Assembly: GCF_004011695.2 (NCBI RefSeq)
Contig: NC_082422.1
Coordinates: 1,332,775-1,396,774, forward strand
Direction of reading: 5' to 3'
Length of the DNA stretch: 64,000 bases
Source: Ascochyta rabiei
Taxonomy: Eukaryota > Ascomycota > Dothideomycetes > Pleosporales > Didymellaceae
Below the pieces are notes generated by a model. It worked only from the letters and a program-made list of their open reading frames with translations, was not told the origin of the DNA and ran no database searches. This document shows positions 1 to 64,000 of this stretch, piece by piece (position 1 is the first letter of the stretch; each line of letters opens with the position of its first letter). The translations under genes and the position numbers were made by a program.

Positions 1-3000
1 ACACGCTTACTTGCTCTAAGTAGCTAATAGAGAATTGATGCTGGACAAACTGCTGATTATGTTTGAAGTGATAGCAGCACCCCTACAGATACAGGGGCAC
101 TACAAGGAAATAAACCTAGACGTCTTTGTAAAGGCCACGCACAATGTTATACTAGGACTCCCCTAGTTATAAAAGTACAACCTAAAGATAGACTAGGCAC
201 AAGAAAGACTTTTGCTAGAAGGATGCAAATGCGGCACTAATGCATCTACGCCTACGCAGCGCACGCAGCAGCTGGTAGATAAGAAGGAGATTAACAATGT
301 CTCTTCAACACATAAGACGCGCCAAGATAGAGCAGTCAACTCTGCAGATACTAAGAGCCCTACGGATCACAAAGCGAGAGTTAAGGAGGAAAAGAGTGCA
401 CCTCCTGTTATCCCTAACGTTTACTAACAGTACGTAGAGATGTTTAGAGAAGAGCTTACAGTAAAAGCCCTGCCTAAGCATAAACCCTAGGATTACAAGA
501 TCAAGCTCCAGGAAGGAAAGACACCAACTTTTGGGCCATTATACTAACTATTAGAAAAGGAACTTAAAGTACTTTGCAAGTACATTAAGGAGAACCTTAA
601 GAAGGGATTTATTAGAAGATTAGAATTACCTGCAGGGTACCTAATCATGTTTGTTCCTAAGAAGGATGGCAAGCTACAACCTTGCATTAACTTCAGGAAG
701 CTCAATAAAATCACTATTAAGAACCGCTACCCGCTCCTGAACATCACAGAGTTGCAGGACTGGCTAGCAGGAGCTTAGTACTTTACAGCGTTAGATCTAT
801 AAGGCGCGTACAACCTTATACGCATAAAGGAAGAAGAAGAATAGAAAATAGCATTTAGGACGCAATACGGACTCTACAAGTACCTAGTTATGCTGTTTAG
901 TCTAACAAACGCACCAGCAACGTGTCAGGAGTTAATTAACAACGTCCTTAGAACACACCTTAACAGAACTGTGGTAGCGTACCTAGACAATATCTTAGTG
1001 TACTTAAAGACACTAAAAGAGCACACGCAACACGTTACAGAAGTGCTAGAATGCCTATAGCAGGCAGACCTACAGCTTAAACCTAAAAAGTACAAATGGC
1101 ACAAGGAGGAAGTTGAATTCCTGGGGTACATTGTAGGACAACACAGAGTCAAGATTAGTCTAACTAAGGTGGAAGTAGTCAGGACCTGGCAGACGCCAAA
1201 AACGGTCAAGCAGATCCAGGAATTCTTAGGATTTGTTAACTTTAACCGACGCTTCATTAAGGACTACTCCAAGATCGCAATCCTGCTGACAAAGCTCACG
1301 CGGAAGGACACACCATTTAAGTAGGGACAAGAACAAGACAATGTGTTTAAGGCACTTAAGCAAGCCTGTATTGCACCTCCTATATTAATTATATTTTGCA
1401 GCAGCAAACTAATACGCATAGAGACTAACGCCTTAGATCTTACATTAGGCGCATGTATCACGTAAGAAAAGGATAGACTATAGCACCCTATTGCATACTA
1501 CTCACGCAAGTTCTTAGGACTAGAAGAACGCTACAATGTGCACAACAAAGAATTACTTGTAATTATATCAGCCCTGGAACATTAGCAACCATATGTAGAA
1601 AGTTGCTTAGTACTTACTATCTATACTAACTACAAGAACCTGGTATACTTTACTACAAGTAAAGTCTTAAATAGACGCCAAGTACGTTGGTCTAAGATGC
1701 TTAGACAATACAAATTCAGGATACTATACACTCTAGGCAAGGACAATAGCAGAGCTAATGCACTTAGTTAACGACACGACCTTACTAGAGAAAAAACAAT
1801 TAACCAGTTCGCAGTGTTAGGAATCAACAACGATGGATCCCTAGGACTATTGCAGCAGCTCAACAACATAATGCGAATCGAAATTAACTAGCGCATCACA
1901 TCAGACGTACCAGAGGAACTTTAGGATAAAATTATAGCTAATTACTATAATAACCTGCTACACAGACACCCTGGAATTACACACACAATAGAACTTATTA
2001 AACAACACTACAAGTTTAGCAACATAAAGGATAAGGTTACTAAATACATAAAAACTGTGTTAACTGCCAGTAAAATAAACACAGTACACACGCAAAATAT
2101 AGAGAAATACAGGCAATAGAGCCGCCAACAGCACTATAGACGAACATTACAATAGATTTTATTACTTAGCTGCCTATCTTAAGAGACCCTGTTACTAGAT
2201 ACGACTACGACTCAATCTTCGTTATAGTCGACAGATTCACCAAGTACGCTAAAATAATACCGTTTTGACATAGTTACACTGCAGAGCAGCTTATACAAGT
2301 GTTCCTAGATTGACACATAAGGCATTACAGCATACCTGAATTAATTATTAGCAATTAAGACAAGCTCTTTACGTTAAACTACTGGACTACGCTCTTGGCA
2401 GCTATCGGTACCAAGAAGAAGCTCTTAACAGCCTATCATCTGCAGACGGATGGACAGACTGAAAGAACTAATCAGACCATAGAAACATACCTACAGATTT
2501 ACAGCAACCAGCAGTAAGATAACTAGGTTTTGCTGTTACCTATAGCACAGATTGCATATAACAACAAATTGTTAGAAGTAACAGGTAAATTGCTGTTCTT
2601 CCTGAACCACAGGATGCACCTAAATCTCTTTACCAGAAGTCTGGATACGCCAATTCAGACTAAATTAGCAATATCCTTAGTAGCAAGACTGAAGGAAGTG
2701 CACAAGAAGGTACTAGAAAACATTAGTAAGGCTTAAGAACAAGCAATCTTATATGTTAACCAGAAAAGAAAAACAGCACCTTAGCTGAAAGAGGGGGATA
2801 AAGTCTATCTCCTTACTAAAAACCTTCGCACACAAAGACTAACAAAAAAACTGGACCACGTTAAAGTCAGACCCTTTTTTATTTCTAAGCAGATAAGCAC
2901 AGTTAACTATAGACTTAATCTGCCAAAGGATGCAAAGATCTATCCTGTGTTCCACATATCGCTATTAGAACCAGCCAACCTAAGAACGCCTATCTAAAAG

Positions 3001-3190
3001 AACTTCCATTATTAAGCCGACGGCGAAGATGAATAGGAAGTTGAAAAAATAGTAACACATTAAGGGAATAGCAACTAACAAAGATACCTGGTTAAATAGT
3101 TAGGATACCTAGACTTAGAAAACACATAGGAACCACCTGCGCACCTTACAAGTTGCTACTAATTAGTACGCAAGTACCATAATTCGCAAC
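1..3190 (+). pseudogene. gypsy Pol: protease end, RT, RNase H, integrase, chromodomain (RIP-mutated)
   Basis: Polyprotein that would copy and integrate the element; now dead. The protease end is marked by VILGLP near 145-170, followed by TAG where Trp is usual. RT begins around 655 with KKDGKLQPC and has its active site at 980-991 as YLDN instead of YLDD. RNase H follows (about 1410-1800), then integrase with a CVNC zinc half-site near 2055 and TDGQTER near 2450. A chromodomain at about 3030-3165 contains EVEKIV, YLVK and LGYLD. Chromodomains place it in the chromovirus clade and usually direct integration to heterochromatin. In-frame TAG and TAA are frequent and there is little sign of frameshift, so point mutation caused the decay. 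Confidence 0.92.
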
Positions 3191-3217
3191 AGACTCTTTG
3201 ATTAAACCAAGAGCCCC

Positions 3218-3652
3218 CTAGGTAGCTGGCGAGGCACACATGCCAATGGACGCAGCAGGACAGTTAGGATTAACTTCCTTAGCCAGGTCCAACTTGCCAG
3301 CCTTAACCATCCCATTTGCTAAACACAGCGCCTTTTGCCGCGCGCGTTTATTTACCTGTTTTAGGATTTTCTTATTACGCAATAATTGCGCAATAACAGT
3401 TGTAAGGAGCAACTTGTCTTCTTCTACTTTTTTCTTATACTCCTTACAAGTCTTATCTAACAACGCCTAAGACATGTTTATATATGGCTTGCCGGCCTTT
3501 ATACACTTAGCACACTTTAGACCTTTTAGACTACCTAGCATAATATAGCACTTATAGCCGCTAAAGAAACAATAATTATAGGGGACTTTAGTGGGTGTAT
3601 TAGCTTGGCAGATTTCTAATGCAAGACGGATGTTGCAGGCGTACAAGGACAT
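3218..3652 (-). pseudogene. antisense accessory ORF of gypsy family 1, zinc-binding type plus coiled coil
   Basis: A 144-codon frame running opposite to pol between the chromodomain and the polypurine tract. It starts at an ATG (3650-3652) and is broken once, by TAG at 3467-3469, probably a mutated TGG. The N-terminal half has spaced cysteines (YNYCFFSGYKC, then KCAKCIKAGK). The C-terminal half is charged and leucine-rich (KEYKKKVEEDKLLL onward), likely a coiled coil. One stop in 144 codons contrasts with the riddled pol frame, although a Lys-rich, Gln-poor protein gains few RIP stops. The matching frame exists at 35235-35665. Function unknown; the cysteine layout suggests a zinc-binding nucleic-acid or protein adaptor. 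Confidence 0.6.
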
Positions 3653-3732
3653 CTTAACTTACAGGTTACTAGATGCAGAGATCGCAGATTATATAAAACT
3701 CTAACAGACAATTATATAGTTTAAGGACAAAC

Positions 3733-3752
3733 TAAAGGGGAAGGGGGGATAG
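3733..3752 (+). other. polypurine tract of gypsy family 1
   Basis: Purine run (aaagggg, aagggggg) directly upstream of the LTR start TGTTACGATCC. It serves as plus-strand primer in LTR retrotransposons and fixes the element as plus-oriented. The same tract precedes the LTR start at 35766. Confidence 0.8.
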
Positions 3753-4239
3753 TGTTACGATCCTGTGCTAGGGCACGGCACAAACATAAGTACCAGCCAA
3801 CCAAGACCCCTAACTCTGCTCTAAAGGAACGAACAGTAGAGAAGGACAGAACAGATAGGGATGTTACGTGACTGCTTGTTAATAAGCATAACACACGTAA
3901 CTGCTTATTAACAAGTATAGTACAATATGCTTGTCCACAAGCACCCTTATATATTTTATTAGACTAACTCTAGTTACTTATTAATAAGCACTGTATCTCC
4001 TTAGTATATAGTTAGCAGGAACACAACCCTTATAGTTTGTGTTCAACCTTATTAATTAAGTTTGTCTTTAGAATCTTAACCTGCTCTTGAACTAGACAGT
4101 CTACTCTGTACTATTCATTGCACCCTATCTTCACGAGCTTTGCTTAGTTAATAACCCTTACCGATCCAGTAACCGTACTCATCCCTAAGAACCAATAGAA
4201 TTAGTGCTTACGGTCTTTAACTAAAGTACGACTTCAACA
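3753..4239 (+). repeat. 3' LTR of gypsy family 1, copy 1 (487 bp)
   Basis: Starts TGTTACGATCC after the polypurine tract and ends CTTCAACA, the TG...CA ends expected of an LTR. The same sequence is found at 35766-35779 plus 40888-41449, split by a Copia insertion. The U3-like part holds two units of a 29-bp repeat with a palindromic core (about 3865-3925). The other copy has about five. Confidence 0.9.
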
Positions 4240-4783
4240 TATAGCTGCTAATTTGTTAAACTTAGTAACTGCTCTACTTATCTAGAAGTTAAGCATTTCC
4301 CTTTACGCCTGTAGCTCTCCTTAAGTAATCTCTATTATAAACTAGCTAACTGTAGATCCCTCTATATATAGTATTAGGATATTAGCAACCTTAGTAATGT
4401 CCTTACTCTTAATAGCCTTTAAGACTAATAACTACCACACTACCCCCTCTCCTAGTTCTAGCTCCTTCTGTGCAATTGCCCTTTGCTGCAATATTATAAA
4501 CTTTATGTGTAGTAAAGTAGATATAAAGAAGTTATAAGCTAATGTTATAAGGGGGAGAGTTAGAAGTAACAGGGTAGCTCTGCTTTAAGAGTGTCCTAGG
4601 CAGCTGTAGGCCTGCTTTTCTTCTACATTTTTACTTACTATTTATGTTTTTTACTTACTTTTACTTGCTATAATTGTTAATTGTTTATAAACAGTTATTT
4701 TAGTTATAAGCTGTTAGCTTACACCTTTCTCTATACTTAGTAAGTGCCTAGGCTAAGTTATTTTTACTAGCGTTAAGTTTTAG

Positions 4784-4837
4784 CTAATTAGGAGTCAACT
4801 AGTAAGACCTGGTAACTGCTAATTAGCTTGTAGCTTC
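4784..4837. repeat. 44-bp palindrome, copy 1
   Basis: Near-perfect inverted repeat with 15-16-base arms beginning CTAATTAG and a short centre containing ACTAGTAAGACC. The same sequence occurs at 9207 and 13133 in other contexts. Confidence 0.75.
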
Positions 4838-4959
4838 AGTAGTTAGGATGTTACCCCTTCTATCTTTAGCAGTCTGTCCTATAGACTACACTGCTATTCC
4901 TTATTATTAGAGTCTAAATTTAATAATTTATTATATATTTTATATTACAGTCTTTTGTA

Positions 4960-7900
4960 CTGCGTAAGAGGTTAAGAGTAGATTTTAATACTTAGTAAAT
5001 TGCAACTAGTAGGTGTTCTTCCCTTGTCTGCTAGAATAGGGGTGCTTAAATTCTTAGCAACCTTACTTTTTCTACTCTATAGAAACATGTCCTTATAGTT
5101 TTAATTCTAGGTATCTTCTCTCTATACCTTTATAAGTCCCTTCTCTTCTAACTAAATGTCCTCTAGTAAACGCTTACAGAACTTCTTTATTCTCTACCCT
5201 AGTACTGTATGTAGCATACTAGTCCTGTTAAGGTCTTTAAGTAAATAGGTGCCCCTGTCTAGCTGTATTCTGTTAAGTGACACTTAGTATAGCCTAAGCC
5301 ACTTCTTTCTTAACTTCTTATCTCTAGACATGTTAATTTGTCCTACTAAGTCCTACAGTAGAACTAGGTCTCTAGGGTTAATCTACTTATGCCGAACTTT
5401 GTTGTTATCGTCCTAATATTCCTTTTTTAACGCTCTTAGTTAATTAGTTATGCTAACTGCATCTTTTAGGAACTAATTCTAGAGATCTAACTACATAGCC
5501 CTAATTGCAAGTAGTTAAGCCCTGTTCTTAACCTTCTAGAATAGTAGTGTTTGCTATATTAGTAGTAACAGTTTAATTAGAAGAACTAGGTTCTAGCTAG
5601 TAATAAGTTAATATGCTAAGTATCCTATAGATTGTATAGAGATCCTGTTAGCTAAGAGCACTGTTAGTAGGTTATCTACCTATAACCCCTTAAGCTTTGC
5701 AAGTACGTTAACAATAGGTTTATGTCCACCCTCTACTTTTCCTATTACTTAAGGGTTGTGTGCGGAGGCCTGTACCCTCTTAATACCGTAGATTAAAGTA
5801 AGCCTCTTAACTACTTTAGTAAAGTCTAGTCTGCTGTTAACTATAAGTCTTCTTATAGTGCTCTACCTATAGACAATGTCTTTATATAGGAACTTTACTA
5901 CTGTTAACAACTTGTTATTATAAAGTGCCCTTACCTCTATCCACCTACTTAAGTATTCTCTAGCTGCAACTAGGTACTAGAAGCCTCTGCTTATTAGCAT
6001 GTGCACAATATTAATAGCAACTAACTCCTACAGTGTATAGAAGTAGGTACTAGTTAATATATCCTTTATAATCTTAGTTACTCTAAGTTAGCACTCCTTA
6101 CACGTAGAGATTTTTCTCTTAACACTTCTGTACATATTAAGCTAGTAGTATTATTAAGAGACTATAGAGAACACCGCATTTATACCCCTATAACTAATAG
6201 TTTAGTAGATATCCTATATAACTGTAGTTTAGATATCTACATTATTAACTATACGCCTAATAATAATATTCCTTAATATTTTTTAGAATAAGTAGCTGTC
6301 CCTCTTAAAGAGGTTTATAGCTCTCTTCTTCTAAGCCCTACACTCTTTCCTACTTAACCTAACTAGGGTCTTTAGGAAGTATAGAAAAACAGCAATGTCC
6401 TCTAATTTCTAGAAGTATTCCTGTCTTAGAATCTAGGTAGTCCTTATGTTAACCTGGTTACCTAATACTACGTTTGCTATTAGGTTTTTAACAAACTCTT
6501 TAACGTCAGATTTAGGTTTATCTAGGTTCTCCCACCCCTCTAGCTTTTGGTATCTTAATAGTGCATCTGTAACTATATTCTTCTTTCCTAGTATATAGCG
6601 TATTTTAAAGTCCTAGAGTAGAATTACAGCAAGCTACCTGTTTATAACTAAGCCTAGAAGGTCTAACAACAACCTATTTAGCTAGGTAATTAATATTTAG
6701 GTGTTATTCTTAATAATAAAGTGTATACTATATAGCTACATCCTAAACTTCTTAAGTGCCTAAACAACTACATTGCATTTAAGCTTTGTTAAGTGCTACC
6801 TACTTTCTACCTTAGACTAGATAGTGCTTTTAAATCTGTATAGGTGTTATTTTCTGTCTAGGCCTATTTGTTTAAGGCATGCTCCTGCGCCTTTATTACT
6901 TGCATTAACTAAGAGAAACACTAAACTGGGATTTTTGTGAGATATTGTTATAAGCGCAGGTGTATTAATAATATGCTCTTTTAGGAGTAATATTAAGCTC
7001 TGTTCTGCGTTGCCCTATTGCTATACTGCATTATTCTTTAATAACTAGAATAGTAGCTTTACTTTTAAGGCAAATAAGAGTATCTAGATATAGTAGTAAA
7101 CTACAATTCCTATAAACATCTAGACCTCCTTTAGGTTCTAACACTCTAGCTAATTTGTAATTTTATTAACTTTCTTTTGTGCTGGATATTGTCCTTCTAC
7201 CAAAACTTTGTAGCTAACCACCCCTAATTGATCGTGTCCCTAGTAGCATTTAAGTCCTAACACTGTGCCCCTAGCTCTTTCTACGTCTGTAAGGACCCTA
7301 TCTAGTTACTAGATGTGCTTAAGCATATATCGCCTAACACTAGGTAAAGCCTCCTTACTATTATAATCTATCTTTAGGCTACTGCTAGTAATATTATTAA
7401 GGAAAGGAAGTGTATCTAGCTAGTAATCCTTAAGAATCTTTGTTATAATTCTTTAGAAGACAGCTACTAAGTTAGTAGCCCCTTAAACTAGGGTACATAA
7501 TTATAAAAGGCTAATTAGCGTTATAACTGCTGTTATGTCTCTACTATCTTTGTGCAGTATTATCTAGTTATAACTAGAGAAGAAGTCTATAAGTAACATA
7601 ATCTTATAGCTAGTAAACCTCTTAGAGAACTTGTCTGTAGTTAGAGGGGTTCCTGCATCTTAAACAGAGACCCTGTTTATGTGTTTAGCGTTGTTAATAA
7701 ACTAGAATCTACTGTCTTTCTTAGATACTAAATGCTATAGGTTTCTGTATTAGCTGTTGTATTGCTTATGTGTTCCTTATTCTAATCTTTTGTTTAACAT
7801 CTAAATAAGTTCCCCTTCTAGACTTCTTATAACAGGGAAGGTCTTAACCTGCTAAGCTTTGTGTAGAATTGTCCTAATTTAGTATAGAGGAGAAACCTCC

Positions 7901-8200
7901 TTCTAAATCTACCTAGATTTAGAAAAAGTAAAAGCTATAGCTGCTTCTCTGTTTAGGATTATTTCCTTAAAGAGCGCTATCTCTGCTAGGAATAGAGTAT
8001 TGCCAAACTTCTAATCTTTTATTCTCTAGGGAGTAAGCCTTTTTCCTCTTAGGAACAGGGCATATTACCTTTTAAATAAGTAATTAAAAGGCCTAAAATT
8101 ATATAGCCTTAAACTAACTATTAGCTGCTGTTGTTTATATGCAACTCTTTTCTAGTCTTCCTAAGTAAGTTCTATAGGTTTATTAGGTTATAGATTATTA
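4960..8200 (-). pseudogene. gypsy Pol of second family: RT, RNase H, integrase (decayed)
   Basis: Read from right to left, the minus strand gives recognisable gypsy RT: GTPLTTDKFS then LIDFFSSY near 7600-7630, and the catalytic box as LPFLNN near 7390-7405 in place of LPFLDD. RNase H follows (IFLSVDASNK-like, about 6900) and the linker ILGKKNIVTDAL sits near 6580. Integrase occupies about 6450-4960, with IRRLIVNS and KRVQASAHNP near 5700-5860 corresponding to the second Asp region and the HNPQANG-type stretch. Many TAA and TAG codons interrupt every segment. It belongs to a gypsy lineage distinct from the two chromovirus families in this window. Confidence 0.8.
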
Positions 8201-9206
8201 ACATGTTAAACCTTTACCCCTACTTGTTTATAGAGTATATTAACTTCTTAGTTTTTAACTATATTATACTAACTTCTTGTCCTTAATAATTATAAGTTTA
8301 TTTAGGATAGTAAGATAAGGAAGTCCTTATCTGCATGTACCTGCCTAGGGTCCCCTCCCTTAGAGATCTATTAGAGACTGCTGGCATCGTTCTGTGTAAA
8401 GATAAAACTACTTAGGCCTTTTAAGATTCCTAAATCTATAGTTATACATAGGAAGTAGTAGTTTACTTCTACTAAGTAACAGACCTTTAGTGTTGTTAGG
8501 TCTTTACTAGTATCAGAACATCCTAGCCTAATTAAGGAGTTCCCCTAACTTTTCCCTTATCCTAGTTATGCTTAACTAGGGTAGAGTAGTAATGAGATAG
8601 GTCTAATGCAATAAAGGTAGCGTTCCTCCTACTATTATTAGACATAATACAGTACATAGTTCTTCTAAAAACGTTATACTGTATAGCTAGTCTTACTAAT
8701 AAGCACTATAGCATTCTAAGGATAACTAATCTTATTAGGTTCCTTACAAGTCTGAAGTGCATTAAGGTTATAACTTCTCTAATCTAGACTAGGACATTCT
8801 ACAACGTTCTAACAAATAGATCTATGCTACTATTAGCTGTAATAACGCCCTGCTCTTTTCCTATTAGGTGTGTTATTTCTTTGTACACTATTCCTAGCGC
8901 TTAAGAAGCACTAAACCTTATTATACTTATCTAAGCTCTAGTATTAATTAAGCAGCTAACTGTATGTAACCTAATACAAGCCTAGCATGTTAGTAAGACT
9001 TAGTACACTAGCGTCTCTAACCTAGTAGTTTCTATAGTTTTAGCTAGCTTATTTAGAGGATCTTTATTTTCCTATGTATTGCTGTGTGCTTCCACTTAGT
9101 AGCTTCTGTAAGCATTCCTCTCTAATCTAATATTAAAGTATTAAGCCCTGCTGTTCTTAATTATAGGGTAATTTTTTCTAAACTTGGCGCTAGTGCGGAC
9201 CCTTAT

Positions 9207-9258
9207 AATTTCTAGCTAATTAGCAGTTAACTAGTAAGACCTGTTAACTCCTAATTAG
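9207..9258. repeat. 44-bp palindrome, copy 2
   Basis: Same inverted repeat as at 4784: arms CTAATTAG(G/C)AGTTAAC around a roughly 12-base centre. It lies between the gag-like and pol segments of the minus-strand gypsy remnant. Confidence 0.75.
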
Positions 9259-9279
9259 TTAGAACCTCTGGCCCCTAGG

Positions 9280-10860
9280 ATCGCTACGTTAACGCTCCTG
9301 CTAACTATTAGGTTAGAGTCTAACTCCTTTATAAGCTTCTGGAACATTGCTTAGATATAACGCTAGGAGACTAAGTCTCTAACAGTAATCCCTTGTACTT
9401 CTTAACAAAGAATTGCAGTTAGAATCTTGTTTTTAGATAGTTTAAGTAGGTTAGCTATTCTATTGTCTAAGCTAGTTATTAAGTGCTTCCTCTTTTGCTA
9501 ATTCAATAGTAGAATAGTTTCTAATACCTTTTCTTATAATAGTAGTTTAATAATAGCATACAGCTAACTGTAAGGTTAACTAGTAAAAGGTATTATTTAC
9601 TTGTTCTCTATTAGCAAAGGGCTTAACTCTAACAAGTCTTTAATATCTACTACTAACTTATCTCTAGCATTATTGTATACTTGCTTAACTGTAGCTTATA
9701 AAAACGTTAAAGGTCTTTCTTTCCTAACTACAGCTCTCTAAGCTCTTTATAGGATAGTATTAACTTAGCAGTCGCGTGCCTTGTCTAACCTAGTTACTGC
9801 GTTTAAGGAGGAGCTATCTTTAACGTTATATGCCCCTAGTACAATATCCCTGTTATTAATGTAATTAAGACTATACACTTTGTAATAGTTATTGTTAAGG
9901 ATTTAGAAGTTCTAAAAAGAGTGCAATAACTTATAGTCTGGCTTATAATTATCTATTATAGTTAGTGCGCTAACACTTCTAATAATCTTTCCCTATATAT
10001 CTAGGCCTGGGCTAGATCTATACATTACCCCTCTAGGCCTAGAGTCTACACCTTTAAATAGATTAGGCTTAACTACAGAGGCTGGCTAGTCTAAGACATC
10101 CTGTAAAACTTTAAAGCACTCTTAAATCTTCTGTTTTAACTAATTAAGTTAATAAGTAGGCAGGACAGATCCTTAGATAGGTTTAATTTAATAGTAAGTA
10201 GGACCAAAGTAGTATCTGCATTAACTGTCTTAGTTAAGCTAAAAGCTGCACTACTCTATGTAGGTAAGTGCTCTGTATAATTTACACTTGTAGGCTTAGT
10301 AGTTTAGCTCTCTACACATGTTACAGGAGTTACTATACTTTCTTCCTTAGGAGTAGTTTACTTCTTGTCTTAGGTTAACGTTCCTAGGTGCGTTAGTAAT
10401 GTAAGAGCCATTGTTCCTTTCCTAGGTAGCACTAGCTCTAGTTGCTTAAGAAATAAAGTAAGTATAATTAGTAGGAGACTAAAGGATCTCTCTTATCTAA
10501 TTGTTGGAGTTTATAAGGGTGCTAACCTCTGCTAGGGATAACTTCTATCCGCCTATTGCCTAGACAAGCTCTTTAACGTCTTTATTAATACTAGAAGGTA
10601 GAGGTGTTTTACTCTTACTACCCTAACTAGCCAGTTAATCCTTAGCCTAGGTAATAATAGACTTAGCGTTAATTAGCTCCTTAGTGCTGTTTATAAGGCG
10701 CTAGGTTTCCTTATAATATTTATTATCCCTTCTAAGCGCTAATTTCTTTAAGCGTTAGCGCTGCTTATGCACCCTTTTTATAAAATTATAGATGTTATTA
10801 AGTATAAATAAAGATTAATCTTTTATGTCTAGCCTGTTTTGCATGTTAAATAGGACAAGG
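9280..10860 (-). pseudogene. Gag-like protein with CCHC zinc knuckle (decayed)
   Basis: Minus-strand frame upstream of the pol segment. A charged, Lys/Arg-rich N-terminal part (about 10800-10560) is followed by a nucleocapsid knuckle near 10275-10320. This reads CNMCRELNYxAYKC, a C-x2-C-x4-H-x4-C knuckle in which His has become Tyr (CAC to TAC). A long region without recognised motifs follows to about 9280. Gag would package element RNA. Position before the pol segment on the same strand supports the assignment. The boundary between Gag and protease was not resolved. Confidence 0.6.
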
Positions 10861-11650
10861 TCTTTGTTAACCTTTAGCAGTCCTAAGAAGAAGTAGTATC
10901 CTTCCTTAGAGGTTAGAATTTAATTATTCTTTTAATATATATTACTGTACACTACAAAGTTAGTATAGTAGTGTAATAGTCTAGGGAAGGCTTAAGAGGT
11001 TTCTTTAATATAGGCTTTAAGGAACGCTTAATTGCCTATACGTTAAGCAGTGTCCTAGTCTTTCTAGTAATCCTTTATAGCAATCTAAAGCTTAACCTAA
11101 TTATCTATAGCATATAGTTTTAGGCGTTTAATAAACCTCCTGCAGTAATTATAGCAGTAGTTAGGGAGAACCCTAACCTTCTGCTTATTACTTAACCCTC
11201 TGTTTTCTGCTATATAGTTATAGTTATTAAGGAACTCTATAACCTCCTTTTTATTAAAGGATAGTTAGATAGACCTTCCCTTTATTAGAATAACAACCTA
11301 ATAGCTGTTTCCTGTTAGGGAAGACAGTGTCTCTATAGAGTCTAAAGGGTTATCTATAGTAGTGTACATTAATCCTTAGTAGTCTGTTATATTAAGTAGA
11401 TAATAGTTTCTTATAATTAAAGTAATCTTAATTGCTCTGTCTGTTAGAGCAGCTTAGTCCCTGTCTTTTATGTTCCTCTTGTCCTAAGTCCTAAGGAATA
11501 GGGCTAAGCAGAACTATGCGGATAATATATATAATAAGCATTAGAAATTAGACTAAGATAGTCCCTTTACTAAGGCTTTTCTAGGTTAACTAGACGCCTA
11601 CCTTGTTTTAAGCTTGTTTTTCTTGTTTTCTAAATAATAGGTCTGATAGT

Positions 11651-11878
11651 AACGTCCTAGTCTAGAGTTAACAGGATAATTCCTAGGCCGTGCCCCAGCC
11701 TTTAGAGTGGCAGATATTTACATAATAACGTCCTAGTCCAGAGTTAACAGGATAATTCCTAGGCCGTGCCCCAGCCTTCAGAGTGGCAGATATTCAGATA
11801 ATAACGTCCTAGTCTAGAGTTAACAGGATAATTCCTAAACCATACCCTAGCCTTTAGAGTGGCAAAATTTTGATGTTG
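11651..11878. repeat. three tandem 76-bp repeats
   Basis: Units start with aacgtcctagtc at 11651, 11727 and 11803. The first two are nearly identical and keep ggccgtgcccc. The third carries C-to-T changes in the same block. They sit just right of the minus-strand gypsy remnant and may be part of its lost 5' LTR or leader. Confidence 0.9.
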
Positions 11879-11958
11879 CCTGCTATACCGTGCCCCCTGG
11901 TTAGGTTACCATTTTGTTCCAGTATAAGTATCAAAGCATCTCGTTTAGCAGGCACATC

Positions 11959-11960
<2 letters not shown>

Positions 11961-12041
<81 letters not shown>
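11961..12041. repeat. (GA)n microsatellite, 81 bp
   Basis: An uninterrupted GA run. Open frames here on both strands (Arg-Glu or Leu-Ser repeats) are artefacts of the dinucleotide repeat. Confidence 0.98.
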
Positions 12042-12043
<2 letters not shown>

Positions 12044-12045
12044 AT

Positions 12046-12187
12046 AGATTAATAGTGAGGTAGGTGGTAAGGTGTCCGTCTATTAGATGGATGGATGCCC
12101 CTCTTATACCTAGCATCTAAGGGATTGCCAAGGTTATCCCCCCTGTTCACCAGCATTACCAAGGTAGTTACTCTATGCACCAGCACA
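12046..12187 (+). repeat. dispersed GC-balanced repeat, copy A (inverted copy at 28585)
   Basis: About 140 bp that reappears in reverse complement at 28585-28740 at roughly 90% identity by eye, with shared blocks such as ggtggtaaggtgtc and cccctcttatacct. It is little RIP-mutated compared with its neighbours. Both copies lie next to microsatellites. No coding frame or known family was recognised. Confidence 0.8.
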
Positions 12188-12189
12188 CT

Positions 12190-15100
12190 AATTTTGTTAA
12201 TGTATAACGCCTGTAAGAGGAGGATCCTTAGGTTATCTTAATCTTAGGTTATCTCTACTCCTAGGAACTATTGCAGATTATTTCCTCCTGTAACAGAGTA
12301 TTTGTTAGTAATATAGCTAAGGGCCTTATCTGCCTTATATTTTCTAGTTAGATAAAAAGCTATAATAATATTGTCTATATAAAAGAAGATAGTAACTCTA
12401 TCCTTAAGTAAGCAGCAGGGTTTATAGGGAATAACTGCAAATCTATAGCTTGTTAGAGTAGATGTAAATTCCTTCTGCTAGAGGAGTAGAGAGATTCTTA
12501 GTCTATATAGTGCCTTATGTAGCTGTAGGACTATACCTAGTTTCTAATACCTGCATAGCATCCTTATATAGACCTCTCTATTAATTAATATATAAATAAA
12601 AGCGTTTATAATATTAAACTACTTAAGTTCTAGGTTATATACTGCTGAAATTACTATAAGCATTCTAAAGGTCCTGCTAGCTAGTGTCGCTGCGTAGGTA
12701 TCTTTAGAGGTAATATTTTGTTGCTAGTTACCTTAGACTACCAGTTGCGCCTTATATTTAAGTAGGTAGTAGTTCTTATTAAGCTTATACGTGTATACCT
12801 ACATATAATTAAGTATCCAGTGTCCTTCTACCTTAGTCTTTGTTAGGGGTACTTTAGACTATAACTTTATGTTCTAATAGCTACTAAAGTGTTCTTACGT
12901 AGCGTCTTTAAACCATTTATAAAGCGGGTGGTCTTCTAGGTTTAATTGTGCTGTTAGCGCTAGTAGAAGTTAGCTTTAATAAGGCTTAAGCCCCTTTATT
13001 AGCATTTATTTTAACCTAGCCCTATTAATATTATTGCCCTAGTATATGCCTATGTATCTGCCTAATATGCTAGCTATAAATGCAGCTTTCTACAGAATAG
13101 TTTATAAAGTTCCTTAAGATTGCGCTAGCGTTAATTCCAACTAATTAGCAGTTAACTAGTGCTACCTGCTAACTCCTAATTAGCTGTTACCTCTTACTAA
13201 CTAGGATAATAACAACATGTTTATTAACAACATATCTAGTAGTAGAGTTAGAGGAGGAGTTAGATATATATGTCTAGCTTTCTGTCTATTCTTATATTCT
13301 AGTTAATTATCTATAGTATTTAAGTGTGTAATAGTGTTGTCCTTATAGAATAACTAGATTTTAGCCTTATTTTAGGGTAGAGGTAGAAGCTCTATACTTC
13401 TTGTCTATATTGCTATCTCTTTAAAAGTGCTGTGCATAAGGTTGTCTATTAGGTCCTAAGTCTAGCCACTAAAGACAGTATCCTTATTAAAGATTACATC
13501 TCTTGTGCTAATAACTTTTGCTAAGGTTAGAATCTATATCTAATATATGTTTAAGGATTAGTATCCTACTAGGTATCCTACCTATACTCTTAGGTTTAGT
13601 TACTAGAGTTATAATTTTCCTTAAAGGGTGTTACTTGTAAGAGCAAAGGTTTTACATCTATATGCTTTTAGATATACCTAGTTTAGTTTTCTACTTTATA
13701 TGTTTAGGCTAGCTAGTTAAGCTGTATAGGTAAAGAATATATTATAGGGTATTTTCTAGTTATTTAATAACCTTAGTGTTTAGTTGTGTAGGTATACTGC
13801 TGCCCTTATATTTTTAGCTATATTTCCTATAGTAGGTTTGCGTCTAATCTTATAGTGCGTGCCTTATCTTTTATTACACCCCCTAAGCGTTTAGCACCTC
13901 TATTCTGTGCTTAGGTGTCTAGTGCAGAAGGCTTAAGCCTAATTAATTGTGCAGCGCACTATTGCGATACTTCTAGTTTTATTGTAGTGACTTTACTATT
14001 ACACTTAATTACCTTAACCTAGATCTTGTATTATTTTAACAGGAATTGTGTAAGAGTGTCTAGGAAGTAGATAATTGTCTTTCCTAGTTAATTATCTTTA
14101 AAATAGAAGTCCTAAAGGAAGCTAGATTACCTATTAACAGCAAGTAATTAGCTCTTTTTCTTATTAAAGCTTCTTTCTTTATATAAGTGGAAGTTAATTG
14201 CTATGCGTTCTCCTAGTCCTTTATTGCTTATTTGTGGTATTTAACTAATTTGCCTCTTAGTCGTAGCCTGTCTGTAAGCATTATATTAGACTATAGTAAT
14301 ACCGCTAACTCTTACCCCCTAAGATTATTAGATAAGGTGTTTAATTGTAGCAGCTCTAGGGTGCCCTATTTGCTTGTGCTATAGCAGGGCAGTAGCAGTC
14401 TTAGGCATTTAGCTTTGTGTTAATTATATTGTAAACACTGTCTGTAGCTGTTCCCTAAGTACCTATTATCTATGTTTTTTATCTAAGGGGGTAATAGCTG
14501 TGTTGTCTACTTGTCTAAGCTAAGTTAGATCTCCTTTTGTGTCCTACTAGATGCCCTGTTAACGTAGTTGTTAGAAAGAGATAAGGTTGCAAAGTATGTC
14601 TAGGCACTATGCTATATTGTGTAGTTTAAGAGTAGTTAGTTAGCTTATGTTTAATAGATAGAGGTAGACAGTGCTATATCCCTGTATCTATACCTAGGAG
14701 TCTCCTACCTATAGGTAGTTGTTTAATGTAGGTAGAGTAAGGTCTTATATCTAGTCCTTGTTGTTTATAATATAGATTGTTAATCCTAAGTTAAGGATAA
14801 AGAAGTTCCTAAGAGGGTAGCTTAGTAGCTCTATATTGTATAATTCTTTAACTAGACATATGTTAATTATTAATATCTTTAGTCTCTGTAGTTACCCTAG
14901 AGGTGCCTCTAGTGTTAGGATGTCTTAATAGCTATTGTCTTAGTATAAGCTTGTTTTGCAGATCTAACCTAATCTTAAAGGTTAGCATTTTGTTCTATCC
15001 TAAATTATACTATCTTAGCAATTCCATTACATAGACTAAACTATTCTAGTGCTTAATCTTTATAGACGTAGTAGCAATCTTCTAGTTTATAGCGTTGTCT

Positions 15101-16165
15101 ACAAGTAGGGTATTTTACTCCTCTAGCTGCCGCTGTATCCCCTCTTAGGGACTGCTTAGATGTAGTTATTTAACTAATGTTCTGTTTTAAACAAGGTCTT
15201 CCCTAACTCCCCTGTGTAGTAGGAGTAGATAATACGTCTTTAATAACATAAGAGGCGTCCCTGTTAGTGTCTAGGGTAGATTTACTACTAGTAGCAAGAG
15301 TTAAGTTGTTCCCTGCAGTAAAGGCGCCCCTTTACTGTCTTCCCTTAGGGTAGTACTTGCTTATATGCTCTTAGAAGCGTTTTATTATTTCTTTATAAGT
15401 TATAGTTTGTTATTATCTGCTATAGTCCTAGAATGTTATTACCTAGGTTAGCGCTATTTTTATTACTAAATCTAAGAAGTCTTAGATAGTGTCTTGTATA
15501 TTGTATATTTTAGTAATACCCTTAGTTTTAGCGTTAGTTACAGCATAATTATATTTAAGGAGCTAGGTATCCTAGGTCCTAGGTTGTCTTAATAGTTTAA
15601 GGGCTGCTAGGTATTAGTAGCGTGTGCGTAATTGTTCTTCTTTAGCATTAATGCTAACTGTATATTTAAGGCTAATAAGCTATATTAAAATTACTTTACC
15701 TAGTTAGTAGCAGTTCTTTATAAGGTAAGGTAATACTAAGCTTTAGATAAACATTAATACCTTGTCTAGGTTAGTTTGTTCCCTATAGTAGTCTCTATCT
15801 GCTAACTTATAGGATTTAAGGCAGCTCTTCTAATAGTTATTATCTTCCTTCTATGCCTTTAGGCTGTTAGCTGATAGTTTAGATAGGATTTCTAGAAGCT
15901 AAGGGTTTCCTTCTTTATTATTGCTAAGGGCTAGCCTCCTCTTATAGTTAGTAATGTCTAGGGCGATAGGTACCTATAGCTTAGTCCTTAGAGGGATAGT
16001 CTAATTTAGGTCTATTTTCTCCTATACGTCTAGAGAGGCGCAGCAGGTCTGTAGTTAATATAACTAAGGTGTGTAGGTTATGTAGTCTATAAGAATTATT
16101 GTTAAATTGTGCATTATTAATAGCGACATATTAAAAGGGTATTTTGGTAGTGTTAGTAAGACTCT
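12190..16165 (-). pseudogene. Copia Gag-Pol (integrase, RT) decayed
   Basis: Minus-strand frames give Copia RT with FFYIDNIIIAF near 12340-12400 (YVDD changed to YIDN), followed by TGGNNLQ and FLGVE. Upstream in the gene, VYTYKLNKNYYLLKYKAQLVV near 12800 matches the start of the Copia RT domain. Integrase-type sequence lies at about 13300-14500. Stops are almost all TAA or TAG. A 44-bp palindrome interrupts the integrase-RT linker at 13133. The left end stops before a complete RNase H. Confidence 0.78.
13133..13190. repeat. 44-bp palindrome, copy 3
   Basis: Same arms (CTAATTAG(G/C)AGTTAAC) as at 4784 and 9207, with centre TAGTGCTACCTG. It lies in a Copia element rather than gypsy. Confidence 0.75.
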
Positions 16166-16169
16166 TAAT

Positions 16170-16331
16170 TGTTAGATAATATGCTTAATATGCAAAGATA
16201 ATAATAAAGGTAATTAATTAATAATTATCTGTCTTAATGGCTAATTTTATGTCTGTGTGCCGCTAGCCCCTAAGTTAACCGAGGTTAACCCTAAACCCCT
16301 AACTTGGTTTGGTAAGGTTGGTTATCTGACA
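16170..16331 (-). repeat. 5' LTR of Copia element B (162 bp)
   Basis: Begins TGTTAGATAATATGC and ends GTTATCTGACA on the plus strand. It matches the LTR at 48334-48486. The adjacent internal sequence (attaagagtcttac on the minus strand) is shared with the Copia element at 35780-40887 and is probably the primer-binding region. Confidence 0.82.
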
Positions 16332-18974
16332 ATAGTACTATTAATATATTAGCAGAGGGATCTTAAGGCATATAAGTACTACACTTAGACAATGTTGCGT
16401 AGTGCCTAGATTTCCTCTGTAACCTAGTATTATTTAGGCTACTCTAAAGACAAGGAATATAGTAAGATAACTAAGAAGATCTAACAACGCTATGTTAAAG
16501 AAACAGCAACACTATAGCTATCCTAATAGAAAGCTTTAGATAGTAGGTTATTAAATAACTAAATATAGCTATAGTAGCACTCTATATACGTATAAATTAT
16601 AATAGAAGATTACTATAGAGAGTAACAGCTATAATGTAGTATAAGAGGCTTAGACATCTAGAACTATCTGTAATTAAGTACCTTATATATTAATCTAAGG
16701 GGTTAAAGATTAAAGGTATTATAACTCTATAATATAACATATATAGATAATTAAAATTAAAGCATTAAATAAAAAGAACCCTATAATTAAATAATAAAGG
16801 CCTATATAAACAAATAGATATAGACTTCTATAAATATAAAGTAGGAAGCTTTAATAAGAAAAAGACTTAAATACTTTTTACCTGCTAAAACTCTTAGTAT
16901 GTGTAGGACTTCTACTTTAAGGACAACAGGCCTGTAAGATCTATTATCTGTCTACTTAGGATCTTTGTCTAGTTCTTAAAGAAACAGTTTAATATTACAG
17001 TTAGGGTAATTTAGATAGATAATAAAATTATTATCGTTAAATAAGAGGTTAAGAGATAGTGCACGTCCCTCTTAATAAGAATTAAGCATTCTGCTCTAGA
17101 CACATAACCTTAAAATAGAGGAGCTAAACGCTTAGGGGGTGTAATAAAAGAGAAGGTATGCACAATTAATCTAGACGTAAATCTACTATAGGAACTCTAG
17201 CTAGAAATTACTGGAGTAGTAGTATACCTATACAATTAGACGCTAAATTATCTAAACAAGTAGAGATTACTGTATAAAATATTCTTTACGCGCGAAGCTG
17301 CTATAAAAAACATAGTTACTAGACCTTAAAAACTAAACTAGGCTTACTTAAGAGCATACAGATGCAAAGTATTTACTATAACTAATAATACTTATTAAAG
17401 AAAATTAAGGCTATAAAGACTAGACCTAAAGGTATAGATTAGATACTTAGTAGGATACCAGTCTACTAACATATACCAAATCTAGGTCCTATTAATAGCT
17501 AAAGTAATTAGTACCTGTAATGTGGTGTTTAATAAAGAAACAATATTTAATAGTAAAATAGAGGATATTATAGATAACCTAATATATAATATATTAGAGG
17601 AAATTACAACTTAGATTAGTATAGTTAAACTCCTAGCTATATAGAGCTATATACCTAAAACTAAAACGTTCTATAAGGATAAGATAATACAGAAGGATAC
17701 TTTGCGTGCTAAACAACCCTAATATTACTAAGGCAGGAAATTTATTAAGGTATACCTAACGCCTCTACTAACTCCTCTACTAGCAGCATTCCTAACTAAA
17801 TAGATAAGCTACAATAAGACAACAGACTAACTTAAATAAGACTAAGGAACATCTGTAACAATGCTGTAGGCAGTTACATTTATAGCAGGTGCTAAGGCAG
17901 GACACCTTAGTTAATATAAAGGAAAACCTTTTAACAAAGCTTAATTAAAGAGGATTATAGCAAAGGGATTTAAACTGCATTAGAACAAACTCCTGCTATT
18001 ACCTACAGCATACTTAAAGCTAGAGAAGCACTCTCTCTATAAGATGTTTAAATAAGCAGAAAATAAACACCTATAAAGCTATGAATACATAGAGTTATAG
18101 ACTAAAGTTCTAGCAGCTCTAGTTTAGAAGTCTAGATAATAAATACTTAACTGTATATAGGTCTATACATACAAGTTTAATAAACACTACTACCTTAATA
18201 AGTGTAAAGTAAGGCTTATAGTTAGAGGAGACTAATAATATAATATTATGTTATAAGACATATATATAGTAACACGTACAGGCTAATTATTTAGAATGCT
18301 AATAGCAATTACTATAAAATATAATCTTAAACTAAAAAATAGGATGTTATATATGCGTTTATTAATATAGCTATTAACTACAAAATATACATAAGGATGC
18401 TAAGAGGATACTAGAAGACAGGTACCTTACTAAAGGTACAGAAAGCCCTGTAAAGACTCTGCATCTCCCCTCTACTATAGCAGAAGGAATTTAGAGTAAT
18501 ATTAGCTAGAATTAGATTTAAACAAGTACTATAAGAGCTATACTGTATAATTAAGGATAGAATAATTATCTTCTTTTACGTAGATAATATTATAATTGCG
18601 TACTACCTAAAGCACAAATAAGAGGCAGATAATGCTATTAAACAGATACAGGAGAAATACCTGTGCACTAGAGGAGACAACCTTTAATAGTTCCTTAGTG
18701 TAGAAGTCTAATATAATAGATAGTAATAGACAATTTAATTGTTATAAGCTGCATACATTAATAAGATTAGTTAATTAGTAACTATACAGGACGTAAGGCA
18801 TAATAAGCTAATAACTAGAATTAAACTTAAGCCTAGAAACAGTCTAGCTAAACTACTAGAGATTAATTAATATTAGTAAAAGTCTAGATCCCTGTTATTT
18901 GCAGTAGTAACTACTTAACCTAATATAGCGTTTGCTATGTCGCAACTTACACGCTTTCTAGTTAACCTAAGTAA
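16332..18974 (+). pseudogene. Copia element A Pol, first part (integrase, start of RT)
   Basis: Plus-strand Copia. Integrase spans about 16790-17400, with DNRPVRSII, then an Asp-containing segment (IQIDNKIIIVK) and RGAKRLGG where GGAERLGG is usual. RT begins around 18080 (VYTYKFNKHYYLNKCK) and has FFYVDNIIIAYY at about 18570-18605. The frame runs to FAMSQLTRFLVNLSNK at 18974, where the 8.2-kb gypsy element is inserted. It resumes at 27173. No 5' LTR is present. Stops are TAG or TAA. Confidence 0.82.
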
Positions 18975-18979
18975 TAAAT

Positions 18980-19172
18980 TGTAAGGGCACTGTAGGCAGG
19001 CAATAGAGCAGAGCGATATGGGATGAAATAATAGGTGATATTAATAGATAAGACAAATCCTTAATAGATAAGTCTTTAGGTGTGTAGATGTTATATACTG
19101 GTTAGTGGGTCTCTAGGCTTAGCCTAGGACCTAACTAAGGTATCCCCTGCTGTAGGGAGAACACCTGTAATA
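18980..19172 (-). repeat. 3' LTR of gypsy family 3
   Basis: TGTAAGGGCAC start. It ends GTAATA, a C-to-T mutated AACA end. Pairs with 26975-27167. Confidence 0.93.
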
Positions 19173-19311
19173 ATAGCCCCCCCCCTTCTAAAGGTTCGTC
19201 CTAAACCGCTTTAGGGAATCCCTAGGGCTATTATTAAGCTCTAGAAAAACCTCCTGTAGAGGGAAAAACTTAGCAGGAGAAATGTAGTGTAACCTAGGGT
19301 AACTATCTAGC

Positions 19312-19512
19312 ATTAAGTAAGGCTAGGTAGCTGTTAAAAGCAATCCCTTAGATGCCAGCTACGCTGTTGTCACGATGCCTCCTTAGTACTCTGCTAGGGC
19401 AGCACTGCTGTACTGCTAGGCTACTAGGTTTTTCTGTATTAAGTAAGGCTAGGTAGCTATTAAGAGCAATCCTATAGATGCTAGCTACGCTGTTGTTACA
19501 ACGCTTCCTTAT
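19312..19512. repeat. direct repeat of about 75 bp, 126-bp spacing
   Basis: Units start attaagtaaggctaggtag at 19312 and 19438 and continue through gctacgctgttgt. The second unit carries extra C-to-T changes. The surrounding 19173-20180 holds the element's 3' untranslated part. I see no gene in it apart from the polypurine tract at its left edge. Confidence 0.85.
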
Positions 19513-20185
19513 TTGTTAGATTCTTAACGCAGGTTAAGTCTGCAATTGTCAGCTCTATGGCTTAACAGGTAAGTAGTAGCTTAAACCAGACGTTACAAAG
19601 GTTAACGCTGAGGCAGTCCTTAGCTTAACCTGTAGGGAGCGTAACTGTTAGACGTTAGACGTGTAGGGGCTATTGGCTCCCTACGTCTTGTAGGTGGCGA
19701 CTAGCACTAGGCCAGGGCCTGCCCTGCGTGTAGACGTTTGTTTATACTCTCTACAACCCCCTAGGTAGTTAGGTGCCTTATGCTAGGGATTAAAATCCCT
19801 AGGGCCTAAGTAGTAAGTAAGTCCCTAACTAGTAACGTCTGTAAGAGGATTGCTAGCGGCTTCTGCAGCCTATTCCTGCGCGAACTAGCTTGCGGAATTT
19901 GCTTATTTACAGGGGATCTCCTCTACATGCTAGCTTATAACAGTAAGCTGCTAGCCTTACTATGCATAATGCCTTACCTAGACCCTTACATAGTATAGTC
20001 TAGGCCCTAGCATGTTTGTAATGTAAATCTTAGGTAAGAATATTAGACATCTTCTAATTAGTTAATAGACGCGTGTTTAGATATAGCAAACTTTTGTTTA
20101 TTTGCACAGCGCGTTACGTTAGGTAAGGGAGTAGTTAGAGGTTAGGTTGTTGCTAGGTGCCTGCTGGGCTGCTGGGGCCTAGGTG

Positions 20186-20192
20186 TATATAA
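20186..20192 (+). promoter_or_regulatory. TATA box upstream of the antisense accessory gene
   Basis: tatataa in a GC-moderate context, followed by a CT-rich stretch (20225-20285) typical of fungal promoters. It stands on the plus strand, about 180 bp before the plus-strand coding region. Confidence 0.45.
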
Positions 20193-20373
20193 GGACTGTA
20201 TTTCCCCACCTATAGTGCCTTATTACACACCCCTATCCTTATCTCTTGCCTGCTTACTCCTGTTCTCTAATATAACTCCCCCGCCCCTGTACATTGCCCG
20301 CTAGGCCCTACCTAACTACGTCTATTAGCTGCCTAACAATGTGCAGCCCTAGCCCTTGCTCTTATAATACTAG

Positions 20374-21142
20374 TGCCGCTGCAGTATTACGTGCCTAACT
20401 ACTTACTCTAAGTACAATCCTAAAGGCACTATTAAGTTGTTTATGTACGTCTTCTATTAACCTAGTAGGTATAGGCTCTGTAAGGACAACTTTAGTGTGT
20501 GCGCCAGCTGCGTAGAGGCAAAGGTTAGTAAGTGCGTTAAGGTATTTCCTATGCTGCTCTAGTATCTATCTGTAACTAATGCGTATAGATTAACCCTGTC
20601 TTCTACTAAGCTGTTAACATACTTAACTTCCTTATTAATTAAGCTGTACGCAAGATTAACAAGGAGACTATTAGGTAGGGTAACTAGGCAACTAAGGACT
20701 CTGTTAATAACGCTGTTTAGTTATTCTAGCAGACTGCCTGTAACTACGCTCTAGGCTGTTATAACAGCTTTGTTGCCTATAATGCTATAGTTTGTTACTA
20801 CGTTAACAAGTCTAGTCTCTCTAAGACCAAGTACGCCTAGGTGCGCTAGGTTTCCTAGTTATATAACCTCTAGCAGTATATTATAAGTATTGTTTTCCTC
20901 CCCTCTTTTCTTAAGGCTAATATAAGTAGGCTGTAGTTAGTACAGTTAGCGCAAAGCTGCCTAACAACGTAGTTATTAATACTGTAATTAAAGAGCACTT
21001 CTAGAAGACGGGTTATGTAAATAAGGCGGAGAAGCGCTGGTACTACTATAGTACTAACCTGCTGTTGTCTGCCTAGGCTCCTACTGCTGCCTTTTAGAGG
21101 GTATCTGCGTTACCTACAAAGCTTACTCTAGGTAGCTGTTAA
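20374..21142 (+). pseudogene. antisense accessory gene of gypsy family 3, cysteine-rich, probably one intron
   Basis: A plus-strand frame opposite to gag-pol. Codons from 20374 to 20886 read through with only five TAA/TAG stops. They give a cysteine-spaced start (CRCSITCL, then YRLCKDNFSVCASCVEAKVSKC) and a long Leu/Thr/Arg-rich tail. GTATTG at 20887 and a branch-like gctaata with AG at 20928-20929 suggest a 43-bp intron. From 20930 an in-phase second exon (KLPNNVVINTVIKEHF, then EKRWYYYSTNLL) runs to TAA at 21140. The start codon is not visible; upstream frames hold stops. Not recognised as a known family. The cysteine pattern suggests zinc binding, an inference. Confidence 0.5.
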
Positions 21143-21219
21143 CGCTGTAGCCCCTCCTTTAATATAAGCCTAAGTGCAGGTTATAGCAGTCCTTCTGCCT
21201 AGTGTGGTAGTAGTTGTAA

Positions 21220-24200
21220 AGACTCTCTACTTCTATAGTAACTTTTAATAAACCTTATAATTAGTCTTCTCTTCTAACTTAAACGTGCTATTCTTGCTAG
21301 TAATGTATTAGATAGACGCTAGGCCTCCTTCAGCTACTAGCTGCACTTATTCTAGGAGCGTCTATCCTTACTTCTTAGCCAGGTTAGAAGGATATCCTTT
21401 TTAGGAGGCAGACTTCTTAGGACGTCCTCTCTTACGCTTTAGTAGCGTTGGTTCCCTAGGCACTGCCTAGTCACCTGCTAATAGATCACCTGCGTAAACA
21501 CTTTAGTAATAATCCTAAAGGATCTTATTACAGTAGTTGAGATAGTTAAGTGGTTTCTAGGTTGCCTCTTTGTTAGGCTAACCTAGCTACTTAACTCTGT
21601 ACTCCCTTCCTTAGGCTATAGTGTCTTAGTGTGACAGTATACCTTTAACCTTATACCTGTTACTAGGTAGAATGTCTTCTAGTATGCTAATAGGACCTGG
21701 CTAAAACCTACTATTCTCTAGGGGTTCCTTCTAGCGCTTAAGTAATAATACATTAAACACTAGGTGCACTCTGTCTATTAATAGGGGGAGCTTCAGCCTG
21801 TACGCTAGCTTTCCTATCTTCCTAAGTACTATAAATAGTTTAAGGTAGTAAGCGTTAAACTTCTTTAAAGAACAGCTTGTTATTAGGTTCTTAGCCTGCA
21901 GGAGGACTAAGTCCCCCTTAGTAAAGTGTTGTTCTAACCTCTTTGTATTGTACTACTAGGCGTTACCCTTTTATGTGTACTCTAAGGCCTCTTTTGCTGT
22001 TCTCTACATATTATACCAGCGCTCTAAGCGTCTAGTAACCTGCCTACGCAGCTCTAGTGTAGTTCTGTCTTTGTCCTAGACAGCTAGGGGCTTTTAGAGC
22101 TAGTGCTTATTAGGCATCCTGTTAAATCCCTTAGGGTTAGTGCTAAAGGTAACCTTAATAGGAGATTCTCTATGTGTAGAGTAAGCTTTAGAGTTATAGG
22201 CGTACTTAGTATATAGTAGGAGGTCTACCTAGTTATCCTGTTAGTAGTTTATGTATATGCGTAAGTACGTCTCTAACTCCTAATTCTAACGCTCTGTTTG
22301 CCTGTCTGTCTGGGGATAGAACGCTGTACTAAGCTAGTGGTTAATTGTTAGGTAGTAGCAAATATTAGACCAAAATTAGCTAGTAAATACTGAACCTTAA
22401 TCTAACAGCAGCGTATCTAGTAGTCCTTGCTTTAAGAAGCTCTGTTCTATTAACAGTTTAGCTAGGCGCTAGGCAGTAATTGTCTTAGTACAGGGTAGGT
22501 ACTAGACGTACTTACTAAACTAGTCTATAAGGACTAGTATAGCGTTATACTTGTTCCCCTTAGCGTCCCTTAACTTTAGTAGGTCTGTTACAAAGTTAAG
22601 GGAGAAGTGCTGCTAGGCTGTGTTAGGGACTAGAAGTAGTGTAAGTAATCTCTATAGTTTATGTCTCCTAATTTTATAGAGTTAGTACTTAGAGCACCTT
22701 TAGATGTAGTAATGTACGTCCTTTATTAGCCCTAGCTAATAGTACTTCTTCTTAAGTACTTTAGTAGTCTTATCTACGCTATAGTGACCTCCTATAGGGT
22801 TATTATAGTTCCTTAATAGGATAGTGTAGCGCAGAGTAATATTATTAGAAATCTAAACTTTCCTACTCCTGCGTAAGGTCCTACTTAGGTTAACCTCCTA
22901 GTAGTGTTGTGCCTTCTTCGCTCCGCTATCTGTCCTAGTTGTTAGTAACAGCTTTCTAGGGTATAGTACGTCCTGTTACTAGACCTGCTTAACAAAATCT
23001 GCTAGGATTACTAGTGTCTCTAGGGTATAAGTGGAATCCCTCTGCGTGGCTTCGTTTAAAAGGTTTGTAGGGGCACTAACTCTGTTGTCTAGGCTACAAA
23101 GGAGAGCTTCTGCAACGTTAAAGTCTAGTCCCCTAGCTTTAGTGTCTTTAGATTAACCCTGGCTCTAATGGCTATTAGATGGAGGGTTAAGAGCTAGGGG
23201 AGACAAGTCTCTAAGGCTAATCTAATATTAGCGGAATTCCTTAGAGACAACTTTAGGTGGTTACTAGACTGCTGCTAGGTCCGCTACAGGTACGTTAAGC
23301 CCAGATATTACCTATACATTGTTTTAAGCCCTAGACTTACAAATTGTCTAGATTTAAAGCTTTTATTGTAAGGTAGGCAGCATAGCATCCTACAGGGCCT
23401 GCTGTTCTCTAACCTTAAGACCTTCTGCGTAATCTAGACGCCTTAATAGGCTGTCTGCTGCGTTTTTAGGTCCTAGCTTGTATTTAACTTTAAAGTTAAA
23501 TCTTGCTAGCTCCTCCGCCTATTAGGCTTACTTAGAAGAGAGCTCCTTTGTTGTTATAAAGTACCTTAGGTTATTATAATCTAAGAGTACTCTAATTGTT
23601 ACTAGGGCGTGTTTAAGATAGTGTCTCCACTGCCTAAAGGCTTTAACAATTGTAGATAGTTCTTTATTATAGGTATGCTATCTAATAGATAGGCCTGTAA
23701 ACTTCTAGCTCTAAAATGCTACAGGCTTCTAGTGTAGCTCTGTGGCTACTTTAGACGTTTAGGGTTGCAACAGGATAGCTGCTATAGCAAAGTCTAACGC
23801 GTTAGTAAGGACTATAATAGGCTTGTTTAGGTTAAAGTGCTAAAGCACTAGAGCCCCTGTAAACTTCTCCCTAATTGTAAGGAACGCTGTGCGCGCTTCT
23901 TCTAGCTAGTGCTATAGTTTATACTATTTTATTAGTCCCTTCTAACTCTTCTTTAGTCTTACCCCCCCCTTTTCTTAACTAGGGACCCTCTAGTCCTCTA
24001 CTAGGTGTTGGGCGGCTATTATATAGTTAATAAGCGGCTAGACAATTCCTAAGTAGTTAAATATAAATTGCTAATAAAAGTTAGTAAAGCCTAAGAACAC
24101 TTAAATATCCTTATAACTGGATAGTTTAGGCTATTTAGTAATAGTGCGGACCCTCTTAGGATCTATTACTACACCATCTAGGGTAATAACAAATCCTAGA

Positions 24201-25750
24201 AACTCCACTAACTTGCTAGAGAAGACGCACTTGCTTGCCTTTGCAAACATCCCCTATTTAACTAGGCAATTAAGGACCTCTTTAACGTGTCTGTTGTGGT
24301 CTTTCTTGTCCTAGGAATAGATAAGGATGTTGTCTAGGTAAACTACGCAGATCCTATCTAGTAGGCCTTCTAGGGCTCTGTAGATATAGGATTAGAACGT
24401 GGCTAGTACGTTGGCCAAGCTGAACAGCATTACTAGGTATTTAAAATAACTGTATTGCGTCTTAAACGCAGTCTTCTACTTGTTGCCCTCCTTAATCTAG
24501 AGCCTATAGTAGGCGTTATGTAGATCTAGCTTAGTAAAGACCTTTGCTTTTAACAGATAATCCATTATCTCGCTCACTAGCAGAATAGGATACTAATTCT
24601 TAATAGTTATCTTATTTAATCCCTAATAATTAACACATAATCTTATAGTGCTATTAGGTTTAGGAACAAACAGAATAGGTACTTCTGCTAGCGACTTGCT
24701 TAGGCAGATCTAGCCTTTCTCCTGTGCTGCCTTAAGGTATTCCTAGAGTATATCTAGTTCTTAGCAGAACAGGTTATAGATTAGGAGGTTAGGAACCTTA
24801 GCACCTGCCTTAATCTCTATAGAGTGATTATACTCCTAGTAGGGCGCTAATACACTTGTCTAGCGTTTACTAAACGCAAACTACTTATAATAGAGGTGCT
24901 TAGGCACGTATTTAAGCTCTTCTATGTCTAGGGCGTCTGCCTCTAGTATAGGGCCACTATTAATTCCTACTGCTATAATCCTTAACTACTTAGTAAGGGT
25001 TGCGTCTAGCGTCTGTCTGTTGTCCGTCTAGTGGACGTCTGTTGGACCCCCTATGCTTAGACTCTTAGACTGTAGTAGGTATAGATACTTACCTAGGTCC
25101 AGGTTACTAAACAATTGTTTAGCAGTTACTAGCTAGACTCTCTTAATATTGTCTGTAAACCACTTGTAGGTTTCTACAGAGAAGCAGATATACAGGTCCG
25201 CCTTAGCTAGCTATAGATAACCTAATACTAGGTTATATCTAACAAATAATGTAGACTAGAATTTAGTTAGCCTAACTGTCTTAGGCGTTCCCTTGCTGTT
25301 GTAGCAGACTATTATTAACTAGTACTGCTCTATCAACAACAGCTTTATATCGTCCAGGACCACCACGTTTAGTCGCTGGTTAGTTCCCTCTAGGTTAAGC
25401 CCTAGGTCTCTAGTTACCTGTTTAGTAATAAGGTTTAGCTCTAAACCTAAGTTGTACAAGGCCTGGAGAGTCCTAGAATTGCCCTTAGAGTTAATTAGCT
25501 GGATAGTAACTGCTATACAGGTTTGTTTCCCTTTAGTCTCTAGCCCTAGTTATAGGTAGAAAAGGTTAGCAACTAGGGCTTCCTATTTCCCTAGTTGCTA
25601 CTAGATTATTAATTACCGCCTCTGCGGCCTCTCTAATAGCTCTGTTGCTAATAGCCCTAAGGGTTTTGCCCCTAATTTAGCTAATAATAACTACCCCTAT
25701 TAGATTGTTAGTAGTAATTGCCCCTATAGGACCTCTTGCCTCCTACTAAA
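21220..25750 (-). pseudogene. gypsy family 3 Pol: protease, RT, RNase H, integrase, chromodomain, AT-hook
   Basis: On the minus strand, RT has YLDNILIYS near 24300-24345 (YLDD changed to YLDN), then FVEFLGFVIT near 24200. RNase H follows to about 23450 and integrase from about 22950 (DQFSKYVQYLPC, FYPQTDRQTER near 22300). A chromodomain lies at about 21530-21650 (ILSHQDIEAYGR, YRVK, LGQPNKEA), followed at 21413-21439 by KRKRGRPKK, a consensus AT-hook. Chromodomains read methylated histone H3 and AT-hooks bind AT-rich minor groove. Together they would favour integration into AT-rich heterochromatin such as this. Multiple TAG/TAA stops make it non-coding now. Confidence 0.85.
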
Positions 25751-25799
25751 TTACCATTATTAGTTGCTAGCTAGGAGTCTCCTGGCTGCTTTCCGGCGT

Positions 25800-26895
25800 T
25801 GCTCCTAGAGGGGGTTAAGGCCTAGCTGTAGTGCTTTTTAAATCCTCCCCTATTAGGAGAAGAGTAAGGTATTTTGTTTCGACTACTGCCTTTAGCCTAG
25901 AGGATTAAATATAAGGGGACTGTTACGGTCTCTGCGTTACAGAGGGCCTGTTTAAACTCTATCTACTTAGTAATATATTCTAGGCTGCTATTACGCTAGA
26001 TCTTATATTAGAGTTTATAGGGAGTAAGGCTCTATACAAACGCTATTTTAAACTTATAGTTATCTGTGCTGTTGTTAAACTTAGCAAAGTTGTAGGGCAG
26101 TAGAGACTCCTGCTTGTTTAACTTTATTAGGAAGGTGTTGACAGAATTGTTAGCCTTCTACTTATAGTTAAAGTACTTATTGTAGTTCTTATACTAAGTA
26201 AAGACTAGGTCTTATACAAGCTACTCCTCCTCTGCACAGAGGTTAGCCTAGGTTCAGATTAATCCCTTGTTAATATGTTGTTAGATTAATTCTTAATAGA
26301 CACAATAGTAGATAGTGCCTATAATCTAATAGGTGCAGGTTACAGAGTCTTTAACTACTTAAGCGTACTAGAACGCTGTGTCTATGTCCTTAATCTACTA
26401 GTCCACCTACTAAGTTAATAGAGGCTTATTATCTGTCCTAAGTTTTAGCTTAGGTTAGACGTTGTTAAGGACTTACATTATCTTACTAGCCTTATTAAAC
26501 GCTGGGTAGTAGCTACCTAGCGTAGGTCTAACGTGCGTCTGCTGCAGGGTCTCCACTACCTAGTTAAATTGCTACTGCTAGATTTTAATTTCTTGTTTAG
26601 GGGCGCTGGACAATTCTGCCTTGTTAAGTGCCATTAGCAACAACAGGATAGAAGCCTGTAGCAACTCTATTTGTGTAACGCGTGGCGTTAGGACGTCTAG
26701 CGTTGCATTGCTTGCTGCTGTAGTAGCTAACCTGCCCCTAATGTAAGGGTTAAGCGGTGGCTCTATAGGTGCCAGCAATACCCTAGGCGCTTTGTTGCGG
26801 CGTTGCGCATCTGGCTCCTAACCAAGGTTGTTGTAGAGGGGCAACTCCTCTACGTTGCTAGTGGTTAAGCAGAGGTTGCGTTGTCCTCTAGCCAT
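25800..26895 (-). pseudogene. gypsy family 3 Gag (decayed)
   Basis: The first minus-strand frame after the 5' LTR. It starts at ATG 26893-26895 (MARGQRNLCLTTS), stays open as far as 26578, then is broken by TAG and TAA. A Gly/Asn/Tyr-rich tail lies near 25800. The role would be RNA packaging. No intact CCHC knuckle was found, so assignment rests on position between the 5' LTR and Pol. Confidence 0.6.
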
Positions 26896-26974
26896 TGCTG
26901 ATGGCTACGTTTTTTCCCGTCTCTCTGCTGCTAATTAGCTGCCTGTTCTAAGAGGAAGTATAAAGGATTTGAAT

Positions 26975-27167
26975 TGTAAGGGCACTATAGGCAGGCAATA
27001 GAGCAGAGCAATATAGGATGAAATAATAGGTAATATTAATAGATAAGACAAATCCTTAATAGATAAGTCTTTAGGTGTGTGGATGTTATATACTGGTTGG
27101 TGGGTCTCTAAGCTTAGCCTAGGACCTAACCGAGGTATCCCCTGCTGTAGGGAGAACACCCGTAACA
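26975..27167 (-). repeat. 5' LTR of gypsy family 3
   Basis: TGTAAGGGCAC...CGTAACA, 193 bp, flanked on the right by the target duplication TAAAT. Less mutated than its partner at 18980. Confidence 0.93.
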
Positions 27168-27172
27168 TAAAT

Positions 27173-27846
27173 ACTAAGACGCTGCTAACTAAGTGCTCCT
27201 ATACCTATAGAAGACAAGAAATCTGTTACTTAACTTTAGATAGGGTAAAGAACTTAAAGTTGCAAGAAACGCATTATTTGCTAATAACACTATAGACTTA
27301 AAGAGTTCCTAAGGATACGCTATTAAGCTATTTAGAGGACTTATTACCTAGAGAGTAAATAAACAAGATACTGTTACAACGTTAACTACTAAGGCTAAGC
27401 TCCTAGCACTGTCCTAAGTAGCTAAGGAAGCAATATTTACCTCTTAACTAATAAAAGAGCTTTAGGTAACCCTAAGTAATCTAACAAGAATAATTAAATG
27501 TAATAATATACAGACAATATGTCTAGTTACTATAGATATTACTAAGATATAGACTAAACTTTAGCATATTAATATACACAACTACTAGTTATAATAAGAA
27601 GTTAACTGTAAAATAATTAAAGTAGAATATATCCTATTAAATAATATAATTGTAGATAGATTTATAAAGTTGTTACTAATTAGTAAATAGGCCAGCTTTT
27701 TTAATTAGTTAGGACTTATTAAGGGCTAGAAGGGCACATTAAGGGATATCCCGCTTAAGAAGATGCAAGAGCAACTAAAGGACCTTATGTTAAAGAGTTA
27801 ATTAACTAGTTTGCGTATCTTGTAATAGGATTCTAAACTAAGAGGG
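27173..27846 (+). pseudogene. Copia element A Pol, second part (RNase H)
   Basis: Continues the frame interrupted at 18974. The Copia RNase H region includes TTKAKLLALS and KEAIFTS near 27380-27435, then KYNN-type and NNIIVDRFIKLL near 27640. It ends in a purine-rich tract (aaactaagagggtg) before the LTR. The same C-terminal region is found in inverse orientation at 51051-51548. Confidence 0.82.
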
Positions 27847-28016
27847 TGTATTAAATAAAAGGTATTAGAGAAATAGGTTAGGCGACATACCTGCTAAGAA
27901 ACCGTGCAGGGGCCCCTACCAGAACCTAGATAAGACAAAAATCACCCTTACATAGAACAAGAACAGAACATTAATACATCATCATCAACTCATTACTATT
28001 ACCATCCAATCTGACA
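27847..28016 (+). repeat. 3' LTR of Copia element A (170 bp)
   Basis: Starts TGTATTAAATAAAAGG directly after the polypurine tract and ends TCTGACA. The inverse copy at 50882-51050 is nearly the same length and sequence. It includes the distinctive block ggggcccctaccagaacc. Confidence 0.87.
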
Positions 28017-28584
28017 AGTAGGCAGAGAGAGAGACCCTTATTCATACTACGTTGCTCAGCACCTCTCCCAGCACATCCGGCGTATCCGTCAGCACTCAGA
28101 TCCAGCACATCCGGCGGATCCGGCGGATCTGTCAGATCCCAAGGCATGCCACATGCCAGCTAATCAGCACCTGCCAGGTGACACCTGGTAGCATCTAATT
28201 GGACAGGAGAAACTGCATCTGCCTATTGTCAGTGGCCATCCGTGGATCACACCTCAGCACCGTCTCTCTGCCTCTATCTATCTGGCTATCCGTGGATCAG
28301 TCCTCTTGCATCACACACCGCTCTCAGCACCCCTCAGCATCTCTCCTAGTACGTTGCTAATAGCTATTAGTATTAGAATTAGTATTAGTATCAGTATCAG
28401 TATTAGTATCAGGATCAGAATCAGGACCAAGATCAGGATTGTTTGGACTATTTGGAAGGTCAACATCTGTCTGTATCAGAGTCAGTATTAGTATCAGTAT
28501 CAGTATTTTTAGGATCAGATTAGGGTTAGTATCAGTAGCAGCTATTGCAGCCTGATGGGACCATGCTGTTAAGGTGGGGGAGGT
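28017..28584. other. GC-balanced spacer, little RIP, with CpG-containing short repeats
   Basis: Between the Copia A LTR and the inverted dispersed repeat. It holds repeated cagcacatccggcggatc-type phrases near 28070-28135 and a microsatellite at 28361-28520. CpG and CpA survive, unlike in the elements on both sides. No gene was recognised. Confidence 0.7.
28361..28520. repeat. hexanucleotide microsatellite (ATTAGT/ATCAGT)
   Basis: Degenerate 6-bp repeats alternating attagt, atcagt and atcagg, interrupted near 28440-28475. A short open frame of Ile-Ser/Ile-Arg repeats across it is an artefact. Confidence 0.9.
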
Positions 28585-28740
28585 TTGTGCCGGTGCACAG
28601 AGTAACTACCTCGGTAATACTGGTGAACAGGGGGGATAACCTCGGCAATCCCTTAGATGCCAGGTATAAGAGGGGCATCCATCTATCTAATAGACAGACA
28701 CCTTACCACCTACCTACCTCTTAATTAACCTCTCTACATC
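28585..28740 (-). repeat. dispersed GC-balanced repeat, copy B
   Basis: Reverse complement of 12046-12187 with a few transitions. It lies immediately before the 5'-truncated gypsy copy 2. Confidence 0.8.
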
Positions 28741-31700
28741 TACTCTTCTTCTCTTTCGTCTCTCTCTCTCTGCCTACTAACGGGTGCTTCCTACTCCTGT
28801 TCACTACAACTGTAGTAAACTAGGCCACTTTGCTAGGGACTACTAGATAAATAAGGTTTACTGCTAGTTAAATGTACTTACCTGTAATTGTAATAACATA
28901 GATGTTAGTAAATAGCAAATTCTTACTAACAACATTAGACAAATGCTAGAAGACCTAGAGTCTAGTCCTAAGGACGATAACAACTGTATTGTACCTCTAA
29001 TTTGTGTAGCAACACCTTACTAGAACGCCTGGACAGGTAAGGAGCTAGGACGTCTTTTCTACAGCAACATTATCGCCTATAAGGAAACAGCATATTATTA
29101 GCAAAAGATAGATAACCTACTAGACACATTAGGACAAAGGTTTAGCTAAAGTAGTGTAAAGGCAACACGCAAACAAGAACGCATAGCTTAACAACGCCGG
29201 AAGCGTAACAATAAAGAAGCCTACTACTAAATATGTTAAGAACTTGTTAGTCCTATAGAAGGAACTAAAATTGCAGAAATAACACTAGAACTCTAACAGC
29301 TCGTTTATTAGTTTAGAAAAGAAATTAACAATAGCAGCTAGTTAATTAATAACCTAGAAGAAGCTAAAGACTAGCTTTAGTGTAATAAAGAAACATAGCT
29401 TAGCCTAGAACGTATGCGGAAGTAGAAAGAAGAACTACTAATAATTAGCCTATAACTACAGTATATCCTAGACTACTAAAATCTAAAATATAGAAACCTT
29501 ATATAGACTGTATACACTAAAGACAAATTTATAATCTACTATAATAAGAAGCTTAGTGCTAGATAGTTTCTGGCACAATAAGGCCTCTGTTGTAACTAAT
29601 AGTACTAGTGTTACAATAACCTGTGTAAACTTTATCTTATTAACAAATACTAGAAAACACACTTCTCTAGCACAGATAACCTATAGGACACGATACAAAT
29701 ACAGCTAGTAGTTAATAGAAGTTGCTATAACGCACACTAGTAGAACTGCCTTAACGCACATTGTAAGAAGCATTCCAGTACTAAGGAGTTTAAAGGGTTT
29801 AGTAACAAGGGGACTTTATTAGGCTAGCGCCTACAAGCCCTAGGGATCGATCTATTAATAGCATTAGGAATAACTATCTTATTAAGCTACCTATTAAACT
29901 AAATAGGGTAGCCTAAACAGCACTCTTAGACTTAGGAGCATAAGTAAGTTATATATCTAGAACAGCAAAATAGCAAGCTAGACTTAGATTATATTATAAG
30001 GAGGACCCTTACTTACTCTAAGTAGCTAATAAAGAACTTATGCTAGATAAACTACTAATTATATTTAAAATAATAGCAGTACCCCTACAGATACAGGGGC
30101 ACTATAAGGAAATAAACCTAGATATCTTTGCAAAGGCTACGCACAATGTTATACTAGGACTTCTCTAGTTATAAATACACAACCTAAAGATAGACTAGGC
30201 ATAAGAAAGACTTTTAATAAAAGGATGTAAACGCAGCACTAATGTATCTACGCCTACAGAGCGCACGCAGCAGCTAGTAGATAAGAAGGAGATTATTAAT
30301 GTCTCTTTAACACATAAGATGTGCTAAGATAGAGCAGTTAACTCTGTAGATGCTAAACGCCCTATAGATTACAAAGCAAGAGTTAAGGAGGAGAAGAGTG
30401 CACCTCCTGCTATCTCTAACATTTACAGACAGTATGCAGAGATATTTAGAGAAGAGCTTACAGCAAAAGCCCTGCCTAAGCATTAACCTTAAGATTATAA
30501 GATTAGGCTCTAGAAAAGAAAGCTACTAAATTTTAGGCTGTTATATTAGTTATTAAAAAAGGAACATAAAGTACTTTATAAGTATATTAAGGAGAACCTT
30601 AAGAAGGGATTTATTAGAAGATTAGAATTACCTAAAGGGTACTAAATCATGTTTATCCTAAGAAGGATAGCAATCTACAACCTTGTATTAAATTTTGAAA
30701 GTTTAATAAAATTACTATTAAGAACTGCTACCTGTTCCTAAATATTACAGAGTTCTAGGACTAGCTAGCAGGAGCTTAGTACTTTACAGCGTTAGACTTA
30801 CAAGGCGCGTACAACCTTATACGCATAAAGAAAAAAAAAGAAGACAATAGTAATTAGGATATTATATAGTTAGACTCTATAAGTACCTTATTGTCCTATT
30901 TAGTCTAACAAACACACTAGCAAAATGCTAGGAGTTAATTAACAATATCCTAAGAGCACACCTTAACAGAACTGTAGTAGCGTACCTAGACAATATCATA
31001 GTGTATTTAAGGACACTAGAGGAGCACAAACAACACGTTATAGAAGTGCTAGAATGCCTAAAGCAGGCAGACCTACAGCTTAAACCTAACAAGTGCAAAT
31101 AGTATAAGGAGGAAGTTAAATTCCTAGGGTATATTAAAGGACAACACAATGTGAGGATAAGTCTAACAAAGGTAGAAGTAGTTAAAACCTAGCAGACGCT
31201 AAAACCAGTTTAACCAATCTAGAAATTCTTAGGATTTGTTAACTTGAACTAACGCTTTATTATGGACTACTTTAAGATTTTAATCCTGCTAATAAAGATT
31301 ACGCAGAAGGATACGCTATTTAAGTGGGGATAAGAACAGAATAATATGTTTAAGGCACTTAAGTAAGCCTATATTACACCTCCTATATTTAATCCATTTT
31401 ACAGCAGCAAATAAATATATATAGAGACTAATGCCTAAGATCTTACATTAGGCGCATGTATTACATAAGAAAAAGATAGACTATAGCACCCTATTGCGTA
31501 CTACCTACATAAGCTCTTAGGACCTAAAAAACGCTATAATATGCAAAATAAAGAATTACTTATAATTGTATTAGCTCTAGAACATTAGCAACCATATACA
31601 GAAAGCTGCTTAGAACTTTCTATCTACACTAACTATAAGAACCTAGTAGACTTTACTACTACTAAGGTCTTAGATTTATAATAAGTACGTTAGTCTTAAA

Positions 31701-32176
31701 TACTTATGTAATATAAATTCAAGATATTGTATAAACTAGGCAAGGACAATAGCAGAGCTAACGTACTTAGCTAATAACATAACCTTACTAGAGAAAAAAA
31801 AATTAACAAGTTCGCAGTATTAGGAATTAATAATAATAGGTTACTTAGACTATTGCAGTAACTAAACAATATAATGCAAATTAAAAACAAACAGCGCATT
31901 ACATTAGATGTACTAGAGGAATTTTAGGACAAAGCTATAGCTAATTACTACAATAACCTACTATACAGACACCTTAGAATTACACACACAATAGAACTTA
32001 TTAAGTAATAATGTAAGTTTAGTAATATAAAGAACAAGGTTACTAAGTATATTAAGAACTATGTTAACTGTTAACCAAATAAATATAGTACATAAGCAAA
32101 ATATAGAGAAATATAGGTAATAGAGCTGCCTACAGCACTATAGACAAACATTACAATATATTTTATTACACGGCTG

Positions 32177-32331
32177 TGTTATAGGCTCAGACCTTGTCTG
32201 AGCCTTAAGCGAGACGGGACGGTTACGTGTTCTACAGACATATTAGAAGGACACGCGACGTGCTACCTCCTTAAGAGATACAATACCATATCGACCCTTA
32301 TTGCATCCTACCCTAAGGCCAGTCCATAACA
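32177..32331. repeat. 155-bp solo LTR-like insertion, not RIP-mutated
   Basis: Starts TGTTATAGGCTC and ends GTCCATAACA. It is flanked by GGCTG (32172-32176) and AGCTG (32332-32336), a 5-bp target duplication with one transition. Comparison with gypsy copy 1 near 2165 shows these bases are extra. It keeps many CpG and CpA dinucleotides while the host element is depleted. It could be a solo LTR or a small non-autonomous LTR element. Confidence 0.75.
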
Positions 32332-32447
32332 AGCTGCCTATCTTAAGAGACCTAGTAACTAGATACACCTACGACTTAATCTTTGTTATAGTTTACAGAT
32401 TTACTAAGTACACTAAGATAATACTGTTTTAACATAGTTATAACGTA

Positions 32448-34285
32448 CCCTACAGACGAAAGAATTAACAGGCAAGAGAATCACTTTTGCTAAGCCCCTA
32501 CCAAACCACCCTTTACATAATAATGCCTTCTTAACAACACTTTCTAGACGCGTTAAAAGAAGCTTAGATACAGCTTGCGCTCTAGGCTCTTAAATAAGAC
32601 GCAACTCTCTCTTAGCAACGCGCTGCTGCTATCTACAGAGTTCCTTAAGCTATACTAAGTAAGTAACACACAGAATAACCTTTACACGCTAATTCTATAG
32701 CTAACTTACAGAAGCTAGACAATAATAAGAAAAAGGTAATTATTAAATATGTCCTTAAGCTAGACGCGTAAGGATTTTCCCCTTAGCTCTTAGATATAGC
32801 TACTATAGCTAATTCTTTGCGCGCTAAGCATAATCTAGGCCCTATTAGCACAAACTAGCCTAGTATGTTTATTAAGCAACACCTAGGGCTTAAAGTTAAG
32901 TTTAATTACAAGTATAACTATAAGAGAGCCCTCTGTAAGGATCCTAAGGTTCTGTAGGGCTAGTTTAGCTTAGTAGTAAATGTTAAAGCTAAGTATAGCA
33001 TCTAGAATAAAGACATATATAACTTTCACAAAACAGGCTTTATAATAGGCTAGATCTTCCTAGAAGTAGTTGTTATAGCTTTAGAACAACAAGGTTAGCT
33101 AAAGGCAGTCTAGCTAGGCAACTGTAAGTGGGCTACAGCTATAGTAGGCATTAATGCTAAAGGATAGGCTATTCTAGCCTTTCTTATCTTTAAGGCCTAC
33201 TACTACCTCTCTGCCTGGTATAAAGAAGAGGAACTGCCTTAAGACTAGGTTATTTGAGTCTCTAATAACGGCTGGACTACTAACAAGCTTAGTCTAGACT
33301 AGATAAGCTACTTTAACAGGTATACAAAGGAGCTTATTATTAGCACCTACTATTTACTTATTACTAATAGTTATAAGAGCTATAACTCTCTTAAATTCTA
33401 GCAGTACTGTAAGGATAATAAGATTATTACTCTCTATTTGCCTCTTTATTAATTACACCTTACACAGCCTCTTAATGTAGCTTATTTTACTGCTTTAAAG
33501 AAGGTATATAGGCGCTAAGCTAAAATACTTATATATAACTAGATTAACTATATTATAAAGACAGAGTTCCTACTATACTTTATACGCGCCTATAACGCTG
33601 CAATTACTTCTAGCAATATTTAGGGGGGGTTCTAAGGCGCTAGACTAGTCCTGTTTAACCTATAACAGGTGATAAGCAGCCTTAAAATAAAGCTGCGCAT
33701 GCTATTACCACTACTACCTATTAATAACAAGCTCTAGCAGTTGCAAACCCTAAGCAACACCCCTAAACTTAGATTGTAATTAACGCTTATAAAAATAAGG
33801 ATTTAGAGGTATATAGATAGCTTGCCTACCTCTATAGTTAAAGCGTTTAAGAAGGTCTTAAAAGAGGTAGCTATAATTGCGCATAAGCTAGTGTTAGCGC
33901 AACAGGAGTTTGCTAAGCTTTAAGCTGCTAATAAGGTAGCTACACAACAAAAATTACATAAAAGAACGTAGGTTAAAAAAGAAGGTACTCTAATAGTTAA
34001 AGAGGGCTAGTAATTAACAGCTCTAAAAGAGTTCAGAGCGCGTGGTAATAGTAACAAGGCAAAGAAGCAGGTGCGCGCTAATAGGGCTAAGCTAACCTAA
34101 AGGCGCTATAGACAGTATAGTATAACTAGACATAACGCGTAAACATGTAAGAATAATATAGAAGTAATCTCTAAGTAATATTACAGCTTGTCTAGTTTGT
34201 GGTGTTTTAGGCTATAATGGGGTGAGTTTTAGTAGGGGCTTAGTAAAAGTAATTCTCTTGCCTGTTAATTTTTTTGTTTATAGGG
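32448..34285 (+). mobile_element. pogo/Fot1-like DNA transposon in gypsy copy 2 (1838 bp)
   Basis: Inverted repeats of about 50 bp (starts CCCTACAGACG, ends TTTATAGGG) flanked by TA (32446-32447, 34286-34287), the pogo/Tc1-mariner target. The transposase on the plus strand starts near 32522 (ATGCCTTC) and includes VKFNYKYNYKRALCKD and VKAKYSI near 32890-33005. It ends near 34000 and has many TAG/TAA stops. Its inverted repeats differ from those of the 43238 element, so it is a separate family with a related transposase. Confidence 0.9.
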
Positions 34286-35234
34286 TACGTTACTGTAGAG
34301 CAGCTTATATAAGTATTCCTAGATTTACATATAAGGCATTATAGTATACCTAAATTAATTATTAGTAATTAAGATAAGCTCTTTACGTTAAACTACTAGA
34401 CTACACTCTTAGCAGCTATTATTACTAAGAAGAAGCTTTTAACAGCCTATTATCTGTAGACAGACAGACAGACCAAAAGAACAAATTAGACCATAGAAAC
34501 ACACCTACAGATTTACAGTAACTAGCAGCAAGATAACTAGGTTTTGCTGTTACCTATACTAGAGATCGCATACAATAACAAATTGTTAGAAGTAATAGGA
34601 GAATTACTGTTCTTTCTAAATTACAGAATGTACCTAGATCTCTTTACTAGAAGTCTAGACACGCTATTTAGACTAAATTAGCAATATCTTTAGTAGTAAG
34701 ACTAAAAGAAGTACATAAAAAAAAACTAGAAAACATTAGTAGGGCTTAAGAATAAGCAATCTTATATGTTAACTAAAAAAGAAAAACAGCACTTTAGCTA
34801 AAAGACGGGGATAAAGTCTATCTTCTTACAAAAAACCTTTGCACACAAAGACTAACAAAAAAACTAGACTATATTAAAGTTACACCCTTCTTAATTTTTA
34901 AGTAGATAAGACTAGTTAACTATACACTTAATCTGCTAAGGAATGTAAAGATCTATCTAGTGTTCTACATCTTGCTATTAGAACAAGCTAACCCTAGAAC
35001 GCCTATCTAGGAGAACTTCTTTTATTAAGCTAATAGTAAAGATAGATAGGAAGTTAAAAAAATAGTAATATATAGAGGAAATAGCAATTAACAAAGGTAT
35101 CTAGTCAAATAGTAAGGATATCTAGACTTAGAAAACATATAGGAACTACCTACGCATCTTATAAGCTGCTGCTAATTATTAAATAAGTACTTTAATTTGC
35201 TACAGACTCTTTAATTAAACAAAGAGCTTCTTAG

Positions 35235-35665
35235 GTAGCTGGTAAGGCATATATGCTAAAAGACGCTACAGAACAGTTAGGATTAACTTCTTTAGCTGGG
35301 TCTAACTCGCTAGCCTTAACTATTCTATTTGCTAAACATAGTGCCTTTTACTACACGCGTTTATTTACCTGTTTTAGAATTTTTCTATTACGTAATAATT
35401 GCGTAATTACAGTTATAAGGAGTAACTTATCTACTTCTACCTTTTTCTTATACTCCTTATAAGTCTTATCTAATAACACCTTAGATATATTTACATATAG
35501 CTTGCTAGCCTTTATACACTTAGCACACTTTAGATCTTTTAGACTACCTAGCATAATGTAGCACTTGTGGCTGCTAAAGAATTAATAATTGCAGGGGACT
35601 TTAGCAGGTGTATTAGCTTAACAGATCTCTAATATAAGACAGATATTATATGCGTGTAAGGACAT
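35235..35665 (-). pseudogene. antisense accessory ORF of gypsy family 1, copy 2
   Basis: Counterpart of 3218-3652. It starts at ATG 35663-35665 and keeps LKCAKCIKASK and DKTYKEYKKKVEVDKLLL. It has more damage: TAA near 35620 and near 35575, and TAG at 35351. Retention of the same layout in both copies shows that the frame belongs to the element. Confidence 0.6.
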
Positions 35666-35765
35666 CTTAACTTATAGGTTACGAGATATAGTAATTACAG
35701 ATTATATAAAACTCTAACAGGCAATTACGTAGTTTAAGGACAAACTAAAGAGGAAGGGGGGATAG

Positions 35766-35779
35766 TGTTACAATCCTGT
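35766..35779 (+). repeat. start of gypsy copy 2 3' LTR (before Copia insertion)
   Basis: TGTTACAATCCTGT follows the polypurine tract. The LTR is cut here by the Copia element and continues at 40888, with CCTGT duplicated. Confidence 0.92.
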
Positions 35780-35952
35780 TGTTAGATGGTATGATGAATG
35801 TGTAATGAGGTAACTTAATAATATTGATTGTTGTTCTATGTTTCTGTTCCCCTCTGTTCAGTGAGATTCAGGTTCTTTGCTAGTGTGCTAAGCCTATTGG
35901 TCCCTGCTCAATTGTACAGATCCAACCTTGCTAGAGCTTGTTCTATCTAACA
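35780..35952 (-). repeat. 3' LTR of Copia element C
   Basis: TGTTAGATGGTATG...CTATCTAACA, 173 bp, same length as its partner. Confidence 0.95.
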
Positions 35953-35959
35953 CACCCCT

Positions 35960-38900
35960 TTAGCTTAGAGGCTTATTAAGCTAGTAGTTATGTAAATGTA
36001 AGGTCTTTAAGTTGCTCTTAAATTTCCTTTAGAGGCACAGTATTTATTACCTGTACCAGCTCTATAATAGCTAGGCTAAGTTATTAAAGGAAACCCTCCT
36101 ATTTGTTTGCTAGTAGGACCTTTGTTATGCTTTCTGCAATTATATTTACTAACTACACAAATTCTATCTTAATTATACCCTTAGATACTTCTTATCTAAT
36201 CTAATAGTTATAGATATCTACATGTTAAAGTTTAGTTTAGAGACAGGAAACTTCCTCTGTTACTAAGCGTATAGTTTGCTTATTATTGTACTAGATAGTA
36301 ATAGTGCGCGTATCTATTTTTATTTAGAGTTTGTAGAGCAGTCTTAATATAAAGAGTGCTTCTTTAGCTACTTGTAAGAGAGCTAGTAGCTCTGCTTTAG
36401 TAGTTAATGTGGTAACTGTATCTTGCTTGTTAGCTCTCTATGTAATAAGTCTACTAAATAGTCTTATAGCGTATCCTTGTAAGCTTTTCCAATCTAGGGT
36501 GTTGTCTTCAAATAAAGCGTCGCTTGCAATTTACAGTCGTTCTACTCCTCCTAGTTATAGGGCTTGTTGTTTAGTATCTTAGAGGTATAGTAGTACTTAA
36601 TCTACAGCGTTATAGTGCTTAGGTCCTAGATTTGCTAGAAAGTAAGCTAGTTGCAAGGTAGCAAAAGCAATGTCTGGCCTTATAGTAACTGCGGCAAAAA
36701 GAAACAACCTAATCTTGCGTTAATATTTATTAATTTCTGCTAGCGCTGCTAGACCCTTTCTTAGGCAAAGTTCTATTACTGCTATAGGAGTATTGTGTTA
36801 AATATCTTGCCTATTAGCTAAGCAGCTAATCTTGTCTAAGTATGCAGCTTGTAATAGTTAGATCTTTTAATCTTCTCTTTTTTAGATAATTTCTATACTA
36901 AGGAACTACTAAAGGTTGTCTCCTCTAGTAAATTTGTAACTGTTTTGCAAGTATCTAATTGCTTCTTATGCTTTGCGCTCCTTATCTCTATAGTACGCAA
37001 ATATAATATTATTAACATAGAAGAAAATAATAACTCTATCTCTAATTAAGTAGCACGGCTTATAGGGTATAATCTAGAACCCTAGTGCCTTAAGCGTTAT
37101 AGTAAATTCTTTCTACTAGAGGAGTAGGGAGATACAGAGACTGTATAACGCCTTGTTTAGTTATAGAATTATCCTAGGCTTCTAGTAGCCTTAAGGCATT
37201 TTTATGTAAACCTCTTAATCTATTATTGTATAGACAAATGCGTTTATAACATTGTATTTTTTAGCTCTATATTGTAGTAACCTGCAATTGCTATTATTAT
37301 TTAAAATAATTAGCTAGTAAGCATGGCTGCATAAGTGTCTTATAAGGTCTTATTTTGTTATTAGTTGCCTCTAACTACTAGTCGCGCCTTGCACTTTAGT
37401 AAATAATAGTGTTTATTAAGCTTGTAGGTGTATACCTACATACAGTTAAGAATCTAATATCCTGTTAATTTAATCTTCTTTAATAGTGTTTCTAACTATA
37501 ATTTTATATCCTAATAACTTACAAGGTGTACTTGCTTAGTCTCTTAGAATAATTTGCCTATTAGGTAATCCTTAAGCTTAGTTTAGCAAGTTAGCAAAGG
37601 TAGAAGTTAACTGCGATAGGGCTTTAAGCCTGTAGCAAGCATTCTTATTATCTTAGCCTTGTCTATAACTTCTCCTATGTATTATCTAACAAAACTGGCT
37701 TAGGTTCCTGCTATAAAGGCCGCTGCCTAGAAAACAGCTGTTAAGGACACATATTGCGTTAGATCTAGTTATTCTCTAGTTATTAACTATGCAAGTAGTG
37801 CTATAGGAGGTAGTGTAGATAGAGGTGTTAGGTAATTATCCCTAATCTTTCTTCCTTAGTAGTAGCCTAGTTAGTCTACTTTGTTTTGTTCTTCTAAACG
37901 TTCTTTAGCAACATTATCTTTATAGAAGGATTCTGTTTCTGGTTACTAGTAGGGAGTTAGTAGCTTAATAGTCCTAGCATATGTTATTATCTCCTCTAGC
38001 GTCTTATGCATTAGGCTAGCTTTTAGATCTTTAATCTCTCTATTAAATATTAACAGTTTGTTAAATACAACGTCCTAGGTACTAATTACTTTAGTAAGTA
38101 ATAGTATCTATATTTAATATATGTTTAATAATTAGTATCCTACTAGATACCTAATCTATACCTTTAGATCTAGGCGTTAAAGGCGTAATCTGCCTCTGTG
38201 TGTATTATTAGTTATTACAAATGCCTTATAGCTGTATGCTTTAAGCTGTGCAAGTTTAGGTTTATATAATAATGTTACTATCCTATTACTAAAAGCAACT
38301 TACGTAAAGAGTATTTTATATAGTATTTTCTAATAGTTTGTGTAGTTTAGAGTTCTGTTATAGAGGTATACTGCAGCTCTTATAACTTCTAGCTACAGTT
38401 CCTAGAAGAGGTTAGCGTTAGGTTGCATAGCGCGAGCTTTCTCCTTATTTACGCCCCCTAAGCGTTCTACGCCTCTATTTTATATTTATGTATCTAGTGC
38501 AGAAGGCTTAATAATAATTCCTTATGTTGCTAACTATCTTTTAACCTCTAACTTAACAGTTATTATTTTGTTGTCTGTCTTAATTGTCTTTATAGATATG
38601 TTATAGTAATTTTTAAGAAATGTTATAAATATTAACAAGGCTTTAATAATAGATTTTGCTGTTTAGTTGTTAGTAAAGTACAAATCTTATTTCAGGCCTA
38701 AGAATTTGTTAGTAATTAATAATTAGCTCTTCTCTTTTGTTACCCCTTAAGCTTTATAGGTGTGGAAATTAATGCTTAGTCTTTCTCCTAGGCCGTTATT
38801 ATTTGTCTATACGGCTTAGCTTATTTATTGCCTTAACTTTACTCTTCTACAGGAATTGCACTTTACTGTAGTAATGCCCTTAATGCGTACCTCCTAAGTT

Positions 38901-40700
38901 TCTTATACAAGGTGTTCTACTACTAGGCTAGAATAACCTAGTCGCTTGTGCTATAGAGTGGCAGAGGCTCTTTGTAGTCTCTTTTTAGTTTTTAATATAG
39001 TTTTATGTGTGTAGTATAAGGCATCTTGCAATTCCTTATACTCTAGTACCTATTACCTAAACATTTTAGTAATAGTGTAAATAATTTTGTTATCTAGTCT
39101 TTGTAGGGTGTTAGATTTGTCTAGGTATCCCTCTATATCCCTTGTTATCTTAGGAGGTAGAAAGATACTAAATTGCATAGTAGGTTAGAGCAGACTACTA
39201 CGTTATGCAGTGTTATACTGCAGGGTCTAGACTAGTTTATTAAACTTAGCTTAATTAATCTGTTCCCTTTATCTACACTTTTTACTTTCTAGCCTAGATA
39301 TAGTTACTAGGTATTAGTAGGTAGAAGTTGTATATATAGTTAGGGTTGTTTGTTATATAGCAGGTTAATCCTAAGTTAAGGATAAACAACTTCCTTAGTA
39401 GATAGCCTTTAGCATTCCTTCTGCCTAACGCTGGATTAAAGACAGCTTTCACGTTTGGAACTCTCTAGCCCTCTAGTTATTCTTTAAGGATTTTAAGCGT
39501 TAGAGTGTGTAATTGTTTCACAACTAGTGTTCTTAAACAGGTTCTGCTTTGTCTGCAACTTAGCCCTTAAAACGTGGTATCTTTCTTACGCTTAAATTAT
39601 ATAAGCTTATTTATTGTCTTGTTTAGTTTCTACTACTTAGGTGCCTTATCTAGATTAATATGATAGTAATCCTATATACTGTAGTATTGTCTTTATGTAG
39701 GGCATTTTGCTCCCCTTATAGTAGTAGGTCCTTAATCTAAAGGCTGCTTAAGTGTAGTAGTTTTCCTACCTGCTGTACGTTAATTATGGGGTCTGCCCTA
39801 GTTACTAGATAGCGCGCTTTCAGTATATTAGGCGTCCCCTTTAGTGCTTTAGGAGGTTCTACCCACTTTAGTAAGAAACAATGCATTACTAGCTATAAAG
39901 GCCTTATGTTTCCCTAATCTAAGAAGATAATGCATTATTATGTGTTCTTAGAAGCGTTTTATTATCTCCTTCTAGCTTATACTAGTTACAAAACTACTAT
40001 TATCCTAGAAATTTGTAGACTATATAGGCGCAATTTTGTTTATAGCTACTAGGAAGTCTTATGTTATTACATTTAATTACAATAATTTAGTAACCTAATA
40101 TGTCTCTACTTCTATAGCTGCCTAATTATACTTAGCTAGTTATATGTCCTATTATAACGTACTTCTTATTAGCTTAAGAGCTAAGAGGTATCTGTTGTAG
40201 GCTTATTCTTGTTTAATTTGTTTGTTAATTCTAACTGTCAATTGCAGGTTAGTAATCTACTGTTAGAGTAGTTTATCTAGAAGACAGTATGTGCGTAGCA
40301 AGTGTAGTAACACAGTTAACTAGATAAATGCAATAATCTGTTATATGCTGCTTTGTTCTTTCTTATACTTATGTTAATTACTCTTATACTATTTTAGGAG
40401 TATCTTATAATATTTAAGGTCTTCCTTAAAAGCCTTCTAACCTCCAGTTAATAGTTTGGTTAGTCTTGTTAGGACTTTAATGCTGGGAGCTAGTGCGTAG
40501 TCTGTAACGACAGGCACATGTATAGCTAGTAGTTTTAGTGTTTCTTAGACACTAGATTTTAGATTTATCTTGTCCTAGATGTTGTAGACTACGCATCTAG
40601 ATTATAGTTACGTAAACTATTAATTGTAATTAGTGTAATCCCTTAGCGTTATCGTAGGGTTACAGTAGGTGAATTGTGCTATTTTACGTTAGTTGCGGCA
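35960..40700 (-). pseudogene. Copia element C Gag-Pol (decayed)
   Basis: Minus-strand Pol. RT has FFYVNNIIFAYY near 37000-37050 (YVDD changed to YVNN) with TRGDNL shortly after. RNase H follows towards 36000, and integrase and Gag lie upstream at about 37700-40600. TAA and TAG interrupt the frame throughout. Related to, but not the same LTR family as, element B at 12190. Confidence 0.8.
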
Positions 40701-40714
40701 GTAAGACTCTTAAT

Positions 40715-40887
40715 TGTTAGATGTTATGATAAATGTGTAATAAGGTAACTTAATAATATTAATTGTTGTTCTATGTTTCTGTTCCCCTGTGTTCAGTGAG
40801 ATTTAGGTTCTTCGCTAGTGTGCTAAGCCTATTGGTCCCTGCTCGATTGTACAGATCCGACCTTACTAGAGCTTGTTCTATCTAACA
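40715..40887 (-). repeat. 5' LTR of Copia element C
   Basis: TGTTAGATGTTATG...CTATCTAACA, 173 bp, followed by target duplication CCTGT. Confidence 0.95.
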
Positions 40888-41449
40888 CCTGTGCTAGGGC
40901 ACAGCACAAACATAAGTACCAGCTAACTAAGACCCCTAACTTTGCCCTAAAGGCACACACTATAGAGAAGGACAGAACAGAGAGAGATGTTACGTAACTG
41001 CTTGTTAACAAGTATAACTTATATAACTGCTTATTAACAAGCATAACACACGTAACTACTTGTTAACAAGCAGAACACATGTAACTGCTTAATAACAAGC
41101 ATAATATACGTAACTACATATTAATAAGTATAGTATAATATACTTGTCTATAAGCACCCTTATGTATTTTATTAGACTAACTTTAGTTACTTATTAATAA
41201 GTACTGTATCTCCTTAGTATATAGTTAGTAGGAACACAACCCTTATAGTTTGTGTTTAACCTTATTAATTAAGTTTGTCTTTAGAATCTTAACCTACTCT
41301 TAAACTAGACAGTCTACTCTGTACTCTTTATTACACCCTATCTTTACAAGCTTAGCTTAGTTAATAACCCTAACCAATCCACCAGTACTTATTCCTAAGA
41401 ACCAATAGAATTCGTGCTTACGGTCTTTAACTAAAGTACGACTTCAACA
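40888..41449 (+). repeat. remainder of gypsy copy 2 3' LTR, with expanded palindromic repeat
   Basis: Continues the LTR cut at 35779 and ends CTTCAACA like copy 1. It is about 85 bp longer than copy 1's LTR because a 29-bp unit is present about five times (roughly 40990-41135) instead of twice. Each unit centres on GCTTGTTAACAAGC, a 14-bp palindrome in its best copies. Confidence 0.9.
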
Positions 41450-42356
41450 GTTATCTACACAGTACTAATCAAACTTAGGTGTAGTATAGCTGCTGTAACT
41501 GTTAAGGATAAGTAGCTAACACGTACCTAATAAGCAGGTCTGTGTGTGCCTGTTAAAGTGCTTTACCTAGTTTAGGCCTAGCTTATCTGTTGTCTAGCTG
41601 TTATTACTAACAGCAACAGTCTAGTTAAGTAGGAGGTCTTAATACTGGCTATCCTAGTAGAGCTTCCCTGCTAGTATAAGGAAGGGTAGGATAGACTAAC
41701 CTAACGCGTTAATACACTTAATTCTTTTCACCTACTTGTAATTGCCTAGCTAAACAACAGTAGCGCAACTAATTATCTTAGAGCTAGTGACTACCTTTAA
41801 TATTTAAGCCACCCCTATTATAAACCTATTCTTATTAAAGTTGTAGATGTTCTTATTAGGTATCCTATATATAACGCGTGTCTCCTCTACTAGCCTAAAC
41901 CACGCGCTAATCCTAACAAGATCTTTACAGCGTGCCCTCTAAGAGTAGAATTTCCTATTCTATTTTGTCTAAAGCTCTAGCTAGTGGTTAATAAAGCGGA
42001 ACACCTAGCACTTGCTAATAGGTAGAGGAGGGGGATCTTAGCTATAGCTAGTAAGTAGTGCGTCTGCTATATGTTGTATATTAATAATCTAGAGTAGAAA
42101 TCTGCAACAGTAAAGGTCTAAGATCTACTAAATAAGTGACTACCCTTCAATAGGGCTTAGCTTTTAGGTAATATTTGTTACCTTGTGTTTAGGGAGTTTA
42201 TCTTAAAGGCGTGTCTAAAGAGTTAATTATAGGACATTATAAGCCCTTATAAGGGCACAGAGGGACTAAGATAGTCTATACTAAGGAAATATAATAGTAA
42301 AGTTTAATCTGCCTTCTTAAGAAGGCTGTATAGGTTGTTCGTGTAGTTTTATAGTT
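41450..42356 (-). pseudogene. pogo-like transposase fragment A
   Basis: Minus-strand transposase sequence. Near 41940-41800 it reads RARCKDLVRISAWFRLVEET and IYNFNKNRFIIGVA. The last is the first catalytic box, usually YNFDETGFMMG, with Asp to Asn and Glu to Lys. It runs to SYTTPKFDQYC next to the gypsy LTR, where it is cut at 41449. The right part (42000-42330) holds a degraded N-terminal region. No terminal repeats were found. Confidence 0.75.
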
Positions 42357-43027
42357 AATAGGATGAGACGCGTTAAGCGCGTTTTAGTAGGGTGGCCAAG
42401 ATACCAATGTGGCCAGCTTACTAATAGAACACGTTACCCGTTATCCCAATCATAAAGCCTTTCTCATCCATATTGTATTTGTGGCGACTCTTAATAGAGT
42501 ATTTCGAGATCTTCAGCTGCAGTAGATCAAAATAGAGCTTGTATTTATTGTAAGATTTGGCGTTGTGGCCTTAGCGATCCATCCTAGTTGAATAACGCGA
42601 GATGAGATGGATATAGTACTTGTTAATAAAACGCGTAACCTAGCTATTAGAGACTGGGTTTTAAGCTATTGGTAACGCAAAATTCTCTTTTATCTCTTGT
42701 GTAGGAGGTAAATAACAGCTTGTAAGCAATTCTATATACTTTACTAGCTCTATCTCCTGTTGTAGGTTAAGCTGTTGTTGATTGATGATCTTGGTCGCGT
42801 GTAATGTCGGATCGCCTTAGTGTCTCTAACCCAATGTTAATTAATTAATAATGTACTTGGCTGCAATCTGAATATACAATAATTCTTCTTCTAGTATTAA
42901 GGATTAAATCGCTGAAATCGCTGACTGAATTGGATCCATATTGGTTGTGTTGTGACGCGTCAAAGATTGGTGCATTTGGTGATGGCGGGGCGTCACGCGA
43001 ATCCAGGCATCACGCGCACGGACACGG
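42357..43027 (-). mobile_element. pogo/Fot1-like element B, one end plus N-terminal transposase
   Basis: The right terminus has GCG-rich inverted-repeat sequence (cacgcgcacggacac at 43012-43026) before TA at 43028-43029, matching the terminus at 47156. The transposase starts at ATG near 42940 (MDPIQSAISAI). It includes a helix-turn-helix/CENPB-type region, then YKLYFDLLQLKI and HKYNMDEKGFMIGITG near 42450-42480. The first catalytic Asp and the following Glu are intact. It is cut off at about 42357, so no DDE domain completes. Mutation is milder than in neighbours. Confidence 0.8.
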
Positions 43028-43237
43028 TAGCGTAATTTGTGACTACGCATAATGTGTCTAACTAGGCACTAAACCGCCTAATAGCGTACTAAGTGTGGAG
43101 TAAGCTACTTTAGTGCTATTCTAAGCATAATGCCATAGCTTAGGTTAATCTAAGTAAGCGCAACTAACACCTGCAGACATGCGCAAAACAGGGAAGCTTT
43201 GCACAATAATTAATCTATTGCTTTTTAGTATAACGTA

Positions 43238-45090
43238 CTCCACGGGTGAGCGGATCAAACGGGTGAGCGGATCACTCTGCCAAGACTACACCAAATTTCT
43301 ACCCTATTATAACTCGCATTAGCCCACTTTGGCCTTGTATACAGTAGTGCAGTACATAATATTATTTAGAAACATCTTCTACAGCCTTCTTACATGTACG
43401 CAAGTTATGTCTAACATTATAGCACTTTGTACAGCGTCTTTAGGTTACTTCCCCTCCTTTAGCACACACTTGCTTCTTTACCTTCTTACCATTACTACGC
43501 GCCCCAAACTTAGTTAGAGTAGTTAATTAAAGGCCTTCCTTAGCTGTTAGGACTCTTTCCTGCTGTAATTGCTTTCTTTTATGCGATTTACGTCGCGTAG
43601 CAGCCTTATTTGCTGCTTAAAGCCTAGTAATCTCCCTTTAAGCCAATACTAGCTTGTGCGCTACTATAGCTGCGCCTTTAGCAAGCTTTTTAAAGGCCTT
43701 AACTATTAAAGTTAGTGAGCTGCTTGCATGCCTTTAAATCCTCTCTTAAACCAGCGTTGATTGCGACCCTAATTGCAGGGTAGTGCTTGGGGTTTAGGAC
43801 TGCTAGGGCTTATCTTCTACAGTAGGTAGCGGTGGGGTACGTAGGCGGACATCAAGACCTATTATAACCCGTTCTAGGTCAAGGGGGACTATTCCAGCGC
43901 CTCAGAAGCCTTCTTAGATATTGCTAGAAGTAAATGTCTCCTTATAGGCGTCTATAAAGCATAGTAGGAACTTAGTTTTAGTAATATAAGTAATATAGTT
44001 ATGTATAAGATTCTTAGCTTAGCGCCTATATACCTTCTTTAGAGGGGCAAAATAACCTATATCTAGTGGTTATAAGAGGTGAGATAAGTGTAGAGGCATA
44101 TACAGTGTAACAATCTTTACTTCCTTATAGTATTGTTAGAAGTTAAGGGAGTTGTGGCTCTCGTGGCTGTTAATAAGGAGCAGCTGGTGCACTCCTTAGG
44201 TGCGCGTCTTTGTATAGACATTAAAGTGCTTCAACCAGTCTAGACTAAGCTTGTTAGTAGTCCATCCGTTCTTAGAGACTCTAATAACCCAGTTATGGGG
44301 CAGATTGTCCTCTTTGTACCAGGCAGAGAGGTGGTTACAGCCTTTAAAGATAATGAAGGGTAGAATACCCTACCCTGTGCCATTAATGCCCTATATGACC
44401 GTTGTCTACTCTTAATTGCCCTACTGCACTGCCTTTAGCTGTCCTTAACGCTCTAAGCCTATAACAACTGCTCCTGTTAATATCTGGCCTATTATAAAGC
44501 CTGTCTTATTAAAGTTGTATGTGTTATTGTCCTAGATACTATACTTAGCTTTAACATTCGCTATAAGCCTAAACCAGCCCCTAATAATCTCTAGATCCTT
44601 ACAGAGGGCTCTCTTGTAGTTGTACTTGCGATTAAACCTTACTTTAAGGTTAGGGCGGCGCTTAACAAACGTGTTAGGCCAGTTTATGCCAACATGGCCT
44701 ATATTGCGCTCAGCACGCAAAGAATTAGCTATATTAGCTACAGCAGCCAGCTAAGGGGCAAATCCTTGTGCATCTAGCTTAAGGATGTACTTAGCAATTA
44801 CGTCCTCCTTAGTCTGGTCTATAATCTGTTAAACTAGCGTATAATTAGCTTGTGCAGGTTGTTCTGTGTATTAAGCGTGTAGTGTGCTGTAAGGCGCGTT
44901 ATATATAGCTGCAGCGCGTTACAGAGTAAGCGTTACGTCTTGTTTAATTGCCTGGAGCGCAAGCTGTATCGCAGCTTCTCTTAAGGGCGTAGGTTGATGT
45001 TGTTGTTGAGGCATTGCGTGGTAAGGTGGAGGTTTGGTGTGGTCTTGGCAGAGTGATCCGCTCACCCGTTTGATCCGCTCACCTGTAGAG
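43238..45090 (-). mobile_element. complete pogo/Fot1-like transposon (1853 bp)
   Basis: Inverted terminal repeats of about 55 bp (ctccacgggtgagcggatc at left, its complement at right) contain an internal duplication of gggtgagcggatc. They are flanked by TA (43236-43237, 45091-45092). Size is typical of Fot1/Pot2 elements. It sits about 640 bp upstream of the secreted-protein gene. Confidence 0.95.
43340..45013 (-). pseudogene. pogo/Fot1-like transposase (RIP-mutated)
   Basis: Starts MPQQQHQPTPLREAA at ATG 45011-45013. A CENPB-type DNA-binding segment reads NWPNTFVKRRPNLKV near 44650. It is followed by CKDLEIIRGWFRLIANVK, then the first catalytic box as YNFNKTGFIIG (D to N, E to K). LDIGYFAPLKKVYRR near 44050 is the usual third-catalytic-residue region. 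The C-terminal part (43500-43850) is damaged. TAG/TAA stops occur from about 44930 on, so it cannot make active transposase. Confidence 0.85.
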
Positions 45091-45092
45091 TA

Positions 45093-45616
45093 CGTTAAGC
45101 ACAACTATATACGTTATAATTATCCATAAGTACAGTATTAAAAGCAATTAAAGAGAAAAGTAGTTAGTTGCGTACAGTCTCTAAAAACCCCTATTGTAAC
45201 TTAGCGGGCGCAATCACTATACTATAAGTTCTCTACACAGAAGTACTGTACACGGGAACCTTAAGACAGTAGCTTCTAATTCTATCTTTAAGTAATTTCT
45301 GCTAATAGTGCGTGCATCTCTGGGACTTGCTGCTGTTAAGGCCCTTTGTCACATCAAAGCCTACCTAACAGCTACGCTACACTTTAGCTCCGGTCTTATT
45401 AAGATACTCTGTGCAGAACTTAGCATGTATTTTTCAAGCACGTATTTAACTAACGAGCGCAGAAATCGGTCCTTATAGTGCTACACGAGCACGTCCCGCT
45501 GTAAATGCTAAAAATACACTTTTAAACTTGTGCAAGCAGCTAAAGCCCCTGCAAACATTATTCTACCTATAAGGAGAGGACACTCAAATCCGTAGCTATC
45601 CGGGCATTTTAGCAAG
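45093..45616. other. intergenic region upstream of the secreted-protein gene
   Basis: Mixed composition, becoming GC-balanced rightwards. I see no gene or repeat in it apart from the transposon edge at left. It is the likely upstream regulatory region of the gene at 45732. Confidence 0.5.
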
Positions 45617-45622
45617 TATAAA
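45617..45622 (+). promoter_or_regulatory. TATA box of the secreted-protein gene
   Basis: tataaa 110 bp before the ATG. A CT/CA-rich leader (45665-45730) follows. Confidence 0.5.
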
Positions 45623-45731
45623 GTACGGAAGACCTCGCTGGAATTGCTTGATATCGCTTTCATTATTAGCCACTTCCACTATCAGTTACTTCAACCACCA
45701 CCACATAACCAAAGCCCCCTCTTAATTCAAT

Positions 45732-46391
45732 ATGCTCTTCGCCAATACTAAAACCTGGATTTCAGTCCTTCTTGCTTGCAGCTCAATCCCTGCTGCACTA
45801 TCCGCTCCAACCTCCAGCCCTGTCAATGGAGTTGCAATTCGAGATGTTATTTCCCCGCCAGCTCTTGTCGCAGAAGACATCTCTATTCTTGAGAAGGACG
45901 GCGAATCTCGTGTGATCACTGAGCGCAACGCAGCCTCCGACATTCACCTAGCTAAGCGCTACCTGATCGGCTCTCCATACCAGAAGCGAACCATCCAAGT
46001 CGCATTGAAGCAGGCTGTTCACGGAATCACTGCAGGTACCGTTTGGGCATGGGAGATCAGCTACCGCTACTTATCCCCCACTGGAGGCAGGGAGGGTCAC
46101 GTTAGTGGAAACCTAGTCAACGGCCCCGGCGCGTTTTCTTTTACCTCATTTAAAATCGATCAGGCCTTCGTCACCAGCGTCGACGGTATCGTGTCAGCAG
46201 TTTTTGATGCGGTTATCAAAACGACAAACGAGAAGATTCAGTTCGCCTTGACTTGGGCTGAGGATTTCACTACCACTGGTTCTACGCTGGAGAACCATGG
46301 TCAATCCAGCTCGTTTACCTACTTCACTCCCGGCGGTCGCCAAGAACGTTTAGGCCAGGAATTCTTCAAGTTCGCCATACACGAGTCCTAG
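45732..46391 (+). CDS. small secreted protein, effector candidate
   Basis: A 219-residue protein with one exon and no RIP-type stops. Residues 1-25 form a secretion signal: Lys7, hydrophobic WISVLLACS, then small residues ending ALSA. A pro-region follows with two Kex2-type sites, LAKR (73-76) and QKR (84-86). The mature part (about 87-219) is rich in aromatic and beta-prone stretches (TVWAWEISYRY, AFSFTSF). The only cysteine is in the signal peptide, so there are no disulfides, unlike many effectors. Balanced base use and a normal stop set it apart from the AT-rich transposons on both sides. No family was recognised. Effector status is inferred from size, secretion, processing and location. 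It could also be a secreted structural or mating-related protein. Confidence 0.85.
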   Translation: MLFANTKTWISVLLACSSIPAALSAPTSSPVNGVAIRDVISPPALVAEDISILEKDGESRVITERNAASDIHLAKRYLIGSPYQKRTIQVALKQAVHGITAGTVWAWEISYRYLSPTGGREGHVSGNLVNGPGAFSFTSFKIDQAFVTSVDGIVSAVFDAVIKTTNEKIQFALTWAEDFTTTGSTLENHGQSSSFTYFTPGGRQERLGQEFFKFAIHES

Positions 46392-46904
46392 ACATTTGAA
46401 GAAATGCTAGAGTATACACCATGATGGAATCAAAGCAGTCCCGGAACCCCCACATTCATCTTGCAGCGGTCAACAAGATGCGCAATTACTTTCGTTTATT
46501 TGCAATTAACCTCTTTTTATACTTAGAAAAGCGGATAGATACTTATGATTTTTTTGTTCATGTCTTAATAGAGCCATAGACAGGCTAAGCAGAAAAATCA
46601 AATTTATCACACTGCCTAGTACACTACCGCACTGTGATCCAAATACTAGGTCTTAACCTCCCTCTATGGGGTTAGAACATTCTACCGCGCAGAACCACGA
46701 ACATCGTTCAAGCACTATCGACTCAATCTTACTATCTAATAAAGACTGAGCTGGCCTAAAACTATACTCTAGAAGTCTATCTACTGTATACAGTACTAGG
46801 CCAAAAGTTTCACTCGCCAAGGGCAGATCGGCCGCAACACCACACTTTTGCAAATGCTCTTCTTGGTAATAACTCCACCAAAATTGCATAGTTTTAGATG
46901 TTTG
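46392..46904. other. intergenic region downstream of the secreted-protein gene
   Basis: Terminator and spacer. 46640-46904 adjoins the end of a Tc1-like transposase and may be its 3' flank. A 78-codon minus-strand open frame here has no recognisable feature, so I do not call it. Confidence 0.4.
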
Positions 46905-47155
46905 AAGCGCAGGACTTCATTGTAGATAGCTAATACTTCGTTTGCTAACCACTAGCTATAATACAAGCTTTAATGCGGCGTGGCATGGACATGATGAGGG
47001 CGCGGATCAAGCTGCCGGGGATAGCCCACCAGCACTTTTTCAGCGCGTTGCAGAACCCATCCCACTCCTCTTCTGCCCTTGTGATGTTGTTGTACTGCGG
47101 GTACTGAGTGAATACAAGCTTCTTGAGGTGCTACCAGAGGTGCTTGATTGGGTTA
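46905..47155 (-). pseudogene. Tc1/mariner transposase fragment (C-terminal DDE part)
   Basis: Minus strand reads NPIKHL then HLKKLVFTQYPQYNNITRAE, EEWDGFC and MSMPRRIKA, the end of a Tc1-like DDE transposase, matching 49560-49740. TAG replaces the second Trp of HLWWHL. The 5' part is cut off at 47155 by a pogo-like element inserted at TA. Base use is closer to the unmutated state than in most elements here. Confidence 0.82.
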
Positions 47156-47890
47156 CTGTGTCCGTGCGCGCGATGCGCGGATTCGCGCGATGCGCGCAAC
47201 CACCGAAACACCACCATCCTGACAATTAAATAACTCAACACCGCGATGCCGATAGACGAAGCCCTTACAGAGGTATTATCTTTAGAGCCTTGCAAATAAT
47301 TCCTATAGACTAAAATAGCAGAAAAACAAAGTATTGTACGCTTAACTTTAACGCGTAGATACTACGCTAAAACGCGCTCACACAAAGAGCAAAAAGCAGC
47401 GTAACACAAATTTAGTTAATAATAAGAGTAGGAGCTTGTTAAGCATATAGATAAGCTAACAGCACGTTAGCTACTACCTACAAGAGAGATAATACAATAT
47501 TTCGCGTTGTTAGTAGCTTAAAATCTAGTCTCTGATAGCTGGGTTACTTGCTTTATTAACACCTACTACAATAATCTCCTACCTTAATAGAATAATGCTA
47601 TAGACGCTAATCGCTACGCAGCTAATTCCTATAATAAATACAAGCTCTACTTTAATCTGCTGCAGCATAAAATTAAAAATACTCTATTAAGAGCTGCTAC
47701 ACATAAAATATGGATAAAAAGGGCTTTATGATTAGAGTGGTAGGCAGATGAAAACAAATATTCAGCAGAAGGAGATGGATGAAGGGAGAGGTCAGGGCAC
47801 TACTCCAAGATGGTGATAGGGAGTGGATTATACTCCTAGCATGCTCATGTGCTAATAGATCTGCGTTGCCGCCTAGCCTCATCTATTAAT
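47156..47890 (+). mobile_element. pogo/Fot1-like element, 5' part, inserted in a Tc1 element
   Basis: Starts CTGTGTCCGTGCGCG after TA (47154-47155), the same terminus as the element ending at 43027. The terminus holds repeated gcgcgatgcgcg units. The transposase on the plus strand starts near 47245 (MPIDEALTEVL) and continues with a helix-turn-helix region, YKLYFNLLQHKIK, then NMDKKGFMI near 47712 and WIILLACS. It is truncated where LINE sequence begins at 47895. Stops are TAA/TAG. Confidence 0.82.
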
Positions 47891-47894
47891 TGGT

Positions 47895-48333
47895 TTAATT
47901 AACGTCCTGTGTAAGTCTAAGACTATATAAGACGAGAGTAGTTAGGCTGCTCTAGTAATTTAAGAGGTAGGTCTGTAAAAAGGGACAGTAAATGTGGGTT
48001 TGCAGACATATAGTGAGAGGCTAGGCTCTAGTAGTAGAATAAAGGAGATGTAAGAGACTAAGCTCTAGTAAGAAAACAAAGAGACTTAGGTGTTTGTTGT
48101 TTTTTATAAGTACCACTTGCGTGTACCTACTTTAGTTTCTAAGATAAAAGTTAGAGTAGCTATTACTCCTTAGTTTGTGTGTAGAAGAAGAGGCATTATT
48201 AGTCTCTGCTCTTATAGGCTGTTCTGTATTATTTTTCTTTCTTTTTTATACTCTTTATAACTTAGTAGTAGGTGTTATAGTGTTTGTGTGTAGCTACAGC
48301 TACATTTAGAGTTCTCTATTTTTTGTATGCTTT
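47895..48333 (-). repeat. LINE 3'-end fragment, copy 1
   Basis: Shares cgtcctgtgtaagtctaag and several hundred following bases with 49882-50280, which leads into a LINE RNase H. It is 5'-truncated as expected of target-primed LINE insertion, and abuts a Copia LTR. Confidence 0.7.
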
Positions 48334-48486
48334 TGTTAGATAATATGCTTAATATGCAAAGATGATAATAAAGGTGATTAATTAATAATTATCTATTTTA
48401 GTGGCTAATTCTATGTGTGTGTGCCGCTAGCCCCTAAGTTAGCTAAGGTTAACCCTAGCTTGGTTCGGCAAGGTCGGTTATCTAAC
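48334..48486 (-). repeat. Copia element B family LTR (153 bp) with 53 bp of adjacent internal sequence
   Basis: TGTTAGATAATATGC...ATCTAACA, same family as 16170-16331. To the right (48487-48539) is the purine-tract side of the internal region (gagggggtg on the minus strand), cut at 48540. Confidence 0.82.
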
Positions 48487-48539
48487 ACACCCCCTCAGCT
48501 TTAAGGCTCTATAAAAGCTGGGCACATTTAGCTCTTATT

Positions 48540-49860
48540 GTACAGTCGCGCGTTAAAAGTTAATTCCGCGCTAGCGTCCCTCCGACGCGTTAACCTAGCC
48601 ACCTATACTTTTTAACCACCTATAACTTCACTACTACTACTCTGTTTCCCTTACCATCTTAACTATTAGATGCAGAAACGCTGTTGCTTAAATTCTGTAG
48701 AGCAGGATTAGTCAATTAGGTGGCTACATGCAGGTGCAGGTACCTATAAAGTTACTAGTCACTTTAGCTGTTATAAGCATACTATCTAATATCTTTATAA
48801 GTATTTTAACACTACAGGAACTACACGCAATAGACCTTGCTTAGGTAGACCTAAGATACTATCTAATACGCAGAAGAAGCTCCTACACCACGCAACACAA
48901 AAGAATCCCTAGATTACCTACTCTAAGCTTGCTAAAGTCGCCCAGATTATCCTACCTAACAACACTACTACCTACAACCTAAGTAAGTTAACTATCTATT
49001 ACGCACTTAAGTAATACTATATAACCTGTTAGAGGAGTAAAAAGAGGCCTAAACTTACTTCTAGACATGCTCTCTAGCGTCTTTAGTTTACTTAAAAGTA
49101 TTAGACGTTTAATTAGCGTAAGTATACAGTTACGTTTTGTAATAGATGCTCTGTTTAGAAGGGCTCTAGCTATAAACAGCAGTAGGTGTTTTGCTATAAT
49201 AATAAGAGATAGAAGCTAAGGATAATTACTAGGATCTCTACTAGTTATCTACCTGCTTAGATAGTGTAGGGAGCTATATAGCTGAATGCACAGGGTAGAC
49301 TACAGCAGAGTCCACTTATTATTATAGAGAGGGATCCTAATGCTCTACATAGTGGCTATAGCAGCTAAAGTTATATTAAAACACTTAAGTAAGGTCTCTT
49401 ACCTTACTATTATAAGTCTTAGTTTTTTATATAGAATAATGTGTGTATATACACCTCCTACGCTATACAGAGGTTTATAGCAGATTATAACATTATAACT
49501 CTCCTATAGCTAGCTTACTTACCTAATCTTAATCTAATTAAACACCTCTAGTGGCGCCTTAAACAGATAATGTATAAGCTCTACCTACAGTTTAACAACT
49601 ACAGCAAGGTAGAAGAGCATTAGGATAAGTTTTATAAGGCGTTAAAGGAGTACTAGCGTTGTATCCTAAACTTAATTATTAAGAAACTTATTAGTAGTAT
49701 GCTAGCACGCCTAAGTGCCTGTAGGAAGGTAAAAGGCTAGCAAATAAGATACTAGTATAGAACAGTACAACCTCAAAATTTAGAGCGTTTTAAATATGTG
49801 TAGCTATCTTAATTGCCTTACAAAGTAGGGTGGTCAGCGTAGTAATGGTGCGGGGATTTA
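48540..49860 (+). pseudogene. Tc1/mariner transposase, near full length (decayed)
   Basis: Plus-strand Tc1-like transposase. The N-terminal helix-turn-helix half lies at about 48660-49060. The DDE half includes FIQNNACIYTSYAIQRF near 49430 (DNAxIH with Asp to Asn) and LAYLPNLNLIKHL near 49510-49550 (PDLNPIEHL). LARLSACRKVKG lies near 49710. Terminal inverted repeats were not convincingly matched, so element ends are approximate. Same family as the fragment at 46905. Confidence 0.8.
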
Positions 49861-49881
49861 ATTTGATTTGATTTATAAGTT

Positions 49882-50881
49882 TAACGTCCTGTGTAAGTCT
49901 AAGACTATATAAGACGAGAGCAGTTAAGCTACTCTAGTAATTTAAGGAGCGTTATTGTAAAAGGAGATAGTAAATATGGGTTCAGAGTCCTGTAGTGAGA
50001 GCCTATGCTCTAGGGGGTTAACAGCATTTTTTTAGGTGTCTGTTGTTTGTTATAGGTACCACTTGCGGGTACCTATTCTAGTGTCTGAAATAAAAGCTAG
50101 AGTAGCTAGAATTCCCTAGGTTGTGTGTAGTAGTAGTTGTATTAAGAGTTATTGTCCTTATAGGCTGTCCTGCATTACTTTTCTTACTTATTTGTATTCT
50201 TTACAGCTAAGTAGGAGGTATTAAGTTGTTTGTGTGTAGCCGCAGATACATCTATTGCTATCTACCTTCTATATGTTGTAGAGGTATGCTTTGATATATC
50301 TATGTCCTAGTTTTAGTTAGTAGTAGGCACTTACTACCTCTTGTTTAGTATTTTTAGGTAGTTTTATCTTATTTGTTAGTCCTAGCTAGTATTTTGCTGC
50401 GTAGGTGTCTGCTTTCCTTAGGATTGCCTTAGCTTTGTAGGTAACTAGTTTGTAAACCCATTTGTCTGTTGTAATAGCCTTTACTTGAATTCCAGTTATG
50501 GCAATGCTTGTGGCGTTAGAGGTAGGCCTCTTTTTTGTTGCCTCTTTTGCTAGGAGGTCTGCTTTCTTGTTTCCTGCAATGTCGTAGTGGCTAGGGGTCC
50601 ATTTGAGGCTTATTGTGGCTCCTTTATGTTTAATAGTTTTAGCTGCCTTTATGCAGCGTATTTACTAAGCCTGTCTAGGCTTATTTAAAGGAGTTTTTAG
50701 TCTTATAATAGCTGCCTAGTTATCTGCAAAGACTTAGATGTCCTGTCCTGTAGTAGCTATAGTAGCTGCAATTTTAAAGCCTCTTATTATTTCTTCTAGT
50801 TCTCTGTTGTATATAATTTAGCCTTTACTAATATTGTAGTTTATAGTGTAGATTTCCTTAGGCTCTTAGTTGTAGTCTAGG
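49882..50881 (-). pseudogene. LINE (non-LTR) fragment with RNase H domain
   Basis: Minus-strand RNase H of the kind found at the C-terminus of fungal Tad/I-type LINEs. It reads YNRELEEIIRGF near 50800, then QVFADNQAAIIRLKTPLNK, IKAAKTIKHKGATISLKW and TPSHYDIAGNKKADLLAKEA near 50540-50600. The frame is surprisingly open here. 49882-50190 is 3' untranslated sequence shared with 47895. It joins a Copia LTR at 50881/50882. Confidence 0.8.
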
Positions 50882-51548
50882 TGTCAGATTAGATAGTAAT
50901 AGTAATGAGTTGATGATGATGTATTAATGTTCTGTTCTTGTTCTATGTAAGCTGATTTTTGTCTTATCTAGGTTCTGGTAGGGGCCCCTGCACGGTTTCT
51001 TAGCAGGTATGTCGCCTAACCTATTTCTCTAATACCTTTTATTTAATACACCCTCTTAGTTTAGACTCCTATTACAGGCTACGCAAACTAGTTAATTAAC
51101 TCTTTAACATAAGGTCCTTTAGTTGCTCTTGCATCTTCTTAAGCGGGATATCCCTTAATGTACCCTTCTAGCCCTTAATAAGTCCTAACTAATTAAAAAA
51201 GCTGGCCTATTTACTAATTAGTAACAACTTTATAAATCTATCTACAATTATATTATTTAATAGGATATATTCTACTTTAATTAATTTACAGTTAACTTCT
51301 TATTATAACTAGTAGTTATGTATATTAACAAAATAAAGTTTAGGTTATGTCTTAGTAATATCTATAGTAACTAGACGTATTATCTGTATATTATTATATT
51401 TAATTATTCTTGTTAGATTACTTAGGGTTACCTAAAGCTCTTTTATTAGTTAAGAGGTAAATATTGCTTCCTTAGCTACTTAGGACAGTGCTAGGAGCTT
51501 AGCCTTAGTAGTTAACGTTGTAACAGTATCTTGTTTATTTACTCTCCC
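50882..51548 (-). mobile_element. Copia element A family fragment: LTR plus RNase H end
   Basis: LTR at 50882-51050 (169 bp, TGTCAGATTAGA start). The 3' end of Pol follows to 51548, where the sequence is cut. Reverse complement of 27350-28016, giving a widely spaced inverted repeat of about 650 bp in the window. Confidence 0.87.
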
Positions 51549-51558
51549 AGTGATTATA

Positions 51559-51660
51559 CGAACAAAGACAGTGTATTTGTTCGCTTTGCCTATGTAAATT
51601 TTAGCGTGAGCACAGACACTCGACTGTATTTGTTCGCTTTTTCAGCGTGAATTTGTTCGC
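51559..51660. repeat. short iterated motif TTTGTTCGC (three direct, one inverted)
   Basis: Direct copies at 51576-51584, 51629-51637 and 51652-51660. An inverted CGAACAAA lies at 51559-51566. It stands between the truncated Copia element and the 3' end of the decayed minus-strand gene. The remainder of 51549-51862 shows no gene. Confidence 0.7.
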
Positions 51661-51862
51661 TGTTCCTGAAGTCAAATATTGCTGCAACGATTGCGGAACG
51701 TGTACAAAGTGCGTCCTAATTATATGTTGAATTTCTAGAAGAATTAAGCATACGGTACGTGAGTGGAATATAGTAGATGTTTTAATATTAATGTTTGCAA
51801 TGTTGTAGGGCAGTATTGATAAGGTATGTAGCACAATGTTCAGAGTTGAGCGCAGGTAACAT

Positions 51863-53695
51863 CTACTCTACAGGATGGAACAATTCAAGCAAAGTTAGCT
51901 GACGCAACCGCGGAGCTGGCGTAGGACTCTTCGGCGAAGCATGACTTTGCTCTCTGGTGCTGTCGTCAACGCTGTTGTCAGTTTCGTTGTCTTTGCTGTC
52001 TTGAATCTCTTCCACCTCGTAGATGGTTGCTGGCGCCTCCGCCTCAATGCTCAGCGTTTTCTTCTCGTTGATGGGCCCGCCAGCAATTCCCTCTGGCCCT
52101 AACCAGTTCTTAAGTGCCTTGCTAGCTACACAAATGTCTGGACACTCCTTCTTAAGTAGCTTAATCCAGACATGTAGCTGGCCTACACGGAGGGTGCGTT
52201 CTATCTAGCAATTCGCAATCTCGTCGTGTGGTATCAGGGTCAGAATGCCCCAGCCTAGCTCCTGACTAATAGAGTACCAGCGCATGGCTTAGCCTAACCG
52301 TCGTCTAAACACCTGCTTGTCCTTCTTAGTAGCGTTGGGACTAACTAACTCTACTAGCGCTGCAACTGCCTCTGTGCGGATCTGTCCCTTTCTGTATCGA
52401 TTTCGCGTCCTGTTGTTGCTAGATACAAAGTCGTTATGCTGGATCTGCGCTATCTTGTTAGAGTATGCTTGACCTAGGAGAGCTGACGCCCATTAAGACT
52501 CGATATAGACAGCTGCTAGCTCTGCTTCGTAACGTGTGCACATGTTCCAGGCAAAGCAGAAATCCCTGTCAGCATTGTTGCGCACACTCAGCAGCTGCAA
52601 GCGCTTAGCTCCCGCACCGGTCCTGCTCTGGCTGCCAGCGAGCTCGCCGCCACCTCTGAAGGGTGAGCCACGTTCTCGCCAAGCCTGCAGGAACTGGGCA
52701 GCGTGGTACCGAGAGGACTGGTTTCCAAGCACGCGCGCTTTCTCTAGAAGGGTGCAGGCCGTAAGGTAGGGAGTTTGGGTGGAGCTGTAGAAGTCCGTGT
52801 CATCAGAGACCGGCTGCTTGATGATCCAGGCGACGACGGACTCGTCCTTTTGCACAATAGAGGTGTAGGCAGCCTGCTCTGGAAGAGGAGCCTTGTCGCC
52901 AGGTGCTACCAGACCAAGGGCAAGCCGCTTCTTCGCACGCGAAGTGGCGAGTGTCCTGCTGCGTTTTTGCTCCGCACGGCGGTTGTTGTTAGAGATGGTA
53001 GTGATGTGCAGAGGGGAGTCTTTCAGCTGCTCATCTGGTTCGCTAGGCTGTGACAGCTGAGGGCTGGCTGGATGTGTCTCATCGGTGGTTGTTTGAGCGC
53101 GCTTTGGTGTAGGGGCCGGCGCAGATAGGTGTGGCCGCTTCTTTTGTTGCAGGGGTGGAGCGGAGGCCTGTTGTGAAGGGGAAGCAAAGGGCTTCTGCGC
53201 AGACGGCGGCTCTTCCATCCCGTCCTCCGCAAGCGACTCGGCCGCGCAGACCAGACGATCCCAGATATTGTCAGGCAGGACGTTGTCGGCGAGCGTCTCG
53301 CGCAGAAGCCAGATCGCTGACAAGACGGAGTGGGCAATGAAGACGGGCTTGCAGACGCTGGCATCGTCACAGGTGGGGATCAGCCATCCTGCGCTGTGCG
53401 GACGAGCACCTGGATCACGCTGCGAGCGTGAGATGGTCGCTCGGCAGAAGAAGAGCTTCTTGTAGTCCTCATTCGGCGGCTCGTACGCGTAGTTGCGAAC
53501 GAAGTCAGCTTCGCTGGCCAGAGGAAAGCTCCGACAACCGCCATCAAACCGCTCTGCGGCGCTGTCTAATGCTGCCAACCAGTGCATTATCGACTTGTGT
53601 ACTGCGAATGAGGTTACGAGCGGAAGTTCGGACAAAGGTTGTGCGGAAAGGGGGTTGGGTGTTGTTGAGGTTCTGACGCGGTCACACCGCGGCAC
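51863..53695 (-). pseudogene. unknown 610-codon protein divergent from the helicase gene (decayed)
   Basis: One frame from GTG 53693-53695 to TAG 51863-51865, broken by TAA (52493, 52289) and TAG (52205). All fit CAA/CAG to TAA/TAG, with no frameshift. The first 400 codons are open. The first in-frame ATG is about codon 37 (MHWLAALDSAAERFDGG). The true start may be lost. After an N-terminal globular part (to about 160) come two basic, NLS-like stretches (KKRPHL...PKRAQ and RRAEQKRSRTL...RAKKRL). A second globular part follows (ESVVAWIIKQ, RYHAAQFLQAWRERGSPF, FAWNMCTRYEAELAAVYIES). The C-terminus is acidic and ends RQLTLLELFHPVE. Family not recognised. Nuclear location is inferred. Confidence 0.75.
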
Positions 53696-53884
53696 CGAAA
53701 GTCAGGCCGCGCACGGATGTACCACGACGCCTTCACCAACCAGCGTTAGCAGAGCTGGGAGCGCAATCAAACCAAAAGCAAGATCAATACACAGTCTGTC
53801 AATCAATATACTGGGGGATAGCAAACACTAGGCCAACAGACGTGTTGCATAGCGCCTACTTGTGTCCCTTCTGCTCCTTACACC
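53696..53884. promoter_or_regulatory. divergent intergenic region between the two cassette genes
   Basis: 189 bp separate the two ancestral coding frames. It must hold both promoters, possibly shared. No convincing TATA box was seen. In-frame stops bound both frames (53702-53704 on the minus strand, 53819-53821 on the plus strand). Confidence 0.55.
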
Positions 53885-56800
53885 ATAGAACTATTTGCGC
53901 AGCTGTTTGAACACCGGCCTGAACTTCGAGTCGTAGTTTGTAAACCATGTGCCACCGCTATTCCACCAGCGCAGATCGTTACGCACCTCAAAGAGCGCCA
54001 TCCCAAGGTCACAGTCGCTACGCGCAAGAGCCTGGCGGCAGCTGTACGCGCGCTACCAAACCTTGCGTGGAGTCCAGGAGACGTGCGTGTACCAAGGCCG
54101 GCTAAGGAGCCCGTCTTTGGTCTGAAAAGCCGAGAAGACGGGCTGGTATGCTTGTTGGAGCGTTGTTGGTATACCTGCATCTCGCTGCAGGGCATGCAGA
54201 AACATTGCAAGGATGAGCATGGCTGGGTGAACGAACAAAAGCGAGGGGGAGATATAAGGCAAAAGAGCAAGCACTCGCGCAACCGAGTATGGCGAGACAG
54301 CCAATCCTGCCAGCGCTTGTTCAGAGCTGTTGGCTGGCCGGCGTATGTTGCAGTCGAGACGAGCGTTGGAGCTGCGACTCTAGCAGACATCTCCCAGAGA
54401 GTGAAGGCAGATCGCCAGCATCAGCAAGAAGAGCGTAAGGCAGCAGCAGCGCAGGATAAGATTAAAGAGGGCATCCGTTCGCAGGCTGATCCGTGGCTAG
54501 AGCTCACAGAATGGGTCCCGCACCTACAAGGTATCCCAAGGGCGGCACTTCTGCGCGCTAAACAGCTAGCTGGTGGGGAGGTAGACGCGCGTGGGAAGGA
54601 AGAAGTGGCGTTTGACGACACGGGCTTACGCGATGTTTGCAAAGCTATAGAGCAGCTGATACAAAAAGCGTTTAATAGCAGCCGAGCTGAGGTTGTCAGC
54701 AGACTCGCACTGGAGATTATCGAGCGACGTGAGGCGGGCGCAGAATCGAACGAGCGGCCCTTCTACGCTAGGCATCGAGTCGGTACGATCAAGAAGTACA
54801 GCCAGAAGCTGGTGAGCATCCTCTGCTACCTGTGGCGCACATATGACTAGGTCGAGCAGCCGCCATACAAACTTACCAGCACGCAAGACGCCCTCTTGGT
54901 GTCACTCCAGCAAATAGCCCGCTCAGACGACGCTGCGAAGAAAGAGAAACTGGAAGAGCAATGCCTGCGCTTTTGGATCGCCTTGCTCAACCACAGCCTG
55001 ACTGGCGACGAGCACGAGAGCGCACTGCTGAGCGGAGTGGCTGTCCTCAGCCTCAAGCCTGATCACCATGGCGGTGGGTGGGTTCCGGCGCACGAGTTCT
55101 CGCCAACGCTGTCTGCTTTGATCACTACCTCGAAAGCGCTCGTAGTGCATCATGCCCGCTGCCAGCGAGATAAAGCGCTTCAGAAAGACCCTTGTACAGC
55201 ACCTACTGCGTATGAGCTAGTTAAAGACATGTCTGAACAGTTTATGACGCTGTCCGACTTCAAAGGCACACCTAGTCCTATGAATCGAATGCTCCGCTTG
55301 CGTACGCTAGCTAGAACACAGGCAAAGCGACGTAATACTCCCGGTATCGTGTCGTGGGATGGAGATCGGCTTCTCATTGACAAGCAGAGCTTTTCGCTAG
55401 CCGATCTCCGGTTGATGGTGAAGGGACTCTGCAAGACGGTGCGGTTGCAGCTATTCAAGGACGTCCTACTCTTGGATCTAGACGAAAGGGGTTGCGTGCG
55501 ACCCGGGACCACCCCGCTTCCAGAGGTGTCCGTGGACAAACTCGTCGATCAGCCAGCCGAGCTGGCTACGGGCTGGAGCTTTCTGAAGCACCCCGACAAC
55601 CAGCTAGATAGATAGCAAGACTGGCTTCTAGACCGGGTGTTGGACGAGGCTCCGCTAAGGGAGAGATTCATTCGTAGGATAGATAGCACACAACGGCCGG
55701 AACGGACGCTATGGCGCAATGACGCTGTAGCTAGGTACATGAAAGGAGTGCGTCAGTTTAAAGAAGGCCTCTTCACGCTTGTTCACATGTCTGGCGGCGG
55801 GCCTGGTCGCGGGACAGAGATTACCTCGATACAGTGCGAGAACAGTGCAGACGGGGTGGGGTATCAGGGGGTGTTTGTAGAGGGTGGCCTGGTATCCTTC
55901 ACCACTACGTACCACAAGGGGTATAGCTTCAGCAAGCATGTCAAGACGATCCACCGCTATGTTCCCTGGGAGGTGGGTGAGCTGGTGGTGTACTTCCTTG
56001 GGCTCGGTCGACCGTTCATAGATGATCTCCAGATGCTGCACAATGGCGTTGCCCGCCCTACCGCTTTCATCTGGGAGCCAGAGCCGGAGGAGCAGTGGGG
56101 CGACGAGAGCGATAGCGAAGAGAGCAACGACGGAGACAAGTACGGCGAAGCCGACCGTGAGAAGGCACGATCCGCTAACCCAGACGGGTACTAGGGCACC
56201 GATCGCATACGCCGTGTCCTGCGCAAGCAGACCTTTCAGTACATAAACACCGCTCTCGGCACCCGCGCCTGGCGGCATGCCTACCCAGCCATCCACTGAG
56301 AGCTGGCAAGAGATGGACAAGCACGCGACTGGTTGGAAGTGCTCTACTGGAACAAAGCGCCGGCAAAGAGCAACGCGCAAGCGTTGCAGTCCGGCCACAG
56401 CCTTAAAACAGAGGAGGGCAACTACGGCCGCTCCATGATGGAGTCTCCCTTTCAGACCATGGCCGAGCGGGAGGAGTTCCGGCGGGTGAGCATGGACTGG
56501 CATCGCGTGCTGGAGTTTGCATCCGCCTGGGAGGACGGCCGCATGCACCCCGGTGTTCGCGCGGAGATGGTAGCGCAGCAAGAGAAGCAGGCGCTCCAGC
56601 GCTGGTCGTCGCTCGCGATGGTGGACCTCAAGGCAGAGTTCAGGCGACTCGCTGGACGGCCGGACGCCGAGTATCGTGGCAAGCAAGAAGAAAGCCTCGA
56701 GGCTGTGATGCAGCGACGGCTGCGCGTGCTAGTTGTTATGGCTACCGGCACTGGCAAGAGTATGCTGTTCATGCTGCCCGCGTCCGTCTCGCCAGGCGGC

Positions 56801-58495
56801 GTCTCCGTGGTCGTGGCTCCGTTGAATGCCTTGCGAGACGATCTGCAAGATCGCTGCGACCAGCTCGGCATCCCCTGCGCGAAGTGGGATGGAAGAAGAC
56901 CGCCGTACTGGGCTCGTATTGTGCTGGTGACGCCTGAGAGCGCAGTCACGAAGGCGTTCGGCAGGTTCATTGACGAAAAGCGCATGCTCCATCAGCTAGA
57001 TCGTATCGTGATAGACGAGTGCCACGTGCTGCTGGAGTCGACACAGGACTGGCGGCCAGACCTCCTCAAGATGGTGGAGATGACGGAGAAGGGCACACAG
57101 GTTGTCTACCTGACTGCAACCTTGCCGCCCACGCTGCAGCCCGCCTTCTTGCACACCGCAGGGCTCGATGCCCAGACCGTAACCATATGCCGCGATGAAC
57201 GCACCACGCGAACGAACATTGCGTACCAGGTGCTAGAGTACACACGTGGCACGCTAGAAAAAGTACTTATTAAGCTCGTGGCTGCGAAGAGGAGTAGGTA
57301 CGGACCCAAGGCGCAGATCATCGTCTATTGTCCAACTGTGGACGAGACGAAACAGCTTGCGAAGCTTCTGCAGTGCTCTGCATACTACCGTCAGATGGGC
57401 TCAGACGAGGAAAAGGCACGCATGGTGCGAAGCTTCACCCTAGGCATAGAGAAGCTTTGTACAGCCACGAACATGCTAGGTCTTAGGCTCGACGCTGCAG
57501 GCGTCCAGGTGGTGATCCACGTTGCCATGTGTCCCCTGCTGCTCCAATATGTGCAAGAGAGCGGCCGGGCGGGACGAACAGGGCTCAACAGCAAGTCTAT
57601 TATTATGAGAGCGTGCTATATAACGAAAGAGGGGAGGGTAGAGAAGGCGCTCGGCTACAAGCTGGAGCGACCTGCAAAGGAGTTCATGACAGTCGAATCC
57701 TGTCGGCGAATCGCGATAGACAAGCACATGGACGGCAGACAGAACAGGCAGCAATGCGAGATAGGAGAGTCGAAGTGTGATCTATGCGAGCGACACCCCG
57801 GTAGTACCAAGCGACAAGCCGTCAAAGAAGAGCAGGAAGAGCCAGAGGAGACGCAGGCCGACACCGCGGCGGTGGCAGCAGAGGAGCAGCGCAGATGTAT
57901 AGAGCGAGCTATGGTCGTTAAAGAGCAGAGGGTTAAGATCCAGCAACAGCGAAGGACGGAACAAAAAGTATATGACCTGGAGCGGCTAGAGCAGCACTTC
58001 CAGCGCTGGAGCAATGCGTGCGCCATCTGCATGGCCACTCAGGCTGACCCGGCGCGCCACGACTGGAAGGACTGTTCAAAGGCCAGCAGAGCGCAGATGA
58101 CATTAATGGAGTCTAAGGTGAAATCTATGCACTAAGTGAAGTGGAAGAAGTATGCGCGGTGTTTTTACTGCTGGGCGCCCCAAGCCATCTGCAACAAGTA
58201 GGAGGAAACAAGCATACAGGGTGCGTTTAAGACACAAGGGATGCATGTGCCTTGCCAGTACGATGGAGTGCTCCAGAGAGCAGTAGCTGCGCTGCTTGCC
58301 TGCCAGCCACTGATGTGCACGCCATGGCTGGAGCAGCAGATGTAAGACGCCGCGATTGTGCACGGTAGCGATGAGCTCCGGCTTTACAAGTGGCTCGGAT
58401 TGAAGATCAAGATGGGCCAGAGAGACGCGAGCCAGATGTGTCGTTTCCTATATGCTTGGGAGGAGGGGCATGTGCAGTCGTATTTAGCAGACTAG
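53885..58495 (+). pseudogene. zinc finger / tyrosine-recombinase-like / RecQ helicase fusion (decayed)
   Basis: One frame of 1536 codons, with stops at 54848, 55613, 56192 (TAG), 56297 (TGA), 58133 (TAA), 58199 (TAG) and 58343 (TAA). There are no frameshifts. Residues 19-39 form a C2H2 finger (C19, C22, H34, H39), as in OrsD/DUF3505-type proteins, and 94-112 a second (C94, C98, H107, H112). Residues about 620-850 carry tyrosine-recombinase-like boxes: GPGRGTEI (R642), HKG (K678), RAWRHAY (R797, H798) and GHSLKTEEGNYG (H838, Y847, spacing 9). Residues about 925-1240 are a RecQ core: YRGKQ, MATGTGKS (K958), DECH (1044), TATLP, IVYCPT and QESGRAGRTG. A Cys-rich tail follows (CDLC, CAIC, CFYCW). 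RecQ proteins unwind DNA 3' to 5'. Telomere-linked copies are known in fungi. The recombinase assignment is my inference. Confidence 0.85.
56435..58135 (+). CDS. intact internal ORF covering the RecQ-type helicase core
   Basis: Within the decayed gene, the longest unbroken stretch begins at ATG 56435-56437 (MMESPFQTM) and runs 566 codons to TAA 58133. It contains every helicase box, from the RecQ motif 0 (EYRGKQEESLEAV) through motif I (MATGTGKS), II (DECH), III (TATLP), IV, V (ATNMLGL) and VI (QESGRAGRTG), plus the CDLC part of the zinc region. Motif V reads GLRLD where RecQ proteins usually have GLGID, possibly a Gly-to-Arg mutation that would hurt activity. It could in principle still be made as a shortened helicase if transcribed. 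More likely it is the surviving part of a pseudogene. Confidence 0.5.
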   Translation: MMESPFQTMAEREEFRRVSMDWHRVLEFASAWEDGRMHPGVRAEMVAQQEKQALQRWSSLAMVDLKAEFRRLAGRPDAEYRGKQEESLEAVMQRRLRVLVVMATGTGKSMLFMLPASVSPGGVSVVVAPLNALRDDLQDRCDQLGIPCAKWDGRRPPYWARIVLVTPESAVTKAFGRFIDEKRMLHQLDRIVIDECHVLLESTQDWRPDLLKMVEMTEKGTQVVYLTATLPPTLQPAFLHTAGLDAQTVTICRDERTTRTNIAYQVLEYTRGTLEKVLIKLVAAKRSRYGPKAQIIVYCPTVDETKQLAKLLQCSAYYRQMGSDEEKARMVRSFTLGIEKLCTATNMLGLRLDAAGVQVVIHVAMCPLLLQYVQESGRAGRTGLNSKSIIMRACYITKEGRVEKALGYKLERPAKEFMTVESCRRIAIDKHMDGRQNRQQCEIGESKCDLCERHPGSTKRQAVKEEQEEPEETQADTAAVAAEEQRRCIERAMVVKEQRVKIQQQRRTEQKVYDLERLEQHFQRWSNACAICMATQADPARHDWKDCSKASRAQMTLMESKVKSMH

Positions 58496-58599
58496 AAAGA
58501 ATGTGTTTGATATAACCGTAACCTGAAACCTTAGGTCAGGAGAAGTCAGGAGAAACGTGCTGTAGGCTGACTTGCGACTGCACGGTGATCACAAGTCAG
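58496..58599. other. 3' flank of the helicase gene
   Basis: Contains short repeated ggtcagg/agtcagg phrases. No gene. The C-rich minisatellite follows. Confidence 0.4.
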
Positions 58600-58679
58600 A
58601 AAGTGCAAAACAGCCAAATAGCAACACAGACACTTCAGAGACGTAGAAAGAAACACCCAGAGAAGGGCCACCAACCAAA

Positions 58680-58930
58680 GTAGTCCCCACAACCCGAGTG
58701 ATACCCGCCAACCCGAGTGATACCCGCCAACCCAAGTAGAGCCCCCTAACCCAAGTAGAGCCCCCAACCCATGCGGATCCCCCAACTTAAGTAGAACCCC
58801 CAACCTAAGTAGAGCCCCTAACCCATGCGGATCCCCCAACCTAAGTAGAGCCCCCGACCCAAGTAGAGCCCCCAACCCAAGTAGAGCCCCCGACCCAAGT
58901 AGAGCCCCCAACCCATGCGGATCCCCCAAT
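58680..58930. repeat. 18-bp minisatellite, C-rich on plus strand
   Basis: Units such as aagtagagcccccaaccc alternate with atgcggatcccccaaccc, both 18 bp, in a tract of about a dozen. Because 18 is divisible by three, open frames with repetitive Leu-Gly-Ala translations cross it on the minus strand; I do not call them genes. Confidence 0.88.
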
Positions 58931-59330
58931 CCACGTAGTCAGCACCAACCTGCATAGTTAGCATTAACCCGCGTAGTAAGCATCAACCTGCGCAGTAAGC
59001 ATCAATCCACATAGTCACATGGTCAGCATTAAGCCGCGTAGTCAGCACAAACCTGCGTGGTTCCCTGAGTAGTTCCACAAGTAGTGCGTCAACCCAAGTG
59101 GTTGCCCCACCTGAGTGGCACGTCCAACCCGAGTGGGTCCCCCAATCTAAGTGGTTCCCAAGTAGTTCCCTACGTGGTTCCCCAAGTAGCGCGCCAAGTA
59201 GTGCGCCACCCCAAGTGGTCCGAAAGTAGTCCCCCAAAGTGGCCCGAAAGTGGTCCCCGCAAGCCAAGGGAGTCCACATTAGTGCCCCCAAGTAGTAAGA
59301 GCCGATCATTTAAGAAGAGCCCCCGATCCA
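58931..59330. repeat. degenerate tandem repeats related to the minisatellite
   Basis: Irregular units: gtagtcagcaccaacctgc-like (58935-59055), then caagtggttccc and aagtagtccccc types (59090-59300). A 119-codon plus-strand open frame here is Ser/Pro-rich repeat translation, not called. Confidence 0.7.
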
Positions 59331-59840
59331 GGAAGAGCCCACAATCTGGAGAGAGCAGACCAAACCAAGTGAGTCCCTATCTGAAAGCAGCCGTGCGTAT
59401 TAAAGAAAGTGAGAGTCAGGACAAAGTAAATTTGGATAGATAGTAGAGTAGTTAAGAAAGACATGCGCAATAGGTAGAAGAGCCAGCAGGATGGTGGATG
59501 GGAGAGGTACAAGAAGTTGTTCGTGCAAGAGGGCGTCAATCGTGTTGATCGCGCGAATTTGGATTAGGCAGGGTTGGTTGCTTTGTAAATCGGGTATAAG
59601 AATGAATGGTAGAGGGAAAGGGCATTTGAACAGGGTATCAGGTGGATTGGAAAGATGGAACGGGATGAAAATGACGTGGAGCAAGGTGTTTTGGGCGTTT
59701 ACATAGTATTGTCACAAGATAGAACAGTAGTTAGGGGAAGTTTAGCAAATCCGATTGTGGTGCCGCAGCCTAGAAAGGCATTCCTGAACCCGTAGATGCC
59801 GTAGTGCGTGAGAGAGGGGCGGGCGGAGGGCCTGTCAGGT
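59331..59840. other. subtelomeric spacer, no recognised gene
   Basis: Transition from C-rich to purine-rich plus strand. No domain, element end or convincing frame was found. Confidence 0.5.
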
Positions 59841-60240
59841 GTCACAAAGCAGTTGGGCAGGGCGGTAGAGGGTAAAGGAGAAAGAGGGGAGGTGGGTGGG
59901 GCCGTGATAAGGCATCACGAGCAAAGGATGAAGGAGAGAAGAGAGTAGAATAAGGGTGGGCGGTGGGCCCGTGATAAGGTATCACGGGAGAGGGGGGTAG
60001 AGGGTTGGGCGGGGGGGGCCCGTGGATGTGCCCCCGGAGCGATGCGGTTAAGAGTGAAGGAGGGGAGGTGTTTAAGACCGTGAAGCGGGATAGAGAAGAG
60101 TAGCAGGTAAGCAGGGTGAAGAAGAGAAAGTGGGTGGGCGGTAGGCCCGTCAAGTGTTACACAAGAGTGAAGAGGCAGTTGTAGAGATAGATAAGCGGTA
60201 CAGAGAGCGGTTTTAAGGCGAATTTTTTTCAGCAACGCAA
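59841..60240. repeat. G-rich subtelomeric repeats with hairpins
   Basis: Four to five loose units of gggcggtgggcc followed by an inverted repeat. The best is CCCGTGATA-AGG-TATCACGGG at 59968-59988, a perfect 9-bp stem. Another is CGTGAT...ATCACG at 59903-59919. Similar positions near 59830 and 60145 are degraded. Base skew is strongly purine on the plus strand but cytosine is still present. Confidence 0.7.
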
Positions 60241-60298
60241 TGGTAGTAGCAATTAGAGTAGCGTTGTTCATGCAGCAGTATAACAGCGCGCAAGTAGC

Positions 60299-63200
60299 AG
60301 AGATAGGGTTAAGAGATGTATAAAAGAAGAAAAGGAAAGAAAAGAGAAATAAAAGAATTGTTAAGAGAAGAGAATAGTAGAGAGGATAAAGTAAGAAGAG
60401 AAGTAGAAAAAGGTAAAAAATTGTTAAAAGAGTGTTAGTAGGATAGAAAAGATAGTTAAATGTAGTATTTAATAAAGAGAGAGTGTAAAAGTATTAGAAA
60501 AGATATTTAAAGTGATTAAGATGTAAAGATAGTAAATGAAGAAAAAGATAGAAAATAGAGAAAGATGAAAAGAAAGAATTAAAAAGAGAGAAGAAGTAGA
60601 AGAAGAAGTTAGTTTTTATTAAAAAGATGTAATGAAATAAAAGAGTAGTTTAAAATAGAAGTGAAAAGAAAAGAAAGATAGAAAGAGAAAAAGTTGAGAA
60701 AGAAGAAGGTTAAAAGAGAAAAAGTGTAGAAAGAGGAAGGAAAGGAAAAAGTAAAGTAAAAAGGAAAGTTGTAGTTTGTTAGAAATTTAAAAAGGTTGAG
60801 GAAGAAGTAAATAAGGAGAAAAGAAGAGAAAAGGTATAAAAAGAAGTAAAAAGTAGAGAGTATATGTTTAAAGAGTTTATAAAGAGTTTAGGGAAAGAGA
60901 TAAGAGATAGAAAGAAGAGAGAGATTGAGAAGAAAATTTAGAAAAGTAGAAAGAATAAGAATAGAGTAAAGAAAGTAAGAGGTAAGGATAGAAGAAAGAA
61001 GTAGAAGAAAAGGAAAAGAAGTTAAAAGAGGTTAGTTAAGAAGAAAATAATGTTTAAGAAAGAAAGATAAGAGAGTAAAGTAGGTTAAGAAGAGAGTAAG
61101 AATAATAGGTAGGTGTTAGTATAGAAAGAGAGTATAAGTTTAGAAAAGAAAAGTTAGTAGGGTAAGAAGTAAAAGTAGTGTAAATAAAAGAAAAGAAGAG
61201 AGAAGAAGGTTAAAAAGAGAGATAAAAGTAGAAGGTTTTAAAAAATAAAGAAAGTAAGTTGTAAGAAAGAGAGTAAGAATAAAAGAGAAGAGTAGGGGTT
61301 AAGTGTAGGAGAAGAAGTAAGAGTAAGAGAAAGAAGGTGTAAGGATAAAGGTGGGAATATTAGTATAGGAAGAAAGTGTAATTTTAGAGAGAAAAGTAAA
61401 AAAAAATTAAGTTAGTAGAGTAAAAGATAGAGTAAAGAGTAAATATAGGTGTAAAGAGAGAAGGAAGAAAGTTAAGGTGTTAGAAAAGAGAGTAGTAGAG
61501 AAAAGTAAGTGGAAAAGATGAGTAGAAAAGATAAGAAGAAGAGAGTAAGTATTAGGAGTAAAAAATTAGAGAGAGAAGAGAAAGGTAGAAAGAGAATAAG
61601 TAAGATAGAGAGAGGGTAAGTGAGAAAGTAAGTGTATGTGTTAGGAAGAAGGTAAGGAATAGAGTGAGAGAAAGTAGAGAAGAAAGTAATAGTAATAGTT
61701 AGGTTTTAGTGTGAGAAGAGAGATAGGGTTTGGAGAAAAGTTAGAAGAGTAAAATTTAAAGTTTTAAAAAAGAGAGAAGAAGGAGAATAGGAAAAGAAAG
61801 AGTAGTAGTTTAAAGAAAGATTATTAAAAAGTAGAGAAGATTAGGAGTAGTAGAGTAAGGAAAGGAAAGGATAAGGGAAGTAGAAAGGATAAGAAAAGTA
61901 GAAAGGATAGAGAAAAGTAGTAAGGATTAGAGAATAGGTATTGTGAGTAGAAGAGTAGAGGGAAGAAAAAGATAAGAGAAGAAGAAGTAGGAGAGAGTAG
62001 AATAAAGAGAAGAGTAAAGTAAGGAAGAGAGTAGAGTAAGGAAGAAGGAGAGAATAAGTGTAAGGGTTAGGGTTTTAGAGTAAAAAGAGGGTTAGGGTTT
62101 TAGTGTAAGAAGAGAGGTTAGGGTTAAAGTAGGAGAGAGTGTGGAAAGAGAAGAGGTAGAGGTAAGAGTGTAAGTAAAAGTAAGGAGTAAGGTTTAAGTG
62201 TAAGAGAAGAGTAGAGGTAGGAAAGAGAGAGTAGAGAAGAGGGTGAAAGTAGAAATAAGTAGAAGTAAAGGTAAGGGTGAGGGAGAGAAAGTAGGAGGAA
62301 AGAAGAATTTAAGAGTAAGAGAGGGTAGAGTGTAAGAGGAAGAGTTAAGGAGAGAAGTAGAGAGTAAAGATTAGAAGAAGGAAGAAAGTAGGGATAAGGA
62401 AGAGAAAGTGTAAAGGTTTTAATGTAAGAATAAAGAAGAGTGTAAGAGTAAGTATAAGGGTTTTAGTGTAGGAAGAGGGTTGGGGTTTTAAGTAAAAGTA
62501 GAAGAAAAGAGAAAGATGTAGTAAGTGGTAGAAAAGAGTAGAAGAAAGAGAAGGAAGAAGTAGAATAAGTTAAAGAAAAAGTAGTGTTTAAGAGTTAAGA
62601 AAGTAGGAAAAAGGAGAAGAAAGTAGAGGTAATAAGTAAAAAGAGAAAAGAAGTAGTAGAAGTAGTAGAAGAGGTAGTAGTAGAGAAGGAGTTTAGATTG
62701 TAAAAGGGTTAGGGTTTTAGTGTAGGAAAAGTGTTAGGGTTTTGGTGTAGGAAGAGTAGGTAAAGGTTGAGGAAAAGAAAGGTGAGAAAAGGAAAAAAGA
62801 AGAAAGAGAGTTTTGTAGTAAAGTTTTAGAAAAAGAAGGAGAAGGTGAGTGTAGGTTAAAGAAGAAAGTAAGAGGTGAAAAAAAAGTAAGTAGAAGGAAG
62901 TAAGTGTTAGGAGTAAAAAAGTAGAAAGAGAAGGAGAGTTAAGAAGAAGAATTAAGAAGAAGAGAGTAGAAGTGAAGGTGAAAAAGAGGGAGAAAATGTA
63001 GGGGTGAGGGAGAAAGAGAGTAAGAGAGTTAAAGAAGAAGAGTGTAAGGGTAAGGGGTAGGGTTAAGTTAGAAAGAAGAGTTAGAGGAGTTTAAGGGTTG
63101 GGGAAAAAAGGGTAGAAGAGAAGGAGGTGAAAATAGAAGAGAGGGAAGAAAAGTAAAGTAGAGTGTGAAGAAAGTAAGAAAAGAAAGTAAGAGTAAAAGT

Positions 63201-63898
63201 AGTAGTAGAAAGAGAAGTAAGGATAGAAGGAAAAGTAGAAGAAAGAATAGAAAAGAGTAGAGGAAAAGAAAAGAAAAGGGAAAAAGGGAGTAGAGGTAGA
63301 AGTAGTAGTAGTAGAGAAAAGGGTTAGGGTTTTAGAGTAAGAAGAGTGTTAGGGTTTTAGTGTTAGAAAAGAGGTTAGTAGAGAGAAGTAAGTGGAAAGA
63401 GTAGGAAAAGAAAAAAAGAAGGAAGGAGGTTTTAGAGTTGTAAAGAAGGAAAAAGAAGGTAAGTGTAAGGTGAAGAAGAGAGTAAGGAGTTAAAAAGAGG
63501 TAGGTAGGAGAAGGTAAGTGTTAAGAGTAAAAAAGAAAAGAGATAAGAAAAAGATAGAGAAAAAGAGTTAAGAAGAAGGAGTTAAGAAAGAGTAAGAAAA
63601 AAAGAGGTTAAGGTGAAAGTAGAAGAGAGTGTAAGTAAGAGTAAGGTTTAGGGTTTTAGTGTATGGAAAGAGGGTAGGGTAAGAGAAAAGAAGAGAAAGA
63701 AGAGAAGAGTAGAGGTAAAAGAGAAAGAGTAGAGATGAGTGTAAAAGGAGTAGTAAGTGTAAGTAAAGGTAAGGAAGAGGGAGGGTTTAGAAGTAGGAGA
63801 GGGTGTAAGAGTAAGGGTTAGAAGAAGGAAGAAAGAAAGTAGGAGTAAAGAAGAGAAAGTGTAAGAGTAAGTGTTAGGGTTTTAGTGTAGGAAGAGGG
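60299..63898 (+). repeat. cytosine-free subtelomeric tract (3.6 kb, plus strand)
   Basis: After C at 60298 no cytosine occurs up to the telomere, while G, A and T remain in complex, mostly non-periodic order. It includes diverged long repeats: phrases around 62811 and 63428 match at about 617-bp spacing, and gtgttaggagtaaaaaa-type phrases recur near 61545, 62905 and 63515. Telomere-like phrases (gggttagggttttag) lie near 62064, 62089, 62706, 63319 and 63874. No coding frame of note; TAG and TAA are dense. Confidence 0.9.
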
Positions 63899-64000
63899 TT
63901 AGGGTTAGGGTTAGGGTTAGGGTTAGGGTTAGGGTTAGGGTTAGGGTTAGGGTTAGGGTTAGGGTTAGGGTTAGGGTTAGGGTTAGGGTTAGGGTTAGGG
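63899..64000 (+). repeat. telomere, (TTAGGG)17
   Basis: Perfect TTAGGG repeats to the last base, G-rich strand running 5' to 3' towards the end, as at a right chromosome terminus. The canonical fungal telomere repeat. Confidence 0.99.

Follow-up and report, generated by a model that had tools for sequence, protein, structure and literature searches.

The window, that is, the whole stretch of 64,000 nucleotides analysed here, comes from Ascochyta rabiei (contig NC_082422.1, positions 1,332,775 to 1,396,774 of the forward strand), and it ends in a copy of a DNA piece of about 12 kb that is common to most chromosome ends of this fungus. From the outside inward, this terminal element consists of the telomere, a 3.6-kb C-free tract, a fusion gene for a tyrosine recombinase (YR)-like domain and a RecQ helicase, a second gene in divergent orientation, and an inner end defined to the base. 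The limits of the element were set by the exact inner boundary common to 21 chromosome ends and by the outer join to the telomere repeats. A search for a second copy of the block deeper inside the window found none. The features of the window copy are as follows.

51544..63894, + strand: terminal element of 12,351 bp, running from its inner end (51544) out to the telomere repeats
51544..51660, - strand: inner terminus, 117 bp; candidate recombinase-binding site
51866..53701, - strand: second gene, oriented away from the helicase gene; decayed, with 3 in-frame stops
53885..58495, + strand: decayed copy of the OrsD-YR-RecQ fusion gene, with 7 in-frame stops ahead of the terminal one
53900..54223, + strand: OrsD (C2H2-type) domain, PF12013, E 2.7e-21
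55598..56539, + strand: YR-like catalytic region, with R at 55808, K at 55916, R at 56273, H at 56396 and Y at 56423
56684..57583, + strand: RecQ-type helicase core (DEAD and Helicase_C)
58655..59263, + strand: short tandem repeats 3' of the helicase gene
60299..63894, + strand: C-free tract, made up of A, G and T alone; a conserved part of the element
63895..64000, + strand: terminal telomere repeats (AGGGTT)n

The first-pass annotation had placed zinc finger, recombinase-like and RecQ boxes in one reading frame. The order of the three boxes was borne out, but the frame is interrupted in the window copy by TAG at 54848, 55613 and 56192, TGA at 56297, TAA at 58133, TAG at 58199 and TAA at 58343; the terminal stop is the TAG at 58493. 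The window frame was confirmed as a decayed copy of a gene for an OrsD zinc finger, a YR-like domain and a RecQ helicase. A sister copy on contig C5 is open across the first four of these stop positions, and two further copies (L011 and L013) reach the equivalent of 58493, as judged by frame length. In addition, one paralogous family is represented by an uninterrupted YR-RecQ frame of 2,131 aa; this independent intact frame includes the helicase, and its match to the YR profile was 7.8e-42. In Pfam searches, the sister frame P0001 gave OrsD (E 2.5e-21), DEAD and Helicase_C, and its match to TIGR00614 (recQ_fam) was 4.4e-40, which lies under that model's own cut-off. A RecQ-like helicase core was present in many telomere-adjoining copies, which places the gene among the telomere-linked helicase (TLH) genes.

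The second gene encodes 612 aa where it is open, and it had no Pfam match, including none to a reverse transcriptase. Its relatives, with 42-56% identity, adjoin many but not all of the older YR-RecQ copies; none was found beside several of these, including family G.

The residues that had been proposed as catalytic, namely R642, K678, R797-H798, H838 and Y847, stand where they were claimed to be when counted from 53885. Their conservation was followed in 8 representatives of 7 paralogous families, all from the same genome, of which six are 26-78% identical to the focal copy and one is more distant. In the numbering of P0001, in which Tyr868 corresponds to Y847, the residues R663, K699, R818 and Y868 were invariant in all 8 representatives, as was the box I Glu, E666. 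The putative catalytic set of box I Arg, Lys, box II Arg and Tyr is thus conserved in YR order across the 7 diverged families, and neither the Tyr nor the two Arg vary freely. The proposed H-x8-Y step also held, since H859 was kept in 7/8 representatives (Arg in family F) at a distance of 9 residues from the Tyr. In the 14-row alignment, one decayed row has Cys in place of R663. Box I reads P-x-R-x-x-E, and R-x-x-E occurs in 6/7 comparison YRs, lambda having Asp for Glu. The reading of box II as (H/R)xxR was not borne out, because the position three residues ahead of the box II Arg is not conserved: the 8 representatives have R, H, I, Q, P, L, L and S there, and M occurs as a further variant. 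This position is variable in distant YRs as well.

When the YR domain was compared with that of the nearest family, A', a dN/dS of 0.095 was obtained, and the value over 729 codons was 0.10, which supports purifying selection on the domain. In comparisons with the more distant families, dN/dS came to 0.26-0.39 or could not be defined because of saturation. The fusion of a YR-like set to a RecQ helicase, as first proposed, is accordingly backed by the conservation in the 7 families and by the purifying selection.

We then turn to the ends of the element. An 8-bp motif occurs at the inner terminus in three direct copies and one inverted copy, with CGAACAAA at 51559 and TTTGTTCG at 51576, 51629 and 51652. 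Elsewhere in the whole window, CGAACAAA is found once more, at 54232, and TTTGTTCG never. The inner terminus has 37 occurrences in the genome, 30 of them exact; all 37 face inward, and 32/37 lie at 10.4-12.5 kb from a contig end. All 21 junctions that were read end at the same base and continue into unrelated, differing flanks. Exact ends were also observed in family B (3 junctions) and in another group (3 junctions), that is, in three element groups altogether. At the other side, the join to the telomere repeats was identical at the 4 ends compared, and 26/30 exact matches to this outer join lay within 150 bases of a contig end (C12 left uncounted).

The flanks indicate what the element has been joined to. 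Thirteen of the 22 flanks resemble the telomere side of an older element, matching its outermost 0.1-5.1 kb with orientation unchanged, so that elements are stacked on older elements. In one case the element is stacked on telomere repeats: the C2-left flank consists of telomere repeats and the start of a C-free tract. The old C-free tracts in the flanks are cut at scattered places. One unoccupied sister site was found, and the bases shared at its joint number at most 1.

Many of the flank matches fall in the C-free tract, whose simple composition alone gives about 66% self-similarity.

We consider it probable that the fusion gene serves as the principal gene of a mobile element living at chromosome ends, a telomere-terminal DNA element that is stacked on worn ends, possibly by its YR. 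The idea of a self-moving element, put forward at first pass, thus gains strong circumstantial evidence from exact inner ends beside 21 different flanks, while the joining by the recombinase is still a matter of inference. The exact ends mean that something joined the element precisely; the YR protein is a candidate for this. The YR-like domain would bind the repeated motifs of the inner terminus, cut there through Tyr868 and join the inner end to a worn chromosome end, and the RecQ motor may open or copy the DNA. A new copy of the element would restore the telomere. Later homologous recombination between ends would keep the copies alike, and RIP-like mutation may have broken many of them.

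The strongest competitor, which we nevertheless regard as unlikely, is that the inner end is defined through some other cause, such as a linear extrachromosomal form that host end joining attaches to broken chromosome ends, with the YR-like domain serving as a DNA-binding or resolvase-like part. The very varied flanks, the worn look of the joined ends with old C-free tracts cut at scattered places, and the near absence of shared bases at the joint of the single unoccupied sister site would all suit it. However, a mere binding domain would not require the full R-K-R-Y set to be invariant.

It is distinctly improbable that the conserved R, K, R and Y belong to another fold, such as the helicase's own DNA-binding domain, although the searches with the YR part gave no significant profile or structure match. 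A single-sequence AlphaFold model of this part reached a mean pLDDT of 42.8, too low to be of use; in Foldseek this model had no match at the E 0.001 level, and the 50 matches listed, which were set aside, included no recombinase. In single-sequence and profile searches of the focal YR part against Pfam, PHROGs, NCBIfam and PDB sequences, there was no match naming a recombinase; a hit of 1/8 rows to PF20552, 'recombinase-like helix-turn-helix', at E 0.51 was taken as chance. A first hhalign run against whole integrases was negative. When profiles were aligned in local mode, the match to 7 YRs had E 0.065 and a probability of 0.85%, with the Lys two columns off; 0/100 shuffles scored as high, yet the E-value is weak. 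In global mode against the 7 YRs there was no signal, 9/100 shuffles being as high. PF00589 had no match in the Ascochyta rabiei genome, and viral, prokaryote and plasmid collections yielded no relatives. What speaks against another fold is that the complete set agrees with YRs, as do the order of its residues, the H-Y step of 9 and the Glu of box I, and that a conserved quintet with YR-like spacing arose in just 80/100,000 column shuffles, a figure from 14 rows with family G not yet included and with loose spacing limits that were chosen after the alignment had been seen.

A shade less probable still is that the block is a common subtelomeric repeat, copied from end to end by homologous recombination or break-induced replication, and that nothing is mobile now: block copies at other ends are 96.9-98.3% identical to the window copy, and near the telomere the C-free tract agrees with that of 3 other ends at 99.4-99.9% identity over 3.2-3.6 kb, as under concerted evolution, and exchange between ends surely contributes, but the same last base beside 21 unrelated flanks, and likewise in two other groups, is left unexplained.

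Among known systems, the TLH genes of Magnaporthe, Metarhizium, Ustilago, Fusarium and S. pombe (tlh) resemble the present element in being multi-copy, telomere-adjoining RecQ-like helicases; unlike in those reported, a YR-like domain and a second gene are present, and the inner end is exact. TLH genes lie at chromosome ends of several fungi, and PMC11893274 calls their function currently unclear. For subtelomeric RecQ genes of Agaricus and other fungi, PMC7473861 gives the helicase core as the only domain found, and helicase and DUF3505 (OrsD) domains occur together in Colletotrichum subtelomeric repeats, according to PMC5576322. Our literature search, judged by titles and the opening of abstracts, found no account of a RecQ-YR fusion in fungal subtelomeres, and an earlier mention in TLH papers is possible. 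A YR-like domain with an exact inner end would explain the terminal position and the many copies of TLH genes. Mobile elements would then have, besides the means already known, a DNA-based one for extending or repairing chromosome ends. The claim is open to test in three specifics: the Tyr, the 117-bp terminus with its repeated motifs, and the known base after which the joint falls. We would go further only tentatively: fungal telomere-linked helicases may perhaps be the transposases of a class of chromosome-capping DNA elements, each a ready-made telomere cassette that a recombinase-helicase attaches to worn ends, so that a DNA element would rebuild chromosome ends much as retrotransposons do in flies.

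Fly chromosome ends are rebuilt by retrotransposons, and MoTeR and HeT-A are telomere-targeted retrotransposons added in fixed orientation. FoTeR is likewise added at telomeres in fixed orientation, as stated in PMC12857005. The present element shares with MoTeR, FoTeR and HeT-A this fixed-orientation addition at telomeres; a telomeric retrotransposon was rejected, because neither element gene has a Pfam reverse transcriptase match and a recombinase-like helicase is found instead. Helitrons, in which a Pif1 helicase is fused to a tyrosine-based HUH nuclease, are similar in joining a helicase to a tyrosine-based enzyme, and were rejected since the element has RecQ, not Pif1, and a YR-like, not an HUH, set. 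Cryptons are similar in having the YR catalytic set in a eukaryotic element, here one without a reverse transcriptase match. Cryptons are not known to have a helicase or a link to telomeres and are YR elements dispersed in the genome. A Crypton was ruled out by the fused helicase and by the near-end location of the copies, the YR matches being confined to the terminal 75 kb of all contigs whose length is known (C12 and C16 excluded). Starship captains (DUF3435) are fungal YRs at one end of a large mobile element; a Starship was ruled out, as P0001 has no PF11917 match and the element is only 12.35 kb long with two genes. DUF3435 matches do occur in the Ascochyta rabiei genome, mostly with stops.

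The stretch forms the right end of contig C18 in a genome of 40.9 Mb and 23 contigs, and telomere repeats close its end. The first-pass annotation had read zinc finger, tyrosine recombinase (YR)-like and RecQ helicase boxes in one reading frame. All of the YR-like residues named there (R642, K678, R797-H798, H838 and Y847) were found in place, but the window copy is interrupted by seven stops ahead of the terminal stop. The frame of the sister copy on C5 (P0001, numbered 21 residues higher) ran without interruption across the OrsD domain, the YR part and the helicase core. Its final tail read differently from that of the window, which was taken as a frameshift, and thus P0001 is not a perfect copy either. 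The following Pfam domains were found:

P0001 residues 27-134, OrsD
P0001 residues 955-1105, DEAD
P0001 residues 1151-1253, Helicase_C

Residues 560-900 of P0001 matched no family of Pfam, PHROGs or NCBIfam, and their matches to PDB sequences were at chance level only. The YR part had 149 matches in the same genome at 24-100% identity (118 of 143 candidates scored), many of which contained stops; on all contigs of known extent, they lay within 75 kb of a contig end. Sixteen further places were fetched and translated with X at stops, and the resulting alignment had 14 rows, those from L032, L033, L034 and L040 being omitted as redundant or partial. Eight representatives of seven families were made up of aligned rows and one very distant intact frame, that of family G, which has 2,131 aa, no stops, a YR profile match of 7.8e-42 and a helicase downstream. 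This frame (L050, G000:C2:36500-44500, 8-6400, minus strand) contains a long Ser-rich linker. Other RecQ matches of similar score, on C7, C15, C9 and C19, are contained in open frames 516-2,009 aa long.

The proposed R-K-R-H-Y invariance was largely borne out, since R663, K699, R818 and Y868 were invariant in all eight representatives, but H859, nine residues ahead of the Tyr, was His in seven. The first position of the proposed (H/R)xxR box did not hold, R815 being variable; H819 was His in six of the eight. E666, Y639, Y697 and eleven other residues were also invariant, and beyond R663, K699 and R818 there was no invariant Arg or Lys among the representatives. Within the 14-row set, R663 was replaced by Cys in one decayed row and H859 by Arg in all four family F rows. 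When the columns of this alignment were shuffled, a conserved R-K-R-H-Y with loose YR spacing arose in 80 of 100,000 trials.

The profile of the domain was compared with seven recombinases (lambda, Cre, P2, HP1, phi 11, XerD and SSV1). Box I aligned on box I, with R on R and E on the E/D column, and the Lys fell two columns off. The score of 19.2 exceeded those of all 100 column shuffles (maximum 17.6), yet the E-value was 0.065 and the probability below 1%. No signal was obtained in global mode, in which 9 of 100 shuffles scored equally high, nor in an earlier run against whole recombinase proteins. AlphaFold, given the single sequence only, returned a pLDDT of 42.8, too low to count for or against a YR fold. 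The domain is thus a putative YR as judged by its residues, and possibly by its profile too.

Between the focal copy and family A' (L029, 78% identical), dN/dS was 0.10 when calculated from 729 codons and 0.095 for the YR domain; the ratio is rough because dS (1.5) is near saturation, yet it is far below 1. Three remoter families gave 0.26-0.39 at still higher saturation, and for one the ratio was not computable. Comparing the C5 copy with 20 other terminal copies gave 1,135 differences, of which 1,132 were transitions. This is in keeping with repeat-induced point mutation (RIP), which explains well the stops of the window copy.

When aligned from the telomere inward, 20 other ends followed the window end up to one point and then diverged, the final common bases being TATAATCACTGGGAG in 21 of 21 ends. 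At up to three mismatches, the genome contains 37 copies of the 23-base inner terminus (30 exact), all of which point inward; the distance to a contig end is 10.4-12.5 kb for 32 of them (with an inferred length for C12) and 29-45 kb for the other five. The outer join to the telomere repeats was identical in all four ends read. Among its 30 exact matches, 26 are no more than 150 bases away from a contig end and three are farther off; the thirtieth, on C12, probably belongs with the 26. Since the inner terminus is exact and the outer join is common, both sides of the element are defined.

Reading inward from the telomere, a 3.6-kb C-free tract, its G-strand devoid of C, comes first and is followed by short tandem repeats; next is the YR-RecQ gene, and last a second gene of 612 aa, divergent from it. 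In family A, CGAACAAA occurs three times directly and once inverted within 117 bp of the inner end. Relatives of the second gene sit inward of many older YR-RecQ copies, e.g. those of family B on C2, C10, C1, C11, C17 and C3, and of a family C copy on C19; with 72 of 111 candidates scored, none was found beside C21:1205801, C1:3349468, C11:17768 or the family G frame. Near the end of the second gene (P0004, L020:7298-9133) is RQLTLLELF, which we take to resemble a PCNA-binding peptide. Window positions 60299-64000 are 3,702 consecutive bases without C, telomere repeats counted; apart from these repeats, the tract shows 99.4-99.9% identity to its counterparts at three other ends, and the gene part carries many RIP-like changes.

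Thirteen of the 22 family A flanks read matched, in unchanged orientation, an older element over its telomere-side 0.1-5.1 kb; the remaining nine had no element match. Nine of the 13 fall in the C-free tract at 69-87% identity, where its simple make-up may inflate the matches; the tract shifted against itself matched at 66%. Matches outside it were those at C5-left, C20-left and C3-left, and the C2-left match was perfect. At C2-left, the inner terminus lacks its final G and runs into ACCCTAACCC and then into the usual start of a C-free tract; a new element here sits on an old element's telomere. One unoccupied sister site (C5 near 12,960, compared with C2-right) had at most one base in common at the joint.

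Family B ended inward in ...AGTTAG at three of three junctions read. A third group, whose adjacent YR matches share 36-38% identity with the focal one and were assigned to none of the seven aligned families, ended in ...TTTGGGATAG at three of four fetched junctions; the remaining junction, L065, belongs to a different subfamily and has a candidate boundary. The flanks varied among the junctions within each of the three groups. Recombination among like ends can homogenize copies, but it leaves unexplained why 21 unrelated sequences all abut the same base. In three groups of elements at least, the inner end has been joined with precision, time and again. The natural candidate for the agent is the element's own YR-like protein, which would join the inner terminus to a chromosome end, and RecQ would be a natural helper in this step. 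That elements are stacked on older, cut-back ends suggests their addition where ends wore away, and the element carries a telomere with it.

Flank positions +3 and +4 were pyrimidines in 20 and 19 of 21 terminal elements. The many flanks that consist of G-free tracts account for part of this bias, and there may be a weak preference for certain targets. The inner ends (GGGAG in family A, AGTTAG in family B, GGGATAG in the third group and GGTTAG at the candidate boundary of L065) read as a telomere-like motif in the opposite orientation to the outer CCCTAA repeats.

Telomere-linked helicase (TLH) genes have been described from several fungi, and what they do is termed currently unclear (PMC11893274). 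Such repeats with helicase and DUF3505 domains were noted at all 24 subtelomeres of Colletotrichum and classed with transposable elements (PMC5576322). For subtelomeric RecQ genes, no additional domain was reported (PMC7473861). A recombinase domain in TLH genes was nowhere reported in the part of the literature searched; within this coverage, the recombinase-helicase element is regarded as being of a new kind.

A 221-aa frame at window 45726-46391 had no Pfam match. Window positions 1-51500 are AT-rich and nearly devoid of open frames, with two that reach 110 aa or more. Sixteen matches to DUF3435 (Starship-captain-like), mostly with internal stops, lie away from chromosome ends on C9, C7, C18, C15, C12, C20 and C8.
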